A DNA stretch of 64,000 nt from positions 1-64,000 of the forward strand of contig NZ_JOHR01000015.1 in assembly GCF_000719775.1 (NCBI RefSeq), written 5' to 3'. The position numbers and the translations under genes were made by a program. The DNA comes from Streptomyces sp. NRRL F-5135 (GTDB lineage: Bacteria > Actinomycetota > Actinomycetes > Streptomycetales > Streptomycetaceae). Of this stretch, positions 1 through 64,000 are shown piece by piece (positions within the stretch are counted from its first letter, which is position 1; each line of letters starts with the position of its first letter). Below the pieces are notes generated by a model that saw nothing but the letters and a program-made list of their open reading frames with translations, had not been told where the DNA came from and searched no databases.

Positions 1-77
1 ACTGGGTTGATAGGCCGGATATGGAAGCCAGGTGACTGGTGGAGTTGACCGGTACTAATAGGCCGAGGGCTTGTCCT
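1..77 (+). rRNA. 23S ribosomal RNA, 3' end (partial)
   Basis: The first bases match the conserved 3' terminus of actinobacterial 23S rRNA, including the GGTACTAATAGGCCGAGGGC segment just before the end. Only the last few dozen bases lie in the window. The exact 3' end (about base 75-80) is estimated from memory of Streptomyces annotation. The stretch from here to the 5S gene is the normal 23S-5S spacer and holds no tRNA that I can see. Confidence 0.9.
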
Positions 78-220
78 CAGTTGCTCGCGTCCACTGTGTG
101 GTTCCCGGGTTGCGAACAGTCGCACCGGTTGAACCAGTATTACTTCAGTACATCAATTGAAGAGTGTGCTTGTTCGCTAGTGCCGATGTCCCGGTTTTTC
201 ACGGGACGAAGCCCGATAGG

Positions 221-340
221 GTTTCGGTGGTTATAGCGTGAGGGAAACGCCCGGTTACATTCCGAACCCGGAAGCTAAGCCTTACAGCGCCGATGGTACT
301 GCAGGGGGGACCCTGTGGGAGAGTAGGACGCCGCCGAACA
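221..340 (+). rRNA. 5S ribosomal RNA
   Basis: The sequence begins GTTTCGGTGGT and ends GGACGCCGCCGAACA, matching the 120-base actinobacterial 5S rRNA. It carries the conserved internal CCGAACCCGGAAGCTAAGCC block (loops B and C) and the AGAGTAGGACG segment. The ends pair in the expected terminal helix (GTTTCGGTGG with CCGCCGAACA). It is the last gene of the rRNA operon and is followed directly by a strong terminator. Confidence 0.96.
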
Positions 341-347
341 ATCTTTC

Positions 348-400
348 AAGGACCTTTGGTCCAGCGTTCATGCTGGACCAAAGGTCCTTTTTGTTTTTGA
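348..400 (+). terminator. rRNA operon intrinsic terminator
   Basis: A perfect 18-base inverted repeat (348-365 with 372-389, loop GTTCAT) is followed by a long T-rich tract. It starts 8 bases after the 5S gene. This is a canonical Rho-independent terminator, unusually U-rich for this GC-rich genome, as expected for an rRNA operon. Confidence 0.95.
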
Positions 401-474
401 GTTTTTTCCTGGAGCGCAGCGGAAGGCCGACTGCGCGAGAATGACTGCGGTACCCGAAGACAGGAGCCCCACCG

Positions 475-2475
475 ATGTCCCCCAACTCCTCTGACGACCG
501 TCCTGAGCGCGAAGAGCGTCGCAGGGACAGCGGTGGCGACCGGGGCGGCTTCCGCGGAGGCCGTGACGATCGCGCGCGCGGACCGCGGCGCGACGACCGG
601 GACCGTGGCGGCTTCCGGCGAGACGACGACAACCGCCGGGAGGGCTACCGGGGTAACGGTAGCGGTGGCACCGGCGGCGGTGGCGGCTACCGTGGCGGGC
701 GCGACTCCCGGCCCGGTGGCTTCCGGCGTGATGACGAGCGGACCCCGCGTGGTGACCGGGGGGCTCGGCCGTCCGGCGGCCCGTCCGGTGGGGGCGCGTA
801 CGGGCGGCGCGACGACCGGGACAGGGACCGTGGTCCGCGCAGGGACGACCGGCCGAGCGCGCCCCGTCGTTACGACGACCGCGGGGGTTTCCGCCACGAT
901 GACCGGCGTGACGAGCGCCGCGACGACCGGCGTGACGAGCGCCCGGCCTTCCGGCGTGACGACCGGCGTGACGAGCGCCGGGATGACCGGCGTGACGAGC
1001 GCCCGGCCTTCCGGCGCGACGACCGCCGTGACGACCGCCGCGATGACCGCCGGAGTGACCGCTCCAGTGGGCCGCGTCGTTACGACGACCGTGGTGCGCG
1101 GCCCTCGGCCGGCGGCGGTGGCGGCTACGGGCGCCGCGACGACCGGCCCGGCGGGTTCCGCCGCGACGACCGCCCGCGCGACGAGCACCGTCGTGAGGAC
1201 CACCGTCGTGACGACCGTCCCGGCTTCCGCCGCGACGATCGCCCGAGCGCGCCCCGCCGTGACGGTGAACGCGGTGGCTTCCGCCGCGAGGACAGCCGGG
1301 GCGGAGGCTTCGGGCGCCGTGACGACCGGCCCGGCGGGTTCCGCAGGGACGAGCGCCGTGACGACCGGCGCGACGAGCGACGCGATGACCGTCCCGGCTT
1401 CCGCCGCGACGACCGGCCCGCCGGAAGGCCCCGTCGTGACGACGACCGCGCCGGATACGGACGCCGCGACGACCGCGGCGGGCGCCCCGGCGGTGGTGGC
1501 GGGTACGGGCGCCGCGACGACCGGGACCGTGGCGGACGCGGCGGATTCCGTGGCCGTGACGACCACCGCGGGGGCGGCTACCAGCGGCGCGACGACCGTG
1601 ACCGCGATCGTGACCGCGAGCCCATCAAGCGGCTGCCGATCCCCGAGGACGTCACGGGTGACGAGATCGACAAGGATGTGCGGCAGGAGCTGATGAGCCT
1701 GCCGAAGACGCTCGCCGACGATGTCGCCCGCAACCTCGTCATGGTCGCCAAGCTGATCGACGAGGAGCCCGAGAAGGCCTACGGGTACTCACGGGTGGCG
1801 CTCCGGCTGGCCTCGCGCGTCGCGGCCGTACGGGAAGCCGCCGGCTTCGCCGCGTACGCGACGCAGAAGTACACCGAGGCGCTGGCCGAATTCCGTGCCG
1901 CCCGGCGGATGACCGGCAATGTCGATCTGTGGCCCGTCATGGCGGACTGCGAGCGGGGCCTCGGTCGTCCCGAGCGGGCGCTGGCGATGGCCGGTGAGCC
2001 CGAGGTGCAGAAGCTCGACAAGGCCGGGCAGGTCGAGATGCGTCTCGTGGCGGCCGGCGCGCGCCGCGACATGGGACAGCTCGATGCCGCGATCGTGACC
2101 CTGCAGAGCTCCGAGCTGGCGTCGAACTCCGTGCAGCCCTGGACCGCACGGCTGCGGTACGCGTACGCCGACGCCCTGCTGGCGAGCGGCCGCGAGGACG
2201 AGGCGCGGGAGTGGTTCGCCAAGACGGTCGAGTCGGACAAGGACGGGGCCACGGACGCCTCGGACCGGCTCGCCGAGCTGGACGGGGTCGAGTTCGTCGA
2301 CGCCTTGGCCGCTGACGACGAGGTGGATGTCGAGGGCGACGAGACCGTGGCCGACGAGGGCGTCCCCTCCTCGGCCGCCATCGAGAACCCCGAGGACAAG
2401 CAGGAAGAGCGCGAGAAGGACGAGAAGGGCGAGAAGAACGAGGACGAGGACAGGAACGGAAACAGCACGTCCTGA
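475..2475 (+). CDS. Arg/Asp-rich repeat protein with C-terminal TPR region
   Basis: The gene encodes 666 residues. Residues 1 to about 385 are low-complexity, built of RDDR, DDRR, RRDD and glycine-rich units (repeated GFRRDDR and GGYGRRDD). About residues 395-600 form a helical region with TPR-like units, for example the YGYSRVALRLASR and YTEALAEFRAARR segments. The tail is acidic (EDKQEEREKDEKGEKNEDED). The ATG has a CAGGAG ribosome site about 8 bases upstream. Many Streptomyces carry a conserved TPR protein here; its role is not known to me. The charged repeats resemble RGG/RDD-type RNA-binding or condensate-forming linkers, which is inference only. The repeats create very long spurious open frames on both strands. 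A strong hairpin follows the stop. Confidence 0.9.
   Translation: MSPNSSDDRPEREERRRDSGGDRGGFRGGRDDRARGPRRDDRDRGGFRRDDDNRREGYRGNGSGGTGGGGGYRGGRDSRPGGFRRDDERTPRGDRGARPSGGPSGGGAYGRRDDRDRDRGPRRDDRPSAPRRYDDRGGFRHDDRRDERRDDRRDERPAFRRDDRRDERRDDRRDERPAFRRDDRRDDRRDDRRSDRSSGPRRYDDRGARPSAGGGGGYGRRDDRPGGFRRDDRPRDEHRREDHRRDDRPGFRRDDRPSAPRRDGERGGFRREDSRGGGFGRRDDRPGGFRRDERRDDRRDERRDDRPGFRRDDRPAGRPRRDDDRAGYGRRDDRGGRPGGGGGYGRRDDRDRGGRGGFRGRDDHRGGGYQRRDDRDRDRDREPIKRLPIPEDVTGDEIDKDVRQELMSLPKTLADDVARNLVMVAKLIDEEPEKAYGYSRVALRLASRVAAVREAAGFAAYATQKYTEALAEFRAARRMTGNVDLWPVMADCERGLGRPERALAMAGEPEVQKLDKAGQVEMRLVAAGARRDMGQLDAAIVTLQSSELASNSVQPWTARLRYAYADALLASGREDEAREWFAKTVESDKDGATDASDRLAELDGVEFVDALAADDEVDVEGDETVADEGVPSSAAIENPEDKQEEREKDEKGEKNEDEDRNGNSTS
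901..1020 (+). repeat. 60-bp tandem duplication inside the RDDR region
   Basis: Bases 901-960 and 961-1020 are two adjacent 60-base units differing at about three positions. Each encodes 20 residues made of two DDRRDER-type blocks, PAFRR and an RDD. A third, more diverged copy begins at 1021. The unit length is a multiple of three, so copy-number change would keep the frame. Confidence 0.9.
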
Positions 2476-2522
2476 CCTCGTACGGCGGCATGGGCGGTAC
2501 GCGGCCATGCCGCCATGACGTC

Positions 2523-2569
2523 CGTGGGCGGGCGGGAACACCGGAACCGGCTGTTCCCGCCCGCCCACG
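2523..2569. terminator. bidirectional hairpin between convergent genes
   Basis: Bases 2523-2540 and 2552-2569 form a perfect 18-base stem with an 11-base loop that itself contains CCGG-AA-CCGG. It lies between the stop of the TPR gene and the stop of the minus-strand DUF1015 gene. There is no U-tract, as is usual in Streptomyces. Confidence 0.85.
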
Positions 2570-2587
2570 CGTATGTCCGCTCGCGCC

Positions 2588-4057
2588 TCAGCCCTGGGTG
2601 AGGCTGCGCAGCACCAGTCCCGTCGCCGGCTTCGGCCCGAACGACGTGGACTTGCGCGGCATGGTGACGCCCTGACGCGCCAGTTCCCGTACGACCTCCT
2701 CGCGCACCGGATGCATCAGGACCGCCGTACCGCCGTGGCGTTCCGCCTGGGTGACGACCGCCTCGGCGTCATGGATGTACGCGATGTGGTCGGGGTCGTC
2801 CGGAATCCGCCAGATGTGATCCAGGAGGGTGGAGTGCAGCACGGCCGCGTCGAGTTGCCGCCAGGCGGCCGGCGGACCGGCCGGGACCGTACGGCTCAGC
2901 AGGCCGTCGTCCGGGCGGTCGAGGAGGTGGAAGCCGCCGTCGCCCGCGAGCAGGAACGCGTTGCCCGTCGCGGCGGCCTCCGCCAGGGCTTCGAGTGCCG
3001 TGGGCAGCGGACCGGGGACCGTACGGACGCGGAACGCGCCGTCGACGGCCGCGAGCGCCCGGTCGACCGGCAGTGCGCGCAGCAGCCGGTGGATGGCACG
3101 GACCTGGAGCGGGTAGCGGGCCGTGTCGACCAGCAGGACCAGCCCGTAGGCCCAGGGGCCGGTGGCGGAGTGCTCGCCGCGCAGCCGCAGGTAGGTCGCC
3201 CAGCGGTGGTGGCCGTCGGCGATGAGCGCCTGGTGGTCGGCGAGGTCGCAGGTGATGTCCGCCAGGTCGCCGGGGTCCGTGACCGACCACAGCCGGTGGC
3301 CGAAGCCGTCCTCGGTGGTGGTGGCGAGGAGCGGGGGACGCCGTACGGTGCGCTCGATCACGGCGTTCGTACCGGAGCCGCCGCCCACCGGAGGGCCGCC
3401 GGCGGGCGGGGCGGAGCCGGCCGCCGTGTCGTGTGCGGGCCGGTGCGTGAGGAGCGCGTCCGCGGCGTGGTCCGCGCCGTCCTCGCCGCGGTACGTCAGC
3501 AGCAGGGGCTCCAGGTTCGCCGACGTCGTACGCATCAGCGCCGCCCGGTCCGCCACCACCTCCGCCATCACGTCCTCGTGCGGCAGCACGATCCCGTCCT
3601 CGGGCGGGGAGAGCGCCAGCGCGCCGATGACCCCGCGCTGGAGCAGGTCGCCCTTGCGCTGCTCGTACACGTACAACGCCGGTTCCGGATCGGGGGCGAG
3701 TACCCCCTCGGTCAGCCACCGGCCCAGGGTGCGCGCCGCCTGGCGGTGCCGCTCGGCCGCGGTGGCGGCCTGCGGGAGGATCAGCCGGACGATGTTGTAC
3801 GGGTCCGCCGACTCCAGGTGGTGCAGTCCGTCGGGCCTGACCACGACGTCGTACGGCGGCGAGGTCACCGCCGACAGGCTGCCGACCCGTTCGGGGACGT
3901 AGCGCAGCCCGCGGAACGGTGCCAGCCGCAGCCCTTTGCCTTCGACTTCCGGACCCGCCGGACCCGGGCCCGTGGGACCCCGGCCTGCCGGCGCTGGACC
4001 TGCCGGGCCCGGACCTTTTGGGCCCGGACCTGTGGGACCTGCCGTCTTTGTGGACAT
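2588..4057 (-). CDS. DUF1015 family protein with collagen-like N terminus
   Basis: The predicted protein has 489 residues. From about residue 37 (LRLAPFRGLRYVP) it matches the DUF1015 family (conserved SPPYDV near residue 60, VIADGHHRWATYL in the middle), whose members are usually a little over 400 residues and lack a firmly established function. The start (MSTKTAG) was chosen because the frame upstream has no family similarity and would overlap the divergent HAD gene. Residues 6-36 are a Gly-Pro-X repeat (GPTGPGPKGPGPAGP), not part of the family core. The HADGHH-type motif suggests metal or nucleotide binding, but this is not proven. The gene is divergent from the HAD phosphatase; the starts are about 75 bases apart. 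Confidence 0.9.
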   Translation of the reverse strand: MSTKTAGPTGPGPKGPGPAGPAPAGRGPTGPGPAGPEVEGKGLRLAPFRGLRYVPERVGSLSAVTSPPYDVVVRPDGLHHLESADPYNIVRLILPQAATAAERHRQAARTLGRWLTEGVLAPDPEPALYVYEQRKGDLLQRGVIGALALSPPEDGIVLPHEDVMAEVVADRAALMRTTSANLEPLLLTYRGEDGADHAADALLTHRPAHDTAAGSAPPAGGPPVGGGSGTNAVIERTVRRPPLLATTTEDGFGHRLWSVTDPGDLADITCDLADHQALIADGHHRWATYLRLRGEHSATGPWAYGLVLLVDTARYPLQVRAIHRLLRALPVDRALAAVDGAFRVRTVPGPLPTALEALAEAAATGNAFLLAGDGGFHLLDRPDDGLLSRTVPAGPPAAWRQLDAAVLHSTLLDHIWRIPDDPDHIAYIHDAEAVVTQAERHGGTAVLMHPVREEVVRELARQGVTMPRKSTSFGPKPATGLVLRSLTQG

Positions 4058-4132
4058 TGACGCATCGTATGTGCGCCCGTGGAGATGCGCGATGATCGGA
4101 GGAGACCGACCGAGCCGAGGAACGGACGACGC

Positions 4133-5161
4133 ATGAGCCAGCGGAGCAGGACCAGCCCGAGCGGGAGCGCGAGCGCGCTGCATGAGGCGTACGACACGGC
4201 TCTGCTCGACCTCGACGGCGTCGTGTACGCGGGTGGGGAGGCCATCCCGCACGCGGTCGAGTCGCTCCGGGAGGCGCGGGACGCCGGGATGAGACTGGCG
4301 TACGTCACCAACAACGCGCTGCGCACGCCCGACGTCGTCGCGGAACACCTGACGGAACTGGGCGTGCCGGCCGCGCCCGTCGATGTGATCACCTCGGCGC
4401 AGGCGGTGGCCCGGCTGATCGCGGAGTCGGTCCCGCCGGGGTCCCGGGTGCTGGTCATCGGGGGCGAGGGGCTGCGGGTCGCCCTGCGCGAGCGCGGTCT
4501 GGAGCCCGTGGACTCCGCGGACGACGACCCGGCGGCCGTGGTGCAGGGCTACGGCGGCCCGGACATCACCTGGGGGCGGTTCGCCGAGGCGTGCCACGCG
4601 GTCAACCGGGGTGTGCCGTGGTTCGCCTCCAACACGGATCTGACCATTCCGAGCGCGCGGGGGATCGTGCCGGGCAACGGCGCGGCGGTCGAGGTGGTAC
4701 GGATCGCCACCGGCGCCGAGCCGCGGGTCGCGGGCAAGCCGCTGCCCCCGATGCACCGGGAGACGATTCTGCGCACGGGTGCCGAGCGGGCGCTGGTCGT
4801 CGGTGACCGGCTGGACACGGACATCGAGGGCGCGTTCAACGGCGGTGTGGACTCGCTGCTCGTGCTGACCGGCGTGACCGACGCGGCGGCGCTGCTCGCC
4901 GCCGAGCCCCGGCACCGGCCCACGTACGTGGACGAGGACCTGCGCGGTCTGCTGACCGGCCAGCCGGAGGTGACGGAGGCCGGCGGTGGCTTCGCGTGCG
5001 GCGGGTGGACGGCGTCGGCCGCCGGGGGCGCCCTGGTGCTGGACGGGGACGGCCGGGCGCCCGACGGGCTGCGGGCACTGTGCGCGGCGGCCTGGACGGA
5101 GGCGGAGGACGGCGGCTGCGGGCTGGACGCGGGGAAGGCGCTGGCGCGGCTGGGACTGTGA
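4133..5161 (+). CDS. HAD-IIA family hydrolase (NagD/PGP-like phosphatase)
   Basis: The protein has 342 residues. Motif I is LLDLDGVVY with nucleophile and general acid Asp26 and Asp28. Motif II is the YVTNN segment. The type IIA cap follows, and the late motif VVGDRLDTDIEGAFNGG supplies the Mg-binding acidic residues. This order defines the NagD/4-nitrophenylphosphatase/phosphoglycolate phosphatase group of cytoplasmic sugar-phosphate phosphatases. The start MSQRSRT was preferred over an ATG 54 bases upstream because the latter adds only a charged, non-conserved stretch. The last 60 residues, after the family core, are Gly/Ala-rich and less conserved. The physiological substrate cannot be read from sequence. 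Confidence 0.92.
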   Translation: MSQRSRTSPSGSASALHEAYDTALLDLDGVVYAGGEAIPHAVESLREARDAGMRLAYVTNNALRTPDVVAEHLTELGVPAAPVDVITSAQAVARLIAESVPPGSRVLVIGGEGLRVALRERGLEPVDSADDDPAAVVQGYGGPDITWGRFAEACHAVNRGVPWFASNTDLTIPSARGIVPGNGAAVEVVRIATGAEPRVAGKPLPPMHRETILRTGAERALVVGDRLDTDIEGAFNGGVDSLLVLTGVTDAAALLAAEPRHRPTYVDEDLRGLLTGQPEVTEAGGGFACGGWTASAAGGALVLDGDGRAPDGLRALCAAAWTEAEDGGCGLDAGKALARLGL

Positions 5162-5236
5162 GCGGCCCCCGCTCCCACCCGGTCCCTCGTCTCCCGGCGC
5201 GCCCGCGCCCGCCACGCACCGTTCCGGCCCGTGCCC

Positions 5237-6208
5237 CTACGCGTCGTCCCCGACGGCCGTCAGGTGGTCCTCCGAGGCGCCCCGGCGCCAGTAGCCGCTG
5301 AACTTGACCCTTCCCCGGTCGAAGCCGCGGTCCCGGACGAGGTGGCGCCGTACCGCCTTCACCGTGGCCGATTCGCCGGCGACCCACGCGTACGGCGTAC
5401 CGTCCGGCAGGGCCGCGGCGCTGATCGCCGCCGCGGTGGCCGGGAACGGGTGCGCGTGCGGGGTGAGCCATGTGATCTCGGCGTCGGCCTTGGTCGGGAG
5501 GTCCTGGCGGTCGGCCCGGTCGGGGACCTCGACCCAGACGCGGGCGGGGACGCCCGGGGGCAGCGTTTCGAGGATGCCCGCGACGGCGGGGAGCGCGCAG
5601 GCGTCGGCGGCCAGCAGGATCCAGTCGGTGCCGTCCGGCGGCCGGAAGTCGTAGCCCGCGTTCTCCTCGTACACGGGGGCCAGGACACTGATGCGGTCGC
5701 CGGGGCGGGCGGACCTGGCCCAGCGCGAGGCCGGGCCCGACGCGGCGTCGGCGGCGGCCGTCGGAACGGGCGCCGCGTCCTCCCCGCCGGACGGGGCGCC
5801 GGCCAGGGCCGTGCCGCCTCTGTCGCTTCCGAGACCACCGCCGCCCTCGTCGGGTCCGTGCGGCTCGGACGGTCCGTGTGGGGCGGACGGTCCGTGGAGG
5901 GCGAAGTCGATGACCAGTTCGTCGGGATCGCGGCGCAGTTCGCGCGCCGTGAACGTCCGCATGATGCCGCGTACCGCCGGATCCAGCTCGCGGTAGGCGT
6001 CGTACCAGTCGGTCCGGTCCGAGTCCGGCATGACCGGGGCGTCCTGGCCGGGGTGCGGGAAGAACAGCTTCACTCGTTGGTCGCGTCCCGCCGTCGCCAT
6101 ACGCGCCACGTCTTCACCCCCCAGGGTGATCCGGGCCATGGCCGGCGTGACACGCTCCGTGCGGAGCACCTCGACGGAGAAGAACTGGAAGGGGGCGTCA
6201 TTCCTCAT
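5237..6208 (-). CDS. siderophore-interacting protein (FAD/NADPH ferric-siderophore reductase)
   Basis: The 323-residue protein starts MRNDAPFQFFSVEVLRTERVTPAM and has the FAD-binding beta-barrel (VKLFFPHPG, DWYDAYRELDPAVRGIMRTFTAR) followed by the NAD(P)H-binding SIP domain (WILLAADACALPAVAGIL; YAWVAGESATVKAVRRHL). The arrangement is that of the ViuB/SIP family, which releases iron from ferric siderophores by reduction in the cytoplasm. Between the two domains is a roughly 50-residue Gly/Pro/Ser-rich insertion (SAPHGPSEPHGP). The start was chosen at the first conserved Met; in-frame Met residues upstream would run through the iron box. It is divergent from the siderophore ABC ATPase, and the pair is very probably repressed by iron. 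Confidence 0.93.
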   Translation of the reverse strand: MRNDAPFQFFSVEVLRTERVTPAMARITLGGEDVARMATAGRDQRVKLFFPHPGQDAPVMPDSDRTDWYDAYRELDPAVRGIMRTFTARELRRDPDELVIDFALHGPSAPHGPSEPHGPDEGGGGLGSDRGGTALAGAPSGGEDAAPVPTAAADAASGPASRWARSARPGDRISVLAPVYEENAGYDFRPPDGTDWILLAADACALPAVAGILETLPPGVPARVWVEVPDRADRQDLPTKADAEITWLTPHAHPFPATAAAISAAALPDGTPYAWVAGESATVKAVRRHLVRDRGFDRGRVKFSGYWRRGASEDHLTAVGDDA

Positions 6209-6209
6209 G

Positions 6210-6228
6210 CGAGGGTAGGCTAACCTAA
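6210..6228. promoter_or_regulatory. iron box (DmdR1/IdeR/DtxR-type operator)
   Basis: The core TAGGCTAACCTAA matches the right 13 positions of the 19-base actinobacterial iron box TTAGGTTAGGCTAACCTAA; overall 16 of 19 positions agree. It lies in the 55-base gap between the divergent reductase and ABC ATPase starts, just upstream of the reductase ATG, where an Fe(II)-loaded DtxR-family repressor would block both transcripts. Confidence 0.85.
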
Positions 6229-6263
6229 CCTCGCGTCGCTCGACAGTCCCCAGGAGTACGACC

Positions 6264-7163
6264 ATGCAGCGCCTCACCGCGGAATCGGTGACCCTCGGTT
6301 ATGACCAGCGGGTCATCGCCCGCGATCTGTCCGTGGAGATCCCCGACCACTCGTTCACGGTGATCGTCGGTCCCAACGCCTGCGGCAAGTCGACCGTGCT
6401 GCGGGCTCTCTCCCGGATGCTGAAGCCCTCACGGGGGCAGGTCCTGCTGGACGGCGCGGCCATCCACACGATGCCCGCGAAGAAGGTGGCAAGGACCCTC
6501 GGCCTGCTGCCGCAGTCCTCCACGGCGCCCGACGGCATCACGGTCGCCGACCTGGTCGCGCGCGGGCGGTACCCGCACCAGGGGCTCCTGCGCCAGTGGT
6601 CGCCGCTCGACGAGCGGATCGTCGAGGAGTCGATGGCCTCGACCGGGGTGGGCGAGCTCGCAGACCGCCATGTCGACGAACTGTCCGGCGGCCAGCGCCA
6701 GCGCGTGTGGATCGCGATGGCCCTCGCCCAGCAGACACCGCTGCTGCTGCTGGACGAGCCCACCACGTATCTCGACATCCAGCACCAGATCGACGTACTC
6801 GACCTGTGCGCCGAACTGCACGAGACGCGGGGCCGCACACTGGTGGCCGTCCTGCACGACCTCAATCACGCCGCCCGGTACGCGACCCACCTGATCGCCA
6901 TGCGCGACGGCCGTGTCGTCGCCGAGGGCGCGCCGGCGGAGGTCGTGACGGCGGAGCGGGTGGAGGAGGTGTTCGGGCTGCGCTGCCAGGTCATCGACGA
7001 CCCGGAGACGGGCACTCCGCTGGTGGTCCCGGCCGCCCGCCGGGCCCGGCGGGCGGCCTCGGGCGCGGATGCCCCGGCCGGTGGCGGACCCGGGGCGGCC
7101 ACGTACACCGAGCCCACCCCGGCCTCCCTCGCACCGTCGGCCGGCGCCGCGCCGGAGAAATGA
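6264..7163 (+). CDS. FepC-type ferric-siderophore ABC transporter ATPase
   Basis: The 299-residue ATPase has Walker A GPNACGKST (residues 36-44), the signature LSGGQRQR near residue 137 and Walker B LLLLDEPTTYLD near 160, followed by the switch His in VLHDLNHAAR. The TTYLD and QHQIDVLDL features are typical of the iron-siderophore (FepC/FecE/FhuC) subgroup. The ATG follows a CAGGAG site. No permease or lipoprotein gene is adjacent, so this ATPase probably energises permeases encoded elsewhere. The C-terminal 45 residues are a Pro/Ala tail beyond the family core. Regulation by the shared iron box is expected. Confidence 0.93.
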   Translation: MQRLTAESVTLGYDQRVIARDLSVEIPDHSFTVIVGPNACGKSTVLRALSRMLKPSRGQVLLDGAAIHTMPAKKVARTLGLLPQSSTAPDGITVADLVARGRYPHQGLLRQWSPLDERIVEESMASTGVGELADRHVDELSGGQRQRVWIAMALAQQTPLLLLDEPTTYLDIQHQIDVLDLCAELHETRGRTLVAVLHDLNHAARYATHLIAMRDGRVVAEGAPAEVVTAERVEEVFGLRCQVIDDPETGTPLVVPAARRARRAASGADAPAGGGPGAATYTEPTPASLAPSAGAAPEK

Positions 7164-7261
7164 CCTGGACGCCGGCCGCAGCTCCCGCCCCTGGGACCTC
7201 GTCACGAGGCGCCGCCACGAGTGCGCCGTCGGAAGGACGCCGCCACGAGGTGCCGCGCCCG

Positions 7262-7609
7262 TCAGAGCAGCGACTTGAGGCGCACCAGGTCGAGGATCCC
7301 GGCCTCCAGCCGCACCCGGCCCGCGCCCCAGGCGCGGGCGAAGTGCAGTTCGCCGTCCACCATCGCGACCAGGTCGTCACCGGTCATCGCAAGCCGGATC
7401 TGAGCCTTCTCCGGTGGCGGGCCGGCCACGGTGTCCGCCACCTCGATCCGGCCCGCCGTGAGACGGCCCCTGAACGTCACGTCGAGATCAGTGATGTGGC
7501 AGCTGAGGGAACGGTCCAGCCCGGCCGCGGTGCGGACCTTGCCGTCCGCCTGGGCCAGGTTGTCCGAGAGCTTGTCGAGTGCGCTGCGGCACTCCTCCAT
7601 GGTCGCCAT
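7262..7609 (-). CDS. SCP2 sterol-binding-like domain protein
   Basis: The 115-residue protein consists almost entirely of an SCP2-like fold: an N-terminal helix (MEECRSALDKLSDNLAQ), alternating strands (SCHITDLDVTFRG, RIEVADTV, IRLAMTGDDLVAMVDG), and the closing LHFARAWGAGRVRLEAGILDLVRLKSLL typical of the family. SCP2 domains bind lipids or serve as small hydrophobic-ligand carriers. It has no signal peptide or membrane segment and should be cytoplasmic. It is convergent with the ABC ATPase and divergent from the small conserved gene at 7652. Confidence 0.85.
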   Translation of the reverse strand: MATMEECRSALDKLSDNLAQADGKVRTAAGLDRSLSCHITDLDVTFRGRLTAGRIEVADTVAGPPPEKAQIRLAMTGDDLVAMVDGELHFARAWGAGRVRLEAGILDLVRLKSLL

Positions 7610-7651
7610 CGGAGCCGACGGTACCGCACGGCTTCGAGGTAGCGTCTTGGC

Positions 7652-8059
7652 ATGGACGACTCGATGACGGGACCGGCCGGGCGGGCGCCGGGCCGCTCAC
7701 CGGAGGAGGCCCCTGGCCAGGCACCGGCGCAGGCACCCGGCGAACCGGCGCGGGCATCCGGCGAGGAGCCGGGGCGGGGGTCGGGGGCGCCTGGTTCCTC
7801 GGCGTACGAACCGGCGGCGCCCGCGCCGCTCGGTGTGGAGCGTGCCCCGACCGGCCACTCCGAGGTCGACGAGCGGCTGGCCAGGCTGGCAGACGCCGAC
7901 CACCTCCCTGTTCAGGGCCATGCCGAGGTGTACGAGGATGTACATCAGGGGTTGCGCGACGCGCTGACCGCGCTCGACGCACGCCCGGGGCCGCCGGGGC
8001 CGCCGGCACCACCAACACCACCGGTCCCGGGGGCGCCGGGCGCGCGCCGGACCGGCTGA
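7652..8059 (+). CDS. conserved small actinobacterial protein of unknown function
   Basis: The protein has 135 residues. About residues 1-65 and the tail after 110 are Pro/Gly/Ala-rich. The middle part, from PTGHSEVDERLARLADADHL to VYEDVHQGLRDAL, looks like the conserved core and probably forms short helices. The gene precedes tlyA by about 50 bases in the same orientation, as in other Streptomyces, so it is probably in the tlyA-nadK-recN transcription unit. I do not recognise a function. Confidence 0.75.
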   Translation: MDDSMTGPAGRAPGRSPEEAPGQAPAQAPGEPARASGEEPGRGSGAPGSSAYEPAAPAPLGVERAPTGHSEVDERLARLADADHLPVQGHAEVYEDVHQGLRDALTALDARPGPPGPPAPPTPPVPGAPGARRTG

Positions 8060-8108
8060 CGGGCCCCGGTGACCTCTCTCGCGTACGACCACAGGAGCTG
8101 AACCGAAC

Positions 8109-8924
8109 GTGGCTGGACTGGCACGCCGCCGTCTCGATGCCGAGCTGGTACGCCGCAACCTCGCGCGCTCGCGCGAGCACGCGAGCCAGCTGATCGCCGC
8201 GGGCCGGGTGACCGTCGGCGGCGCCACCGCGACCAAGGCCGCCACCCAGGTCGAGACCAGCGCGGCCGTCGTCGTCACCGAGGACGACGCCGACCCCGAC
8301 TACGTCTCGCGCGGCGGGCACAAGCTCGCGGGCGCGCTGGCGGTCTTCACCCCGCTGGGCCTCGGCGTCACCGGCCGGCGGGCGCTCGACGCGGGGGCGT
8401 CCACCGGCGGGTTCACCGATGTGCTGCTGAGGGCAGGGGCCGCGCACGTCGTCGCCGTGGACGTGGGGTACGGCCAACTCGCCTGGTCTTTGCGCAGCGA
8501 TGAACGCGTCACCGTCAAGGACCGTACGAACGTACGTGAGTTGACGCTCGACGCGATCGAAGGTGAGCCAGTGGATCTCATTGTGGGAGATCTGTCGTTC
8601 ATTCCGCTGGGCCTCGTGCTGCCCGCGCTGGCGCGCTGTGCCGCGCCCGACGCCGATCTCTTGCTGATGGTCAAGCCGCAGTTCGAGGTCGGCAAGGAAC
8701 GCCTGGGCAGTGGGGGAGTCGTGCGCAGCCCCGAGCTGCGCGCGGAGGCCGTACGGACCGTGGCGGGACAGGCGGGTGAACTCGGTCTCGGCGTACGAGG
8801 CGTCACCGCCAGTCCGCTGCCCGGTCCCGCCGGGAATGTCGAGTACTTTCTGTGGCTCCGCTCCGGAGCGCCCGAGCTGGATCCGGCCGATGTCGACCGC
8901 GCAGTGGCGGAGGGACCCCGTTGA
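8109..8924 (+). CDS. tlyA: TlyA family rRNA (cytidine-2'-O)-methyltransferase
   Basis: The 271-residue protein starts with an S4 RNA-binding domain (RRRLDAELVRRNLARSREHASQLIAAGRVTV in short segments, residues 5-60) and continues with an FtsJ-like Rossmann methyltransferase (LDAGASTGGFTDVLL near residue 95, the SAM site; DVGYGQLAW; LIVGDLSFIPL; MVKPQFE). TlyA methylates 16S and 23S rRNA cytidines and affects capreomycin sensitivity in mycobacteria. The start is GTG at 8109 with an AGGAG site upstream. Its stop overlaps the presumed TTG start of nadK (TTGA), so the two are translationally coupled. tlyA-nadK-recN is a conserved actinobacterial order. Confidence 0.95.
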   Translation: MAGLARRRLDAELVRRNLARSREHASQLIAAGRVTVGGATATKAATQVETSAAVVVTEDDADPDYVSRGGHKLAGALAVFTPLGLGVTGRRALDAGASTGGFTDVLLRAGAAHVVAVDVGYGQLAWSLRSDERVTVKDRTNVRELTLDAIEGEPVDLIVGDLSFIPLGLVLPALARCAAPDADLLLMVKPQFEVGKERLGSGGVVRSPELRAEAVRTVAGQAGELGLGVRGVTASPLPGPAGNVEYFLWLRSGAPELDPADVDRAVAEGPR

Positions 8925-10003
8925 CCACGAAGAACGCAGCTGCCACCGGCGCCGAGCGCGTCGCGGGCACCACGGAGAACACGGACACCACGGCGAGCGC
9001 GGACACAAGGGCGAACGCGGGGAACACGGCGAGCGCGGACAACGCGGACGGCGCCTGCACCGAGTGCTCCGCGCGCGGGACGCACACCGCCCCCGAGGGC
9101 ACGGCGCACGAGGAGCGCACCGTCTTCCTGCTGGCACACACCGGCCGGCCCGCCGCGGTCCGCAGCGCCGAACTGGTCGTGAACGGCCTGGTGCGCAGCG
9201 GTCTGGGCGTACGGGTGCTGGCCACCGAGGCCGCCGATCTGCCGCTGCCGCCGTCCGTCAAGACGGTCGCCGAGGACGACCCCGGCGTGCTCGACGGCTG
9301 CGAACTGCTGATCGTGCTCGGCGGCGACGGGACGCTGCTGCGCGGCGCCGCGTTCGCGCGGGCGTCCGGGGTCCCCATGCTCGGGGTCAACCTGGGCCGG
9401 GTCGGCTTCCTCGCGGAGGCGGAACGGGACGATCTGGACAAGGTCGTCCAACGGGTCGTCACTCGTGCGTATGAGGTCGAGGAGCGGATGACGATTGACG
9501 TCGTCGTGCACCGCAACGGCGACGTGGTCCACACGGACTGGGCGCTGAACGAGGCGGCCGTGCAGAAGGACTCGGCCGAGCGGATGCTGGAAGTGGTCCT
9601 GGAGATCGACGGCCGCCCGGTCACCGGGTTCGGCTGCGACGGGATCGTGTGCGCGACCCCCACCGGCTCGACGGCGTACGCCTTCTCGGCCGGCGGGCCG
9701 GTCGTCTGGCCCGAGGTGGAGGCGCTGCTGATGGTGCCCATCAGCGCCCACGCCCTGTTCGCCAAGCCGCTGGTGACATCGCCGACCACGGTGCTGGCGG
9801 TGGAGGTGCAGTCACAGACGCCGACCGGGGTGCTGTGGTGCGACGGGCGCCGGATGGTCGAACTGCCGCAGAACGCGCGGGTCGAGGTGCGCCGTGGTGC
9901 CGTGCCCGTACGGCTGGCGCGGCTGCACCACGCGTCGTTCACGGACCGGCTGGTGGCCAAGTTCGCGCTGCCGGTGTCGGGGTGGCGCGGGGCGCCGCAC
10001 TGA
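8921..10003 (+). CDS. nadK: NAD kinase with long low-complexity N-terminal extension
   Basis: From about residue 66 (RTVFLLAHTGRPAAVRSAELV) the protein is a standard ATP-NAD kinase: GGDGTLLRG (ATP site), GVNLGRVGFLAEAE, NEAAVQ, and the TPTGSTAYAFSAGGP substrate motif. It phosphorylates NAD to NADP in the cytoplasm. The TTG at 8921 overlaps the tlyA stop and follows an AGGGA site, so I use it; it adds a roughly 60-residue Thr/Ala/Asn/Asp-rich N terminus. Actinobacterial NAD kinases are usually near 300 residues, against 360 here. The extra DNA (8950-9100) is built of near-repeats of GAACACGG and GCGAGCGCGGACA. An alternative start further in cannot be excluded. Confidence 0.92.
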   Translation: MTTKNAAATGAERVAGTTENTDTTASADTRANAGNTASADNADGACTECSARGTHTAPEGTAHEERTVFLLAHTGRPAAVRSAELVVNGLVRSGLGVRVLATEAADLPLPPSVKTVAEDDPGVLDGCELLIVLGGDGTLLRGAAFARASGVPMLGVNLGRVGFLAEAERDDLDKVVQRVVTRAYEVEERMTIDVVVHRNGDVVHTDWALNEAAVQKDSAERMLEVVLEIDGRPVTGFGCDGIVCATPTGSTAYAFSAGGPVVWPEVEALLMVPISAHALFAKPLVTSPTTVLAVEVQSQTPTGVLWCDGRRMVELPQNARVEVRRGAVPVRLARLHHASFTDRLVAKFALPVSGWRGAPH

Positions 10004-10265
10004 GCGGCCACGCCGTGGGGCGGGTGCCGGGAGACCGCGTGGGCCGGGACGTCGTTCGCACCCGTCTCCCGCGCACCCGGTCACTTGCCGGGCCACGTGC
10101 CCGGGCGCACATCGCGCCGCGTACCCGGGTGCGTGCCGAGGCGCGTACCGGGCCGGGAGCACCGCCGCGTACACCGCGCGGAACCCGGTCACGGAAGTGC
10201 CGCCGCACTGCCCGGACGGGGGAACCTGGGGTGGGGGCCGTCGCACGACGGGCTCCGGACCTCGT

Positions 10266-12020
10266 ATGGTCATGACCGTGTTGGAGGAGATGCGGATACG
10301 GTCGCTCGGGGTCATCGACGACGCTGTCGTCGAGCTTTCACCCGGCTTCACCGCGGTGACCGGTGAGACAGGCGCGGGCAAGACCATGGTCGTCACCAGC
10401 CTCGGGCTGCTGCTCGGCGGGCGGGCCGATCCCGCCCTCGTGCGGATCGGCGCCAAGTCGGCGGTGGTGGAGGGGCGGCTGGCCCTGTCCGCCGGCGACC
10501 CCGCTGCCGTACGGGCGGAGGAGGCCGGCGCGGAGCTGGACGAGGGGGCGCTGCTCATCAGCAGAACCGTCTCGGCCGAGGGTCGTTCGCGCGCCCATCT
10601 CGGCGGGCGCTCGGTACCGGTGGGCGTGCTCGCGGAACTGGCCGACGACCTGGTCGCGGTACACGGACAGACCGACCAGCAGGGGCTGCTGCGCCCCGCC
10701 CGGCAGCGGGGCGCCCTCGACCGGTACGCGGGCGAGGCGGTGGCCGGGCCGCAGGCGGCGTACACGGCCGCCTACGTCCGGCTGCGGGCCGTCGCCACCG
10801 AGCTGGAGGAGCTGACCACGCGGGCGCGCGAGCGGGCGCAGGAGGCCGATCTGCTGCGCTTCGGGCTGAACGAGATCGCGGCGATCGAGCCACGGGCCGG
10901 GGAGGACACCGAGCTCGCCGCCGAGGCCGAGCGGCTCGGCCACGCCGAAGCCCTGGCGTCCGCCGCCGCCCTGGCGCACGCTGCCCTCGCGGGCGACCCG
11001 GAGGACCCGGAGGGCGTCGACGCGACGACGCTCGTCGCGGGGGCGGGCCGCGCGCTGGCGGCCGTGCGGGCCCATGACGCGGCGCTCGCCGGCCTCGCGG
11101 ACCGGATGGGGGAGATCTCCATCCTGCTGACGGACGTGGCGGGCGAACTCGCCGGATACGCGGACAACCTGGACGCCGACCCGCTGCGCCTGACCGCGGT
11201 GGAGGAGCGGCGGGCCGCGCTCACCGGACTCACCCGCAAGTACGGCGAGGACATCACGGCCGTCCTGGCCTGGGCGGAGCGCGGCGCGGCGCGGCTGACG
11301 GAGCTGGAGAGCGACGACGACCGCATCGAGGAGCTGACGGCGGAGCGGGACCGGCTCCGGTCCGAACTCTCCCAGCTGGCCCAGGCACTGACGGACGCCC
11401 GCACGGAGGCGGCGGCGCGCTTCGCCGACGCGGTCACGGCGGAGCTGGCCTCGCTGGCGATGCCGCACGCGCGCGTCTCGTTCGACATCCGGCAGACCGA
11501 GGCGGCGGACGAGGCGTCCGGTGTCGAGGTCGGCGGCCGGTGGGTCGGGTACGGGCCGCACGGCGTGGACGAGGTCGAGCTGCTGCTCGCCCCCCACCCG
11601 GGCGCCCAGCCGCGACCGATCGCCAAGGGCGCGTCCGGGGGTGAGCTGTCGCGGGTGATGCTCGCGGTGGAGGTCGTCTTCGCGGGGTCCGACCCGGTGC
11701 CCACGTACCTCTTCGACGAGGTCGACGCGGGTGTCGGTGGCAAGGCGGCGGTCGAGGTCGGCCGCCGGCTCGCGGAGCTGGCCCGCTCCGCGCAGGTCGT
11801 CGTGGTGACCCACCTTCCGCAGGTCGCGGCGTTCGCGGACCGTCAGCTGCTGGTCGAGAAGACGAACGACGGCTCGGTGACGCGGTCGGGAGTGACCGTG
11901 CTGGAGGGGGAGGACCGGGTACGGGAACTGTCGCGGATGCTGGCGGGCCAGGAGGACTCGGAGACGGCCCGGGCACACGCGGAGGAACTGCTGGCGACGG
12001 CGCGGGGCGCGGCGGGCTGA
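10266..12020 (+). CDS. recN: DNA repair protein RecN
   Basis: The 584-residue SMC-like ATPase has Walker A GETGAGKT (residues 33-40), a long central helical region with LEELTTRARERAQEADLLRFGLNE-type coiled coil, the C-motif KGASGGELSRVMLA near 454 and Walker B YLFDEVDAGVGG near 480, followed by VTHLPQVAAFAD. RecN acts in double-strand break repair with RecA. Two ATGs (10266 and 10272) and a GTG at 10278 are possible starts; conserved sequence begins at LEEMRIRSLG. It follows nadK after 262 bases. That gap is GC-rich and I see no gene in it. Confidence 0.95.
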   Translation: MVMTVLEEMRIRSLGVIDDAVVELSPGFTAVTGETGAGKTMVVTSLGLLLGGRADPALVRIGAKSAVVEGRLALSAGDPAAVRAEEAGAELDEGALLISRTVSAEGRSRAHLGGRSVPVGVLAELADDLVAVHGQTDQQGLLRPARQRGALDRYAGEAVAGPQAAYTAAYVRLRAVATELEELTTRARERAQEADLLRFGLNEIAAIEPRAGEDTELAAEAERLGHAEALASAAALAHAALAGDPEDPEGVDATTLVAGAGRALAAVRAHDAALAGLADRMGEISILLTDVAGELAGYADNLDADPLRLTAVEERRAALTGLTRKYGEDITAVLAWAERGAARLTELESDDDRIEELTAERDRLRSELSQLAQALTDARTEAAARFADAVTAELASLAMPHARVSFDIRQTEAADEASGVEVGGRWVGYGPHGVDEVELLLAPHPGAQPRPIAKGASGGELSRVMLAVEVVFAGSDPVPTYLFDEVDAGVGGKAAVEVGRRLAELARSAQVVVVTHLPQVAAFADRQLLVEKTNDGSVTRSGVTVLEGEDRVRELSRMLAGQEDSETARAHAEELLATARGAAG

Positions 12021-12054
12021 GCGGGGCCGCCGTCCGGCGGGGGTGCGGTTCGCG

Positions 12055-12099
12055 CCTCCGGCGGGGCGGGACGTCTCAGGTCGGCCGCGCCGCCGGAGG
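12055..12099 (+). terminator. possible recN terminator hairpin
   Basis: Bases 12055-12064 (CCTCCGGCGG) pair with 12090-12099, leaving a 25-base loop; the flanks also contain related GTCCGGCGG motifs. It lies 35 bases after the recN stop. There is no U-tract and the loop is long, so the call is weak. Confidence 0.35.
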
Positions 12100-12293
12100 G
12101 GCACGGTTCGCCGTCCGGCGGAGTATGGTGTGCCGGCTCCGCGCGGGGCGGACCCCGTCGCGTTCGCCGGAACGTTTTCCCTACCACTGGTGCGCTCGGT
12201 GCGCACGGGAGTCGCCGGTCCCCCCGGCCCGGGGACGGCAACCGCGGGGACGCCCGGTGCAGGCACCGCGCCCGGCGCGCCTACGCTTGGCGC

Positions 12294-13109
12294 ATGACCG
12301 CCAGCCGCGGCAGAACCGCCGTCTGCGTCACCGCTCTCGCCACCACCCGCGCCGTGTACCAGGCGCTCCGTACCCGCGCGCCGGGTACGTCCGCGCGTTG
12401 GCGGCGGAGCAACTACGCCGGACGTACGGTCGACCTCTACGCCGGACCGGCGACCGCGCTCGGTGCCGCCGCCGGGACGGTTCTCGCCGGGAGCTCGTCC
12501 GCCGCGCGCACCGCGCCCGCCGCGGCCCTCGTCGTGCTCGCCGCCGGAGCGTGCGGGGCGTACGACGACGCGGTCGGGGCCGACGACCCGCGACGGGGCT
12601 TCCGGGCACACCTCGGGGCGCTGCGGCGCGGCGAGGTGACCGGTGGCGCGGTCAAACTCCTCGGTATCGGCGCGGCCTCGCTCGGGGCCGCCGCGCTGCT
12701 CAAGGAACGGCCCGCCGACCGGCTGCTGGCCGCGGTCGTGGTGGCGGGCGCCGCGCACTGCGTGAACCTGCTGGACGTACGGCCGGGCCGCGCCGGTCTC
12801 GGGGTGCTGGCCCTGGCCGTGCCCGGGCTGCTGCGCCGCGGCCCGGCCGGGGCGTTCGCCGCCGTTCCCGTGGGCGCGGCCGCCGCCGTCGTCCTGGACG
12901 ACCTCGGCGAGCGCACCATGCTCGGTGACGCCGGCGCGCACGCGCTGGGCGCCGCACTCGGGGTGGCGGCCGTGGTGGGGAACGGCCGGGCCGGGTTGGC
13001 CGTTCACGCACTGGGAGTCATCGCGGCGACGGCGTACGGTGACAGGACCAGCCGGTCGGCGACCGGCCCGGCCACCGCCTCGCGGAGTCATCCACACTCA
13101 CCCGCGTGA
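12294..13109 (+). CDS. MraY/WecA-like (polyprenyl-phosphate sugar-1-P transferase superfamily) membrane protein
   Basis: The 271-residue protein is hydrophobic with about six or seven membrane segments. It keeps spaced motifs of the MraY/WecA superfamily: RRSNYAGRTVDLY near the start, GAYDDAVG (Asp pair) near residue 82, CVNLLDVRPGRA near 158 (corresponding to the NxxDGxDG region, with DG replaced by DV) and TMLGDAGAHALGAALG near 205. Full-length MraY has ten membrane segments, so this is a short, divergent relative that may be an inactive or specialised form. The neighbouring glycosyltransferase suggests a cell-envelope glycan role. Its position directly after recN is where mycobacteria and corynebacteria carry steA-steB. 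Confidence 0.75.
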   Translation: MTASRGRTAVCVTALATTRAVYQALRTRAPGTSARWRRSNYAGRTVDLYAGPATALGAAAGTVLAGSSSAARTAPAAALVVLAAGACGAYDDAVGADDPRRGFRAHLGALRRGEVTGGAVKLLGIGAASLGAAALLKERPADRLLAAVVVAGAAHCVNLLDVRPGRAGLGVLALAVPGLLRRGPAGAFAAVPVGAAAAVVLDDLGERTMLGDAGAHALGAALGVAAVVGNGRAGLAVHALGVIAATAYGDRTSRSATGPATASRSHPHSPA

Positions 13110-13254
13110 GTGTTCGCGGGTGCGGAGTCGCGGCGGAGTCGCGGCGCCCGACGCGAGAACGACGCCCCGACAGTGCCGGAACGTGCGTGCGGGCTGGCAT
13201 CCTTGGCGCAGTCCCCCGTCCCCGCCCCCACCCGAGTCCAGGAGCCTTGCCCAC

Positions 13255-14343
13255 GTGACACAACTGCGTACGGTCCAGGTGCTGGGCGGTGGCAGTGCGG
13301 GCAGCAGCGCGCACGTCCGCTCGCTGGCGGCGGGTCTGGTCGCCCGGGGAGTGCGCGTGACGGTCTGTGCCCCGGAAGAACTGGAACACGCCCACGACTT
13401 CGGCGGTTGCGGGGCCCAGTACGTCACCGTGCCCCGGCGCGCGGCTCCGGCGCCGGTCGCGGCGCTGCGCGCGGCGTGCGCCGGTGCGGACGTGGTGCAC
13501 GCGCACGGCCTGCACGCCGCCGTACGGGCCGTGGTGGCGCTCGGCGGCCGGCCGGTTCCGCTGGTCGTCACGCTCCACACCCGTTCCCGGGCGACCGGGG
13601 TGCGCGGCGGACTGCCGCGGCTGCTGGAGAGGCGGGCCGTACGGGCGGCGACGGTGGTGCTCGGTACGTCCTCGGAGCTGGTCGACCGGGCCCGCCGCGC
13701 GGGCGCCCGGGACGCCAGGCTCGCCCCCGTCGCCCTGCCCGGCGCCCGTTTTCCGGCCCCCGGTCCGGAGAACAAGGCGCGGGCCGAACTCGGCGCCGTC
13801 GAACGTCCGTTATTGATGGCCGTCGGCGGCCTCGAACAGGGCCAGGGGTACGACACGCTGCTGGACGCGGCCGGCACCTGGCGCGGCCTCGACCCGGCGC
13901 CGCTGGTCGTCGTCGCCGGGGACGGCAGGGAACGCGCCGGGCTCCAGCGCCGTATCGACGCCGCCGACCTGCCCGTGCGGCTGCTCGGCCGCCGCGACGA
14001 CGTCCCCGAACTCCTCGCCGCCGCCGACCTCGCGGTCCTGCCGAGCCGCTGGGAGGCCCGCTCCGTCCTCGCGCGGGAGGCCCTGCGCCTCGGGGTACCC
14101 CTGGTCGCCACGGCGGTGGGCGGCACCCCCGACCTGGTCGGGGACGCGGCCGTACTCGTACCGTACGGGGACGCGCCGGCCCTCTCGCACGCCGTACTGC
14201 GGCTCCTGGCCGACCCGGCCGCGCGCCGCCGCCTGACCGCGGCCGGCCGCGCGCAGGCGGCGACCTGGCCCACGGAGGACGAGACGATCGCGCACGTACT
14301 GAGCGTGTACGACGAACTCACCCAGCCCTGGTGCCCTCGATAG
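13255..14343 (+). CDS. GT4-like glycosyltransferase
   Basis: The 362-residue protein has a GT-B fold: N-terminal glycine-rich loop GGGSAGSSAHVRSLAAGLVARG, VVHAHGLHAAVRA, and a C-terminal nucleotide-sugar domain (LLMAVGGLEQGQGYDTLLDA; PVRLLGRRDDVPELLAAADLAVLPSRWEARSVLAREALRLGVPLVATAVGG in consecutive parts). This is the GT4 pattern with the E-x7-E-like RWEARSVLAREAL motif. The start is GTG at 13255. It follows the MraY-like gene in the same direction, and the two may act on the same lipid-linked sugar. No donor or acceptor can be assigned. Confidence 0.85.
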   Translation: MTQLRTVQVLGGGSAGSSAHVRSLAAGLVARGVRVTVCAPEELEHAHDFGGCGAQYVTVPRRAAPAPVAALRAACAGADVVHAHGLHAAVRAVVALGGRPVPLVVTLHTRSRATGVRGGLPRLLERRAVRAATVVLGTSSELVDRARRAGARDARLAPVALPGARFPAPGPENKARAELGAVERPLLMAVGGLEQGQGYDTLLDAAGTWRGLDPAPLVVVAGDGRERAGLQRRIDAADLPVRLLGRRDDVPELLAAADLAVLPSRWEARSVLAREALRLGVPLVATAVGGTPDLVGDAAVLVPYGDAPALSHAVLRLLADPAARRRLTAAGRAQAATWPTEDETIAHVLSVYDELTQPWCPR

Positions 14344-14352
14344 GACCGCCGT

Positions 14353-14374
14353 TCCCCGGCTCCTGGCCCGGGGA
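14353..14374. terminator. small hairpin between convergent glycosyltransferase genes
   Basis: TCCCCGG (14353-14359) pairs with CCGGGGA (14368-14374) across an 8-base loop, in the 57-base gap between two convergent stop codons. It could end transcription from both sides. Confidence 0.4.
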
Positions 14375-14400
14375 GGGCGTGCGGTCGTACGAGGCGTGCT

Positions 14401-16527
14401 CTAGAGCCTGCTTCCGCGCGGGGGAAGCGTGCGGCTCCTCGGTATGCGCAGTCGGCGTCGTACGCCGGCGACCGGGTCCAGGACGCCGAAACGGAGTGTG
14501 AGCGAGTCCCGGCCCGGGAGCGGTTTGGCGTAGGCGGGCAGGGCGCGCTGCCGGAAGCGTGCCGGGGGCAGGCCGGGCTCGTCCGGTACGGGAAACGTCA
14601 GGGGCGCGTCCGTCAGGGGCAGGACCAGGGACAGCTCCCACTCGCCCGTCTCCAGGGAGCGGGAGGCGACGGCCCGGGCGAGGTCGACGCGGAGCTCGAA
14701 CGGACCCGGGGCGGTGAGGACTCCGGTCTGGAAGGCTCCGAGGCCGACCGTGTGACCGGCGCGGTCGGCCCGGACGACGAGGTCGGCCGCGGTGAGTCCG
14801 GCGATGTCGGCGTGGCCCGTGAGCACCAGGACCCCGGGGGCGTCCGCCGCCCACGCGGTCCCGCGCACCCGCACCCGCGAGCGCAGGGGGTGCCGCAGCT
14901 GACCCACGTCGAGCGTCAGGTCGCCCTGGGGCGTGGTGTAGTAGGGCGTGACGGTCCGGGTCGTTCCGTCGGCGGTGCGGGTGAGACGGGGCAGCGGCCG
15001 GGTGTCGACGCCCTCGGCACGCCGGTTGCCCACGCGTACCTCCTTCTCGATGCCCTGGCCGCGCACCCGCAGGTGGACGTCCCAGAGCCCGCGGGGCAGA
15101 TGCCGGCCGTCCGCCGCCGTGGCGATGTCGATCCGTGCGCTGAACCCGGCCAGTCCGTAGTCGTACGGGTGCTCCCCGGGGGGCGGGTTCTCCCCGGCGG
15201 TCGGGTGCTCCCCGTCGGTGCGGACCGGCTCGGCCTGCTCCGGGGCGTGGGCGGGGTCGAGGTCGGCGGGGAAGCGGTACTCGGTACGGCTTCCCCGCTC
15301 GCGCAGGACGACATCGACGGCCGCCTCGCGGGTGTCGACCCGGTCGATGTAGGCGTGTCCGCTCAGCCGCAGACAGGTTCCGGCCAGGGCCGCGATGTCC
15401 AGCCGGTGGCGCACGGGCAGCCGGTCGGTGATGTCGTAGCAGCTGTCCGGAACGGCGCGCGAGGGGTCGCGGAAATAGGGATACGCGCCGAAGGCCCGGC
15501 CGCCGTCGACGACGACCCGTTCCTTCGGGCCGGACCGGTCGAAGGCGATGACCTCCCGCAATTCCTCCAGCATGCCGCGACCGGCCAGGTGGAGGCGCAG
15601 CCGGGTCATCGGGGCGAGCCGCGCGGCGATTTCATCGGTGTACCACCGGTCGAGCATCCGTCTTGTCTCGGTGGCCGCGGACTCCCGTCTCTCGGGATCG
15701 GTCTCGCGCACCAGGTGGTGCAGCACACCGTTGAGGTCCACCTCGAGGTGGCGGCGCACCAGCAGATCACGGTTCGGCCCGGCCGCCACCTCCCGGGACA
15801 GCAGGTCGAACATCAGGGAGAGGAAGCGCAGCCGCGGGTGCGTCCCCCGCGTGGTCAGCGTGACGTTGTTGCCGTCCTCGCGCTCGACCCAGTAGTAGCA
15901 GTCGTAGTCGGCCACCACCGAGATAACGGCGGCGCGCAGATAGGCCATGGCGACGAACGGCTGGTCCTCACCGACCCGCAGGTCGGTACGGAAGCGCAGT
16001 CCCAGGCGCTCGATCATCTCCCGCCGGAACAGCTTGAGCGGGCTGAGCGTCCAGTACACGCGCGAGGCGAACAGGTCCGCCTTCGGCTGGTTGCGCCGGA
16101 ACATCGAGCGGGGTGCGTTGCGCCCGCCGATTCCCACCATCTTGCCGAGCACCACGTCGGATCCCTGGGCGTCGGCCATGGCCACCATGCGTTCCAGGGC
16201 CTCGGGGCCGAGGTGGTCGTCGGCGTCCAGGAAGAAGACGTACCGCCCGCGGGCCAGGTCGAGACCGGCGTTGCGCGGGGCCGAAGGACCGCCGGAGTTG
16301 GCCTGGTGCACGACGCGCACCACCTCGGGGAACTTCTCGGCCAGCCGGTCCAGTTCGGCGCCCGTTCCGTCCGTCGACCCGTCGTCGACGGCGACCAGCT
16401 CGACCCGGCCGTCGCCGATGGTCTGCTCGACCACGGACATCACGCACCGGGTCATGTAAGGCATCGCGTTGTACGCCCCGACTATCACAGTGACGTCGGG
16501 AACAGCCGTCTCCGGCACACCGCTCAA
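14401..16527 (-). CDS. GT2 family glycosyltransferase with large beta-rich C-terminal region
   Basis: The 708-residue protein opens with a GT-A domain: VTVIVGAYNAMPYMTRCVMSV, AVDDGSTDGTGAELD, GPSAPRNAGLDLARGRYVFFLDADDHLGPEAL (DxD in FLDADD) and the VGEDQPF catalytic-base region near residue 225. The second half (from about 400) lacks a TagF catalytic domain. Instead it has repeated beta-sandwich-like segments (LRLSGHAYIDRV; LTGHADIAG), as in TarS-type wall-teichoic-acid glycosyltransferases, where such domains aid oligomerisation. I chose the TTG at 16527 because a GGTGGAG site precedes it and conserved sequence starts soon after; the open frame upstream is unlike protein. A likely role is decoration of cell-wall polymers; this is inference. 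Confidence 0.85.
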   Translation of the reverse strand: MSGVPETAVPDVTVIVGAYNAMPYMTRCVMSVVEQTIGDGRVELVAVDDGSTDGTGAELDRLAEKFPEVVRVVHQANSGGPSAPRNAGLDLARGRYVFFLDADDHLGPEALERMVAMADAQGSDVVLGKMVGIGGRNAPRSMFRRNQPKADLFASRVYWTLSPLKLFRREMIERLGLRFRTDLRVGEDQPFVAMAYLRAAVISVVADYDCYYWVEREDGNNVTLTTRGTHPRLRFLSLMFDLLSREVAAGPNRDLLVRRHLEVDLNGVLHHLVRETDPERRESAATETRRMLDRWYTDEIAARLAPMTRLRLHLAGRGMLEELREVIAFDRSGPKERVVVDGGRAFGAYPYFRDPSRAVPDSCYDITDRLPVRHRLDIAALAGTCLRLSGHAYIDRVDTREAAVDVVLRERGSRTEYRFPADLDPAHAPEQAEPVRTDGEHPTAGENPPPGEHPYDYGLAGFSARIDIATAADGRHLPRGLWDVHLRVRGQGIEKEVRVGNRRAEGVDTRPLPRLTRTADGTTRTVTPYYTTPQGDLTLDVGQLRHPLRSRVRVRGTAWAADAPGVLVLTGHADIAGLTAADLVVRADRAGHTVGLGAFQTGVLTAPGPFELRVDLARAVASRSLETGEWELSLVLPLTDAPLTFPVPDEPGLPPARFRQRALPAYAKPLPGRDSLTLRFGVLDPVAGVRRRLRIPRSRTLPPRGSRL

Positions 16528-16805
16528 GACACTCCACCTTCTCGTGGCAGGAAGAATGAGAACCGCGGAACAGACGCGCGGCAGGGTGCCGGTCGCAGGG
16601 ACCACAAGCAGTGCCGCGCCCGCGACTGTCAGATTAACAGTCGAATTTGACAACTCTTCACCATCTGACCATGCGGCCTTCACTGATCAGAGCATGTGGT
16701 GCCCAGGCCGGGGCGGCAGTGGATGGAGTCCCCATGACGCGGAACTCCCCCGTGCCGAAGGCGACGGGGGAGCCGGGAGTGAGTGGCGCGCGGCGCGCCG
16801 GCGCG

Positions 16806-18635
16806 TCAGCCGCCGTACGCTCCGGACGCCGTCAGGCGCAGCGCGGTGTCGATCAGCGGCACATGGCTGAACGCCTGCGGGAAGTTCCCGACCTGCCGCT
16901 GGGCGGCGGAGTCCCACTCCTCCGCCAGCAGTCCCAGGTCGTTCCGCAGCGCCAGCAGCTTCTCGAAGAGCTTCCGTGCCTCGTCCACCCGGCCGATCAT
17001 CGCCAGATCGTCCGCGAGCCAGAACGAGCAGGCCAGGAACGCGCCCTCCTCGCCCGCCAGGCCGTCCACGCAGCCGTCCCCGTCCGAGGTCGGGTAGCGC
17101 AGCACGAACCCGTCCGGCGTGGACAGCTCCCGCTGGACCGCCTCGATCGTGCCGATGACCCGCTTGTCGTCCGGCGGCAGGAAACCCATCTGCGGGATGA
17201 GCAGCAGCGACGCGTCCAGCTCCGGGGAGCCGTAGGACTGCGTGAAGGTGTTCCGCTCCTTGTCGTACCCCTTCTCGCAGACGTCGCGGTGGATGTCGTC
17301 GCGCAGCTCGCGCCAGCGCTCCAGCGGCCCGTCGACGTCACCCGACTCGATCAGCTTGATCGTGCGGTCGACCGCCACCCAGGCCATCACTTTGGAGTGC
17401 ACGAAGTGCCGCCGCGGCCCGCGCACCTCCCAGATGCCCTCGTCCGGCTCGTCCCAGTGGTCCTCCAGGTAGTGGATCAGCTTGAGCTGGAGGACGGAGG
17501 CGTAGTCGTTGCGGGACAGGCCCGTCATGTGCGCCAGGTGCAGCGCCTCGGTGACCTCGCCGTACACGTCCAGCTGGAGCTGGTGCGCCGCGCCGTTGCC
17601 GACCCGGACCGGGGACGAGTTCTCGTAGCCCGGCAGCCAGTCCAGCTCCGCCTCGCCCAGTTCGCGCTCGCCCGCGATGCCGTACATGATCTGGAGGTTC
17701 TCCGGGTCGCCCGCGACCGCGCGCAGCAGCCATTCGCGCCAGGCGCGTGCCTCCTCGCGGTAGCCGGTGCGCAGCAGAGAGGAGAGGGTGATCGCGGCGT
17801 CGCGCAGCCAGGTGTAGCGGTAGTCCCAGTTCCGTACGCCGCCGATCTCCTCCGGCAGGGAGGTGGTGGGCGCGGCGACGATGCCGCCCGTCGGGGCGTA
17901 GGTGAGCGCCTTGAGCGTGATCAGCGAGCGGATCACGGCCTCCCGGTAGGGGCCGTGGTACGTGCAGTGCTCGACCCACTCGCGCCAGAAGTCGGCGGTC
18001 GCCTCCAGCGAACCCTCCGGGTCGGGCAGCGCGGGCGGCTGCTTGTGCGAGGGCTCCCAGCTCATGGTGAAGGCGACCCGCTCGCCCGGCGACACCATGA
18101 AGTCGGAGTACGTCGTCAGCTCCTCGCCGTACGTCTCCGCCTCGGTGTCCAGCCAGATGGAGTCCGGCCCGGACACGGCCACCGTGCGGGTGTCGTCCAC
18201 CCTGTGGACCCAGGGCACGATCCGGCCGTAGCTGAAGCGCATGCGCAGCGCGGACCGCACCGGGACGCGGCCGCTGATGCCCTCCACGATCCGGATCAGC
18301 TGCGGGGCGCCGTCGCGCGGCGGCATGAAATCGGTCACCCGTACCGTGCCGCGCGGGGTGTCCCACTCCGACTCCAGGATCAGGGAGTCCCCGCGGTAGC
18401 GGCGCCGCGTGGCGGTCGGCGCCGCGTCGTCCGCGGCGTGCACGGGCCCCAGCCGCCAGAACCCGTGCTCCTCGGTCCCGAGCAGCGCCGCGAACACGGC
18501 GTGCGAGTCGAAGCGGGGCAGGCACAGCCAGTCGACCGTGCCGTCCCGGCAGACCAGTGCCGCGGTCTGCATGTCTCCGATGAGTGCGTAATCCTCGATG
18601 CGCCCGGCCACGTGTGTCTCCAGTCGAACGGCCAT
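16806..18635 (-). CDS. glycoside hydrolase family 15 protein (trehalase or glucoamylase)
   Basis: The 609-residue protein begins RIEDYALIGDMQTAALVCRDGTVDWLCLPRFDS, typical of actinobacterial GH15 enzymes. The (alpha/alpha)6 barrel carries GGVRNWDYRYTWLRDA near residue 270 and the late EEGAFLACSFWLADDLA with the catalytic Glu. No signal peptide is seen, so it should be cytoplasmic. In Mycobacterium and Streptomyces close relatives hydrolyse trehalose; others act on oligosaccharides, so the substrate is uncertain. It is transcribed away from pyrG, with a 572-base gap between the two. Confidence 0.9.
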   Translation of the reverse strand: MAVRLETHVAGRIEDYALIGDMQTAALVCRDGTVDWLCLPRFDSHAVFAALLGTEEHGFWRLGPVHAADDAAPTATRRRYRGDSLILESEWDTPRGTVRVTDFMPPRDGAPQLIRIVEGISGRVPVRSALRMRFSYGRIVPWVHRVDDTRTVAVSGPDSIWLDTEAETYGEELTTYSDFMVSPGERVAFTMSWEPSHKQPPALPDPEGSLEATADFWREWVEHCTYHGPYREAVIRSLITLKALTYAPTGGIVAAPTTSLPEEIGGVRNWDYRYTWLRDAAITLSSLLRTGYREEARAWREWLLRAVAGDPENLQIMYGIAGERELGEAELDWLPGYENSSPVRVGNGAAHQLQLDVYGEVTEALHLAHMTGLSRNDYASVLQLKLIHYLEDHWDEPDEGIWEVRGPRRHFVHSKVMAWVAVDRTIKLIESGDVDGPLERWRELRDDIHRDVCEKGYDKERNTFTQSYGSPELDASLLLIPQMGFLPPDDKRVIGTIEAVQRELSTPDGFVLRYPTSDGDGCVDGLAGEEGAFLACSFWLADDLAMIGRVDEARKLFEKLLALRNDLGLLAEEWDSAAQRQVGNFPQAFSHVPLIDTALRLTASGAYGG

Positions 18636-19207
18636 GGTCGCCCCGGAGGGCTCTTTCTGCGGTCAAGGGTCGTTGACGAGCTTCTGTTCCGGGAAATTCC
18701 GGGAGGGCCGACGGTGCTCGGCGCCGGTCCTGATTGTCCTGTGCCGTCCCGGCTCGGCGGCGAATGTCCGAGCAGGATACGACGCGGCAAGCGCTTCGGC
18801 CGGCACGCTCCCGACAACGCCGGCCCGCCGAACGGGTGGGCCCGGGTGCCGCGCGGGGAACAGGGTGACTCGTGTGAGCGCTCCTGTGCAAGCCGGGCCG
18901 GAAACCTCGCCGCGCGCCGTACCGGACCGTGCCGGGCCCGGGGCCGGCCCGCACCGGAGCGGGCCGTACCGGAACCAGCCTCCCCCGCGGCGCTGATACC
19001 CTGGTAGCCCGTGGACCGGTGGACTCCTGCGACGCGACTGGGGCCCCGACCCCGCAGCGACGGACGTTCCTCCTCGGAACCCTTGGAACCCTCGGACTCC
19101 GTCGGACCAGATCGTCAGAGGCACAGCCGTCTGCGGATCCGGTCCGGAACCGACAGGGGCGTCCGGTACGCACCTCGAACCGCGACCACGGGAGCACCGC
19201 CTTGGCC
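18636..19207. other. intergenic region between the divergent GH15 gene and pyrG
   Basis: This 572-base stretch should hold the promoters of both flanking genes. The pyrG frame stays open upstream to about 18929 without resemblance to CTP synthase, so it is untranslated leader or chance. Near 18997-19002 a TACCCT resembles a -10 element, but I find no convincing -35. No RNA gene, riboswitch or operator was recognised. Confidence 0.6.
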
Positions 19208-20875
<1,668 letters not shown>

Positions 20876-20889
20876 CGGACGGGCCCGAC

Positions 20890-20927
20890 GCCGGGCTCCC
20901 GGGGCCGGCCGGCCCCGGGAGCCCGGC
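20890..20927 (+). terminator. pyrG terminator: perfect 38-bp palindrome
   Basis: Bases 20890-20908 are the exact reverse complement of 20909-20927, so the structure has no unpaired spacer in DNA; RNA would fold with a small CGGCCG loop. It begins 15 bases after the pyrG stop and is extremely GC-rich, without a U-tract. Confidence 0.85.
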
Positions 20928-21151
20928 CCCCGCACCGGGGGCTTCGCCCCTGTCATGTGCCGGGGGCCCGTGCCAGGGCCCGGCTTCCGGGGCCCGCGGC
21001 TCGCGTTCCGGGCCACCGGGCCGGCCGGGCCGGGCTCGGCCGCCCCGGGCCTGGGCGCCCGGCGCAGGCGATACGGTGGAGCCGGGGTACGGGCATCCAC
21101 GACCGGTACCCCGGTTTCCGCTTGTGCGCCGCTGTGTGGGAGGACGGTTTC

Positions 21152-21778
21152 ATGACCATCGAGGACGCCCCCGAGGAATGGCGGGTCACCGCCACCTCGA
21201 CACCCTTCCGCGGAAACAAGACGAGTGTCCGCACGGACGACGTGGTCATGCCCGACGGCTCGGTCCACGCGCGGGACTACCAGGTCCACCCCGGTTCCGT
21301 GGCGATCCTCGCGCTGGACGACGCGGACCGGGTCATCGTGCTGCGCCAGTACCGGCACCCGGTGCGGCAGAAGCTCTGGGAGATCCCGGCCGGGCTGCTC
21401 GACGTACCGGGCGAGAACCCGCTGCACGCGGCGCAGCGCGAGCTGTACGAGGAGGCTCACGTCAAGGCCGAGGACTGGCGGGTGCTGGTGGACGTCTACA
21501 CGACGCCCGGCGGCTGTGACGAGGCGGTACGCGTCTTCCTCGCCCGGGACCTGTCCGAGGCGGAGGGGGAGCGCTTCGCGGTCGCGGAGGAAGAGGCGGA
21601 CATGGAGCTCGCCCGGGTGGACCTGGCCGACCTGGTCCGGGGCGTGCTCGCGGGCGAACTGCACAACAACTGCCTGGCGGTGGGGGTGCTGGCGCTGACG
21701 GCGGCGCGGGCCGGGGACGGGATCGAGGCGCTGAGGCCGGCGGAGGCGCCGTGGCCCGCCCGGCCGTTCGAGTCCTGA
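21152..21778 (+). CDS. NUDIX hydrolase (ADP-ribose pyrophosphatase type)
   Basis: The 208-residue protein contains the Nudix box from AGLLDVPGE to AAQRELYEEA (about residues 82-105), with metal-binding REL-x-EE. The box Gly is replaced by Ala and one extra residue precedes the first Glu, as often in the actinobacterial ADP-ribose pyrophosphatase group. The upstream VIVLRQYRHPVRQKLWEIPAG matches that group, which cleaves ADP-ribose to AMP and ribose-5-phosphate. ATG 21152 has a GGGAGGA site. It is probably co-oriented but separately terminated from pyrG. Confidence 0.92.
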   Translation: MTIEDAPEEWRVTATSTPFRGNKTSVRTDDVVMPDGSVHARDYQVHPGSVAILALDDADRVIVLRQYRHPVRQKLWEIPAGLLDVPGENPLHAAQRELYEEAHVKAEDWRVLVDVYTTPGGCDEAVRVFLARDLSEAEGERFAVAEEEADMELARVDLADLVRGVLAGELHNNCLAVGVLALTAARAGDGIEALRPAEAPWPARPFES

Positions 21779-21874
21779 GCGGCACGGCTCGCGCGCGCTG
21801 AGCGACCGGGCCCGAGCGGACGTCTCTCGTCGCCGGGCGGCTTTCGGGGCGTCGGCGCCGCCGGATCGATGGTG

Positions 21875-21930
21875 CCGACCGGGTCGGTCATATCGCCGTA
21901 CTGATACGACGATATGACTGACCCGGTCGG
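21875..21930. repeat. long inverted repeat, 26-bp arms
   Basis: Bases 21875-21900 pair with 21905-21930 with only two mismatches, one of them a G-U in RNA; the loop is CTGA. It lies about 100 bases after the NUDIX stop and about 110 bases before the STAND gene. No U-run follows. It may be a terminator, but the inner TATCGCCGTA / TACGACGATA part is far less GC-rich than typical Streptomyces terminators and could also be a protein-binding palindrome. Confidence 0.85.
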
Positions 21931-22043
21931 GGGACGCCCCGGCCCCGCTGCGACGGTCCGGTCGCAGAGCGTGAACTAGGCTCGGACCGCCCGTGCGGGG
22001 ACCCGGCGGGCTCGGCTCGTGCGCAGGCGGACGGAGCGTGGCC

Positions 22044-25000
22044 GTGACGGATCAGGCGACCGATCGGACGGTGGAGGCGGCCGGCTCCCGGGACGCGGGG
22101 CGGGCCACCGCGGGAGTGGCAGAATCTGATGGGCCGTCGTTCGGGACGAAGCGTTCGGCGGCGTGTTCCACGACGTCCGAGACGAAAGGTACGGCCCGGG
22201 TGAACGTCCCGGATGAGCCCGCGGGCGCGGTCGACGGCGACCGCGGCAGTGACATGACGGCGGCGGACCTCGGCTTGGCCGAGGTCCGCCGCCGTCGTCG
22301 TACGGCACCCGGCGACGCCGGCACGGAGCCGGTACCGGACGGCACAGACCAGGACGGCACCGAGCCGGGCGGCCCGGAAGGCCGACTCGGGGGGCCGGAG
22401 CCGGCGTCCGGCGACCCGGCCGAGGGCGCGAGCGCGCCCGGCCCGGAACCCGTCGGCGCTCCCCCCGGCAGCGGGGAGCCGGCCGCGCGGGGCGCCGGGC
22501 CGGGGGCCGACGGTCCCGCTGCCGCGTCCGACGAAGAGCCCGGCGACGGCACCGGGGGCCGCCCTGGCGGCGTCGCGGCGAGCACCGGTCCCGTGGGTAC
22601 GGCCCTCGACGGCCGGGAGCCGGTGACCGACTCCGCCGGGCACGGCGACGGGCGGACAGCGCCCGCCGACGGGCCCGGTCGGGCCGGGACCGGCAGCCGG
22701 ACCGGGAGCGACGGGACGGATCGTGATCCTGACCTCTCGGAACCGGCCCCGGGCGGGCTCGGTTCGGCCGGGGCGGATCTTCCGTCCGCGAGTGGCGGAC
22801 CGGGGCGAGCCCCTGACTTCGCGGGCCCCGCCGGAGCCGGGTCCGGGGATCCCGGCCCCCGCCCCGACTCCGCCGAGGCGGCCGGGGGTACGGCCGACGA
22901 GGGGGCTCCCGCCGGTGACGGCTTCCCGGCCGAGGCGTCCGCAGACGGTTCCGCGGCGGCCGCGGCGGATGCCGGGCCCCCGGAGCGTACGGCCGGCGAG
23001 GGCCCGGCCGGTGGCCGAAGGCGGGCGGCCGACGGCGAGTCCGGGCGGCCCCGGCGGCGACCGCCCGCGGGGAGCCGGCCGTTCTTCGGGCGCGAGCGCG
23101 AGCTCAAGGCCCTGCACGGGGACATCGAGCGCGCGGGACTCAACACCCTGTCCGGACGCAAGGAACCCCGCGCGCGGGTGCTGCTGATCGCCGGGCGGCC
23201 CGGTTCCGGGCGGACCGCGCTCGCCGACGAACTCGCCGCGCGGCTGGCGCACGCCTATCCGGACGGCGTCGTACGGGCCCGGCTCACCGAGGCCGGGGGA
23301 GAGGCCGTCCCCACCGAGCGCACCGCCCGCGAGATCCTCACCTTCTTCGCGCTGCCCACACCCCCCGGAGCCGGTGAGGACGAGCTGTGCGAGAGGGTGC
23401 GCGCCGCGCTGGCCGCCCGGCGCGTCCTGCTGCTCCTCGACGACGCCGGCGACGCGGGCCAGGTGGACCCGCTGGTACCCGACAATCCCGACTGCCTGGT
23501 GGTCGCGGTCGCCACCGGCCCCCTCACCGGCATTCCCGACGTCCGCCCCTGCACCATCGGGGGGATGGACACCAAGGCCGCCATCGCCCTGCTGGAGCGG
23601 TTCGCCGGCGAGGTAAGGATCACGGTCGATCCGCAGGCCGCCGAGTCCCTCGCCGAGGAGTGCGCGGGTCAGCCCGCCGCGCTCGTCCTGGCCGGGGGCT
23701 GGCTCGCGGCCCGGCCCACCACGTCCGTCGCCGACGCGGCCAAGCGCCTGCGCGCACAGCCGCAAAGCCAGGACAGCCCCGTCGGCGACCGTCCCCTCGC
23801 CCGCGCGTTCCGGCTGGTGTACGAGTCGCTGCCGCCGTCGTCCGCCCGGTTCCTGCGGCTGCTCGCGCTCGCGCCCGCCGGTCGTGTCGACGCCCACACC
23901 GCCTCCGCGCTGGCCGGCTGTTCGGTGTCCGACGCCATGGTCCTGCTGAAGGACCTCGCCGCCCTGGGGCTGCTCCGGGCGAGCGGTGTCCGGGCCGCGG
24001 CGCACCACGGCGCGCACGACGACCAGTACCTGGTGCCGGGCGCGCTCATGCCGACGCTGCGCGCCCTGCTGGAGGAGAAGGACCGCCCGGCCGAGATGCA
24101 GCTGGCGCGGGCGCGGATGCTGGAGCGGACCGTACGGCTGCTCCAGTCCTGCCGGTCGGTCACCGAACCCGAGGGCTCTCCGGCCCGGGCGAAACTGGCC
24201 ACACTGCCGCGCACGCTGCGCTTCCCGCACGCCGCCGCCGCCGAGGCGTGGCTCGGCGCGCACCTGCCCGCCCTGCTGGCCTCCGCACGGCTCGCGGTCG
24301 CCGACGGCGAGCTGGACACCCTGGCCCGCAGGCTGATCGCGGCGCTGGTCCGGGCCCTGACCGCGCACCACGGCGCCGAGGCCGCGGCGCCCGAGCTGTA
24401 CGGGCTGCACCGGCTCGTCCTCGACATCGCCGAGCGCCGCGAGCTGCACCGCGAACGCGCCGCCGCACTGCTGAACCTCGGCGACCTCGACGCGCGGACC
24501 GGCCGGACCCGTGACGCGCTCGCGCGCTACCGTGCCGCGCTGGACGCGGGCCGGGCCGCGAACGACCTCTACGCCACCGGCCGGGCCATGGAATCCGTGG
24601 GCGGCGCCCACCAGGACCTCCAGGACTGGCAGCGGGCCGCCGACTGGTACGGCAGGGCGCTCTCCCAGCGGCTGAGCAGGGGCGAGCGGGCCGACGCGGC
24701 CCGCCTCTACGGCCGGCTCGGCACCGTGCACACCTACGCCGGCCGGTACGGGGAGGCCCTGCGCGACTGGCGGGCCGCCACCGCCGAGTACCGCAGGATC
24801 CACGACCTTCCGGGCCAGGCGCGCGCCCTGAGCGAGGTGGCCCGGGTGCAGGAGTACGCGGGCCGGCCGCACGAGTCGCTGCGCACCTGTGAGGAGGCGA
24901 TCGGCTGGGCCCGGCAGGCCGGGGACGACCGGCTCCAGGCCGCGCTCCGGCTCCGGGCCGCGGACACCCTGGACCGGCTCGGCGACTCGACGGCCGCCCG

Positions 25001-25070
25001 CCTCCACCGCAGCGCGGCCGAGCGGCTGCTGGAGGGGGCGACGGCGGAGAGCGGGACGCGAGGGACGTGA
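22044..25070 (+). CDS. STAND-type NTPase with TPR repeats and very long disordered N terminus
   Basis: The predicted protein has 1008 residues. Residues to about 335 are Gly/Pro/Ala/Asp/Glu-rich and must be disordered. Then come RPFFGRERELKALHGDIE, Walker A LLIAGRPGSGRTAL and Walker B RVLLLLDDAGD, with a following AGQPAALVLAGGWLA helical part, i.e. the NB-ARC-like layout of AfsR/STAND regulators but with no SARP DNA-binding domain. About residues 800-990 hold TPRs (ALARYRAALDAGRAANDLYA; AADWYGRALSQR; EALRDWRAATAEYR). STAND proteins act as ATP-dependent switches; the ligand is unknown. GTG 22044 follows GGAG by 7 bases; GTG 22200 and ATG 22254 are alternatives. It sits where mycobacteria carry xerD. 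Confidence 0.85.
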   Translation: MTDQATDRTVEAAGSRDAGRATAGVAESDGPSFGTKRSAACSTTSETKGTARVNVPDEPAGAVDGDRGSDMTAADLGLAEVRRRRRTAPGDAGTEPVPDGTDQDGTEPGGPEGRLGGPEPASGDPAEGASAPGPEPVGAPPGSGEPAARGAGPGADGPAAASDEEPGDGTGGRPGGVAASTGPVGTALDGREPVTDSAGHGDGRTAPADGPGRAGTGSRTGSDGTDRDPDLSEPAPGGLGSAGADLPSASGGPGRAPDFAGPAGAGSGDPGPRPDSAEAAGGTADEGAPAGDGFPAEASADGSAAAAADAGPPERTAGEGPAGGRRRAADGESGRPRRRPPAGSRPFFGRERELKALHGDIERAGLNTLSGRKEPRARVLLIAGRPGSGRTALADELAARLAHAYPDGVVRARLTEAGGEAVPTERTAREILTFFALPTPPGAGEDELCERVRAALAARRVLLLLDDAGDAGQVDPLVPDNPDCLVVAVATGPLTGIPDVRPCTIGGMDTKAAIALLERFAGEVRITVDPQAAESLAEECAGQPAALVLAGGWLAARPTTSVADAAKRLRAQPQSQDSPVGDRPLARAFRLVYESLPPSSARFLRLLALAPAGRVDAHTASALAGCSVSDAMVLLKDLAALGLLRASGVRAAAHHGAHDDQYLVPGALMPTLRALLEEKDRPAEMQLARARMLERTVRLLQSCRSVTEPEGSPARAKLATLPRTLRFPHAAAAEAWLGAHLPALLASARLAVADGELDTLARRLIAALVRALTAHHGAEAAAPELYGLHRLVLDIAERRELHRERAAALLNLGDLDARTGRTRDALARYRAALDAGRAANDLYATGRAMESVGGAHQDLQDWQRAADWYGRALSQRLSRGERADAARLYGRLGTVHTYAGRYGEALRDWRAATAEYRRIHDLPGQARALSEVARVQEYAGRPHESLRTCEEAIGWARQAGDDRLQAALRLRAADTLDRLGDSTAARLHRSAAERLLEGATAESGTRGT
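22257..22295 (+). repeat. perfect 18-bp inverted repeat within the STAND gene's 5' region
   Basis: Bases 22257-22274 are the exact reverse complement of 22278-22295; the loop is TTG. The repeat begins directly after an in-frame ATG (22254) and encodes TAADLGLAEVRRR. In mRNA it would form a very stable hairpin across or just after a possible start codon. Confidence 0.85.
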
Positions 25071-25308
25071 GGCCTGTCCCGCGGGCTGCCTGCCCCGGCC
25101 TGCGGGAAACAGGGGAACCCCGGGTTCGACCTGTGAAACCCGTGGCAGTTCCGATTGTGATTGATGTTTTACAAGGCTAGACAGCGGGAAATCCTTCATT
25201 AGACTGGCTCCGCCGTGCATTCGTGCGGTGTCTTCCCGTACGCCCGCACCCGCCCGGGTTCGTGTGGAACGCCCGAGACATCCCCAGAGCCGAGGACTGT
25301 GATCCGCC

Positions 25309-26424
25309 GTGTTGGTAGGCATCCCCCGCGAGGTGAAGAACAACGAATACCGGGTGGCGATCACCCCGGCCGGTGTGCACGAGCTGGTGCGCCACGGTCA
25401 CGGGGTCGTCGTGGAGCGCGACGCGGGGACCGGTTCCTCGATCCCGGACGACGAGTTCGCCGCCGCCGGCGCGCGCGTCCTGCCCACCGCCGACGCGGTC
25501 TGGGCCGCGGCCGACCTGCTGCTGAAGGTCAAGGAGCCGGTCGCCGAGGAGTACCACCGGCTGCGCAAGGACCAGACGCTCTTCACCTACCTCCACCTCG
25601 CCGCGTCCCGCGCGTGCACCGACGCGCTGCTGGACTCGGGCACCACCGCCATCGCCTACGAGACGGTCGAGACCGCGAACCGCGCGCTGCCGCTGCTCGC
25701 CCCGATGTCCGAGGTCGCGGGGAGGCTCGCGCCGCAGGTCGGCGCGTACCACCTGATGCGCTCGGCGGGCGGCCGGGGGGTGCTGCCGGCCGGGGTTCCC
25801 GGTACGGCGCCGGGCCGGGCCGTCGTCATCGGCGGCGGGGTCTCGGGCTGGAACGCCACACAGATCGCGGTCGGCATGGGCTTCCACGTCACGCTGCTCG
25901 ACCGGGACATCGCCAAGCTGCGCGAGGCGGACCGGATCTTCGGCACGAAGGTGCGGACGCTCGTCTCCAACGCCTTCGAGCTGGAGAAGGCGGTCACCGA
26001 GGCCGACCTCGTCATCGGGGCCGTCCTCATCCCCGGGGCGAAGGCGCCGAAGCTGGTCACCAACGAACTGGTCGCCCGGATGAAGCCCGGGAGTGTACTT
26101 GTCGACATCGCGATCGACCAGGGCGGATGCTTCGAGGACTCGCGTCCCACCACCCACGCGGAGCCGACCTTCCGGGTGCACGACTCCGTCTTCTACTGCG
26201 TCGCCAACATGCCCGGCGCCGTGCCGAACACCTCCACCTACGCGCTGACCAACGCCACACTGCCGTACGTCCTGCAACTCGCGGACCACGGCTGGATCGG
26301 GGCGCTGCGCCGCGACCCGGCGCTGGCCCGGGGCCTCAACACCCATGACGGCCAGGTGGTTTACCGCGAGGTCGCCGAGGCGCACGGCCTGGCGCACGTC
26401 GAATTGGGCGCTCTTCTGGGCTGA
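25309..26424 (+). CDS. ald: alanine dehydrogenase
   Basis: The 371-residue length is exactly that of the family. The enzyme interconverts L-alanine and pyruvate plus ammonia with NAD. Visible features are MLVGIPREVKNNEYRVAITPAG at the N terminus, Lys75 in LLLKVKEP, His96 in TYLHLA, the NAD-binding GGGVSGWNATQIAVGMG near residue 180 and the acid residues in DIAIDQGGC near 270. The start is GTG at 25309. The upstream 238 bases contain a relatively AT-rich patch around 25155-25200 that should hold the promoter; no operator was identified. In sporulating actinobacteria it is often tied to nitrogen use and development. Confidence 0.96.
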   Translation: MLVGIPREVKNNEYRVAITPAGVHELVRHGHGVVVERDAGTGSSIPDDEFAAAGARVLPTADAVWAAADLLLKVKEPVAEEYHRLRKDQTLFTYLHLAASRACTDALLDSGTTAIAYETVETANRALPLLAPMSEVAGRLAPQVGAYHLMRSAGGRGVLPAGVPGTAPGRAVVIGGGVSGWNATQIAVGMGFHVTLLDRDIAKLREADRIFGTKVRTLVSNAFELEKAVTEADLVIGAVLIPGAKAPKLVTNELVARMKPGSVLVDIAIDQGGCFEDSRPTTHAEPTFRVHDSVFYCVANMPGAVPNTSTYALTNATLPYVLQLADHGWIGALRRDPALARGLNTHDGQVVYREVAEAHGLAHVELGALLG

Positions 26425-26454
26425 TTCGCCCCCCTTGTCGTCAATCTCACGCCA

Positions 26455-26487
26455 ACGGCCGGACCTTGCCGAGCGAGGACCGGCCGT
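26455..26487 (+). terminator. possible ald terminator hairpin
   Basis: ACGGCCGG (26455-26462) pairs with CCGGCCGT (26480-26487) around a 17-base loop, 30 bases after the ald stop, in a 362-base gap before parA. No U-tract is present. Confidence 0.45.
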
Positions 26488-26681
26488 CGGTGTGTGCCCG
26501 GGCGTCGCCGAATCGTTTCGCGGGCGTTCCGCGGGTCCTTCCAAGGGGCCCTGGGCACAACACTTTCCACCGTTTCGCGCGCCCGTGCGACATGTGGACC
26601 ATGCCTTGGTGAGAGGCGTGTGCGCCCTTGACAGAGAGGCGTTCGGTCACCGACACATCGGGCCGGGTCCGGCGGATTGTG

Positions 26682-26711
26682 TTGCTGCGGACCGGTGACA
26701 CGCCATAGAGT
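26682..26711 (+). promoter_or_regulatory. candidate parA promoter
   Basis: TTGCTG at 26682-26687 and TAGAGT at 26706-26711 are separated by 18 bases, close to the Streptomyces housekeeping pattern TTGAC-n17-TAGAGT. A perfect TTGACA at 26628-26633 has no good -10 partner. This is prediction by eye only; the rest of the ald-parA gap shows nothing else. Confidence 0.35.
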
Positions 26712-26786
26712 CGCCAATCGTCGGCATGGTGCCACGCTGACCTATCGATAAGTTTCCTGGTCCCTTCCAAGGAGGTAAGACGACTT

Positions 26787-27953
26787 GTGAATGAGTCGAC
26801 ATTTACTCCCGGGGGTGGTCACCCAGGAATGCCCACGACGGTCCAGAGCCCGCCGACCGGGCTCGTGGAGGCTGTCGGCTCCGTAGCTGTCCGCACCTTC
26901 GCCACCCACCAGCACATGACGACAGCCCACCAGATGATGGACGGCCAACACGTGAACGCCAGGGCCGGCAACGAGGGTGGCCGAGAGTCCACTCCATTCG
27001 CCGACTACGACGAGGTGCCCGAGGGGCACTTCTACGATCCCGACGCCGAGTACGAACCCGACCCCGAATACGCGGCCACCCTCGCGCCCGACGCCGCCCG
27101 CCAGCGCCGCGAGCGGATCGGGCCCACGGGGCGTCCGCTGCCGTACTTCCCGATCCCGGGCCCGCTCACCGACCACGGCCCCGCGAAGATCATCGCGATG
27201 TGCAACCAGAAGGGCGGCGTGGGCAAGACCACGTCGACCATCAACCTGGGCGCCGCGCTCGCCGAGTACGGCCGCCGCGTGCTGCTCGTCGACTTCGACC
27301 CGCAGGGCGCGCTGTCGGTCGGGCTCGGGGTGAACCCGATGGAGCTCGACCTCACCGTCTACAACCTGCTCATGGAGCGGGGCATGTCGGCGGACGAGGT
27401 GCTGCTGAAGACCGCCGTGCCCAACATGGACCTGCTGCCGAGCAACATCGACCTCTCGGCCGCCGAGGTGCAACTGGTGAGCGAGGTCGCGCGCGAGTCC
27501 ACCCTCCAGCGCGCCCTCAAGCCGCTGCTCCAGGACTACGACTACATCGTGATCGACTGTCAGCCGTCGCTGGGTCTGCTCACCGTGAACGCGCTGACGG
27601 CCGCGCACAAGGTGATCGTGCCGCTGGAGTGCGAGTTCTTCGCGCTGCGCGGCGTGGCGCTGCTGACGGAGACGATCGAGAAGGTCCAGGAGAGGCTCAA
27701 CCCGGAGCTGGAGCTGGACGGCATCCTCGCCACGATGTACGACTCCCGTACGGTGCACAGCCGAGAGGTCCTCGCACGCGTCGTCGAGGCGTTCGACGAC
27801 CACGTCTACCACACGGTGATCGGGCGCACCGTGCGTTTCCCGGAGACCACGGTCGCCGGTGAGCCGATCACGACGTACGCCTCGAACTCCGTCGGCGCCG
27901 CCGCGTATCGCCAGCTCGCCAGGGAGGTGCTCGCCCGGTGTCACGCCGAGTGA
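26787..27953 (+). CDS. ParA-family ATPase (second ParA/Soj-like)
   Basis: The 388-residue protein has an N-terminal extension of about 130 residues (His/Gln/Pro and acidic) and then a full ParA domain: deviant Walker A KGGVGKTT (residues 142-149), VLLVDFDPQGALSVGLG, YIVIDCQPSLGLLTVNAL and VIVPLECEFFALRG. ParA ATPases bind DNA and position chromosomes or proteins. The start GTG 26787 follows a near-perfect AAGGAGGT site. The reading frame overlaps the next gene by 16 bases. It heads the parA-RHH-scpA-scpB-rluB operon found across actinobacteria and is distinct from the parAB locus near the replication origin. Confidence 0.94.
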   Translation: MNESTFTPGGGHPGMPTTVQSPPTGLVEAVGSVAVRTFATHQHMTTAHQMMDGQHVNARAGNEGGRESTPFADYDEVPEGHFYDPDAEYEPDPEYAATLAPDAARQRRERIGPTGRPLPYFPIPGPLTDHGPAKIIAMCNQKGGVGKTTSTINLGAALAEYGRRVLLVDFDPQGALSVGLGVNPMELDLTVYNLLMERGMSADEVLLKTAVPNMDLLPSNIDLSAAEVQLVSEVARESTLQRALKPLLQDYDYIVIDCQPSLGLLTVNALTAAHKVIVPLECEFFALRGVALLTETIEKVQERLNPELELDGILATMYDSRTVHSREVLARVVEAFDDHVYHTVIGRTVRFPETTVAGEPITTYASNSVGAAAYRQLAREVLARCHAE

Positions 27954-28582
27954 GTCTGCCCGGGGCCGACGAGCTTTTCCGTACGACCGGGGGGACGGCG
28001 CTCCAGTCGTCCACCCCCGTGGACCGGCGCAGGAACGCGGGCGGCGAGCCGCGGGTGCCCGCGCCGACGGGGGCGGGCGACGAGGCGGGTGCCGACCAGG
28101 CGGCGGAGCCGGCCGAGGAGGAGCACGGCCCGGCCGCCGAGCCGGAGCCCGGCGAGCCGTCCCGGAACCGGGGCGCGGCCGGCGGCACGGGCGCGGCGGG
28201 CGGCACCGCGGGCACGGCGGCACCGGATCAGGCCGCGGCGGCGATGAAGGGCCGCAGGCCGTCCCGGGACGCCTCGGGGACCTCCGCGGGTGCGGGCGCC
28301 CCGGCGGCGGCCGCCGGGGCGCAGGGCGGTCAGCAGCGCCGCCGGGGACGCGGCGCGAACCGCCGGCCCAGCGGCCGGGAGCGGCACGACGAGAAGATCA
28401 CGGTCTATGTCTCGGCCGAGGAACTGATGGACCTGGAGCACGCCCGGCTGGTGCTGCGCGGGGAGCACGGGCTGGCCGTCGACCGGGGACGGATCGTCCG
28501 CGAAGCGGTCGCCGTGGTCCTGGCCGACCTGGAATCACGCGGCGACGCGAGCATCCTCGTACGGCGCCTGCGCGGGCGCTGA
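27938..28582 (+). CDS. ribbon-helix-helix-like partner of the ParA homologue
   Basis: The 214-residue protein begins MSRRVSLPGADELFRTTGG, a block conserved in Streptomyces, then a Pro/Ala/Glu/Gly-rich linker, a basic patch (QQRRRGRGANRRPSGRERHDEK) and a C-terminal domain. That domain has a KITVYVSAEELMDLEHA strand-helix followed by DRGRIVREAVAVVLADLE, which fits a ribbon-helix-helix DNA-binding fold. Small RHH proteins are the adaptor partners of type Ib ParA systems (ParG, Omega). The 16-base overlap with parA strongly implies coupled expression. The centromere-binding role is inference. Confidence 0.82.
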   Translation: MSRRVSLPGADELFRTTGGTALQSSTPVDRRRNAGGEPRVPAPTGAGDEAGADQAAEPAEEEHGPAAEPEPGEPSRNRGAAGGTGAAGGTAGTAAPDQAAAAMKGRRPSRDASGTSAGAGAPAAAAGAQGGQQRRRGRGANRRPSGRERHDEKITVYVSAEELMDLEHARLVLRGEHGLAVDRGRIVREAVAVVLADLESRGDASILVRRLRGR

Positions 28583-28630
28583 AGGTAGCCTGCGCGGGCC
28601 GCCCCTGAAGCTCCCGCCCCCAGGACCCCG

Positions 28631-30019
28631 ATGCCTCCGCCTCCCCCTCCGTTCCGCCGGCCCCGCCGCCCGCTGGGCCGTGGCCCGGGCCTGGCACGGC
28701 CGACGGCCCCCGGCCCGGAAGCCCCGGGACCGGACGCGGACCCCGAGCGCGCGCCGCGGCCCGTTGACGCCGCGAGCCCCGACCGCGGGGACCCGGCGGC
28801 CGGCCCGCCCGCCCCGGCCGACGGCCCCGGCACGGCTCCCGAGGCCGGTCCGCCCGCCCCCGTCGGTCCCGGATCGGACCCGGACGGCGGCCGCGAGGCC
28901 GGGGACACCGCCGTCCGCGCAAGGGACGACGCGGCCCGAGCCGAAGGCGGCACCACCCGCGCCGGGGACGACACCGCGGCCACCGGGCAGGCCGGGCCCG
29001 CCGACGGCCCGGACCGCGACGGCGGCGAGGGCGACGCCGCCCGGGCCGTCGACGGACCCGCCGAGGGCGACCCGCGGCTGTTCACCGTGCGGCTCGTCAA
29101 TTTCGAAGGGCCCTTCGACCTCCTCCTCCAGCTCATCTCCAAGCACAAGCTGGACGTGACCGAGGTCGCGCTCTCCAAGGTGACCGACGAGTTCATGGCC
29201 CATATCCGGGGCATGGGCCCGGACTGGGACCTCGACCAGACCACCGAGTTCCTCGTCGTCGCCGCCACCCTGCTGGATCTCAAGGCCGCCCGGCTGCTGC
29301 CCGCCGCCGAGGTGGAGGACGAGGCCGACCTCGCCCTGCTGGAGGCGCGCGACCTGCTCTTCGCCCGGCTGCTCCAGTACCGCGCGTACAAGCGGATCGC
29401 CGAGATCTTCCAGGACCGCCTCGACGCCGAGGCCCGGCGCCACCCCCGTACCGTCGGGCTCGAACCCCACCACGCCGAACTGCTCCCCGAGGTCGTCATC
29501 GGCATCGGGCCGGAGGGCTTCGCCCGGCTCGCCGTGAAGGCGATGCGGCCCAAGCCGCCCCCGCGGGTGTACGTCGACCACATCCACGCGCCGCTCGTCT
29601 CCGTGCGCGAGCAGGCGGGGATCGTCGTCGCCCGGCTGCGGGAGCGGGGGGAGAGCAGCTTCCAGGAACTCACCGAGGACGCCGCCGACACCCTCACCGT
29701 CGTGGCGCGCTTCCTCGCGCTGCTGGAGCTCTACCGCGAGCGTGCCGTCGCGCTCGACCAGGACGAGGCGCTCGGAGCGCTCATGATCCGCTGGACGGGC
29801 GGGGACGACGGCGCGGAACCGGCCGTCACGGACGAATTCGATCAACTCGATCAGCTCGATCAACCCGGTCAGGAGGACCCCGAGGACGGCGAGGACGGCG
29901 AGGACGGCGAAGGGCATGAGGGCGGCAGGACCGGCGGGCACGGTGAGAAGCGCCACACCGGCACGGCGGGCGGGAGCGATCCGCGAGGACGAGCAGACGG
30001 AGAAGGTGTGCGGGTGTGA
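28631..30019 (+). CDS. scpA: segregation and condensation protein A
   Basis: The protein has 462 residues. Residues 1 to about 145 are a Pro/Gly/Asp-rich extension absent from ScpA of firmicutes. The kleisin core starts at LFTVRLVNFEGPFDLLLQLISKHKLDVTE (given here in part) and continues through TEFLVVAATLLDLKAARLLP to the C-terminal winged-helix part ESSFQELTEDAADTLTVVARFLALLELYRE. ScpA bridges the SMC ATPase heads in the condensin complex with ScpB. The C-terminal tail carries DQLDQLDQ and EDGEDGEDGEGHEGG repeats. Its stop overlaps the scpB GTG start (GTGA). Confidence 0.94.
   Translation: MPPPPPPFRRPRRPLGRGPGLARPTAPGPEAPGPDADPERAPRPVDAASPDRGDPAAGPPAPADGPGTAPEAGPPAPVGPGSDPDGGREAGDTAVRARDDAARAEGGTTRAGDDTAATGQAGPADGPDRDGGEGDAARAVDGPAEGDPRLFTVRLVNFEGPFDLLLQLISKHKLDVTEVALSKVTDEFMAHIRGMGPDWDLDQTTEFLVVAATLLDLKAARLLPAAEVEDEADLALLEARDLLFARLLQYRAYKRIAEIFQDRLDAEARRHPRTVGLEPHHAELLPEVVIGIGPEGFARLAVKAMRPKPPPRVYVDHIHAPLVSVREQAGIVVARLRERGESSFQELTEDAADTLTVVARFLALLELYRERAVALDQDEALGALMIRWTGGDDGAEPAVTDEFDQLDQLDQPGQEDPEDGEDGEDGEGHEGGRTGGHGEKRHTGTAGGSDPRGRADGEGVRV
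29882..29908 (+). repeat. 9-bp tandem repeat in the scpA tail
   Basis: Three exact copies of GAGGACGGC follow one another, encoding EDGEDGEDG. Just upstream (29838-29863) a CTCGATCA-type repeat encodes DQLDQLDQ. Both are in-frame and in a region outside the ScpA core. Confidence 0.9.
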
Positions 30020-30678
30020 GCGAGCAGCAGCGGAGCGAGGCGCGTGACGAGCCGGACGCCGGCCCGGTGGCGGAACTCGCCCTCAAACCCGCCCTGGAAG
30101 CGGTCCTCATGGTCGTCGACGAGCCCGCCACCGAGGAGCACCTCGCCAAGGTCCTCGACCGCCCCCGGCGCGCCGTCGCGGACGCGCTGCGGGAACTGGC
30201 CGACGAGTACACCGTGCAGCGCCGCGGCTTCGAACTGCGGCTGGTCGCGGGCGGCTGGCGGTTCTCCACCCGGCCCGAATACGCCGCCGCCGTCGAGGGC
30301 TTCGTCCTCGACGGACAGCAGGCCCGGCTCACCCAGGCCGCCCTGGAGACGCTCGCGGTCGTGGCGTACCGGCAGCCGGTGAGCCGGTCCCGGGTCTCCG
30401 CCGTACGCGGCGTGAACTGTGACGGCGTCATGCGCACCCTCCTCCAGCGCGGGCTGATCGAGGAGGCGGGCGCGGAACCCGAAACAGGTGCGATCCTGTA
30501 CGGGACGACGAACTACTTTCTGGAGCGGATGGGCCTGCGCGGTCTGGACGAGCTCCCGGAGCTCGCGCCCTTCCTCCCCGAGGCGGACGCGATCGAGTCC
30601 GAGACCCTGGAGGGTGTTCCGTCGTTCGATCCGGACGCACCGGACATCGACGCAGACGACAAGACGACGGACATGTGA
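30016..30678 (+). CDS. scpB: segregation and condensation protein B
   Basis: The 220-residue protein has two winged-helix domains. The first covers LKPALEAVLMVVDEPATEEHLAKVLDRP (in part) and the second LTQAALETLAVVAYRQPVSRSRVSAVRGVNCDGVMRTLLQRGLI (in part), followed by YGTTNYFLERMGLRGLDELPEL, the ScpB hallmark. It binds ScpA as a dimer in the SMC complex. The GTG start overlaps the scpA stop, and its own stop overlaps the rluB start, so the three genes are translationally coupled. The tail is acidic. Confidence 0.95.
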   Translation: MSEQQRSEARDEPDAGPVAELALKPALEAVLMVVDEPATEEHLAKVLDRPRRAVADALRELADEYTVQRRGFELRLVAGGWRFSTRPEYAAAVEGFVLDGQQARLTQAALETLAVVAYRQPVSRSRVSAVRGVNCDGVMRTLLQRGLIEEAGAEPETGAILYGTTNYFLERMGLRGLDELPELAPFLPEADAIESETLEGVPSFDPDAPDIDADDKTTDM

Positions 30679-31958
30679 TGCGAAGCAGCGGCAGGAACAG
30701 CGGAAGCGGCAACCGGAGCGGCGGGAGCGGCAGCGGCGGCGACCGGGGCGGCGCCGGCCGCGGCGGTGCGGGCCGGGGCGGTGGGGGCCGGGGCGGCACG
30801 GGCCGCTCCGGCGCGAGCAGCCGCGACTACCGGGGCGCGGGCAACGGGCGCGACGAGCAGCAGAAGCGGCCCTCCCGCCCCCGCCCGGAGGAGCGCCGGT
30901 ACGACGTGGGCGGCACGGGCGGGCCCGGTGGCTCCGGCCGTCCGGGCGCCGGTTCGGGCCGGCCGGGATCCGGCTCCGGCCGTACGGGTTCGGGCAGTGG
31001 CGCGGGCCGCTCCGGCGCTTCGTCCGACGGTGCCCGCAAGGGTTCCGGCGCCCGCGGCGACGCGGCCCGTGGCGGCGCCAAGGGCGGCCCCCGCGCCCCG
31101 CGGGACACCGGCGGGCCACGCCGTGGCGCCGCCGCCCGTCCCCGCGAGCTGGACGCCAGGATCGAGCAGCGCAACCGGGACCGCTACGCGGAGCGGCCGC
31201 GGGTCAGCACGCCCAAGACCTTCCCCGGTGCCGAGCAGGAGGGCGAGCGGCTGCAGAAGGTCCTCGCCCGCGCGGGCATGGGCTCCCGCCGCGCCTGCGA
31301 GGAGCTGATCGAACAGGCCCGGGTCGAGGTCAACGGCGCGATCGTGCGCGAACAGGGCATGCGCGTCGACCCGGCGAAGGACGAGATCAAGGTCGACGGG
31401 CTGACCGTCGCCACCCAGTCGTACCTCTTCTTCGCGCTCAACAAGCCGGCCGGTGTCGTCTCCACCATGGAGGACCCGGACGGCCGGCAGAACCTCGGCG
31501 ACTACGTCAACAACCGCGAGACCCGGCTCTTCCACGTGGGCCGGCTCGACACGGAGACCGAGGGCATCATCCTGCTCACCAACCACGGCGAGCTGGCACA
31601 CCGCCTCACCCACCCCCGCTACGGCGTCAAGAAGACCTACCTCGCCGCCATCCAGGGCCCGCTGCCGCGCGACCTGGGCAAGCGGCTGAAGGACGGCATC
31701 CAGCTGGACGACGGCTACGCGAAGGCCGACCACTTCCGCGTGGTGGAGAACACCGGCAAGAACTACCTGGTCGAGGTGACCCTCCACGAGGGCCGCAAGC
31801 ACATCGTCCGCCGGATGCTCGCGGAGGCGGGTTTCCCGGTGGACAGGCTCGTCAGGACCTCCTTCGGGCCGATCCCGCTGGGCGACCAGAAGTCGGGCTG
31901 GCTGCGCCGTCTGACCAACACCGAGGTCGGGATGCTGATGAAGGAAGTGGGTCTGTAG
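30678..31958 (+). CDS. rluB: RluB/RsuA-family rRNA pseudouridine synthase
   Basis: The 426-residue protein has a 170-residue Gly/Ser/Arg-rich N terminus (GRGGAGRGGGGRGGTG-like RGG repeats), then an S4 domain (RLQKVLARAGMGSRRACEEL; ARVEVNGAIV) and the RsuA/RluB catalytic domain with FFALNKPAGVVST and the catalytic Asp in HVGRLDTETEGIILLTN. RluB modifies a uridine of the 23S peptidyl-transferase region in E. coli. RGG tails usually bind RNA. ATG 30678 overlaps the scpB stop (TGATG); a GTG one codon earlier is possible. A terminator follows. Confidence 0.93.
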   Translation: MRSSGRNSGSGNRSGGSGSGGDRGGAGRGGAGRGGGGRGGTGRSGASSRDYRGAGNGRDEQQKRPSRPRPEERRYDVGGTGGPGGSGRPGAGSGRPGSGSGRTGSGSGAGRSGASSDGARKGSGARGDAARGGAKGGPRAPRDTGGPRRGAAARPRELDARIEQRNRDRYAERPRVSTPKTFPGAEQEGERLQKVLARAGMGSRRACEELIEQARVEVNGAIVREQGMRVDPAKDEIKVDGLTVATQSYLFFALNKPAGVVSTMEDPDGRQNLGDYVNNRETRLFHVGRLDTETEGIILLTNHGELAHRLTHPRYGVKKTYLAAIQGPLPRDLGKRLKDGIQLDDGYAKADHFRVVENTGKNYLVEVTLHEGRKHIVRRMLAEAGFPVDRLVRTSFGPIPLGDQKSGWLRRLTNTEVGMLMKEVGL

Positions 31959-32022
31959 AACGACCGTCGTGTGCACCGCTGTTGCCGTTGGTGCGCACGC
32001 TGATCGGTGGTGGGGAAGAAAG

Positions 32023-32048
32023 AGCCCGCGTCCGCACGGACGCGGGCT
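32023..32048 (+). terminator. terminator after rluB
   Basis: AGCCCGCGTCCG (32023-32034) pairs with CGGACGCGGGCT (32037-32048), and the flanking AAGAG / CTCTT can extend the stem with a small bulge. It ends the parA-scpAB-rluB unit and precedes the nrtR operator by about 30 bases. Confidence 0.8.
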
Positions 32049-32079
32049 TCGCTCTTGTCGGCAGGCGCCTTTCACTTTT

Positions 32080-32096
32080 ATAGTCAGAGTGACTAT
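32080..32096. promoter_or_regulatory. palindromic operator upstream of nrtR
   Basis: ATAGTCA-GAG-TGACTAT is a perfect 7-base inverted repeat in an AT-rich patch that stands out from the surrounding sequence. It ends 13 bases before the GTG start of the NrtR-type regulator and overlaps where a -10 element (TATAGT at 32079-32084) would be. Autorepression by the adjacent regulator is the simplest explanation. Confidence 0.75.
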
Positions 32097-32109
32097 TAAG
32101 GGGTTGGGT

Positions 32110-32970
32110 GTGCGTCGCGCTGAGTTCCACATCGGTCCCGCGCCGGCCGTCGGCGACCCGGCCGGCCGTCCCGGCCCGCTGCCGCCGTGCCGCCCCGCGC
32201 CTTCCGGAGACTCCGGTTCCGCCCCGGCGCCCGGCCGCGGACCGCGCGTCCCCGAGGGCTACGACCCCGGTGCCTTCGAGCCGTTCGCGGTCACCGTCGA
32301 CCTCGCCGTGTTCACCGTGCGCGAGGGCCGGCTGCACGTCCTGCTGGTCGAACGCGGGGCGGAGCCGTACCTGGGGAGCTGGGCGCTGCCCGGCGGGTTC
32401 GTCCTGCCCCGGGAGTCCGCGGAACGGGCGGCCCGCCGTGAACTCGCCGAGGAGACCGGTCTGTCGGAGGAGACCGCGGGCGCGCTCCACCTGGAACAGG
32501 TGCGCACCTACAGCGACCCGGACCGCGACCCCAGGATGAGGGTCGTGTCGGTCGCGTACGCCGCGCTGGTGCCCGACCTGCCCGAGCCGCGCGGCGGCGG
32601 GGACGCGGCCCGCGCCCGGTGGACGCCCTACGACGCGCGCGGCCCGCTCGCCTTCGACCACGAACTGATCCTCGCCGACGCCTACGACCGCGTCGGCGCC
32701 AAGCTGGAGTACACCTGTCTCGCCACGGCCTTCTGCCCGCCCGAGTTCACCCTCGGCGAGCTGAGGCAGGTGTACGAGACCGTCTGGGGCGTGGAGCTGG
32801 ACCGTCCCAACTTCCGGCGCAAGGTCCTCACCACACCCGGATTCGTCCAGGCGGTGGAGAAGGCCCCGCGCCGGACGGGCGGCCGGGGCAAGCCCGCCGC
32901 GCTGTACCGCGCGGGCCGGGCCACCACGCTGCACCCACCACTTCTGCGACCGGAAGGACGGACCGCATGA
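32110..32970 (+). CDS. NrtR-type NUDIX-HTH transcriptional regulator
   Basis: The 286-residue protein has a Pro/Ala-rich N terminus of about 45 residues, a NUDIX domain with an intact box (GFVLPRESAERAARRELAEETGL by parts, matching GX5EX7REUXEEXGU), and a C-terminal winged helix (FTLGELRQVYETVWGVELDRPNFRRKV). This is the NrtR layout: a NUDIX-derived sensor of ADP-ribose and NAD-related ligands fused to a DNA-binding domain. The GTG at 32110 follows AAGGGG by 6 bases. The gene overlaps the ADP-ribosylglycohydrolase (ATGA) and carries its own palindromic operator, so the pair probably forms an ADP-ribose-responsive unit. An intact box leaves open residual hydrolase activity. Confidence 0.9.
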   Translation: MRRAEFHIGPAPAVGDPAGRPGPLPPCRPAPSGDSGSAPAPGRGPRVPEGYDPGAFEPFAVTVDLAVFTVREGRLHVLLVERGAEPYLGSWALPGGFVLPRESAERAARRELAEETGLSEETAGALHLEQVRTYSDPDRDPRMRVVSVAYAALVPDLPEPRGGGDAARARWTPYDARGPLAFDHELILADAYDRVGAKLEYTCLATAFCPPEFTLGELRQVYETVWGVELDRPNFRRKVLTTPGFVQAVEKAPRRTGGRGKPAALYRAGRATTLHPPLLRPEGRTA

Positions 32971-33989
32971 TCCTCGCGAGGACCCTCACCAAACAGGCCG
33001 CCACCGGGACGCTGCTCGGGCTCGCCCTCGGCGACGCCCTCGGCTTCCCCACCGAGTTCAACGACGTACCGTCGATCCTCACCAAGTGCGGGCCCTGGCG
33101 GCGGATGTCGCTGCCGAAGCCCGCCTTCGTCACGGACGACACCCAGATGACGCTCGCCTTCGCCCGGGGCATCAGGACCGCGATGGACCGGGGTGTGCTC
33201 GGCCCGCAGCGCCTGGAGGGGCCGCTCCGCGAGGAGTTCGTCGCCTGGTACCACTCGCCGGACAACAACCGCGCCCCGGGCCGTACCTGCATGACCGCGT
33301 GCATGCTCCTCGACAGCGAGCGGCCGTGGCAGCGGGCCAGCCAGATCGGCTCCAAGGGCTGCGGCGCCAACATGCGCGTGGCACCGATCGGGCTCGTCCC
33401 CGGCCTGAGCGACGAACAGCGCGCGGGCGCCGCCCAGTTGCAGGCCGCGCTCACCCACGGCCACCCGACGGCGCTCGCCGCCTCCGATCTCACGGCGCGG
33501 GCCGTCTACCTGCTGGCGCGGGGCGGCGAGCCGATGGGGCTCGCGGGCCACCTGCGCAGTTACGCGTACGAGAACCGGGACCGCTACCACCACCGCTGGC
33601 TCGGCGACCTGTGGACGTTCTCCCACGACCCGACGCCGGAGGCGTTCATCGCTCGGGGCTGGGACGAGTGCCTGGAGATCCTCGAACGCCTCCAGCACGC
33701 CACCCGGACCGCCTCCCCGGAGGACGACCCGTGCCTGGCCACCGGTGACGGCTGGATCGCCGAGGAGGCCCTGGCCACGGGACTGCTCAGCTTCCTGCTC
33801 TTCCCCGAGGACCCCGTCATGGCCGTGCGCAGGGCCGCCTGCACCCGCGGCGACTCGGACTCCATCGCCTGCCTGGCGGGCGCCTTCGCGGGCGCGCACC
33901 TGGGGGCGGGGGCCTGGCCCAAGGAGTGGACGGACCGCATCGAGTACCGCAGTGACCTGATGTCGCTGGGAGCCCTCTGGGACTCCTGA
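32967..33989 (+). CDS. ADP-ribosylglycohydrolase (DraG/ARH family)
   Basis: The 340-residue protein shows the family signatures: ATGTLLGLALGDALGFPTE at the N terminus, the metal site FVTDDTQMTLAFA near residue 55, GSKGCGANMRVAPIGLVPG near 130 and the C-terminal TRGDSDSIACLAGAFAGA metal ligands. Such enzymes remove ADP-ribose from proteins or other substrates (DraG, ARH3, TRI1 immunity). The ATG overlaps the nrtR stop. The pairing with an NrtR regulator suggests control by ADP-ribose or NAD status. Target unknown. Confidence 0.92.
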   Translation: MILARTLTKQAATGTLLGLALGDALGFPTEFNDVPSILTKCGPWRRMSLPKPAFVTDDTQMTLAFARGIRTAMDRGVLGPQRLEGPLREEFVAWYHSPDNNRAPGRTCMTACMLLDSERPWQRASQIGSKGCGANMRVAPIGLVPGLSDEQRAGAAQLQAALTHGHPTALAASDLTARAVYLLARGGEPMGLAGHLRSYAYENRDRYHHRWLGDLWTFSHDPTPEAFIARGWDECLEILERLQHATRTASPEDDPCLATGDGWIAEEALATGLLSFLLFPEDPVMAVRRAACTRGDSDSIACLAGAFAGAHLGAGAWPKEWTDRIEYRSDLMSLGALWDS

Positions 33990-34289
33990 TCCATGTCCCC
34001 CGCCCGTCCCCCCGTCGTTCCCCGTCGGACCCACGCCACCACGGGCCCCGCGCCACCACCGACCCGCGTACGACCCCACCGAGAACCGGCCCCCTGCCGT
34101 TCGCCACCGTCCCCGGGGACCTCTGTACGGCTCGCTCTGTACGGCTTCCCCTCCCGGGGCCCGCGCGACGGACGGCGGGGGGCCCGCGCATGCCCCGTAT
34201 GCCTCCCGAACAGCCGTCTTACCGGGCGGGGGCCGCCGTCGTCACCCCTTACGCTGAATCGAGGATTCGAGATCATCGAGGAGGACGCG

Positions 34290-34652
34290 GTGGCGGTACG
34301 AGCGGTCCGTGGAGCCGTCCAGCTGGAGCGGGACGCGCCCGAGCACATGGACGAACAGGTCAGAGCCCTGCTCACGGCGATCCTGGAACGCAACCGGCTC
34401 ACGTCCGACGACCTGATCAGCATCTGGTTCACGGCCACGCCCGATCTGCACTCCGACTTCCCGGCCGCCGCCGCGCGCGGCCTCGGGATCGTCGACGTTC
34501 CCCTGATCTGCGCGCAGGAACTGGACATCGCGGGCGCCATGCCCCGGGTCGTGCGCGTCCTCGCCCATGTCGAGTCCGGCCTTCCCAAGGCCGACATCGC
34601 ACACGTCTACCTCGGCGCCGCGGCAGCGCTGCGGAGGGACATCGCCCAATGA
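34290..34652 (+). CDS. aroH: chorismate mutase, AroH class
   Basis: The 120-residue protein matches the monofunctional trimeric AroH fold: MAVRAVRGAVQLERD start, ERNRLTSDDLISIWFTATPDLHSDFPAAAARGLG, VPLICAQELDIAGAMPRVVRVL and the HVYLGAAAALRRD end. Active-site Arg7, Arg90-type and Glu78-type residues are in these blocks. It converts chorismate to prephenate for Phe/Tyr synthesis. GTG 34290 follows GAGGAGGA. The stop overlaps tyrA (ATGA), making a two-step tyrosine-pathway pair. The 300 bases upstream (33990-34289) are GC-rich with no gene that I can support. Confidence 0.93.
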   Translation: MAVRAVRGAVQLERDAPEHMDEQVRALLTAILERNRLTSDDLISIWFTATPDLHSDFPAAAARGLGIVDVPLICAQELDIAGAMPRVVRVLAHVESGLPKADIAHVYLGAAAALRRDIAQ

Positions 34653-35734
34653 GAACGGCCCTCGTCATCGGCACCGGGCTGATCGGCACCTCGGCGGCGC
34701 TCGCACTCGCCGGCCGCGGGGTCACCGTCCACCTCCGTGACCACGACACCACCCGGGCCCGTACGGCCGCCGCGCTGGGCGCGGGCACCGACGAGGCGCC
34801 CGAGGGCCCCGTGGACCTCGCGCTGATCGCCGTACCGCCCACGCATGTCGCGGGCACGCTCGCCGAGGCCATGCGCGCCGGTGCCGCCCACGGCTACCTG
34901 GACGTCGCCAGCGTCAAGGGCGGTCCCCAGCGGGAGCTGGCCGCGCTGGGTCTCGACCTCTCCTCGTACATCGGCACGCACCCGATGGCGGGCAAGGAAC
35001 GCTCGGGGCCGCTGGCGGCGACCGCGGACCTCTTCGAGGGCCGCCCCTGGGTGCTGACACCGACGTCCGACACCGACACGGAGGTGCTCAACCTCGCCCT
35101 GGAGCTGGTGGCGCTCTGCCGCGCCGTCCCGGTCGTGATGGACGCCGACGCCCATGACCGCGCGGTCGCGCTCGTCTCGCACACTCCGCAGCTGCTGTCC
35201 TCGATGGTGGCCGCGCGGCTGGAGGGGGCGGACGACACCGCGGTCCGGCTGTGCGGTCAGGGCATCCGGGACGTCACCCGGATCGCGGCCTCCGAGCCCG
35301 CGATGTGGGTCGAGATCCTGTCCGCGAACGCGGGCCCGGTCGCCGACGTGCTGGCCGGTGTCGCCGCCGACCTCGAGGCGACGGTGGAGTCCCTGCGCGC
35401 GCTCCAGTCGGCTGACGAGGCCAAGCGGGACGGGGGCACCGCCGGTGTGGCGGACGTCCTGCGGCGCGGCAACGCGGGCCGGTCGCGGATACCGGGCAAG
35501 CACGGGGCCGCCCCGGCGGCGTACGAGGTCGTCGCGGTCCTGGTCAGCGACCAGCCGGGCGAGCTGGCCCGGATCTTCGCCGACGCGGGGCGCGCGGGCG
35601 TCAACGTCGAGGACGTCCGCATCGAGCACGCGACGGGACAGCAGGCGGGCCTGGTCCAGGTGATGGTGGACCCGGCGGCGGCACCGGTGCTTGCGGCGGC
35701 GCTGCGGGAGCGGGGCTGGTCGATCCGCCAGTAG
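34649..35734 (+). CDS. tyrA: prephenate dehydrogenase with C-terminal ACT domain
   Basis: The 361-residue protein starts with an NAD(P)-binding loop (ALVIGTGLIGTSAALALAGRG), then the prephenate dehydrogenase body with VASVKGGPQREL, the GTHPMAGKERSGP active-site segment (catalytic His) and ALVSHTPQLLSS. From about residue 290 an ACT domain (YEVVAVLVSDQPGELARIFADAGRAGVNVEDVRIEH by parts) suggests feedback control by an amino acid, probably tyrosine. Translational overlap with aroH couples consecutive reactions. Confidence 0.95.
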   Translation: MRTALVIGTGLIGTSAALALAGRGVTVHLRDHDTTRARTAAALGAGTDEAPEGPVDLALIAVPPTHVAGTLAEAMRAGAAHGYLDVASVKGGPQRELAALGLDLSSYIGTHPMAGKERSGPLAATADLFEGRPWVLTPTSDTDTEVLNLALELVALCRAVPVVMDADAHDRAVALVSHTPQLLSSMVAARLEGADDTAVRLCGQGIRDVTRIAASEPAMWVEILSANAGPVADVLAGVAADLEATVESLRALQSADEAKRDGGTAGVADVLRRGNAGRSRIPGKHGAAPAAYEVVAVLVSDQPGELARIFADAGRAGVNVEDVRIEHATGQQAGLVQVMVDPAAAPVLAAALRERGWSIRQ

Positions 35735-35976
35735 CGGACCACCCGCCCCGGCACGGTTCCCGGGCATACGAACACCTCCGGTGCGGGGCGGGGCACAGTC
35801 CCGTCCCGGAGCTGAGGCGCGTCCCCGGGCCCGCGCCCGGGCATCCTCGGGCTCCCGCGCCCCCGGGCGCCCCGAACGGGTGCGTGGGCCGGGGCGTGCA
35901 CTCGGTAACCTTGTGCCGGGGGCACACCGACGTCCCCACTCCGCCACCCCGTGAACCAGGAAGGTGCTCGCCCCCC

Positions 35977-36690
35977 GTGGAAACAGGAGCAACCCCCGCC
36001 CGGACCGCCCCGGCCGCAGTGATCGTCGCCATCGACGGGCCCTCGGGCACGGGCAAGTCGAGCACCTCGAAGGCCGTGGCCGCCCAGCTCGGGCTGAGCT
36101 ATCTGGATACCGGTGCCCAGTACCGCGCGATGACCTGGTGGATGATCAGCAACGGCGTCGACGTCGGGGACCCCGCGGCCATCGCGACCGCCGCCGACAA
36201 GCCCGTCCTGGTCTCCGGGACCGACCCGGCCGCCCCCACCATCACCGTGGACGGCGCGGACGCCTCGGGGCCGATCCGTACCCGGGAGGTCACCTCCCAC
36301 GTCAGCGCGGTGAGCGCCGTGCCCGAGGTACGGACCGTGATCACGGAGCTCCAGCGCTCCATCGCGGCCGCCGCGGCGGGCGGCATCGTGGTCGAGGGCC
36401 GCGACATCGGGACGACCGTACTGCCGGACGCCGACCTCAAGATCTTCCTCACCGCCTCGCCCGAGGCGCGCGCCGCCCGCCGCAGCGGCGAGCTGAAGGG
36501 CAAGGAGGCGGCCGACGTCGCCACCACCCGCGAGGCGCTGATCAAGCGGGACGCGGCCGACGCCGGCCGCAAGACCTCGCCGCTCGCCAAGGCCGCCGAC
36601 GCGGTCGAGGTGGACACCACCGACCTCACGCTCCAGCAGGTCGTCGAGTGCGTCGTCACCCTGGTCGAGGAGAAGCGGGCCGCCAAGTGA
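35977..36690 (+). CDS. cmk: cytidylate kinase
   Basis: The 237-residue kinase has Walker A IDGPSGTGKSSTSK near residues 18-30, the YLDTGAQYRAMTWW substrate segment, GIVVEGRDIGTTVLPDADLKIFLTAS and the RxxRD-type lid region ALIKRDAADAGRKTSPL. It phosphorylates CMP and dCMP. GTG 35977 was chosen because it directly precedes conserved sequence; the ribosome site AGGAAGG is about 13 bases away, somewhat far. The stop overlaps the next start (GTGA). cmk next to der is conserved in actinobacteria. Confidence 0.94.
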   Translation: METGATPARTAPAAVIVAIDGPSGTGKSSTSKAVAAQLGLSYLDTGAQYRAMTWWMISNGVDVGDPAAIATAADKPVLVSGTDPAAPTITVDGADASGPIRTREVTSHVSAVSAVPEVRTVITELQRSIAAAAAGGIVVEGRDIGTTVLPDADLKIFLTASPEARAARRSGELKGKEAADVATTREALIKRDAADAGRKTSPLAKAADAVEVDTTDLTLQQVVECVVTLVEEKRAAK

Positions 36691-37361
36691 GCACGGCCAC
36701 GACGGCGCCGGTGACGGGCGGTGGGCCGTCCTCGAAGGGGGCGGCCGTCGGGCGCGGCATCGGCATCGGGCTGATGTACGGTCTGTGGAAGCCGCGTGTC
36801 CTCGGCTCCTGGCGGGTCCCCTCGGCCGGCCCCGTCATCCTCGCCGTCAACCACGCGCACAACCTGGACGGCCCGATGCTGATGGGCACCGCGCCCAGGC
36901 CGGTGCACTTCCTGATCAAGAAGGAAGCCTTCATCGGCCCGCTCGACCCGTTCCTGCGGGGCATCGGGCAGCTGAAGGTCGACCGCGAGGTCACCGACCG
37001 CACCGCGATCACCGACGCCCTCGCGGTGCTCCGCGGCGGCGGGGTACTGGGGATCTTCCCCGAGGGCACCCGGGGCGAGGGGGACTTCGCCTCGCTGCGC
37101 GCCGGCCTCGCGTACTTCGCCGTACGCTCGGGCGCGCCGATCGTGCCGGTCGCCGTCCTGGGAAGCACGGACCGGCCCGGACGGTTGGTCAAGGCACTGC
37201 CCGCGCTGCGCAGCCGCGTGGACGTGGTCTTCGGCGACCCGTTCCAGGCCGGGCCCCCCGGCGGCCGGCGCACCCGCAAGGCGCTGGACGAGGCCACCGA
37301 ACGGATCCAGGGGCGGCTGACCGCCCACCTGGAAAACGCCAGGCGCTTCACCGGGCGCTGA
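36687..37361 (+). CDS. 1-acylglycerol-3-phosphate acyltransferase (PlsC-like)
   Basis: The 224-residue protein carries the acyltransferase motifs NHAHNLDGP (the His/Asp pair in N-H-x4-D form) near residue 57, the substrate-binding FPEGTRGEGDF near 127 and VPVAVLGSTDRPG near 155. It belongs to the PlsC family that transfers acyl groups to lysophosphatidate in the inner leaflet. Only weak hydrophobic segments are present. Actinobacterial genomes often have this gene between cmk and der; the start overlaps the cmk stop by four bases. Confidence 0.92.
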   Translation: MSTATTAPVTGGGPSSKGAAVGRGIGIGLMYGLWKPRVLGSWRVPSAGPVILAVNHAHNLDGPMLMGTAPRPVHFLIKKEAFIGPLDPFLRGIGQLKVDREVTDRTAITDALAVLRGGGVLGIFPEGTRGEGDFASLRAGLAYFAVRSGAPIVPVAVLGSTDRPGRLVKALPALRSRVDVVFGDPFQAGPPGGRRTRKALDEATERIQGRLTAHLENARRFTGR

Positions 37362-37454
37362 GGCATGGTGCATGCGGCAGGTTCCACCAGCACGACCGAG
37401 TAGTGCTCCCGCGTACGGCGGGGCACCGATCACGATGAACGAGGTACGGACTTC

Positions 37455-38915
37455 ATGAACGACCAGATCGACTCCGGCGACGAGCACGGAGAGCTTGGCG
37501 ACGCCGAGTTCGCGGAGTTCATGGAGCTTGCCGCGCAGGAGGGTTTCGAGGCCGAGGAGGTCGAGGGCGCCATCGGCGAGGCCGGCCACGGCCCGCTGCC
37601 CGTCCTCGCCGTCGTCGGCCGCCCCAACGTCGGCAAGTCGACGCTCGTGAACCGGATCATCGGGCGCCGCGAGGCGGTCGTCGAGGACAAGCCGGGCGTC
37701 ACCCGGGACCGCGTCACCTACGAGGCCGAGTGGGCCGGCCGCCGCTTCAAGGTGGTCGACACCGGCGGCTGGGAGCAGGACGTCCTGGGCATCGACGCCT
37801 CCGTCGCCGCACAGGCCGAGTACGCGATCGAGGCCGCCGACGCGGTCGTCTTCGTCGTGGACGCCACGGTCGGCGCGACCGACACCGACGAGGCCGTGGT
37901 CAAACTGCTGCGCCGGGCCGGCAAGCCCGTCGTGCTGTGCGCCAACAAGGTCGACGGACAGAGCGGCGAGGCGGACGCCGCGATGCTCTGGTCGCTGGGG
38001 CTCGGCGAGCCGCACCCGGTCTCCGCGCTGCACGGCCGGGGCACGGGCGACATGCTGGACGCGGTGCTGGAGGCCCTGCCCGACGCGCCCGCGCAGACCT
38101 TCGGCAACACCGTCGGCGGCCCGCGCCGCGTCGCGCTCATCGGACGGCCCAACGTCGGCAAGTCCTCGCTGCTCAACAAGGTCGCGGGCGAGGACCGGGT
38201 GGTCGTCGACGCACTGGCGGGCACCACGCGCGACCCGGTCGACGAACTGATCGAACTCGGCGGCAAGGTGTGGAAGTTCGTGGACACCGCCGGCATCCGC
38301 CGCCGGGTCCACCTCCAGGCCGGCGCCGACTACTACGCGTCGTTGCGCACCGCCGCCGCCGTCGAGAAGGCGGAGGTCGCCGTCGTACTGATCGACACCA
38401 GCGAGTCCATCAGCGTCCAGGACCAGCGGATCATCACGATGGCCGTCGAGGCGGGCCGCGCGCTGGTCATCGCGTACAACAAGTGGGACACGCTGGACGA
38501 GGAGCGCCGCTACTACCTGGAGCGCGAGATCGAGACGGAGCTCGGGCAGATCGCCTGGGCGCCCCGGGTCAATGTCTCGGCCCGCACCGGCCGCCACATG
38601 GAGAAGCTGGTGCCGGCGATCGAGACCGCCCTGGCGGGCTGGGAGACCCGGGTCCCGACGGGCCGGCTGAACGCCTTCCTCGGCGAACTCGTCGCCGCCC
38701 ACCCGCACCCGATCCGGGGCGGCAAGCAGCCCCGGATCCTGTTCGGTACGCAGGCGGGGACGAAGCCGCCGCGCTTCGTGCTCTTCGCCTCGGGCTTCAT
38801 CGAGCACGGCTACCGGCGCTTCGTGGAGCGGCGGCTGCGCGAGGAGTTCGGCTTCGAGGGCACGCCGATCCACATCTCCGTACGGGTGCGGGAGAAGCGT
38901 GGCCGCAAGAAGTGA
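37455..38915 (+). CDS. der: GTPase Der (EngA), ribosome assembly
   Basis: The 486-residue protein contains two GTPase domains in tandem, each with its P-loop (GRPNVGKST near residue 56 and GRPNVGKSS near 230), G3 DTGG / DTAG, and G4 NKVD / NKWD, plus the C-terminal KH-like domain ([17 protein letters not shown] ... [19 protein letters not shown]). Der acts in 50S subunit maturation. An acidic 45-residue N-terminal extension precedes the first G domain. An extra out-of-frame ATGAACGA at 37436 resembles the true start region. A long perfect terminator follows. Confidence 0.96.
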
Positions 38916-38931
38916 CACCGGATGACCCCGG

Positions 38932-38989
38932 AAAGCCGTGGGGCCCGGCAGGAACGTGTGAAAGCGTCCCTGCCGGGCCCCACGGCTTT
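38932..38989. terminator. strong hairpin after der (convergent genes)
   Basis: Bases 38932-38952 pair perfectly with 38969-38989 (21 bases, AAAGCCGTGGGGCCCGGCAGG on the left arm trimmed by one here), with partial further pairing in the loop. The left end is A-rich and the right end is CTTT, so it can act in both directions between der and the minus-strand gene at 39061. Confidence 0.92.
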
Positions 38990-39060
38990 GGATGTCGCCC
39001 GGGCGGGTGGGGCCCGGCCGTCCACCTGTCCGCGCGATCTCTCAGCGCCGTTCCCGTGCG

Positions 39061-39648
39061 TCAGATGCCGCGGCGCGGCCCCGGCGGCAGCGCCGGCAGA
39101 TGGCGCCCGGTCGGCTGGCGGGTGTCCCGCTGCCAGGAGCCCAGGTACGCGGTGTGCCCGTGGTCGCCGTGGTTCCCGTACCCGCCGTACCCGCTGTGCG
39201 CGGCGTGCAGACCGGTGCCGAACGCCGTGAAGCCGAGGTTCTCCTCGTTGCTCCGGTCGCCGGGGAGCGCCCGGAAGGACCGCCGCCATTCGGAGTACAG
39301 CGCGTCGTAGATCGGCGTCTCCGAGAAGCCGCTCCGCATGTCCTGGGCGGGGCGCATGGCGGGGATGTGGCTCTGGTACGGCTGGCGCGTGGGGTCGTAT
39401 GAGTGCACGTACGTGCCAACGAATCCACCGCCCGCCGGATGCGGGAGGGCAGCGGAATGGGACCCGGTTGGAGCAGCGGCCGCCGGCGTCCCGCCGGCCG
39501 GGCCACGGCCGGACGGGACGGCGTCGACGGCGTCGGTGCCGGCGCCGCGGACGGGGGTGTGCGCGCCCGTAGGGACCCCGAGGGGCGCGGCCGTGGGAGT
39601 CGTGCCGGGCGCCGCCGCACGGCCGACGGCGCGGGCGGCCCTCGTCAT
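39061..39648 (-). CDS. hypothetical protein with Gly/Tyr/His-rich tail
   Basis: The predicted protein has 195 residues. The N-terminal half is Ala/Pro/Gly-rich. The apparent conserved core is the HSYDPTRQPYQSHIPAMRPAQ to ETPIYDALYSEWRRSFRALPGDRSNEENLGF region, followed by a GYGGYGNHGDHGHTAYLGSWQRDTRQP tail. The ATG is one base after the stop of the upstream minus-strand gene, so they form an operon. I do not recognise a domain or function. Confidence 0.7.
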   Translation of the reverse strand: MTRAARAVGRAAAPGTTPTAAPLGVPTGAHTPVRGAGTDAVDAVPSGRGPAGGTPAAAAPTGSHSAALPHPAGGGFVGTYVHSYDPTRQPYQSHIPAMRPAQDMRSGFSETPIYDALYSEWRRSFRALPGDRSNEENLGFTAFGTGLHAAHSGYGGYGNHGDHGHTAYLGSWQRDTRQPTGRHLPALPPGPRRGI

Positions 39649-39649
39649 G

Positions 39650-40435
39650 TCACGTACCCGCCAGCGGCATGGCCGCGGCGACCAGCCGGCCGTTGACCGC
39701 GGCCTTCTCCAGCGCGTCACGCAGCAGGTCCTCCCTGGGCTGCTGGCCGATGGAGCCGACGGGCGCGGCGAAGACCAGGACCGTGTGCGACTTGTTGGCG
39801 GCGGTCCGCCAGCCCTCGGTGACCTGGAGCGGCTGGTGCGCCTGCCACCAGGCGACCGGACTGCCGCCGCCGGTGCCGGGCTGGAGCACGGCGTGCAGCT
39901 GGCCCATGGCGAGCAGGACCGACCAGCCGGGCAGCGGCGAGGGTGTCCGGTTCAGATCGGCGACCGGCCGGAAGCCCTGCTCGATCAGCAGTTGGAGGAA
40001 CTCGTCGGTGGTCCCGCCCGAGCCGGGCCGGGCGATCGGCGCGGTCGGCTCGACGACCAGCGCGGGGTGCAGCTCGTCCTCGATCAGCACCAAGCCGCTG
40101 GTGACGCCCAGGACCGCCTGGCCGGGGGCGGCGTCGGGCACTTCCGGCCTCCGCTGCTCGCCACCGGTGATGCTGCGGACCGCGCCCTGGAGCTGTTCCT
40201 CGGCGACCTGGACGACCTGGGAGGGGATGCAGGTGGCATGGGCGAAGGCGAGCACGGCCGTCTCGTCGCCCACGAACAGGACGGTGCTGGTCCGCTCCTG
40301 CTCGCAGTCGCCGGGCGTCCGGCAGGAGGTGCAGTCGTAGCTTCCCGGGGAGTTCTCCCCGGCGAGCAGCCGGTCGGCTTCTTCGTCGCCGATCTCGGCG
40401 CGTACGTCCTCGCTGACGTCGAGCATGCGCGGCAC
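39650..40435 (-). CDS. conserved Streptomyces protein of unknown function
   Basis: The 261-residue protein begins MPRMLDVSEDVRAEIGDEEADRLL, followed by YDCTSCRTPGDCEQERTSTVLF, with a CxxC and a third Cys that could bind metal. The remaining sequence has alternating strands (TAVLAFAHATCIPSQVV; ALVVEPTAPIARPG; GWSVLLAMGQLHAVLQPG). No signal peptide or membrane segment is visible. Start GTG 40435 has a GAGGAG site seven bases upstream. It is followed at one-base distance by the next minus-strand gene. Function unknown. Confidence 0.8.
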   Translation of the reverse strand: MPRMLDVSEDVRAEIGDEEADRLLAGENSPGSYDCTSCRTPGDCEQERTSTVLFVGDETAVLAFAHATCIPSQVVQVAEEQLQGAVRSITGGEQRRPEVPDAAPGQAVLGVTSGLVLIEDELHPALVVEPTAPIARPGSGGTTDEFLQLLIEQGFRPVADLNRTPSPLPGWSVLLAMGQLHAVLQPGTGGGSPVAWWQAHQPLQVTEGWRTAANKSHTVLVFAAPVGSIGQQPREDLLRDALEKAAVNGRLVAAAMPLAGT

Positions 40436-40789
40436 GGGGTGGCTCCTCGAACTCGGTGTGTGGGCCGGGCCGTTCCCGGCTCGTAAACCGGGCTGTTCCC
40501 GGCTCGTAAAGGCACAACGGGCGAGTCATGGCCCGGGTCACGCACAAAGGGGTACGGAAATCGAACCATCCGCCGCATCGGGCGGGCCCCGGCGGGAGCG
40601 GTTCGTTCCCGCGCCGTTCACGTCTCGTTCCGGTCTCATCCGGGTTCCTGTCATGGCACGGGATCGCAAAGATCCACTTCGGGCGGGCAACCCCCGGCGC
40701 CGGTCCGCGTCTAACGGGTCGGCCGACACGGCAGGCCGCACTCGTCCATGGCGGACGGAGCCGTGAGAACCAGGAGGACCCGGCAAGAC
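40436..40789. other. divergent intergenic region with no gene
   Basis: This 354-base stretch separates the minus-strand hypothetical gene from the GT4 gene. It contains a 23-base tandem repeat close to the minus-strand start (listed separately) and an AGGAGGA ribosome site for the GT4 gene near 40770. No terminator, tRNA or operator was recognised otherwise. Confidence 0.6.
40467..40512 (-). repeat. 23-bp direct repeat, two tandem copies
   Basis: Copies at 40467-40489 and 40490-40512 share 20 of 23 bases, including GTTCCCGGCTCGTAAA exactly. They lie about 30-75 bases upstream of the minus-strand GTG at 40435, in the position of promoter or leader elements. They may be tandem binding sites (two turns of helix apart) or a simple duplication. 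Confidence 0.75.
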
Positions 40790-42076
40790 ATGCGCATATC
40801 GTTTCTGCTGCACAACGCCTACGGCATCGGGGGCACGATCCGTACGACGTTCACCACCGCCGGGACCCTGGCCGCCGCAGACCATGACGTGGAGATCGTC
40901 TCGGTCTTCCGCCACCGCGACGCGCCGGCCCTGGGCGCTCCCGCGGGGGTTCGCATACGCCACCTGGTCGACCTGCGCCGCAACACCCCCGGCTACGAGG
41001 GCGACCACCCGGAGCACGCCCGCCCGGCCCGGGTCTTCCCGCGCGGGGACGGCCGGCACCGCCAGTACAGCCGCCTCACCGACGCCAGGATCGGCGACCA
41101 CCTGCGCTCGCTGGAGGCGGACGTGGTGGTCGGCACCCGCCCCGGCCTCAACGTGCACATCGCCCTGCAGGCCCCCCGCCGCCTGGTACGGGTCGGGCAG
41201 GAGCACCTCACCCTGGAGGGCCACAGTGCCCGGCTGCGCCGCGAACTGGCGCACCGCTACCGACTGCTGGACGCCGTCACCACCGTCACCGAGACCGACG
41301 CGCGTTCCTACCGCGGCCGGCTGCGGCTGCCCGGCGTACGCATAGAGGCCGTGCACAACGCCGTGCCCGCGCCCGCCGTCGCCCCCTCGGACTCCACCGG
41401 CAAGTACGTCGTCGCGGCCGGCCGGCTCACCCGCGTCAAACGGTTCGACCTGCTGATACGGGCGTTCGCACAGGTGGCGGCCGTACGCCCGGACTGGCGG
41501 CTGCGGATCTACGGCGGGGGCGAGGCGACGGGCAACGAGAAGGCGAACCTGAACGCGCTCGTGACCGAGCTGGGCCTGTCCGACTCCGTGTTCCTGATGG
41601 GGCCCACGAGTCCCATGGAGCCAGAGTGGGTGAAGGGATCGATCGCGGCCGTCACCTCCAGCCGGGAGCCCTTCGGTATGACCATCGTCGAGGCGATGCG
41701 CTGCGGCCTGCCCGTCGTGGCCACCGACTGCCCGCACGGGCCCGCCGAGATCATCGCGGACGGAGTGGACGGGCGGCTGGTGCCGAACGGCGACGTGGAC
41801 GCGATCGCGGCGGCGCTGATCGACCTGATACAGGACGACGAGGGCCGGCGGCGCATGGGCCGGGCCGCCCTGGACGCCTCGTCCCGGTTCGATCCCTCGC
41901 GCGTCACGGCGCGGCACGAGAAGCTCTTCACCGAACTGCTCGCCGGGGCCCGCGGCTCCGGCTCCGGCCGCACGCTGCGCGACACGCTGAACCGCGGCGG
42001 CAGCGTGGCGTTGGGCGGCTACTACGCCGTCCGCGACCGGGCGGCCGACACCGTCCGGAGCAGACGCAAGGGCTGA
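40790..42076 (+). CDS. GT4 family glycosyltransferase
   Basis: The 428-residue protein has the GT-B N-terminal loop MRISFLLHNAYGIGGTIRTTF, an acceptor domain with VVVGTRPGLNVHIAL, and the donor domain YVVAAGRLTRVKRFDLLIRAF, VFLMGPTSPMEPEWVKGSIAAVTSSREPFGMTIVEAMRCGLPVVATDCPHGPAEII (by parts), the E-x7-E motif of GT4 retaining enzymes. ATG 40790 has AGGAGGA upstream. The final 40 residues are basic. Substrate unknown. It is isolated rather than part of a polysaccharide cluster, as in other Streptomyces. Confidence 0.88.
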   Translation: MRISFLLHNAYGIGGTIRTTFTTAGTLAAADHDVEIVSVFRHRDAPALGAPAGVRIRHLVDLRRNTPGYEGDHPEHARPARVFPRGDGRHRQYSRLTDARIGDHLRSLEADVVVGTRPGLNVHIALQAPRRLVRVGQEHLTLEGHSARLRRELAHRYRLLDAVTTVTETDARSYRGRLRLPGVRIEAVHNAVPAPAVAPSDSTGKYVVAAGRLTRVKRFDLLIRAFAQVAAVRPDWRLRIYGGGEATGNEKANLNALVTELGLSDSVFLMGPTSPMEPEWVKGSIAAVTSSREPFGMTIVEAMRCGLPVVATDCPHGPAEIIADGVDGRLVPNGDVDAIAAALIDLIQDDEGRRRMGRAALDASSRFDPSRVTARHEKLFTELLAGARGSGSGRTLRDTLNRGGSVALGGYYAVRDRAADTVRSRRKG

Positions 42077-42512
42077 CGGAGGGGGACCGGTCCGTCCGGC
42101 CCCGGCCCGGCCCGGGCCCGGGCCCGGCCCCGCATGGCGGTCGGCCCGGACTCGGGTCCGGACACCGGCTTCGGCCGGAACACCTCCCCCCCGCCGGAAC
42201 CCCGTGTCAACCGTCGACGGATCGTGCGGGGAAAACGTGAAATGGCATCCGGTCGTTCAAATGCCGCGAAGGCCGCGGGAGGCCGGTCGCCCGCCTTGTG
42301 ACGGAGAAATTCGGACCGGCTGAATTCATGCGGTCTTTAAAATCGTGGAATTACTCCGTTGAGGGGTGGGGGAGGGCCGAATGAGTGAACTCGCCGACGT
42401 CCGGCGGGGGCCCTGACCCTGTGACAGAAGTGTGACGGTGGGCGGCGGTGAACGCCGTTCCCGGTATCCGTTCCGCTTCCTTCTCCGGATCCGGGCGCCT
42501 ACGGTGAGTGGT
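42077..42512. other. intergenic region without recognised gene
   Basis: The first 100 bases are runs of GGCCCGGGCCC-type sequence, which can fold into strong hairpins and probably end the GT4 transcript. Around 42300-42360 the sequence becomes AT-rich for this genome (GTCTTTAAAATCGTGGAATTACTC), the most likely promoter zone for the I78 inhibitor gene. Nothing coding is supported. Confidence 0.55.
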
Positions 42513-42728
42513 ATGGCACCGATACCGACCCCGCCCGCACAGCCCGCCGACGACCCCGATTCCTATGTCGGTCTCGACGCCGAGGGCGCCGAGCGCCGCG
42601 CCCGGGAGCGGGGCTGGACCACGGTCCGGGCACTGGCGCCGGGCACGATCATCACCATGGAGTTCGTGGTGGGCCGGCTGAACTTCGAGGTGGACGGGGG
42701 CACGGTCGTCCGCTGCTGGCTCGGTTGA
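42513..42728 (+). CDS. peptidase inhibitor I78 family protein
   Basis: The 71-residue protein ends with LAPGTIITMEFVVGRLNFEVDGGTVVRCWLG; the combination of a short helix (EGAERRARERGW), a PG turn, a strand and the final VDGGTVVRCW matches the I78 family, related to potato inhibitor I and Aspergillus elastase inhibitor. Members inhibit serine proteases. Here there is no clear signal peptide. The typical length is about 70 residues, so the gene is complete. A streptogrisin-type serine protease lies 12 kb downstream, but no link is shown. Confidence 0.8.
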   Translation: MAPIPTPPAQPADDPDSYVGLDAEGAERRARERGWTTVRALAPGTIITMEFVVGRLNFEVDGGTVVRCWLG

Positions 42729-42854
42729 ACGAGCCGTCACGAAGCGGCCGGAACAGGTCTGTACGACACGGCTGTACGACGCGTCGGCCGGTCCGGCCGA
42801 ACGGCATCGCGCCGCTCACCGCCCGCCGCTCACCGCCCGCCACTCACCGAACGC

Positions 42855-42885
42855 ACCAGGGCCCCGGCGCCGCCGGGGCCCTGGT
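42855..42885. terminator. bidirectional hairpin between I78 gene and PAP2 gene
   Basis: ACCAGGGCCCCGGCG (42855-42869) is the reverse complement of 42871-42885, with a single-base centre. It lies between the convergent stops and would end both transcripts. Confidence 0.8.
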
Positions 42886-42937
42886 CGTGCGTATGCGGTT
42901 GTCCCCGGGCCGCCCGACAGGCGCCCTCGGTGGGCCC

Positions 42938-44086
42938 TCAGCCGCCTGCCACGGGCCGGCCGCGCGGGGGGCGCCGGCTGCCCGCCGCGGTCATCGGGGT
43001 CCGCTCGGAGCGCAGCGCGTGCGGCCGTGCCGGCGTGAACCGGCCGGTACCGCGGTTGGCCACCGCTTTGGGAGCCGCGTTGGCCGCGTTGGCCGCGTTG
43101 GCGGCGTTCGCCGTCGTGCCGGGTGCGGTGCCCGCCCCCGCCGCCGGATTCGCCGCCGTCAGACCGCTGTGACCCGCGCCGACGGCCTCCCGGGACGGAT
43201 CGTCGGCCGGTACGGAGCCCTGCGCCGCGGCGCTGTGCGCCGGAGCCGCCTGCGGCACGGGCTCCTGCGCGGGTTCCTGCTCCGGTCCGTCGGCCGTGGC
43301 CGGAGCCGTGGCCACCACCGCGGTCGGCGGCACGGCCGGGGCCGGCCGCGCGCCCCGGCGGGCGCGCCACCGCTCGCGCAGCGCGAAGAGAGTCAGCTCC
43401 GCCCAGCCGATCAGCGGCTCGAACCAGGGCAGGCCCAGCAGGATCAGCAGGCCGGCGGCCCAGCCGAGCAGCACGTCGCTCAGCCAGTGCGTACCCAGGT
43501 AGACGGTCGTCGCGCCGACCCCCAGCGCCACGAGCGACGACAGGATCGACAGATAGCGCCTGGCCCGGGGCGTGGTGGCCAGATAGGCCAGGATTCCCCA
43601 GGTCACCACGGCGTTCGCGGTATGGCCGGAAGGAAATATATCGCCGCCCGCGAACAGCTCGGGCGAGCCGATCCGCGTCGCGTAATGCGGGCCGAGCCGC
43701 CCGAGCCCGAGCTTCACCGCCCCGACGGTCACGTTCAGCAACAGCAGGGCGGTCCCGAGGGTCAGCAGCGGCCGCAGCGTGTGCTGGCGCCACGAGCGCC
43801 AGCCCAGCCAGGCCGCGATCATCACCGCGGTGGGACCGCGCTGCCCGAGCACCACGAAGTAGTCGAGGTACGGGTGGAGCGTCGGCCACTGCTGGTAAGG
43901 CCGGAACAGCATGACCTTCCAGTCGAGGGTCACCAGCCAGGACGAGACGAGCACGGCCACGACGATGGCGAGATAGAACGCGAGCGTGCCGCCGAACAGA
44001 GCGGCCCGTGTGCGGCTCATCCGCGGGATCTCTATCTTCGGCGGTTCCGGCTCCCGGTCCAGACGGGCAAAGATGTCGGTACGCAC
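42938..44086 (-). CDS. PAP2-family membrane phosphatase
   Basis: The 382-residue protein has about six membrane segments in residues 30-235 and the PAP2 motifs KLGLGRLGP, FPSGHTANAV near residue 150 and YLGTHWLSDVLLGW near 197 (catalytic His and Asp). PAP2 enzymes dephosphorylate lipid phosphates, such as phosphatidate or undecaprenyl diphosphate, on the outer face. The C-terminal 140 residues are a soluble Pro/Ala tail with NAANAANAANAAP repeats. The start GTG at 44086 is tentative. Convergent with the I78 gene. Confidence 0.9.
   Translation of the reverse strand: MRTDIFARLDREPEPPKIEIPRMSRTRAALFGGTLAFYLAIVVAVLVSSWLVTLDWKVMLFRPYQQWPTLHPYLDYFVVLGQRGPTAVMIAAWLGWRSWRQHTLRPLLTLGTALLLLNVTVGAVKLGLGRLGPHYATRIGSPELFAGGDIFPSGHTANAVVTWGILAYLATTPRARRYLSILSSLVALGVGATTVYLGTHWLSDVLLGWAAGLLILLGLPWFEPLIGWAELTLFALRERWRARRGARPAPAVPPTAVVATAPATADGPEQEPAQEPVPQAAPAHSAAAQGSVPADDPSREAVGAGHSGLTAANPAAGAGTAPGTTANAANAANAANAAPKAVANRGTGRFTPARPHALRSERTPMTAAGSRRPPRGRPVAGG
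43074..43109 (-). repeat. 9-bp tandem repeat in the PAP2 gene tail
   Basis: Three exact copies of GCCGCGTTG plus a variant fourth (GCGGCGTTC) encode the NAA repeat on the minus strand. The unit is a multiple of three and sits outside the catalytic domain. Confidence 0.88.
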
Positions 44087-44511
44087 GCAATGGACGTTAC
44101 AGCGAGTGAGTGAGGGAACTGGTCGGTCAGGTCTCTTTGTGATGACGATGTGATGTGGACTATGTCTCAGGTCACTCCTTTTCCGGGACGGTTCCCGAAA
44201 TCGAAGTGACCTTCGACCCTATTCGTCTGCGCAGCGCTTCAGGAAGCGTCTTTGTGCGGAAAAGAATTAGTTCACCAGGGCGTCGCGCGGAATTTCCCGT
44301 CCGCTCGCGCACGCCCGGGGCGCCCGGCCCGTGCCCGGTGGAGTGGCGTACGACACACTCCCTGGTCACAGGGGTGAGAGATGCACCATGCGACACACGC
44401 GACGACTCGCGTACGCTGTCGGCTCACTCGCCCATCGGCGCCGGGCCGCTCCGAGGGACCGGTGTCCCCGCCGGTCCGCCGAGCGCGAGTGACGCACTGG
44501 GAGGTACGCAG
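44087..44511. other. divergent intergenic region between PAP2 and MFS genes
   Basis: The 425 bases include an AT-richer patch at about 44140-44280. An inverted repeat GGACCGG-n8-CCGGTCC (44456-44477) sits about 35 bases before the MFS start and could be a leader hairpin or a repressor site. No regulator gene is adjacent. No coding sequence is supported. Confidence 0.5.
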
Positions 44512-46347
44512 ATGTCCGGGACCAGCACGACCGGAGCACGCCCGGGTGCCGCCCGGCCCGGTGCCAACCGCTGGGTCGTCCTGTTCGTCCTGTGCGTCAG
44601 TCTCCTGCTCGTCGCGCTGGACGCGACCGTGCTGCACGTCGCCGTCCCCGCCGTCACCGCCGACCTCGGCCCCAGCGGCGTGGAACTGCTGTGGATCGTG
44701 GACGCCTATCCGCTCGTCTGCGCCTCGCTGCTGATCCTCTTCGGCACCCTCGGCGACCGCGTCGGCAGACGGCGGGTGCTGCTCCTCGGCTACGCGATCT
44801 TCGCCGCCGCGTCGGCCGCGGCGACCCTGGCGCACACCCCCGAGGTACTGATCGGGGCCCGCGCGCTGCTGGGCGTCGGCGGCGCGATGATCATGCCCGC
44901 GACGCTGTCCGTCCTGCGCGCCGTCTTCCCCGACCGGCGTGAGCGGGCCCTGGCCATCGGCATCTGGACCGCCGTGGCCGCCGTCGGCGCGGCGGTCGGA
45001 CCGGTGCTCGGCGGCTTCCTCCTGGAGCACTTCTGGTGGGGCTCCGTCTTCCTGATCAACCTTCCGCTGCTGGCGGTGCTGCTGCCGGTCGGCCGGCTGG
45101 TGCTGCCCGAGTCGAAGGGCGGCACCGACGGGCCCTGGGACGTGCTCGGGGCCCTGATGGCCGCGGCGGGCGTGCTCGGGGTCGTCTGCGGGGTCAAGCG
45201 CGTCGGGGCCGGAGAGGGGCCGCTCAGCCCGCTCACGCTGGTACCGCTGTGCGCCGGTGTCGCCCTGCTGGTCCTCTTCGTCCGTCGGCAGCGGCACCGC
45301 GAGCATCCGCTGATCGACCTGCGGATGTTCGCCAGGCGCACGTTCTCCACCTCCGTCGGCTGCATCGTGCTCGCCATGCTGGCCCTGGTCGGACTGGAGC
45401 TGATCGCCGTCCAGTACCTCCAGCTGGTGCTGGGACTCAGCCCGCTGCAGACCGGGCTGCGGCTGCTGCCGCTCACCTTCGCCGCCATGGCCGCGGGCGT
45501 CACCGGCTCGGTCATGCTGGCCCGGCTGGGCCCGCGCCGCATGGTGGCCTGGGGCTTCGTGCTGACCGCCGCCGCCGTCCTGCTGCTGGTCCGGATGGGC
45601 CAGCACGACCGGCCCGCGCTGCTGACCGTCGGCTTCGTGCTGCTCGGCTGGGGGCTCCAGACCACGCTCTTCGGCGCGTACGAGTCGATGCTGAGCGAGG
45701 CCCCGGCGGAGCAGGCGGGCGGCGCGGCGGCCGTCGGCGAGACCTCGTACCAGCTCGGCGCGGGCATGGGCATCGCCCTGCTCGGCAGCGTGATGAACGC
45801 GACCTACGCGCCCGCGCTCGCCTCCGTCAAGGGCGTGCCGGGGTCCGCGGGGACGGCGGCGGCCTCCTCGCTCGGCGAGGCGTACGCGGTGGCGGCCCGG
45901 CTGGACGGGCCCGCCGGGGCCGCCCTGCGGACCGCCGCGCGCCACTCCTTCGTGCACGGTCTGCATGTGACGCTGCTCGTCAGCGCGGGGCTGCTGCTGC
46001 TCGGCGCGGTGTGGGCGCTGCGGCTGCCGAGGGTCGCGGAGTGCCCGGCCACGCCGGCCGCGGTCGACCGCGCCGACGGCGCCGACCGCGCCGACGCCGT
46101 GGGGGAGGGGCAGGACGCCCAGGGCGGTCCGGCGGGCCGGGATGGTCAGGACGGCCGGGAGGATCCCGGCGCGCGAGAGCTCCGGGAGCCGCGGGACGCG
46201 AGGGACCTCCGGGAGCCGCGCCCGCCGGAGCAGCGCGGCGCCGCCCGGCACACCCCCCGGCCCGCCCCGGCGCGGACTCCGCGCCAGGCCCGGGAGCCCG
46301 TGGAGCCGTCCGCCGCCCGCGCCGCGACCGAGGCCGGAACCCGCTGA
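44512..46347 (+). CDS. DHA2-family MFS drug exporter
   Basis: The 611-residue protein has 14 predicted membrane segments in residues 20-510. Motif A is GDRVGRRRVLLLGYAIF near residue 80; motif C-like GPVLGGFLLEHFWWGSVFLINLP follows near 165. This is the DHA2 (EmrB/QacA) proton-antiport pattern; many members export antibiotics or dyes. The ATG follows GGGAGG. The C-terminal 100 residues form a hydrophilic Asp/Arg/Pro-rich tail (AVDRADGADRADAV; REPRDARDLREPRPPEQ) that is not part of the fold. No TetR or MarR gene flanks it, so its inducer is unknown. Confidence 0.9.
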   Translation: MSGTSTTGARPGAARPGANRWVVLFVLCVSLLLVALDATVLHVAVPAVTADLGPSGVELLWIVDAYPLVCASLLILFGTLGDRVGRRRVLLLGYAIFAAASAAATLAHTPEVLIGARALLGVGGAMIMPATLSVLRAVFPDRRERALAIGIWTAVAAVGAAVGPVLGGFLLEHFWWGSVFLINLPLLAVLLPVGRLVLPESKGGTDGPWDVLGALMAAAGVLGVVCGVKRVGAGEGPLSPLTLVPLCAGVALLVLFVRRQRHREHPLIDLRMFARRTFSTSVGCIVLAMLALVGLELIAVQYLQLVLGLSPLQTGLRLLPLTFAAMAAGVTGSVMLARLGPRRMVAWGFVLTAAAVLLLVRMGQHDRPALLTVGFVLLGWGLQTTLFGAYESMLSEAPAEQAGGAAAVGETSYQLGAGMGIALLGSVMNATYAPALASVKGVPGSAGTAAASSLGEAYAVAARLDGPAGAALRTAARHSFVHGLHVTLLVSAGLLLLGAVWALRLPRVAECPATPAAVDRADGADRADAVGEGQDAQGGPAGRDGQDGREDPGARELREPRDARDLREPRPPEQRGAARHTPRPAPARTPRQAREPVEPSAARAATEAGTR

Positions 46348-46624
46348 ACGTTCCGCACCGGTCCGGCCCCGTCCCGACGAGGCGTCGGCCGGAACGCCGG
46401 GACGCGACGCCGGGGCGCCGGGACCCCCGTCGGGACGCCAAGGCGGCCGGAACGCCCGGAGGCCGGGGCGTGGCCGACAGGTGCCAGGACACGCTCCGGA
46501 GGCGGCCGGGTCTGGACGGGTGACGGACCGCCCCGTAACCTCGGCGCCGGTCCGTCATCACCGTCGCTCGTCACGGGCCTGTACCGGCGGGAGCACCGAC
46601 CGGTCAGGGCCGCCGGAGGCCGCC

Positions 46625-47818
46625 ATGCCCGCACCGTCCGCCGCCACGCCGCCCTTCGATCCCGGTGATCCGCTCGGCATCGACGACTGCCTCGACCCGG
46701 AGGACCTGGCCGTGCGGGACACCGTGCGCGCCTGGGCCGCGGACCGAGTGCTGCCCCACATCGCCGAGTGGTACGAGCGCGGCGAGCTGCCCGGCGTGCG
46801 CGAGCTGGCCCGTGAGCTCGGCGCGCTCGGCGCGCTGGGCATGTCCCTGGAGGGCTACGGCTGCGCCGGGGCGAGCGCCGTGAGTTACGGGCTCGCGTGC
46901 CTGGAGCTGGAGGCCGCCGACTCCGGTATCCGCTCCCTCGTCTCCGTACAGGGCTCCCTCGCCATGTACGCGATCCACCGCTACGGCTCCGAGGAGCAGA
47001 AGCGGCGGTGGCTGCCCGCCATGGCCGCGGGCGAGATCATCGGCTGCTTCGGCCTCACCGAGCCCGACCACGGCTCCGACCCGGCCGGGATGCGCGCCCA
47101 CGCGCGACGGGACGGCTCCGACTGGCTGCTCACCGGCCGCAAGATGTGGATCACCAATGGCTCGGTGGCGGGCGTCGCCGTGGTCTGGGCCCGGACGGAC
47201 GAGGGCGTCCGGGGGTTTCTCGTACCGGCCGGGGCGCCGGGCTTCTCGGCTCCGGAGATCACCCATAAGTGGTCCCTGCGCGCCTCGGTCACCAGCGAAC
47301 TGGTCCTCGACGACGTACGGTTGCCGGCCGACGCCGTCCTGCCGGAGGCCAGGGGGCTGCGGGGACCGCTGAGCTGTCTGAGCCACGCGCGCTACGGGAT
47401 CGTCTGGGGCGCGATGGGCGCAGCGCGCACCTGCTTCGAGACGGCTCTGCGGTACGCGGGGACCCGGGAGCAGTTCGGCCGGCCGATCGGGGGGTTCCAG
47501 CTCACCCAGGCCAAACTCGCGGACATGGCACTGGAACTGCACAAGGGCATCCTGCTCGCGCTCCACCTGGGGCGGCGGATGGACGCCGGCCGGCTCCTGG
47601 CCGAGCAGGTCAGCTTCGGCAAGCTCAACAACGTGCGGGAGGCGATCGAGATCTGCCGGACGGCCAGGACCGTCCTCGGGGCCAACGGAATCTCGCTGGA
47701 GTACCCCGTGATGCGCCACGCCACGAACCTGGAGTCGGTGCTCACCTACGAGGGCACCGTCGAAATGCACCAGCTCGTACTGGGCAAGGCGCTCACCGGC
47801 CTCGACGCCTTCCGGTGA
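46625..47818 (+). CDS. acyl-CoA dehydrogenase (glutaryl-CoA dehydrogenase-like)
   Basis: The 397-residue flavoenzyme has the family blocks CFGLTEPDHGSDPAGM (FAD/substrate loop) near residue 142, WITNGSVAGVAVVWART, and the C-terminal RTVLGANGISLEYPVMRHATNLESVLTYEGTVEMHQLVLGKALTG (by parts), with the catalytic Glu at about 376 in TYEGT, as in glutaryl-CoA dehydrogenases. Likely reaction: dehydrogenation (and possibly decarboxylation) of a short acyl-CoA. ATG 46625 has GGAGG six bases upstream. Convergent with sflA. Confidence 0.9.
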   Translation: MPAPSAATPPFDPGDPLGIDDCLDPEDLAVRDTVRAWAADRVLPHIAEWYERGELPGVRELARELGALGALGMSLEGYGCAGASAVSYGLACLELEAADSGIRSLVSVQGSLAMYAIHRYGSEEQKRRWLPAMAAGEIIGCFGLTEPDHGSDPAGMRAHARRDGSDWLLTGRKMWITNGSVAGVAVVWARTDEGVRGFLVPAGAPGFSAPEITHKWSLRASVTSELVLDDVRLPADAVLPEARGLRGPLSCLSHARYGIVWGAMGAARTCFETALRYAGTREQFGRPIGGFQLTQAKLADMALELHKGILLALHLGRRMDAGRLLAEQVSFGKLNNVREAIEICRTARTVLGANGISLEYPVMRHATNLESVLTYEGTVEMHQLVLGKALTGLDAFR

Positions 47819-47881
47819 CCGCCGTGTGCGGCGCCCCGGCGGGGCCCGGTGGCCCGGCGGTGAACCGGTGAGCGGCCTTGC

Positions 47882-48316
47882 TCAGCTCTGGTTGAAGAAG
47901 CCGTCCTCGGCCCGGCCCGCGTGGTCACCGGTGACGATCTCGGTGTCGGCGGGGGTCAGCAGGAAGACCCGGGTGGCGACCCGGTCGATCGAGCCGCGCA
48001 GGCCGAAGATGAGACCGGCGGCGAAGTCCACCACGCGCTTGGCGTCGGAGGGATCCATGGCGGTGAGGTTCATGATGACCGGGACACCGGAGCGGAAGAG
48101 CTCGCCGATCGTCCGGGCGTCCCGGAAACTGTCCGGGGTGACCGTGGCGATTCTGCGGCCGGCCGCCCGGCCGGGCTCGGCGGCGACCCGCACCCGGGGG
48201 TCGGTCTTCCAGGCGTCGCCGCCCTCCGCTTCCTCGGCGTACTCGTCGTCGTAGTAACGCTCGTCGTTGTCCTCGACGAGGCCCAGCCAGGCACTCGCCT
48301 TGCGCACCGATCCCAT
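47882..48316 (-). CDS. sflA: SepF-like cell division regulator SflA
   Basis: The 144-residue protein has the SepF arrangement: short amphipathic N terminus ([16 protein letters not shown], membrane anchor-like), acidic linker ([14 protein letters not shown]) and the core [52 protein letters not shown] (by parts), ending in [12 protein letters not shown]. SepF proteins bind FtsZ and membranes. Streptomyces has one canonical SepF near ftsZ and two SepF-like proteins, SflA and SflB; this one is not near ftsZ and its neighbourhood (acyl-CoA dehydrogenase, DUF5685) matches the sflA locus as I remember it. Its upstream 288 bases (48317-48604) hold the divergent promoters and no gene. Confidence 0.88.
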
Positions 48317-48604
48317 GGACGCCTCCTTTCACCGCGGTCACATGTCGTTCCCTATCCCCATCGTCGTCCATGATGCGGATTACGCGCCAAGTAGATAGTC
48401 GGCGCGCAGGCGATTCGTGACGGTACTGGTGCAGATGATGTGGTGGTTCGTCAAGGTTCTTCCACCTTGGTGCGCCTGACACGGTACAAAATATGACGTT
48501 CCAGCCGCGAGGGTGATGGACGTCCACGTACGGGTGAATGACACGATCGTTACGATCGCCGGGCACGGAGAAAAGCAGCGCGGAGAACGTTCGGGGGAAC
48601 TGCT

Positions 48605-49915
48605 GTGTTCGGAATCGTCAGGCCATGCGCGCATCGGCTGACCGACGGCCTCAAGACCGAGTGGACGGCCCATCTGTGCGGCCTGTGTCTGGCCTTGCGG
48701 GCCGACCACGGGCAGCTCTCCCGGGTCGTCACGAACTACGACGGACTGATCGTCTCGGTCCTGACGGAGGCTCAGGTCGAACGCACCGCCGGACAGCGGC
48801 GCACCGCGGGCCCGTGTCCGCTGCGTGGTATGCGCACCGCTCCCGTCGCGCGTGGGGAGGGCGCGCGCCTCGCGGCGTCGGTGTCGCTGGTGCTGGCCGC
48901 GGCGAAGGTCAGGGACCACGTCACCGACGGGGACGGGCTGTTGGGGCGCCGCCCCCTGGCCGCCGCCGCGCGCCGGGTCGCCGTCGGCTGGGACCGGGCG
49001 GGCGCGCGGACCGGCGCGGTGCTCGGTTTCGACACCTCCGTACTCGTCGACGCCGTCGACCGGCAGCCCGGGATCGAGGCCCTGGCCGGCCCCGGCACCT
49101 CGCTGCTCACCGTCACGGAACCGACCGAGACGGCCACCGCCGCCGCCTTCGCGCACACCGCGGTCCTCGCGGGCCGGCCGGGCAACCGGGAGCCGCTGGC
49201 CGAGGCGGGGCGGATGTTCGGCAGGCTCGCGCACCTGCTGGACGCGGTGGAGGACCAGCGGGCGGACGCGGAGTCCGGGGCGTGGAACCCGCTGACGGCG
49301 ACCGGCACCTCCCGCGCGGAGGCCCGGCGGCTCGCGGACGACGCGGTGCGCGGGATACGGTCGGCGCTGCGCGAGGCGGAGTTCACCGATGCCAGGCTGG
49401 CGCATGTGCTGCTCGCGCACGAACTGCGCGTCTCGGTGGACCGCGCCTTCGGTGCCCACGGCACGACGCACCACGGGCAAGCGGCGCACGGGCACGCGGC
49501 GCACGGGCATGACGCCGGTGCGCATGACGTCCATGGGCAAGCCGGTCAGGGCGGTTCGCCTCCGCCGGGGAACCCGTACGGCGGCGATCCGCGGGGCGGC
49601 AATCCGTACGCCGGTCAGGGCGGCGGCGGCCCGTACGGACCGGACCACGGCCAGGGCGGCGGGAATCCGGGCGTGCCGGGCGGCCCGGGTGGGCCGGGCG
49701 GTCCGCCGCCGGGCTTCGGCGAGGAGCCCAGGAAGCCGCGCGGCTTCCTCGCCGGCTGCGCCGTCTTCGTCGGGCTCTGCTGCACCTGCAAGCTGTGCTG
49801 CGCGAAGGAGTACGAGGGGCCGTGGTCCCGGAAGAAGCGTGAGGGCTGCTGCCGGGACTGCGACTGCTGTGACTGCGATGGGTGTGACTGCTGCGACTGC
49901 GGCTGTGACTGCTGA
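48605..49915 (+). CDS. DUF5685 family protein with Cys-rich C terminus
   Basis: The protein has 436 residues. The N-terminal 270 residues match DUF5685 of Streptomyces (MFGIVRPCAHRLTDGLKTEW, AHLCGLCLALRADHGQ, VTNYDGL), with CxHx and CGLC Cys/His residues near residues 8-30 that could bind metal, and a helical remainder. Residues 285-375 are Gly/His/Pro-rich (HHGQAAHGHAAHGHDAGAH). The last 50 residues start with a short hydrophobic patch (FLAGCAVFVGLCC) and end in a run of CC and DC pairs (CCRDCDCCDCDGCDCCDCGC), with about twenty Cys in all. This suggests metal binding or lipid/thiol modification. The start is GTG 48605. Function unknown. Confidence 0.85.
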   Translation: MFGIVRPCAHRLTDGLKTEWTAHLCGLCLALRADHGQLSRVVTNYDGLIVSVLTEAQVERTAGQRRTAGPCPLRGMRTAPVARGEGARLAASVSLVLAAAKVRDHVTDGDGLLGRRPLAAAARRVAVGWDRAGARTGAVLGFDTSVLVDAVDRQPGIEALAGPGTSLLTVTEPTETATAAAFAHTAVLAGRPGNREPLAEAGRMFGRLAHLLDAVEDQRADAESGAWNPLTATGTSRAEARRLADDAVRGIRSALREAEFTDARLAHVLLAHELRVSVDRAFGAHGTTHHGQAAHGHAAHGHDAGAHDVHGQAGQGGSPPPGNPYGGDPRGGNPYAGQGGGGPYGPDHGQGGGNPGVPGGPGGPGGPPPGFGEEPRKPRGFLAGCAVFVGLCCTCKLCCAKEYEGPWSRKKREGCCRDCDCCDCDGCDCCDCGCDC

Positions 49916-50303
49916 GCGAACCAGCGGCCACGGACGGTACGAGGGGAGGCGCGCAGTGCCGCGGTGACGGCGTGTGAAGGCACGCGGGACACGGCGCCGG
50001 AACGCCGGTGGTGCGAGGGAGCGACCCTGGGCTGGCCGAGCAGGGCGTCAGCTCAACAGGACGAGGACCACACCCGACCGAAGTCGATGTGGGAGCGCGT
50101 CACCAGCCGCCGCTGTGGATGCATGGGCCAAGTGGAACAGGCATCCGGTTCCGCGTCAACCGAATGAGACGACGGGTTCACAGTGCGGACGGTCTTGACA
50201 CCGGGCCCCGAGCGGCACTTACCCTCTGTCTCCGACAGGCGGACCGTGCTGAGGGGCTCGGACCGTCCGCGCCCCGCGCGCGATGTCCCGTGAAGGCACC
50301 ACC
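49916..50303. other. intergenic region upstream of the flavin-enzyme operon
   Basis: I see no gene in the first 280 bases. A promoter-like pair and a small leader ORF near the downstream end are listed separately. Confidence 0.55.
50195..50225 (+). promoter_or_regulatory. candidate promoter of the flavin-enzyme operon
   Basis: A perfect -35 TTGACA (50195-50200) is followed after 18-19 bases by TTACCCT (50219-50225), close to a Streptomyces -10. Transcription would start near 50232 and leave a leader of about 100 bases that contains the small ORF at 50304. Confidence 0.45.
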
Positions 50304-50405
50304 GTGTTCGATCGCTGTATCCACGGAGCCTTCGCATGCCTGTGTCATCGGACACCGTCCGCACGTCTCCCGCGCGGGAGGCGGCGGCACCGACCGTCGT
50401 CGTGA
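50304..50405 (+). CDS. candidate Cys-containing leader peptide (33 aa)
   Basis: A GTG start at 50304 has a GAAGG ribosome site seven bases upstream. The peptide begins MFDRCIHGAFACLCHR, with three Cys in its first 14 codons, then a basic tail, and stops at 50403-50405. It overlaps the start of the downstream flavoprotein gene (50336) in another frame, so ribosome progress through the Cys codons could control exposure of the downstream start. Actinobacteria are known to use Cys-rich upstream ORFs before sulfur-assimilation genes. Expression is not proven; an ATG seven codons upstream is an alternative start. Confidence 0.45.
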   Translation: MFDRCIHGAFACLCHRTPSARLPRGRRRHRPSS

Positions 50406-52450
50406 TCGGCGCGGGCCCGCGCGGTACGGGATTCCTGGAGCGGATCGCGGCCAACGCGCGCTCGCTGTACGACGGTCTGCCCCTGGACATCCATCTGGTG
50501 GACCCGTACCCGCCGGGCGGCGGGCGGATCTGGCGGCGTGACCAGTCGCCGCTGCTGTGGATGAACTCCATGGCCCAGGACGTCACCATGTTCACCGACG
50601 CGTCGGTCCCGCTGGCCGGTCCGGTCCGGGAGGGGCCCGCGCTGCACGAGTGGGCGCGGGACGTCGGGGCGGAGCGGGCACCGGCCGGCCTGGGCGACGA
50701 GTTGGGCGCGCTCACGGGCCCGAGCTTCCCCAGCCGCCAGGCGCAGAGCGCCTATCTGAGCTGGGTCTACGAACAGACCGTCGCCGCTCTGCCGCCCGGC
50801 GTCACCGTTCACCCGCACCGCACCAGCGCGGTGCGCGTGAGCGGTCCGCGCGACGGACGGCAGCGGGTGTGGCTGGCCGGCCGCGGCGAACCCCTGACCG
50901 CCGACCTGGTCGTGCTCACCATCGGCCACCTGGACGGCGAACCGGACGCGGAACAGGTGGAGTTGGGCCGCTTCGCGCGGCGGCACGGGCTGGTCCACCT
51001 GCCGCCCGACTTCACCGCCGACAGCGACCTGTCCGCGCTGCGCGCGGGCGAGCCCGTCCTGGTGCGCGGCCTCGGACTCGCCTTCGTGGACCTGATGGTG
51101 CTGCTCACGGAGGGGCGCGGCGGACGCTACTCGGAATCCGATGCCAACCCCGTCGCCGACGCGAACGCCGACGCGGACGGGGCCGGCGGGTCCGAGGGCG
51201 AGTTGGTCTACCACCCCTCCGGGAACGAACCCGTCCTGTACGTCGGATCGCGACGCGGCGTCCCGTACCACTCCAAAATCGGCTACCCGCTGGACGGCGA
51301 GCGACCGCCGCTGCCGCGGTTCCTCGGCCCCGAGCAGATCGACGAACTGCTGGCCCGGCCCGGTCCGCGCGACTTCACGCGCGACGTCCGGCCGCTGATC
51401 GACAAGGAACTCGGCTTCGCCCACTACCACCGGCTGTTCACCGCCCACCCGGAGCGCGTCCGCATGGACCGGACCCGCTTCGAGGAGAAGTACGCGGCGG
51501 CGGGACCCGGCAGCCCGGAACTCGCCGCCCTGGTCGCCGCGGCCGTGCCCGACCCCGCCGACCGGCTCGACCTGGCCGCGCTGGACCGGCCGCTGGAGGG
51601 GGAGAAGTTCGCCTCCTACGAGGCGCTCCAGGAGCGGCTGCGCGCGTACGTGAGCGCGGACCTCACCCGCAGACACGACCCCGCGCACAGCGCCGACCTC
51701 GCGGTCTTCCTCGGACTGCTCTCCGTCTACGGCCAGTTGGTCCGCCTCGGCGACCTCGGTGCGGGCGGCGGCGGGTGGCACGGTTTCTTCAGTCATCTCG
51801 CCTCGGGCCCGCCGGGGCCCCGGCTGCGCCGGCTCCTCGCGCTCTCCCGGGCCGGGATCGTGCGCTTCCTGGGGGCCGGGATGACGGTCGAGGCGGACGA
51901 GCGCGGCGGTGTGTTCCGGGCCGGGAGCGCCTCCGTACCGGGGGAGTACGTCGAGGCGCGCGCCCTGGTCGAGGCCCGGCTTCCCGACCCGGATCCCGAG
52001 CGCACCCGCAGCCCGCTGCTGCGCGCCCTGTACGAGGAGGGCGCCGCGACCTCGGCGGCGGGCCTGGTCCGGGTCGATCCCGGCGACGGCCGTCTCGTCG
52101 GCCACGACGGCCGCCCCCACCCGCGCCGCTTCGCGCTCGGCCCGTACACCACCGCGCGCTCGAGCGGCGCGTTCACCCGGCCGGGCACCGGCGGCCCGGC
52201 GTTCCGCCAGAACGACGCCACGGCCCGCGCGGTACTGACGTTCCTGCGCGAGGCGGTGTGCGCGGCCGGCGCCGGCCGAAGGCCCGGCTCGGACCCCACC
52301 GGCCCCGGCCCCGCTGCCCAGGACTCCGCCAACCAGGACTCCGCTGCCCAGGACTCCGCGGGCCCGCACGACCGGCCGGACTCCGCCGGCCCGCGCGGTC
52401 GTCCGCGCGTCGGCGCGCCCGCGCGGTCCCCCTTGTCGCCTCACGACTGA
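50336..52450 (+). CDS. FAD/NAD(P)-binding protein
   Basis: The 704-residue protein begins with a dinucleotide-binding loop VVVIGAGPRGTGFLERIA (residues 21-38), followed by DIHLVDPYPPGGGRIWRRDQSP and PSFPSRQAQSAYLSWVYEQTV, features of the large FAD-NAD(P)-binding group (COG4529-like). A second Rossmann segment, EPVLVRGLGLAFVDLMVLLTEGRGGRY, lies near residue 240. The family is found beside flavin monooxygenases and may reduce or condition their substrates; biochemical roles are poorly known. GGAG is seven bases upstream of ATG 50336. It is followed after 10 bases by an LLM oxidoreductase. The C-terminal 60 residues are low-complexity. Confidence 0.85.
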   Translation: MPVSSDTVRTSPAREAAAPTVVVIGAGPRGTGFLERIAANARSLYDGLPLDIHLVDPYPPGGGRIWRRDQSPLLWMNSMAQDVTMFTDASVPLAGPVREGPALHEWARDVGAERAPAGLGDELGALTGPSFPSRQAQSAYLSWVYEQTVAALPPGVTVHPHRTSAVRVSGPRDGRQRVWLAGRGEPLTADLVVLTIGHLDGEPDAEQVELGRFARRHGLVHLPPDFTADSDLSALRAGEPVLVRGLGLAFVDLMVLLTEGRGGRYSESDANPVADANADADGAGGSEGELVYHPSGNEPVLYVGSRRGVPYHSKIGYPLDGERPPLPRFLGPEQIDELLARPGPRDFTRDVRPLIDKELGFAHYHRLFTAHPERVRMDRTRFEEKYAAAGPGSPELAALVAAAVPDPADRLDLAALDRPLEGEKFASYEALQERLRAYVSADLTRRHDPAHSADLAVFLGLLSVYGQLVRLGDLGAGGGGWHGFFSHLASGPPGPRLRRLLALSRAGIVRFLGAGMTVEADERGGVFRAGSASVPGEYVEARALVEARLPDPDPERTRSPLLRALYEEGAATSAAGLVRVDPGDGRLVGHDGRPHPRRFALGPYTTARSSGAFTRPGTGGPAFRQNDATARAVLTFLREAVCAAGAGRRPGSDPTGPGPAAQDSANQDSAAQDSAGPHDRPDSAGPRGRPRVGAPARSPLSPHD

Positions 52451-52460
52451 AAGGCACCCG

Positions 52461-53528
52461 ATGCCCCCCATCCCACCCCTGCTGCTCGCCGCGGAGATCG
52501 GCGGTCCGCCGCGCTACGACGCCGCCCACCACGTCGGACTCGTCCGGCTCGCCGAGCGCGGCGCCCTGGACTTCGTCACCCTCCGGGACTCCTTCGCCCG
52601 GCCGGGCCCCGACGCGCTCGAGGTCCTGGCCCGGGTCGCGCCCGCCACCGAGCGGATCGGTCTCGTGCCGACGGTCACCACCACCCACACCGAACCGTTC
52701 CACGTCTCCACCGCCGTGGCGACCCTGGACTGGGTGAGCCGCGGCCGGGCGGGCTGGCTGGTCGAGGTGTCGGCCACCGAGGCCGAGGCGAAGCTCTTCG
52801 GACGCAAGCCCGCCGCCCCCGCGCCCGCCCTGTGGCGGGAGGCCGGTGAGGTCGCGGACGTGGCCGCCCGGCTCTGGGACAGCTGGGAGGACGACGCGGA
52901 GATCCGGGACACGTCGACGGGGCGCTTCGTCGACCGCGCCAAGCTGCACCACGTCGACTTCACGGGCACGGACTTCACCGTGCGCGGCCCGTCGATCGTG
53001 CCGAGGCCGCCCCAGGGCCACCCCGTCACCGTGGTCGACGCGGTGGCCGGCGGGCACAGCGAGCAGACCGCCGCGCGCCACGCGGACGTCGTCCTCGTCC
53101 GGGCCGGCAGGCCCGAGGAGGCGGCGGCGGTCGCGGAGCGGCTGCGGGCGCGCGCCGCGCGCCACGGCCGCGATCCGGGCAGCCTCCGGATCCTGGTGGC
53201 GCTCAGCGTCGACCTCGGGGGCGGCGAACGGCCCCGGGAACCGGGCCTCGACAGCGCCCCGTCCGACGCCGAGGGCCTGCACCACAGCGGAGGCCCCGTC
53301 GACCTCGCCGAACTGATCACCCGCTGGCACACCCACGGGGCCGTGGACGGCTTCCACCTGACGCCGCTGTTCCCGGAGCGCGACCTCGAACGGCTCGTCA
53401 ACGGGACGGTGGCGCTGCTCCAGCACCGCGGCCTCTTCCGCACCTTCCATCCGGGCGGCACGCTCCGCGAACACCTGGGCCTCGCCCGCCCGGCCAACCA
53501 GTACGCGTCCGCCGGGGAGACCTCATGA
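52461..53528 (+). CDS. LLM-class flavin-dependent oxidoreductase
   Basis: The 355-residue protein has the luciferase-like TIM barrel: DFVTLRDSF near residue 35, RIGLVPTVTTTHTEPFHVSTAVATLDWVSRGRAGWLVE (by parts), and the domain end LITRWHTHGAVDGFHLTPLFPERDLERLV. These enzymes use FMNH2 and oxygen (or F420) on organic sulfur or nitrogen compounds. ATG 52461 has GAAAGG upstream; the stop overlaps the next gene (ATGA). It forms a three-gene operon with its neighbours. Confidence 0.9.
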   Translation: MPPIPPLLLAAEIGGPPRYDAAHHVGLVRLAERGALDFVTLRDSFARPGPDALEVLARVAPATERIGLVPTVTTTHTEPFHVSTAVATLDWVSRGRAGWLVEVSATEAEAKLFGRKPAAPAPALWREAGEVADVAARLWDSWEDDAEIRDTSTGRFVDRAKLHHVDFTGTDFTVRGPSIVPRPPQGHPVTVVDAVAGGHSEQTAARHADVVLVRAGRPEEAAAVAERLRARAARHGRDPGSLRILVALSVDLGGGERPREPGLDSAPSDAEGLHHSGGPVDLAELITRWHTHGAVDGFHLTPLFPERDLERLVNGTVALLQHRGLFRTFHPGGTLREHLGLARPANQYASAGETS

Positions 53529-54904
53529 CCACGCGCACGCCCCGTACCGCCCCGGGCACGAGGCGCGCCGCCTCGGGCGCGCCTCGTACCCGGCGGATCC
53601 ACCTCGCCGCTCACTTCCCCGGCGTCAACAGCACCACCGTCTGGGCGGATCCCCGCTCCCGGTCCCAGATCGACTTCTCCTCCTTCGAGCACCTGGCCCG
53701 CACCGCCGAGCGCGGCAGGTTCGACTTCTTCTTCCTCGCCGAGGGGCTCCGGCTGCGGGAGCACAAGGGGCTGATCCACGACCTGGACGTGGTCGGCAGG
53801 CCCGAGTCCCTCACCGTGCTGAGCGCGCTCGCGGCCGTCACCGACCGGCTCGGCCTCGCCGCCACCGTGAACGCGACCTTCAACGAGCCGTACGAACTGG
53901 CCCGCAGGCTGGCGACGCTCGACCACCTCAGCGCGGGCCGGGCCGCCTGGAACGTGGTGACCTCCTCCGACGCCTTCACCGGCGAGAACTTCCGGCGCGG
54001 CGGCTACCTCGACCGCGCCGACCGCTACACGCGGGCGGCCGAGTTCGTCGCCACCGCCCGGGAACTGTGGGACTCCTGGACCCCGCCGGGACCGGACGCC
54101 CCGTACGGCGAGCCCCGGCGCTTCGCGCACGCGGGCGCGGAGTTCACCATCGAGGGCGAGTTCACCGTCCCCCGTTCCCCGCAGGGCCACCCGGTGGTGA
54201 TCCAGGCCGGGGACTCCGACGAGGGACGGGAGTTCGCCGCCTCGGCCGCCGATGTCGTCTTCACCCGGCACGGCACCCTGGAGGCGGGCCGGGCCTTCTA
54301 CGACGACGTCAAGGCGCGGCTGGCGGCGTACGGCAGGCAGCCCGGCGACCTCAAGATCATGCCGGGGGCGACCGTCGTACTCGGCGACACCGACGCCGAC
54401 GCGCGGGAGCGGGCCGCCGCGATCCGCGAACAGCAGGTCTCCCCGCAGAACGCGATCCTCGCGCTGGAACAGGTCTGGGGCCGGGACCTGTCGGCGTACG
54501 ACCCGGACGGGCCGCTGCCGGACGTCGACCCCGACCCGGATGCCGCGCTCGCACAGGGCCGGGTGCGGATCGGTGATCCGTTCGAGGTCGCCGCCCGGTG
54601 GCGGGCGTTGTCGGAGGCCAAGGGGCTCTCCATCCGGCAGACCGTCATCGAGACCACGGCACGGCAGTCCTTCGTCGGCTCCCCCGAAACCGTGGCGGAG
54701 GAGATGCACACCTTCGTGACCGAGCGGGCGGCGGACGGCTTCATCCTCGTCCCGCATCTCACCCCGGGCGGCCTGGACGACTTCGTCGACCGGGTCGTAC
54801 CGCTCCTCCAGGAGCGGGGGGCCTTCCGCACGGAGTACGAGGGTGCCACCCTGCGCTCCCACTTGGGTCTTCCGGACCCGCACCGAAAGGCCGATGGCGC
54901 GTGA
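53525..54904 (+). CDS. NtaA/SnaA/DszA-type FMN-dependent monooxygenase
   Basis: The 459-residue protein carries family blocks RRIHLAAHFPGVNSTTVW, FDFFFLAEGLRLREHKG, the GRAAWNVVTSSDAFTGENF segment (FMN phosphate region), SPQGHPVVIQAGDSDEGREFAA and DFVDRVVPLLQERGAFRTEYEG near the end. NtaA, SnaA and DszA oxidise nitrilotriacetate, pristinamycin precursors and dibenzothiophene sulfone respectively with FMNH2 from a partner reductase. In Streptomyces such genes together with an LLM enzyme and an FAD protein point to sulfonate or thioether use; this is inference from context. No flavin reductase is adjacent. Confidence 0.9.
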   Translation: MTTRTPRTAPGTRRAASGAPRTRRIHLAAHFPGVNSTTVWADPRSRSQIDFSSFEHLARTAERGRFDFFFLAEGLRLREHKGLIHDLDVVGRPESLTVLSALAAVTDRLGLAATVNATFNEPYELARRLATLDHLSAGRAAWNVVTSSDAFTGENFRRGGYLDRADRYTRAAEFVATARELWDSWTPPGPDAPYGEPRRFAHAGAEFTIEGEFTVPRSPQGHPVVIQAGDSDEGREFAASAADVVFTRHGTLEAGRAFYDDVKARLAAYGRQPGDLKIMPGATVVLGDTDADARERAAAIREQQVSPQNAILALEQVWGRDLSAYDPDGPLPDVDPDPDAALAQGRVRIGDPFEVAARWRALSEAKGLSIRQTVIETTARQSFVGSPETVAEEMHTFVTERAADGFILVPHLTPGGLDDFVDRVVPLLQERGAFRTEYEGATLRSHLGLPDPHRKADGA

Positions 54905-55070
54905 CCGCCGGAACGGACACCGCTGACGGCACCGCTGTCACAGCCGTACGCCTGACGCCCCGCGGAGTCCGCCCGTACCGCGCGCACCACTGGCACCCCC
55001 CGGCCAAATACCGCCCTTGCGCGTCCAGTTGAGGTTCTCAATACTCCCGAGACAGCGCGCCGGTCGGGGC

Positions 55071-55101
55071 GCCGTACCGTCCGGAATCCGGACGGTACGG
55101 C
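55071..55101. repeat. perfect 15-bp inverted repeat upstream of sprB
   Basis: Bases 55071-55085 are the reverse complement of 55087-55101 with a single A at the centre. It sits between the flavin operon and the protease gene, 167 bases after one and 68 before the other. It could be the operon terminator or an operator/leader hairpin of the protease. Confidence 0.8.
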
Positions 55102-55168
55102 CTCGGCCGCGCCTCACGGGCCCCACACCCCACAGCGGGCCCCCGATTCCCCTCGGGAGGAACGAGAA

Positions 55169-56068
55169 GTGAGGATCAAGCGCACCACCCCACGCACGGG
55201 CACGGCCAGACGCACCCGTCTGCTCGCCGTCACCGCGGGACTCGCGGCGGCCGCGGCGATCGCGGTCCCCACCGCGAACGCCGACTCCGCCGGAACGTTC
55301 AGCGAGAGCCGGCTGAGCGCGGCGAGCGACGCCGTGCTGGACGCCGATGTGGCCGGCACCGCCTGGTACATCGACAAGGCGGGCAACGACGTCGTCGTGT
55401 CGGCCGACAGCACCGTCTCCCAGGCCGAGATCGCCAGGATCAAGCAGGCCGCGGGGGCCAACGCGGGTGCCCTGCGGGTCGAGCGCACCCCCGGCAAGCT
55501 CTCCAAGCTCATATCCGGCGGTGACGCCGTCTACACGAGCAGCTGGCGCTGCTCGGCCGGGTTCAACGTGGTCAGCGGCAGCACGTACTACTTCCTGACC
55601 GCCGGCCACTGCACCGAGGGCAACCCCGCCTGGTACACCAGCTCCTCGGGCGGCACGAGCATCGGTCCCACGGCCGGTACCAGCTTCCCCGGCAACGACT
55701 ACGGCATCGTGCGCTACTCGAACACCTCCATCGCCCACCCGGGCACGGTCGGCAGCATCGACATCACGGGCGCGGCCAACGCCAGCGTCGGGATGTCCGT
55801 CACCCGCCGCGGTTCGACCACCGGCACCCACAGCGGCTCCGTGACCGGCCTGAACGCCACGGTCAACTACGGCGGCGGTGACATCGTCTCCGGACTGATC
55901 CGCACCAACGTCTGCGCCGAGCCGGGCGACAGCGGCGGCCCGCTGTACTCCGGCAGCCTGGCCGTCGGACTGACCTCCGGCGGCAGCGGCAACTGCTCCT
56001 CCGGGGGGACGACGTACTTCCAGCCGGTGACCGAGGCGCTGAGTGCCTACGGGGTCAGCATTCTGTGA
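55169..56068 (+). CDS. sprB: streptogrisin B-type secreted serine protease (S1E)
   Basis: The 299-residue preproprotein has a Sec signal ([24 protein letters not shown], residues about 15-38), a propeptide of about 76 residues, and a mature part starting [14 protein letters not shown] at residue 115, giving 185 residues as in streptogrisin B of S. griseus. The catalytic triad is His147 (LTAGHC), Asp177 (GNDYGIV) and Ser255 ([13 protein letters not shown]), with disulfide Cys residues in place. It is a chymotrypsin-like extracellular protease, autoactivated by propeptide cleavage. GTG start with GGAGG upstream. A well-formed terminator follows. Confidence 0.97.
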
Positions 56069-56143
56069 CCGGGCGCCCGTGACCGGCATTCCGTGACCGG
56101 TGTCCGGTGAGCGTCCACCGACCGGTGTTCTCCGGCCGACAGC

Positions 56144-56193
56144 AGGCGAGTCCTCGTCCGATTCCGGGACGGGGGCTCGCCTCCGTCCTTTTC
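56144..56193 (+). terminator. sprB terminator
   Basis: Bases 56144-56159 pair with 56167-56182 (16 bases, two G-U pairs, 7-base loop), followed by CCGTCCTTTTC. The position, 75 bases after the sprB stop, and the T-run indicate an intrinsic terminator. Confidence 0.8.
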
Positions 56194-56254
56194 TGGGAAG
56201 ATGGAGGGACGGTGGGGCCAGCGCGTGTTGCGAGGACCGGGGAGCCGCGGAGCA

Positions 56255-56734
56255 GTGGAACGCATCGGAGTGACCGGCCACAGAAGCATTCCGGCGGAGG
56301 CGTACGCGCACGTCACCGCGGGCATCCAGGACGTGCTGCGCGGTCACACGGGGGCGCTGGAGGCGCTCTCCAGCCTGGCGGTCGGCGCGGACCAGCTGTT
56401 CGCCGCGCTGGCCCTGGACCGGGGCGCCGCCCTGACCGCCGTCATCCCCAGCGGTGACTACGAGAACGACTTCGCGGACCCGGACGAACTGGCCGGCTAC
56501 CGGCGGCTGCGCGACCGGGCGACGCGAAGGGTCCGGATGGCCTTTCCGCACTCCACCGACGAGGCGTACTACGCGGCGGGGACGTACATCGCAGACCACT
56601 GCGACCAGTTGCTCGCGGTGTGGGACGGCCGGCCGGCCCGGGGACTCGGCGGCACCGGGGACATCGTCAGCTACGCGCGGAAGCGCGGGAAGCCGGTCAC
56701 GGTGATCTGGCGCGAGGGCGTCGAGCGCGCGTGA
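56255..56734 (+). CDS. SLOG-domain (DUF1273/DprA-like Rossmann) protein
   Basis: The 159-residue protein begins VERIGVTGHRSIP; GVTGHR after the first strand is typical of the SLOG superfamily (LOG, DprA, YspA relatives). The second half has LSSLAVGADQLFAALALDRGAALTAVIPSGDYENDFAD (by parts), where GADQ and PSGDYEND are the other family motifs, and QLLAVWDGRPARGLGGTGDIVSYARKRGKPVTVIW near the end. SLOG domains bind or process nucleotide derivatives and are frequent sensors in conflict systems. GTG 56255 is chosen; an ATG 54 bases upstream is possible. It converges on a SLATT-like membrane gene 64 bases away. Confidence 0.82.
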   Translation: MERIGVTGHRSIPAEAYAHVTAGIQDVLRGHTGALEALSSLAVGADQLFAALALDRGAALTAVIPSGDYENDFADPDELAGYRRLRDRATRRVRMAFPHSTDEAYYAAGTYIADHCDQLLAVWDGRPARGLGGTGDIVSYARKRGKPVTVIWREGVERA

Positions 56735-56798
56735 AGCCGGTACGGCGGGGCGCGGTGGCGAGGCGGGGCGGCGGTCCGAACCCGAAGCCGCTCGTCGG

Positions 56799-57797
56799 TC
56801 AGCCCCGGTGCCGTACCAGCCAGTCCGTGTGCTGGGGCGAGACGACGCGCTCGGTCTCGTACACCGCCGCGGCCCACTGCCGCTCGGTGACCGTCGTCTC
56901 CATCGCCGTGTGCATCGCCGCCAGGTCCTCCGCCACCAACGAGTGTGCGGATATGAGGGGTTGGTGCCTGCGGATCTCGCTCCACGCGAGACACGCCGCG
57001 GCCGAGGCCGACAACAGGCCCAGCACGGCGGAGGACTGGGTGAGGGAGAAGCTCCGCGCCACGGCCAGCAGGAGGGCCAGCAGGGTCAGTACGGCGATGG
57101 TGACCGACCAGAGGGTGGTGGCCCGGCGGGAGACGGCCGTTCTGCGGTCGTACCAGTCGCGCTGCTCGATCAGCCGGTCCCTGACGTAGGTCTCCTTGCG
57201 TACGGTGAACGGCTGCTCCCGCAGCGACCGCATGGACTCCGTGACCAGTTCCCCGTCGGCCACGGGATCCGGGCCGTACCCGGTCCCGCCGGCGGCCCCG
57301 CCGTCCCGGCCGTTCCCCTCGCCACGGCCGCCGGGTCGGCCGTCCCGCGGGTCGTCCCAGCCCACCTTCTTCAACTCGGCGAGCCCCGCCTCGAGGCGGG
57401 CGAGGTACAACGCCGTCGCGTCGCCGGCCGCCGAGTCGAAGGGAGCGCCGTGCACCGCGTAGCGCCAGGACATCGACTTGATGAACTCGGCCGCCGAGCG
57501 GTTGAGCTGCCAGTGTGCCCCCGCCCGCCGACGCGCCGAGCGGAACGTGATCAGAAGCACACCGGCGTAGGCCAACGCCGTGAGGGCGCCGACGAGTTGG
57601 AACGAATCGCCCACGCCCGCCCGCCACGGCGACGCCGCGAGCGCGGCGCCGACGACGAGCAGCAGGAGCCGGGTGCGCGTGGAGCCGACCGCCTCGCGCT
57701 GCCGGGCGATGGCGGCGGCGTCGGCGTGGTGGAAGAGAACGGGCAGGTCAGCATTCCGGAAGACCCGGCTGTGCAGCGGTCCGCGTACACCGTCCAT
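56799..57797 (-). CDS. SLATT-like (DUF4231) four-TM membrane protein
   Basis: The 332-residue protein has two pairs of membrane segments: TRLLLLVVGAALAASPW and LVGALTALAYAGVLLITF near residues 42-85, and ATTLWSVTIAVLTLLALLLA and SAVLGLLSASAAACLAWSE near 228-272. Between them lie helical cytoplasmic parts (YLARLEAGLAELKKVGWDDP; RKETYVRDRLIEQRDWYDRR). After the second pair comes RRHQPLISAHSLVAEDLAAMHTAMET. The pattern (paired TMs followed by a helical EQRDWYDRRA-type motif) fits SLATT/DUF4231, predicted pore-forming effectors paired with SLOG or SMODS sensors. It is divergent from fxsA across 202 bases. Confidence 0.8.
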   Translation of the reverse strand: MDGVRGPLHSRVFRNADLPVLFHHADAAAIARQREAVGSTRTRLLLLVVGAALAASPWRAGVGDSFQLVGALTALAYAGVLLITFRSARRRAGAHWQLNRSAAEFIKSMSWRYAVHGAPFDSAAGDATALYLARLEAGLAELKKVGWDDPRDGRPGGRGEGNGRDGGAAGGTGYGPDPVADGELVTESMRSLREQPFTVRKETYVRDRLIEQRDWYDRRTAVSRRATTLWSVTIAVLTLLALLLAVARSFSLTQSSAVLGLLSASAAACLAWSEIRRHQPLISAHSLVAEDLAAMHTAMETTVTERQWAAAVYETERVVSPQHTDWLVRHRG

Positions 57798-57905
57798 GCG
57801 TGCCCTCCGCGTGCGGTCGTGTCGTCACCCATGCGGCGGAATGGTGTGTTCCGTATCGCCTCGTGAACGCCCGGCGACGCTCGTGTCGCGGCGGCACGAG
57901 TCGAG

Positions 57906-57933
57906 TTGCCGGGCGAGTTCATGAGAGTAAAGT
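57906..57933 (+). promoter_or_regulatory. candidate fxsA promoter
   Basis: TTGCCG (57906-57911) and TAAAGT (57928-57933) are 16 bases apart, about 65 bases before the fxsA start. A short hairpin GCACCG-CAA-CGGTGC (57944-57958) lies between. By-eye prediction only. Confidence 0.3.
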
Positions 57934-57999
57934 CGTGACGCTGGCACCGCAACGGTGCGGTGTCTCCCCCTCAGGGCAAGATGATCAAGGACGGCCGTC

Positions 58000-58164
58000 G
58001 TGACCACTCACACCTCTGTCGCCTTCGCCACCGCGAAGAAGAACCGTGTCCCCCTCGCAGAGATCGACGTACGCGATTCCGGCGTCGCGAAGAAGCTCAA
58101 CCGTGTGCTGCCCGTGCCCACCGGCCGCGTCGCGCGCGTTTCGAGCTTCAACTCCGCCCTCTAG
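58000..58164 (+). CDS. fxsA: FxsA-type FxSxx-COOH RiPP precursor peptide
   Basis: A small gene of 54 residues is easily missed. It starts GTG with an AAGGA site eight bases upstream. The N-terminal leader contains KKNRVPLAEIDVRDSGVAKK and the end reads TGRVARVSSFNSAL. The final F-N-S-x-x-COOH is the hallmark of FXS precursors: the radical SAM enzyme FxsB is reported to join the Phe ring to the Ser beta-carbon, forming a three-residue cyclophane. It is followed after 9 bases by fxsB. Identification rests on the C-terminal motif plus the adjacent FxsB, FxsC and FxsT homologues. Confidence 0.93.
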   Translation: MTTHTSVAFATAKKNRVPLAEIDVRDSGVAKKLNRVLPVPTGRVARVSSFNSAL

Positions 58165-58173
58165 AATGGCGTG

Positions 58174-60615
58174 ATGACAGGACCACTGGTCCCCTTTCGC
58201 GAGATCGTTCTGAAGGTCCACAGCAGGTGTGATCTTGCGTGTGACCACTGCTACATCTACGAACACGCCGATCAGAGCTGGCGCACCCGCCCCAAGGCGA
58301 TCTCTGACGACGCGATGTCCTGGACGGCTCTGCGACTGGCCGAGCACGCCAAGACCCATGACCTGCCCTCCGTGTCAGTGATCCTGCACGGAGGGGAGCC
58401 CCTGCTGGCGGGCCCCGCCCGGCTGCGCCGGGTGTGCGAGGAACTGACCCGCGCCCTCGCCGGGGTCGCCGCCCTCGATCTGCGGATCCACACCAACGGG
58501 CTCCAGCTCGGCCCCCGCTACCTCGACCTCTTCGCCGAGTACGGCGTCAAGGTCGGCATCTCCCTCGACGGCGACCGGGCCGCCAACGACCGGCACCGCC
58601 GCTTCGCGGACGGCCGCAGCAGCCACCCCCTGGTCCTCAAGGCCGTCGAACTGCTCCGCCAGGACCGCTACCGCGCTCTCGACCTCGGCCTGTTGTGCAC
58701 CATCGACATCGCCAACGACCCGGTCACCGTCTACGACGCGCTCAGCGCGCTCGAACCGCCCCGGATCGACTTCCTGTTGCCGCACGCGACCTGGGACGAC
58801 CCGCCGCCGCGCCCCGAGGGGGCGACCACCGCGTACGCCGACTGGCTGCTCGCCGTCTTCGACCGCTGGGACGCCGACGGCCGGCCCATGCCCGTACGCC
58901 TCTTCGAATCGGTGTTCTCCACCCTGCACGGCGGCCCGAGCCTGACCGAGTCGCTGGGGCTCGTCCCGACCGATCTGATCGTGGTGGAGACGGACGGGAC
59001 ACTGGAGCAGGTCGACTCGCTCAAGAGCGCCTACGAGGGAGCCGCCGCCACCGGTTTCGACGTCTTCTCGCACACCCTGGACGAGGTCGCCGCCCACCCG
59101 GGCGTACGGGCCAGGCAGCTGGGCGTGGCCGGGCTGGGCGAGACCTGCCGGCGGTGTCCGGTCGTGCGCTCCTGCGGCGGCGGGCTCTACACCCACCGCT
59201 ACCGCTCCACGCCGGACACCGGCACGCGCCCCGACCGCTCCGACCACTCCGGCCGCTCCGGGAAGAGTGACCGTTCCGACGCTGACGCGCGCGCGGAGGG
59301 TACGGGAGGACACACCGGAGGCTTCGACAACCCCTCCGTCTACTGCGCCGACCTCGAGGCGCTGATCCGCGGCATCGAGTCCCGTACGGCCGCCGCGTCC
59401 GTGCCCCCCGTCCTCACGGACCCCGGTGAACTGGTCGCGGCCCAGCAGGAGCTGACCCGTTCCCTGCTCGCCGAGCTACACGTGGAGCTCGGCGGCCGGG
59501 GCGGGGCGGAGTGGCAGCAGGCGTGGGAACTGGCGAGCGCCGTCGAAGAGCGCAGCGACGGGCTCGACGCCGTCCTCACCCACCCCTACACCCGGAGCTG
59601 GCTGGTGGACCGCGTGGCCGCCCTGCGCGCCGAGCGGCCCGGGGCCGTCGACGGCGCGCTCGCCCTGTCGGCGTACGTGGCGGCCGCGGTCGTCCGGGGC
59701 GGCCTGGACCTGCCCGTACGGGTCAGAGGCACCGGCGGGGTGCTCCACCTGCCCACCCTCGGCACCCTGCGGATTCCCCGGCCGGACGGGACCGGAGCCT
59801 CGACAGCACACGGAACCGGGGCGGCCGGGGCGGCCGAGGAGTTCGGGACGGTCGGCCCGTTCGGGGAGGGCGGGGCGTTCGAGGCGGAGGTGCGGCCCGT
59901 CGAGGAGGGCTTCCTGGTCCGCACCGCCACCGCGGAGCTGCGGATCGGCCGGCCCGCGGAGGCCACCGAACACTGGCGCCCCGTGCACCGGCTGGGCCTG
60001 CCCGGGGGCCCCGTCCTCGCCCTGGACGACCTCGATCCGTACCGCGACTGCTTCGGCGTCCCCGTCCACCCAGGGCTCCGGCCCGCGGAGACCGCTGCCT
60101 GGGCCGGCCGGCTGACGGCGGCCTGGGAACTGCTGCACCCCGCCCTGCCCGAGCGGGCCGAAGCGGCGGCCGGTGCGCTGTCGACCGTGACACCCCTGCT
60201 CGCCGCCGCGCCCCTGACGGCCCATCAGCCCGTTGCGACCACCGGCGCGCACGGCCTCGGCGCGCTGGGTCTGCCCTTCGCGGCCGGGGTGGCGGAGCTG
60301 GCGCTCGCGCTGCTGCGCGGGCTGCGCCGGGCCCGGCTCCGGGCGCTGACCGAGGTGACCGACCTCTACGCCTACGACGGCGAGTGGCTCAGACCCGCAC
60401 CCTGGCAGGAGGCCCCGGTCCCGCTCTCCGAGCTGCTGGCGGGGGCGTACGAACGGGTGGGGCTCGCCGTCTACGGGGGCCCCACCGCCATGGCGCGCGG
60501 CATCCGGCTGGACCAGGCCCGCCGGGCGCTGGACACCTTGGAGGACGCGCCCGAACTCACCGTCGGCGGGAAGAGCCTGCTGGCAGCTCTACGGAAAGAG
60601 ACCGAACGTGGCTGA
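58174..60615 (+). CDS. fxsB: FxsB radical SAM/SPASM cyclophane maturase, fused to degenerate HEXXH-like domain
   Basis: The 813-residue protein has the radical SAM motif CX3CX2C at Cys19, Cys23 and Cys26 (HSRCDLACDHCYIYEHADQ), VILHGGEPLL, and a SPASM auxiliary cluster region near residues 323-345 (GLGETCRRCPVVRSCGGGLYTHRY). An insert rich in Ser/Asp/Arg follows (RSDHSGRSGKSDRSDAD). The second half (about 400-813) resembles the HEXXH domain seen in FXS clusters: LPVRVRGTGGVLHLPTLGTL, PYRDCFGVPV and LYAYDGEWLRPAPWQEAPVPLSELLAGAYERVGLAVY. At the place of HEXXH it has LLRGLRRARL, so the zinc motif is missing. GTG 58171 is an alternative start. Coupled to fxsA and overlapping the acyltransferase gene. 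Confidence 0.93.
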   Translation: MTGPLVPFREIVLKVHSRCDLACDHCYIYEHADQSWRTRPKAISDDAMSWTALRLAEHAKTHDLPSVSVILHGGEPLLAGPARLRRVCEELTRALAGVAALDLRIHTNGLQLGPRYLDLFAEYGVKVGISLDGDRAANDRHRRFADGRSSHPLVLKAVELLRQDRYRALDLGLLCTIDIANDPVTVYDALSALEPPRIDFLLPHATWDDPPPRPEGATTAYADWLLAVFDRWDADGRPMPVRLFESVFSTLHGGPSLTESLGLVPTDLIVVETDGTLEQVDSLKSAYEGAAATGFDVFSHTLDEVAAHPGVRARQLGVAGLGETCRRCPVVRSCGGGLYTHRYRSTPDTGTRPDRSDHSGRSGKSDRSDADARAEGTGGHTGGFDNPSVYCADLEALIRGIESRTAAASVPPVLTDPGELVAAQQELTRSLLAELHVELGGRGGAEWQQAWELASAVEERSDGLDAVLTHPYTRSWLVDRVAALRAERPGAVDGALALSAYVAAAVVRGGLDLPVRVRGTGGVLHLPTLGTLRIPRPDGTGASTAHGTGAAGAAEEFGTVGPFGEGGAFEAEVRPVEEGFLVRTATAELRIGRPAEATEHWRPVHRLGLPGGPVLALDDLDPYRDCFGVPVHPGLRPAETAAWAGRLTAAWELLHPALPERAEAAAGALSTVTPLLAAAPLTAHQPVATTGAHGLGALGLPFAAGVAELALALLRGLRRARLRALTEVTDLYAYDGEWLRPAPWQEAPVPLSELLAGAYERVGLAVYGGPTAMARGIRLDQARRALDTLEDAPELTVGGKSLLAALRKETERG

Positions 60616-61516
60616 CGACGGGACGGGGACCGGAACCGGAACGGGCGCGGACGCCCCCGCCGTGACCGGCACCGGAACGGTCGCCGGAACCGGGACGGGC
60701 ACCGGAACCCCATCGGGCACGGCCGCCGTGACCGGAACCGCGACCGGGGCGCACACCGATCCACGCCTGGTGGACCAACTCGCGGCCCTGGGCGTCACCG
60801 AGGGCATGACCCTGCTCGTCCACGCCTCCCTCAGCGGTACCGGCCTCGCCCCCGACGTCCTGCGGACCGCCCTCATGACGGCGCTGGGGGAGAGGGGCAC
60901 CCTCGTGGTCCCCGCCTTCACGGAGGAGAACTCCGACTCCTCGCTCGCCCACCGCGCCGCCATCAAGGGCCTGACCCGCCGGGAGGCCGCCGCCTTCCGG
61001 GCCAGGATGCCCGCCTTCGACCCGGCGACCACCCCGTGCCCGCGCATGGGCGTCCTGGCCGAGTCGGTCCGTACCGCCCCCGGCGCCGTACGCAGCGCGC
61101 ACCCGCAGTCCTCCTTCGCGGCACTCGGACACCGGGCGGCGGAGCTGATGGCGGACCACCCGCTGGAGAGCCACCTCGGCGAGGAGTCCCCGCTCGGCAA
61201 GCTGGCCGGATCCGGTGGGCACACACTGCTGATCAACGTGGGGTTCGCCGCCTGCACGGCGTTCCATCTCGCCGAATACCGGATCGGCGCCCCCCTGCGC
61301 TCCTACCACTGTGTGGTCAAAGCGCCGGACAACAGCCCCCGCTGGGTGGAATATGAGGATGTCCGTCTCGACGACAGCGATTTCGAGGCGATCGGTGCCT
61401 CATTCCCCTGGGGTCTGGAGCAGAAGGGACGGCTGGGAGGAACGACCGCGCGATTGTTCTCCGTCAAGGACGCTGTCGACCATGCCGAGGCGTGGATGAC
61501 CGAAAAGCGGCGTTGA
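60608..61516 (+). CDS. AAC(3)-family aminoglycoside-like N-acyltransferase in the fxs operon
   Basis: The 302-residue protein has a 50-residue N terminus of Gly-Thr repeats (GTGTGTGTGADAP), then an antibiotic N-acetyltransferase (AAC(3)) domain: LLVHASLSGTGLAPDVLRTAL, GTLVVPAFTEENSD, the conserved HPQSSFAALG near residue 160, PLESHLGEESPLGKLAGSGG and LLINVGFAACTAFHLAEY. Family members transfer acetyl from acetyl-CoA to an amine. Its 8-base overlap with fxsB argues for a role with the peptide (for example acyl capping or self-protection) rather than plain aminoglycoside resistance; this is inference. The N-terminal repeat region (60617-60750) is made of CCGGAACCGGGAC-like units. Confidence 0.88.
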   Translation: MADDGTGTGTGTGADAPAVTGTGTVAGTGTGTGTPSGTAAVTGTATGAHTDPRLVDQLAALGVTEGMTLLVHASLSGTGLAPDVLRTALMTALGERGTLVVPAFTEENSDSSLAHRAAIKGLTRREAAAFRARMPAFDPATTPCPRMGVLAESVRTAPGAVRSAHPQSSFAALGHRAAELMADHPLESHLGEESPLGKLAGSGGHTLLINVGFAACTAFHLAEYRIGAPLRSYHCVVKAPDNSPRWVEYEDVRLDDSDFEAIGASFPWGLEQKGRLGGTTARLFSVKDAVDHAEAWMTEKRR

Positions 61517-61622
61517 TTGACCGAACCGCATGGGGAGAAAGCGGGCGCGGTTCCGGAATGATGAATTCGCTCACGTCCTCTTCGTTCATGGAAGTGAGTG
61601 TTCGACACAGGACGGGGGTCGT

Positions 61623-62954
61623 GTGCACGCGTCACCGCAGCAGCGGGCTGCTGACCATCGGCCGTACTTCTTTCTCAGTTACGCGCACACACCGAGGGAT
61701 GTCGCCGGGGGACCCGATCCGGACATGTGGGTCGAGCGCCTCTTCCGGGATCTGTCCGGCCATGTGATGGCCATGACCGACCTGCCGGCCGGGGCGCAGG
61801 CCGGATTCATCGACCGGGAGATGCGCTCCGGCGAGGGCTGGTCCGAGCGGCTGGCCGAAGTGCTGGCGACCTGCCGGGTATTCGTACCGCTGTTCTCCCC
61901 ACGGTATTTCGCCAGCGAGATGTGCGGCAAGGAGTGGTACGCCTTCGCCCAGCGCGTCATCTACGAACAGGCCAAGGGCAACAGCACCGCGGACGCGATC
62001 GTCCCGGCCTTATGGGTGCCGGTACCGCCCGCCCAACTGCCGGGGCCGGCCGAGCGGTTGCAGTTCAACCACCGGGACTTCGGCGACCGCTACGTCACCG
62101 ACGGGCTCTACGGGCTGATCAAGCTCCGGATCTTCGCCGAGGAGTACGAGCGCGCGGTCTACGAACTCGCCAAGCGCATCGTCAGCGTCGCGGACACCGC
62201 CGCGATCGGCCCCGGCCGCCCCGTGGACTACCGGCAGGCCCCCAGCGCCTTCGGCACCAGCGGCGGACCGCGCCCCATGCAGGTCACCGTGGCCGCGCCG
62301 ACCCGCCACGACCTGCCGGCGGGCCGCGCGACCCGCTACTACGGCAGCATGGCGCAGGACTGGAACCCCTACCACCCGGAGTCGGTACGCCCCCTGGCCT
62401 ACGTCGCCCGGGATCTCGTACGGTCCCTCAACTACCAGGCCGACATCATCTCCTTCGACGAGGTGCCCATACCGGCCGAGGGGAAGGGGGCGCCCACCCG
62501 GCCGGAGATCCTGCTGGTCGACCGGTGGGCCCTGCACGACGAGGAACAGCGCAGGCGGCTGGCCGCGTTCGACGCCGAACACCGGCCCTGGGTGAGCGTC
62601 GTCGTGCCGTGGAACCGCGACGACCAGCAGAGCCGGGCCGCCGAGGCCGAACTCACCGACCAGCTGGAGCGCACCATGCCCAGGAAGATGGGCCAGGGCC
62701 GGGCCGCCTGCCGGGCCGCCGCCAAGGGCGTGCCCAGCATGGAGGCGTTCGGCCAGATACTGCCCCAGGTCGTCGAGGCGGCGGCCCAGCAGTACCTCAG
62801 ACACGCGGCGGTCTATCCGCCGGCCGGCGGCGGCCGCACCGGGCGGCCCCGGCTGCGCGGGCCGATGGCCGCCGAGTACACGACGACGCACCACCTTCCC
62901 GAGACGCACGACCTGGCGCCCGATGCGGAGGACACGGATGACAGAACGTCGTGA
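61623..62954 (+). CDS. fxsC: FxsC TIR-like domain protein
   Basis: The 443-residue protein starts with a TIR-like fold: RPYFFLSYAHTPRD, WVERLFRDLSGHVMAMT, AGFIDREM, EVLATCRVFVPLFSPRYFASEMCGKEWYAFAQRV and IVPALWVPVPPAQLPG (by parts). The C-terminal part (from about 200) has a second alpha/beta segment (VRPLAYVARDLVRSLNYQADI; EILLVDRWALHDEEQRRRLAAFDAEHRPWVSVVVPW). This matches FxsC of FXS clusters. TIR folds either cleave NAD or act as protein-interaction modules; I cannot verify the catalytic Glu. GTG 61623 is chosen because the conserved block starts 12 residues later; the gap after the acyltransferase is 106 bases. Overlaps fxsT by 17 bases. Confidence 0.9.
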   Translation: MHASPQQRAADHRPYFFLSYAHTPRDVAGGPDPDMWVERLFRDLSGHVMAMTDLPAGAQAGFIDREMRSGEGWSERLAEVLATCRVFVPLFSPRYFASEMCGKEWYAFAQRVIYEQAKGNSTADAIVPALWVPVPPAQLPGPAERLQFNHRDFGDRYVTDGLYGLIKLRIFAEEYERAVYELAKRIVSVADTAAIGPGRPVDYRQAPSAFGTSGGPRPMQVTVAAPTRHDLPAGRATRYYGSMAQDWNPYHPESVRPLAYVARDLVRSLNYQADIISFDEVPIPAEGKGAPTRPEILLVDRWALHDEEQRRRLAAFDAEHRPWVSVVVPWNRDDQQSRAAEAELTDQLERTMPRKMGQGRAACRAAAKGVPSMEAFGQILPQVVEAAAQQYLRHAAVYPPAGGGRTGRPRLRGPMAAEYTTTHHLPETHDLAPDAEDTDDRTS

Positions 62955-64000
62955 CGGACGCATCGTCACCTTCTACTCGTACAAGGGCGGTACCGGCCGC
63001 ACCATGGCCCTGGCCAACACGGCCTGGATCCTGGCCGCCAACGGCAAACGGGTCCTCGCCGTCGACTGGGACCTCGAGGCGCCCGGCCTGCACCGCTTCT
63101 TCCACCCGTTCCTCGACCCGGCCACCCTCGGCGCCACCACCGGTGTCATCGACCTGATCACCGAGTACGCGTGGGCCGCCACCAGCCCCGTCGAGCGCTC
63201 CGACGACTGGCACCGCGACTACGCGCGGATCCAGCCGCACGCCGTCTCCCTCACCCCCGAGACGCTGGGCTGGGAGTTCCCCGCGGGCGGCACCCTCGAC
63301 TTCGTCTCCGCCGGCAAGCAGAACCGCGAGTACTCCGCGACCGTCTCCACGTTCGACTGGGACAACTTCTACGACCGGCTGGGCGGCGGGCACTTCTTCG
63401 ACGCGCTGCGCGACGACATGAAGGCCCACTACGACTACGTCCTGATCGACTCGCGGACCGGCCTGAGCGACATCGCCGACATCTGCACCGTCCACCTGCC
63501 CGACATCCTGGTCGACTGCTTCACACTCAGCGACCAGTCCATCGACGGCGCCGCCGCCGTGGCCCGCCAGATCGACGAACGGTACGGGGGCAGGGGCATC
63601 CGGATCCTGCCCGTACCGATGCGCATCGACGAGGGGGAGAAGGAGAAGGCGGACGCCGGGCGGGCGCTCGCCCGACTGAAGTTCGACCGCTTCCCGGGCG
63701 GGCTCACCGCCGAGGAACTCACCGCGTACTGGGGCGCGGTGGAGATCCCGTACCGCCCCTACTACGCGTACGAGGAGACCCTGGCGACCTTCGGCGACGA
63801 GGCAGGGCTCAGCAACTCCCTCCTCTCCGCCTTCGAGCGGCTGACGACCTACCTCACCGACGGGACCGTCACCGCCATGCCGGCGGTCGGCGAGGAGGCC
63901 AGGCTGCGGATCAGGGACGCCTTCACCCGGCGCAGGCCGGCCATGCCCGCCGACCTCTTCCTCAGCTACGTGGCCGAGAACCGGATGTGGGCCGACTGGA
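62938..64000 (+). CDS. fxsT: FxsT: KGG-type ATPase with TIR domain (partial, runs off the window)
   Basis: The frame is open from ATG 62938 (GGAGG six bases upstream) to the window end, 354 residues. It opens IVTFYSYKGGTGRTMALANTAWILAANGKRVLAVDWDLEAPGL (by parts), a deviant Walker A KGGTGRT ATPase of the ParA/MinD-like KGG group, with YDYVLIDSRTGLSDI and LVDCFTLSDQSIDGAAAVAR. At about residue 335 a TIR domain begins (ADLFLSYVAENRMWADW) and is cut. FXS-system proteins of this kind continue into NB-ARC and TPR repeats, so the protein probably exceeds 1000 residues. Coupled by overlap to fxsC. Confidence 0.9.
   Translation, partial: MTERRDGRIVTFYSYKGGTGRTMALANTAWILAANGKRVLAVDWDLEAPGLHRFFHPFLDPATLGATTGVIDLITEYAWAATSPVERSDDWHRDYARIQPHAVSLTPETLGWEFPAGGTLDFVSAGKQNREYSATVSTFDWDNFYDRLGGGHFFDALRDDMKAHYDYVLIDSRTGLSDIADICTVHLPDILVDCFTLSDQSIDGAAAVARQIDERYGGRGIRILPVPMRIDEGEKEKADAGRALARLKFDRFPGGLTAEELTAYWGAVEIPYRPYYAYEETLATFGDEAGLSNSLLSAFERLTTYLTDGTVTAMPAVGEEARLRIRDAFTRRRPAMPADLFLSYVAENRMWADW

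Follow-up and report, generated by a model that had tools for sequence, protein, structure and literature searches.

The fxs operon and its boundaries

The window, a stretch of 64,000 nucleotides that forms positions 1-64000 of a 178952-bp contig, ends within a run of five genes that all lie on one strand: fxsA, fxsB, a gene for an AAC(3)-like acyltransferase (AAC), fxsC and fxsT (Table 1). Start and stop coordinates confirm the five-gene FXS operon of the original prediction in its place and its tight junctions, with a gap of 9 bases between fxsA and the ATG start of fxsB, an overlap of 8 between fxsB and the AAC gene, a gap of 106 between the latter and fxsC, and an overlap of 17 between fxsC and fxsT. 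The operon had been called nearly complete; once the contig sequence beyond 64000 is included it is complete, and family profiles find there a full-length FxsT that scores 1055 bits against NF040586 (cut-off 300). The FXS identity was borne out, as FxsA, FxsB, FxsC and FxsT all exceed their NCBIfam cut-offs, FxsA barely, and the core operon is of a known kind, for whose proteins NCBIfam models exist. Family models also agree with the parts as they had been named, namely a radical SAM/SPASM maturase, an AAC(3)-family acyltransferase, a TIR-like FxsC and a KGG/TIR FxsT. With regard to extent, the five core genes hold, but the boundary was drawn too narrowly, since a SLOG-SLATT gene pair and a downstream alpha/beta-hydrolase gene are conserved alongside. 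Two further candidates were rejected: an insert between fxsT and the hydrolase gene (67095-68036, minus strand), which was not found in any other locus compared, and an antisense frame (54938-56599), whose seeming conservation merely mirrors that of the opposite strand, where the genes for S1 protease and SLOG lie.

Table 1. Genes and sequence elements at the fxs locus, numbered from the first position of the window.
Feature	Position	Strand	Description	Basis
Gene for predicted SLOG-fold protein	56255-56734	+	159 aa	predicted structure, Foldseek and linkage
Gene for SLATT_3 + SLATT_1 tandem membrane protein	56799-57797	-		NF033610, NF033634, PF18181, PF18184
Promoter-like element TTGCCG-N16-TAAAGT	57906-57933	+	5' of fxsA	direct sequence reading
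Dyad GCAC(C/T)GCAA(C/T)GGTGC	57944-57958	+	conserved, in fxsA leader	
fxsA	58000-58164	+	54-aa precursor, FNSAL-COOH end	TIGR04268
fxsB (fxsB(H))	58174 (ATG) or 58171 (GTG) to 60615	+		TIGR04269, NF040587
AAC(3)-like acyltransferase gene	60608-61516	+		PF02522
fxsC	61623 (GTG) to 62954	+	443-aa product	TIGR04276, NF040588
fxsT	62938 (ATG) to 66885	+	window part 62938-64000	NF040586
Alpha/beta-hydrolase gene	68175-69107	-	outside the window, downstream of the operon	

Proteins of the core operon

FxsA reaches 28.4 bits against the TIGR04268 cut-off of 28, and its C-terminus has the form F-x-S-x-x. An ORF ending in FxSxx(x)-COOH precedes 116 of the 124 FxsB genes that have at least 250 bp upstream (some species are counted twice), which argues that the pairing of precursor and maturase is not due to chance. 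Ahead of fxsA, GAGTAAAGT is found in 76 of 115 loci, and the leader dyad takes the form GCAACGGTG in 32 and GCAATGGTG in 31 of the 115. FxsA cores with and without an AAC, compared by eye, show no clear difference.

By family model FxsB belongs with the FXS maturases, a point on which the original prediction hinged, at 576 bits against the TIGR04269 cut-off of 370 bits. It was rightly described as a radical SAM/SPASM enzyme, but a fused C-terminal beta-hydroxylase-like domain had gone unmentioned; this domain matches the 'inactivated' form modelled by NF040587 (398 bits), and no HExxH motif was found in residues 401-814. PADLOC matches FxsB weakly, as a viperin-type rSAM.

FxsC exceeds the cut-offs of both its C-terminal model, TIGR04276 (240 against 55 bits), and its N-terminal model, NF040588 (233 against 130 bits). 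With the GTG start its length matches that of several close homologs; the open frame reaches back to 61530. The glutamate of its SxxCGxEW motif, known as the catalytic residue of TIR domains, is kept in 58 of the 60 FxsC rows aligned, whereas the matching position in the TIR domain of FxsT is Glu in one of 54 (one locus, L095/L120, is in both alignments twice). The structure model of FxsC is of low quality over its TIR half. No PDB entry matched it at E<=1e-3, and the highest-ranking TIR structure, 3ozi, came in at E 0.06; we therefore make no fold claim from this model. FxsT itself combines a KGG-variant ATPase, a degenerate TIR, NB-ARC and TPRs (NF047398, TIR_2, NB-ARC, TPR_12); PADLOC matched it at the KGG domain only (PDC-M28B, 83 bits) and left FxsC, AAC and SLATT unmatched, and PHROGs gave nothing decisive.

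FxsC is also found in other settings. It forms the C-terminal part of large proteins encoded directly behind AAA_5 ATPase genes in all five cases scanned out of seven long proteins, as would be expected of a portable effector. FxsC-like matches occur in five of 72556 plasmid records, two of them covering at least 80% of the query, and one plasmid case adjoins an annotated MoxR ATPase. Across the phylum, the FxsC_Cterm model has matches in four of 296 genomes, three above cut-off and all three of these in the genus of the window. From the 58 distinct FxsC-first loci one that is cut by contig ends (L119) was dropped before counting, and L120 took the place of the shorter L095 from the same contig. 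Three stretches (L075, L080, L086) carry FxsC and FxsT without FxsB, so the peptide can in some cases be dispensed with.

The acyltransferase

AAC matches PF02522 at 236 bits and has as its nearest solved-structure relative FrbF (3sma), an acyltransferase of antibiotic biosynthesis. It shares with the AAC(3)/FrbF family the fold and conserved His/Glu residues, E152, H165, H220 and E223 being kept in 46 of 46 aligned AACs. It differs in that it clusters with other AACs of FXS operons and falls below the cut-offs of all five NCBIfam AAC(3) models matched (best NF033082, 147 against 270 bits).

Each of the 41 surveyed genomes whose operon is complete has an AAC in, beside or away from it. The 12 genomes with an AAC-less SLATT-type operon each have an AAC of 48-54% identity outside the operon (G057 is not among them, its AAC adjoining its own operon), and a second AAC of at least 47% identity was found in none of 28 genomes with an operon copy, among the candidates scored per genome. 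One genome, G029, has AAC without FxsC. We considered whether the outside AACs are independent copies acting in trans, a reading contradicted by their shared context: yigZ adjoins in 11 of 12 fetched loci, in eight of them together with an xre gene, and in L062 and L064 a whole fxs operon sits between the same xre gene and an outside-type AAC with yigZ. It follows that the outside AAC identifies a second FXS site. AAC recruitment happened on at least two separate occasions.

The SLOG-SLATT pair and its linkage to fxs

The SLATT gene is divergent from fxsA, and the SLOG gene is convergent with it. The SLATT protein, a predicted membrane-pore or effector protein, exceeds its cut-offs (NF033610, 176 against 45 bits; NF033634, 91 against 41 bits) and also matches two Pfam families. 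The SLOG protein is unannotated and has no Pfam or NCBIfam match; its AlphaFold2 model (pLDDT 94.9) resembles, by Foldseek, YpsA (2nx2, E 5.3e-8), DprA and the ThsA SLOG domain with 3'cADPR (E 1.6e-3). It is thus predicted to have a SLOG fold, and is a putative nucleotide-signal sensor.

Among 121 genus genomes, the 34 that have a strong SLATT homolog are also the 34 that have a strong SLOG homolog, and every one of them has FxsC, which makes 34 of 44 FxsC-positive genomes against none of the 77 others (Fisher p 1.9e-21, ancestry uncorrected), and 33 of the 34 SLATT genes adjoin fxs genes. Each of these 34 reaches at least 128 bits; weak SLATT matches in G022, G064, G077, G086 and G118, whose segments are 28-40% identical and score 60-78 bits at best, were dropped. 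A scan starting from SLATT found, in the best 80 of 171 loci, which are close relatives of the query locus, SLOG in 80, FxsB in 78 and FxsB, FxsC and FxsT together in 68. On an FxsB tree of 59 rows the SLATT label needs seven changes, six of them forced by supported branches; the linkage is therefore more than a single synteny frozen in place. In one clade (L044, L051, L061, L063, L068, L071-L073, L197, L202) SLATT lies on the fxsB strand, 3' of fxsT; L207 has it on that strand in yet another gene order; and it recurs in the deep FxsB branches L091, L205 and L207, of which two have a different gene order.

The linkage is not absolute. SLATT is missing from 15 of 47 complete genus operons and is therefore not required by FXS as such; inspection by eye of ten of these 15 loci revealed no membrane effector that they share as a replacement. 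The pair is kept without fxsABCT in L113, L149, L167 and L206, and SLOG had no match in eight fetched SLATT loci of genus g211. Overall, the fxs operon forms part of a gene set that recurs and also comprises the SLOG-SLATT pair, an acyltransferase of AAC(3) type and an alpha/beta-hydrolase.

Secreted-type S1 proteases lie on both flanks of the locus (55169-56068 and L005:12287-13594), and the one termed S1a occurs in 72 of the 80 SLATT-first loci (best 80 of 171). S1 proteases were not found in seven of 34 SLATT-bearing genus loci (L060, L070, L074, L076-L078, L091) or in nine of the 12 loci L202-L213, although short stretches may hide some, and because of these absences we treat them as neighbours and not as partners.

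A possible peptide-regulated conflict system

We propose, as a reading that is possible though short of probable, that the locus is a STAND/TIR conflict system under the control of a peptide, with FxsC as the maker of an NAD-derived signal and SLOG-SLATT as the read-out. The peptide is probably cross-linked, and it may control a cell-defence circuit. We infer a cascade from peptide to SLATT as follows: 1) FxsB would join Phe and Ser within the FNSAL end of FxsA; 2) this strictly placed C-terminus would be the ligand of FxsT, a putative STAND ATPase with a degenerate TIR of its own, its TPRs being the likely binding site; 3) FxsT would hold or release FxsC; 4) the TIR domain of FxsC, with its glutamate kept, would cleave NAD+; 5) the SLOG protein would read an ADP-ribose-type product and gate the SLATT membrane protein; and, 6) gated SLATT would stop or kill the cell, while AAC and the hydrolase may adjust the amount of peptide or the state it is in. 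We lean slightly towards the modified peptide being an inhibitor rather than a trigger.

This proposal draws on the family identities of the parts, the co-occurrence of SLATT, SLOG and FxsC, the scan starting from SLATT, and the repeated SLATT changes on the FxsB tree. It is also favoured by the contrast between the FxsC and FxsT glutamates, by the occurrence of FxsC within large proteins and by the likeness of the SLOG model to ThsA SLOG:3'cADPR. In the available text of two papers, DRT10 depends on SLATT for its defence against phages (PMC12632851), and SLATT has a predicted role as a membrane effector regulated by ADPr (PMC9503650). The proposal is weakened by the SLATT-less operons, the orphan SLOG-SLATT pairs, FxsC and FxsT without FxsB, the poor FxsC model, the g211 loci without a SLOG match, and PADLOC matching only the FxsT KGG domain and, weakly, FxsB. 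The fuller version, an immune circuit in which a cyclophane peptide sets FxsT, an active FxsC TIR makes an NAD-derived messenger for the free SLOG protein to read, SLOG in turn opens the pore of tandem SLATT, and acyltransferase and hydrolase tune the peptide, we regard as doubtful.

Decay of the locus bears on a second explanation as well. Four of six decayed loci (L143, L184, L174, L153) have lost FxsC and all or most of FxsT with fxsB kept, truncated in two of them, and the reverse was not seen in the best 80 of 171 SLATT-first loci, which favours the conflict-system proposal and would also suit a guard or antidote, in which modified FxsA, acylated or not, constitutively inhibits FxsT/FxsC and its loss, for example on host shut-down by phage, frees the TIR as in a toxin-antitoxin pair. 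The position of fxsA as first gene behind a conserved promoter-like element and the retention of AAC per genome would fit this too. However, the decay events are only a handful, three stretches have FxsC and FxsT without FxsB, and the AAC pattern is confounded by ancestry, covers part of the candidates in each genome and has an exception in G029. We consider this explanation rather unlikely.

Another possibility, clearly unlikely, is an exported RiPP, an antibiotic or signal that AAC and the hydrolase tailor or protect against, with TIR, STAND and SLATT proteins sensing the cell's own or a rival product. The kinship of AAC with FrbF and the secreted-type S1 proteases beside the locus would be consistent with this, but inspection by eye showed no transporter gene, either within the operon or in its conserved neighbours, and the proteases were not found at the loci listed above. 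Kaur et al. (2020; PMC7159879), in the text available, do allow for a peptide toxin or signal. Finally, it is very unlikely that SLOG-SLATT, AAC and hydrolase are bystanders held beside fxs by slow Streptomyces chromosome rearrangement, for although the best 80 of 171 SLATT-first loci are close to the query, S1a is nearly as constant in them and orphan pairs exist, SLATT differs in strand and order and recurs in deep FxsB branches, AAC was recruited more than once, and the gene set persists where no S1 protease was found.

Comparison with known systems

To our knowledge, the FXS peptides have a named precursor, maturase and TIR/STAND genes and no known read-out. The genes that travel with many FXS operons supply a candidate, a predicted messenger sensor (SLOG) with a predicted membrane effector (SLATT), and make the question of why TIR and STAND proteins stand beside a RiPP directly testable. 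The system had been thought poorly described; its core is already set out in the FxSxx section of Kaur, Burroughs, Iyer and Aravind (2020, eLife, PMC7159879), who predict a peptide toxin or signal. Common to both are the FxSxx precursor, the rSAM-SPASM maturase, a TIR/AP-ATPase/TPR protein and a stand-alone form with an inactive MinD/ParA-like domain. The zincin-like peptidase of that core is here a domain fused to FxsB, without HExxH. AAC, SLATT, the SLOG protein and the alpha/beta-hydrolase are not named for the FxSxx system in that section; it names SLATT and alpha/beta-hydrolases for GTPase-centred systems and the latter also for MoxR-vWA systems.

SLATT membrane proteins are likewise the presumed effectors in TIR-SLATT neighbourhoods of firmicute phages (PMC9503650) and in DRT10 (RT-SLATT, PMC12632851), where, as far as the available text of these papers goes, the inputs are a phage TIR and a reverse transcriptase with ncRNA and, unlike the FXS locus, there is no RiPP. 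The proposed logic of TIR plus SLOG is that of Thoeris (TIR ThsB with SLOG-bearing ThsA), in which an NAD-derived cyclic signal is read by a SLOG domain, according to the available text of PMC11204291. The architecture of ThsA (SIR2-SLOG or macro) was not encountered among the linked proteins scanned, which gave a SLOG fold alone and no SIR2 or macro match; in place of a SIR2 fusion there is a free SLOG protein facing a SLATT gene, together with two TIR proteins, a STAND ATPase and a RiPP. If our proposal is right, a post-translationally cross-linked peptide would be the internal regulator of a TIR immune pathway, and RiPP maturation and Thoeris-like nucleotide signalling would be joined in one system.

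The FXS locus and its neighbours

The original prediction placed five genes of an FxSxx-COOH (FXS) RiPP operon here, and all five proved to be real and colinear. When the contig (C15, 178952 bp, within an 8.02-Mb genome; the window is its bases 1-64000) was read past position 64000, the fxsT frame was found to run for 1320 codons to a stop at 66885, and a family-model search of the full frame gave a KGG-variant ATPase (NF047398), TIR_2, NB-ARC and TPR_12/TPR_10 domains. FxsB is the fused "H" form, in which the TIGR04269 match spans residues 9-347 and the model for radical SAM/SPASM FxsBH with an inactivated beta-hydroxylase extension (NF040587) scores 398 bits against a cut-off of 225. The FXS core is of a known kind. 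Work on the cyclophane reportedly dates from 2020.

Further genes, absent from the original prediction, adjoin the operon (Table). The 159-aa protein beside the SLATT gene matches nothing in Pfam or NCBIfam. An AlphaFold2 model built from 41 aligned sequences (pLDDT 94.9, pTM 0.90) has YpsA (2nx2, E 5.3e-8), DprA, ShosA and LOG proteins as Foldseek neighbours, as well as the SLOG domain of ThsA in complex with 3'cADPR (E 1.6e-3), and on this predicted structure we call it the SLOG protein. Public records name its relatives "hypothetical", "DUF1273" or "DNA recombination-mediator".

Upstream of fxsA lies a promoter-like TTGC-N16-TAAAGT with a dyad, GCACYGCAAYGGTGC, conserved in many loci; an operator or a hairpin in the RNA are possible roles. 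The gene between fxsT and the hydrolase carries an EGKA repeat; it matched no family over cut-off, and a search of the other loci did not find it. The genome holds a second FxsB (TIGR04269, 418 bits), accompanied by an FxSxx_TPR protein (NF040586, 863 bits) and an upstream frame ending MLWGFNNAF. Two S1 proteases, both with alpha-lytic prodomains, flank the locus of the window.

Table. Location of features at the fxs locus and at related loci (L005 extends past the window)
Feature	Location	Strand	Remarks
S1 protease S1a	window 55169-56068
SLOG-fold protein, 159 aa	window 56255-56734	+	convergent with SLATT gene
Tandem SLATT_3 + SLATT_1 protein	window 56799-57797	-	divergent from fxsA
Promoter-like element and dyad	window 57906-57958		fxsA leader
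Alpha/beta-hydrolase	68175-69107, past window	-	PF00561
EGKA-repeat gene	L005:10096-11037	-
S1 protease S1b	L005:12287-13594
Second FxsB of the genome	L096 (G000:C18:73000-91000), about 2750-8651 of locus	-
Hydrolase piece and SLOG piece	G005:C1:1256238-1257437
FxsC as C-terminal part	L043, L047, L079, L083, L093		behind AAA_5 ATPase

Linkage of the SLOG-SLATT pair and the hydrolase to fxs genes

A SLATT profile built from 14 sequences and run over GTDB genomes gave 171 coding loci, of which the best 80 were examined; all are titled Streptomyces or uncultured Streptomyces, and in nine the SLATT is the same sequence as a member of the genus set below, the sets overlapping. Among these best 80 of 171, SLOG is adjacent in 80, FxsB is present in 78 and FxsB, FxsC and FxsT together in 68. 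In six of the 12 incomplete loci the contig stops close to the operon, and the other six have decayed. Two of the latter (L143, L184) retain fxsA and a full fxsB with fxsC and fxsT gone, L174 retains fxsA and a shortened fxsB, L153 has fragments of fxsB and fxsT, and L149 and L167 are reduced to SLOG, SLATT and an AAC(3)-type acyltransferase (AAC) match; the hydrolase persists in L149 and L153.

In the survey that starts from FxsC, FxsC_Nterm exceeds its cut-off in 44 of the 121 genomes of the genus (60 matches, 58 distinct loci), and 57 of the 58 loci, taken as 12-20 kb stretches, were analysed by tblastn with the window proteins. FxsB, FxsC and FxsT occur together in 47 of the 57; among these complete operons 32 have SLATT, 31 SLOG and 29 AAC, with six having neither SLATT nor AAC. 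The one SLOG missing from the count lies about 11 kb away in L077, one of the 32 operons with SLATT.

Across whole genomes, strong SLATT homologs (at least 39% identity, with scores clearly above those of five genomes set aside) are found in 34/121, and strong SLOG homologs (at least 52%) in the identical 34, the next full-length matches reaching at most 43%. All 34 are FxsC-positive (34/44 versus 0/77; Fisher p 1.9e-21, uncorrected for ancestry). SLATT adjoins fxs genes in 33 of them; in the exception, G057, SLOG-SLATT stands beside the S1b protease, whereas elsewhere the fxs operon sits between them.

The hydrolase (at least 53%) occurs in 46/121 genomes, 40/44 FxsC-positive versus 6/77 others (Fisher p 5.5e-21, uncorrected); in G022 it is on a different contig from FxsC. 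It lies within the fetched stretch of 109/126 complete operons, a count over all sets in which some species appear twice and early-ending stretches hide some cases. It is usually convergent with fxsT at about 200 bases or less, compared with 1.3 kb in the window and 9-14 kb in a clade with an inverted operon. In G005, which has no FxsC match over cut-off, a hydrolase piece (61%, one stop) adjoins a SLOG piece (66%, 62 residues), probably a decayed locus.

Is the linkage more than frozen synteny?

We conclude that the association of fxs with SLOG-SLATT is more than one frozen synteny. One clade carries the fxs operon in reversed orientation with respect to SLOG-SLATT (L044, L051, L061, L063, L068, L071-L073, L197, L202), and L207 has the order C-T-B-AAC-SLATT. 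In a 59-row FxsB tree the SLATT label needs seven changes, six forced by supported branches, although several change-bearing branches are long, the changes may be losses, and row L219 carries the weak SLATT of genus g211. On the deep branch, L091, L205 and L207 have SLOG-SLATT and near neighbours are without it. The S1 proteases are nearly as constant among the SLATT-first loci, with S1a in 72 of the best 80; S1 proteases were not found in 7/34 SLATT-bearing genus loci, nor in 9/12 of L202-L213.

Against this conclusion stands genus g211, which has a weaker SLATT in 41 genomes (positives only counted). Seven of the eight loci fetched have fxs genes within the stretch (none in L214), and SLOG was matched in 0/8.

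The acyltransferase and conserved residues

The operon AAC, ACYLTRANSFERASE, is a PF02522 member that falls below the cut-offs of all five NCBIfam AAC(3) models matched; its best solved relative is FrbF (3sma), and E152, H165, H220 and E223 are conserved in 46/46 aligned AACs. In the tree of these 46, 26 operon AACs cluster (95/71, branch not starred), a supported branch places the L120 AAC with an ordinary type of chromosomal AAC, that of L094 has a weakly supported position elsewhere, and those of L062 and L064 fall among second-site AACs. From these positions, FXS loci gained an AAC on at least two occasions, and probably on more.

AAC is in line with a complete operon in 28 of the 41 genomes having one; in G057 it is on the opposite strand just downstream. 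All 12 genomes with AAC-less SLATT-type operons have a 48-54%-identity AAC outside that operon, adjoining a second fxs operon in G070. By contrast, no in-line genome has a second AAC of at least 47% (12/12 versus 0/28, Fisher p 1.8e-10, uncorrected, 19 candidates scored per genome). The AAC outside the operon lies beside yigZ in 11/12 fetched loci, including that of G029, the sole genome with a second-site AAC and no FxsC match; the same site in L062 and L064 holds an entire fxs operon.

The glutamate of the FxsC SxxCGxEW motif, presumably catalytic in its TIR domain, is retained in 58/60 aligned rows, and the equivalent FxsT position is Val, Leu or Ile in 46/54 and Glu in one. In 116/124 cases the C-terminus of FxsA reads FxSxx or FxSxxx, and such fixed ends suggest that the C-terminus is recognised. 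HExxH is present in 4/43 FxsB proteins of at least 650 aa (L042, L062, L064, L088), and SLATT is absent from all four loci (Fisher p 0.008, genus set, uncorrected). The intact motif reads HEFQH or HEYQH, and FxsA in these operons ends FQSSV or FQSSL. PMC12636437 shows that both hydroxylation and cleavage of RiPP backbones are carried out by HExxH enzymes.

Comparison with known systems

As far as searched, the partner set is undescribed; the linkage itself is well supported, and the order of signalling steps is one we infer. Among the literature matches listed, with most subscription papers outside the search, only PMC7159879 dealt with FXS, and none paired it with SLATT, SLOG or AAC. The text available from that paper predicts that the FXS product is a peptide toxin or signal, places SLATT in GTPase-centred systems and names alpha/beta-hydrolase effectors for the latter, common also to MoxR-vWA systems. 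Elsewhere, again from partial texts, TIR-SLATT pairs are described in phages, with SLATT predicted to be ADPr-regulated (PMC9503650), and DRT10 defence requires SLATT (PMC12632851).

FxsC also occurs apart from its operon: 10 of the 57 FxsC-first loci lack the complete FxsB, FxsC and FxsT set, and in seven of the nine listed FxsC is within a protein of 869-1566 aa. In all five of the seven that were scanned, FxsC is C-terminal and the gene lies directly behind an AAA_5 ATPase gene, and the annotation of a plasmid example includes a MoxR ATPase. From these ATPase-linked contexts, FxsC may be an exchangeable effector, and the AAA_5/MoxR-linked proteins resemble the MoxR-vWA systems in the accessible part of PMC7159879.
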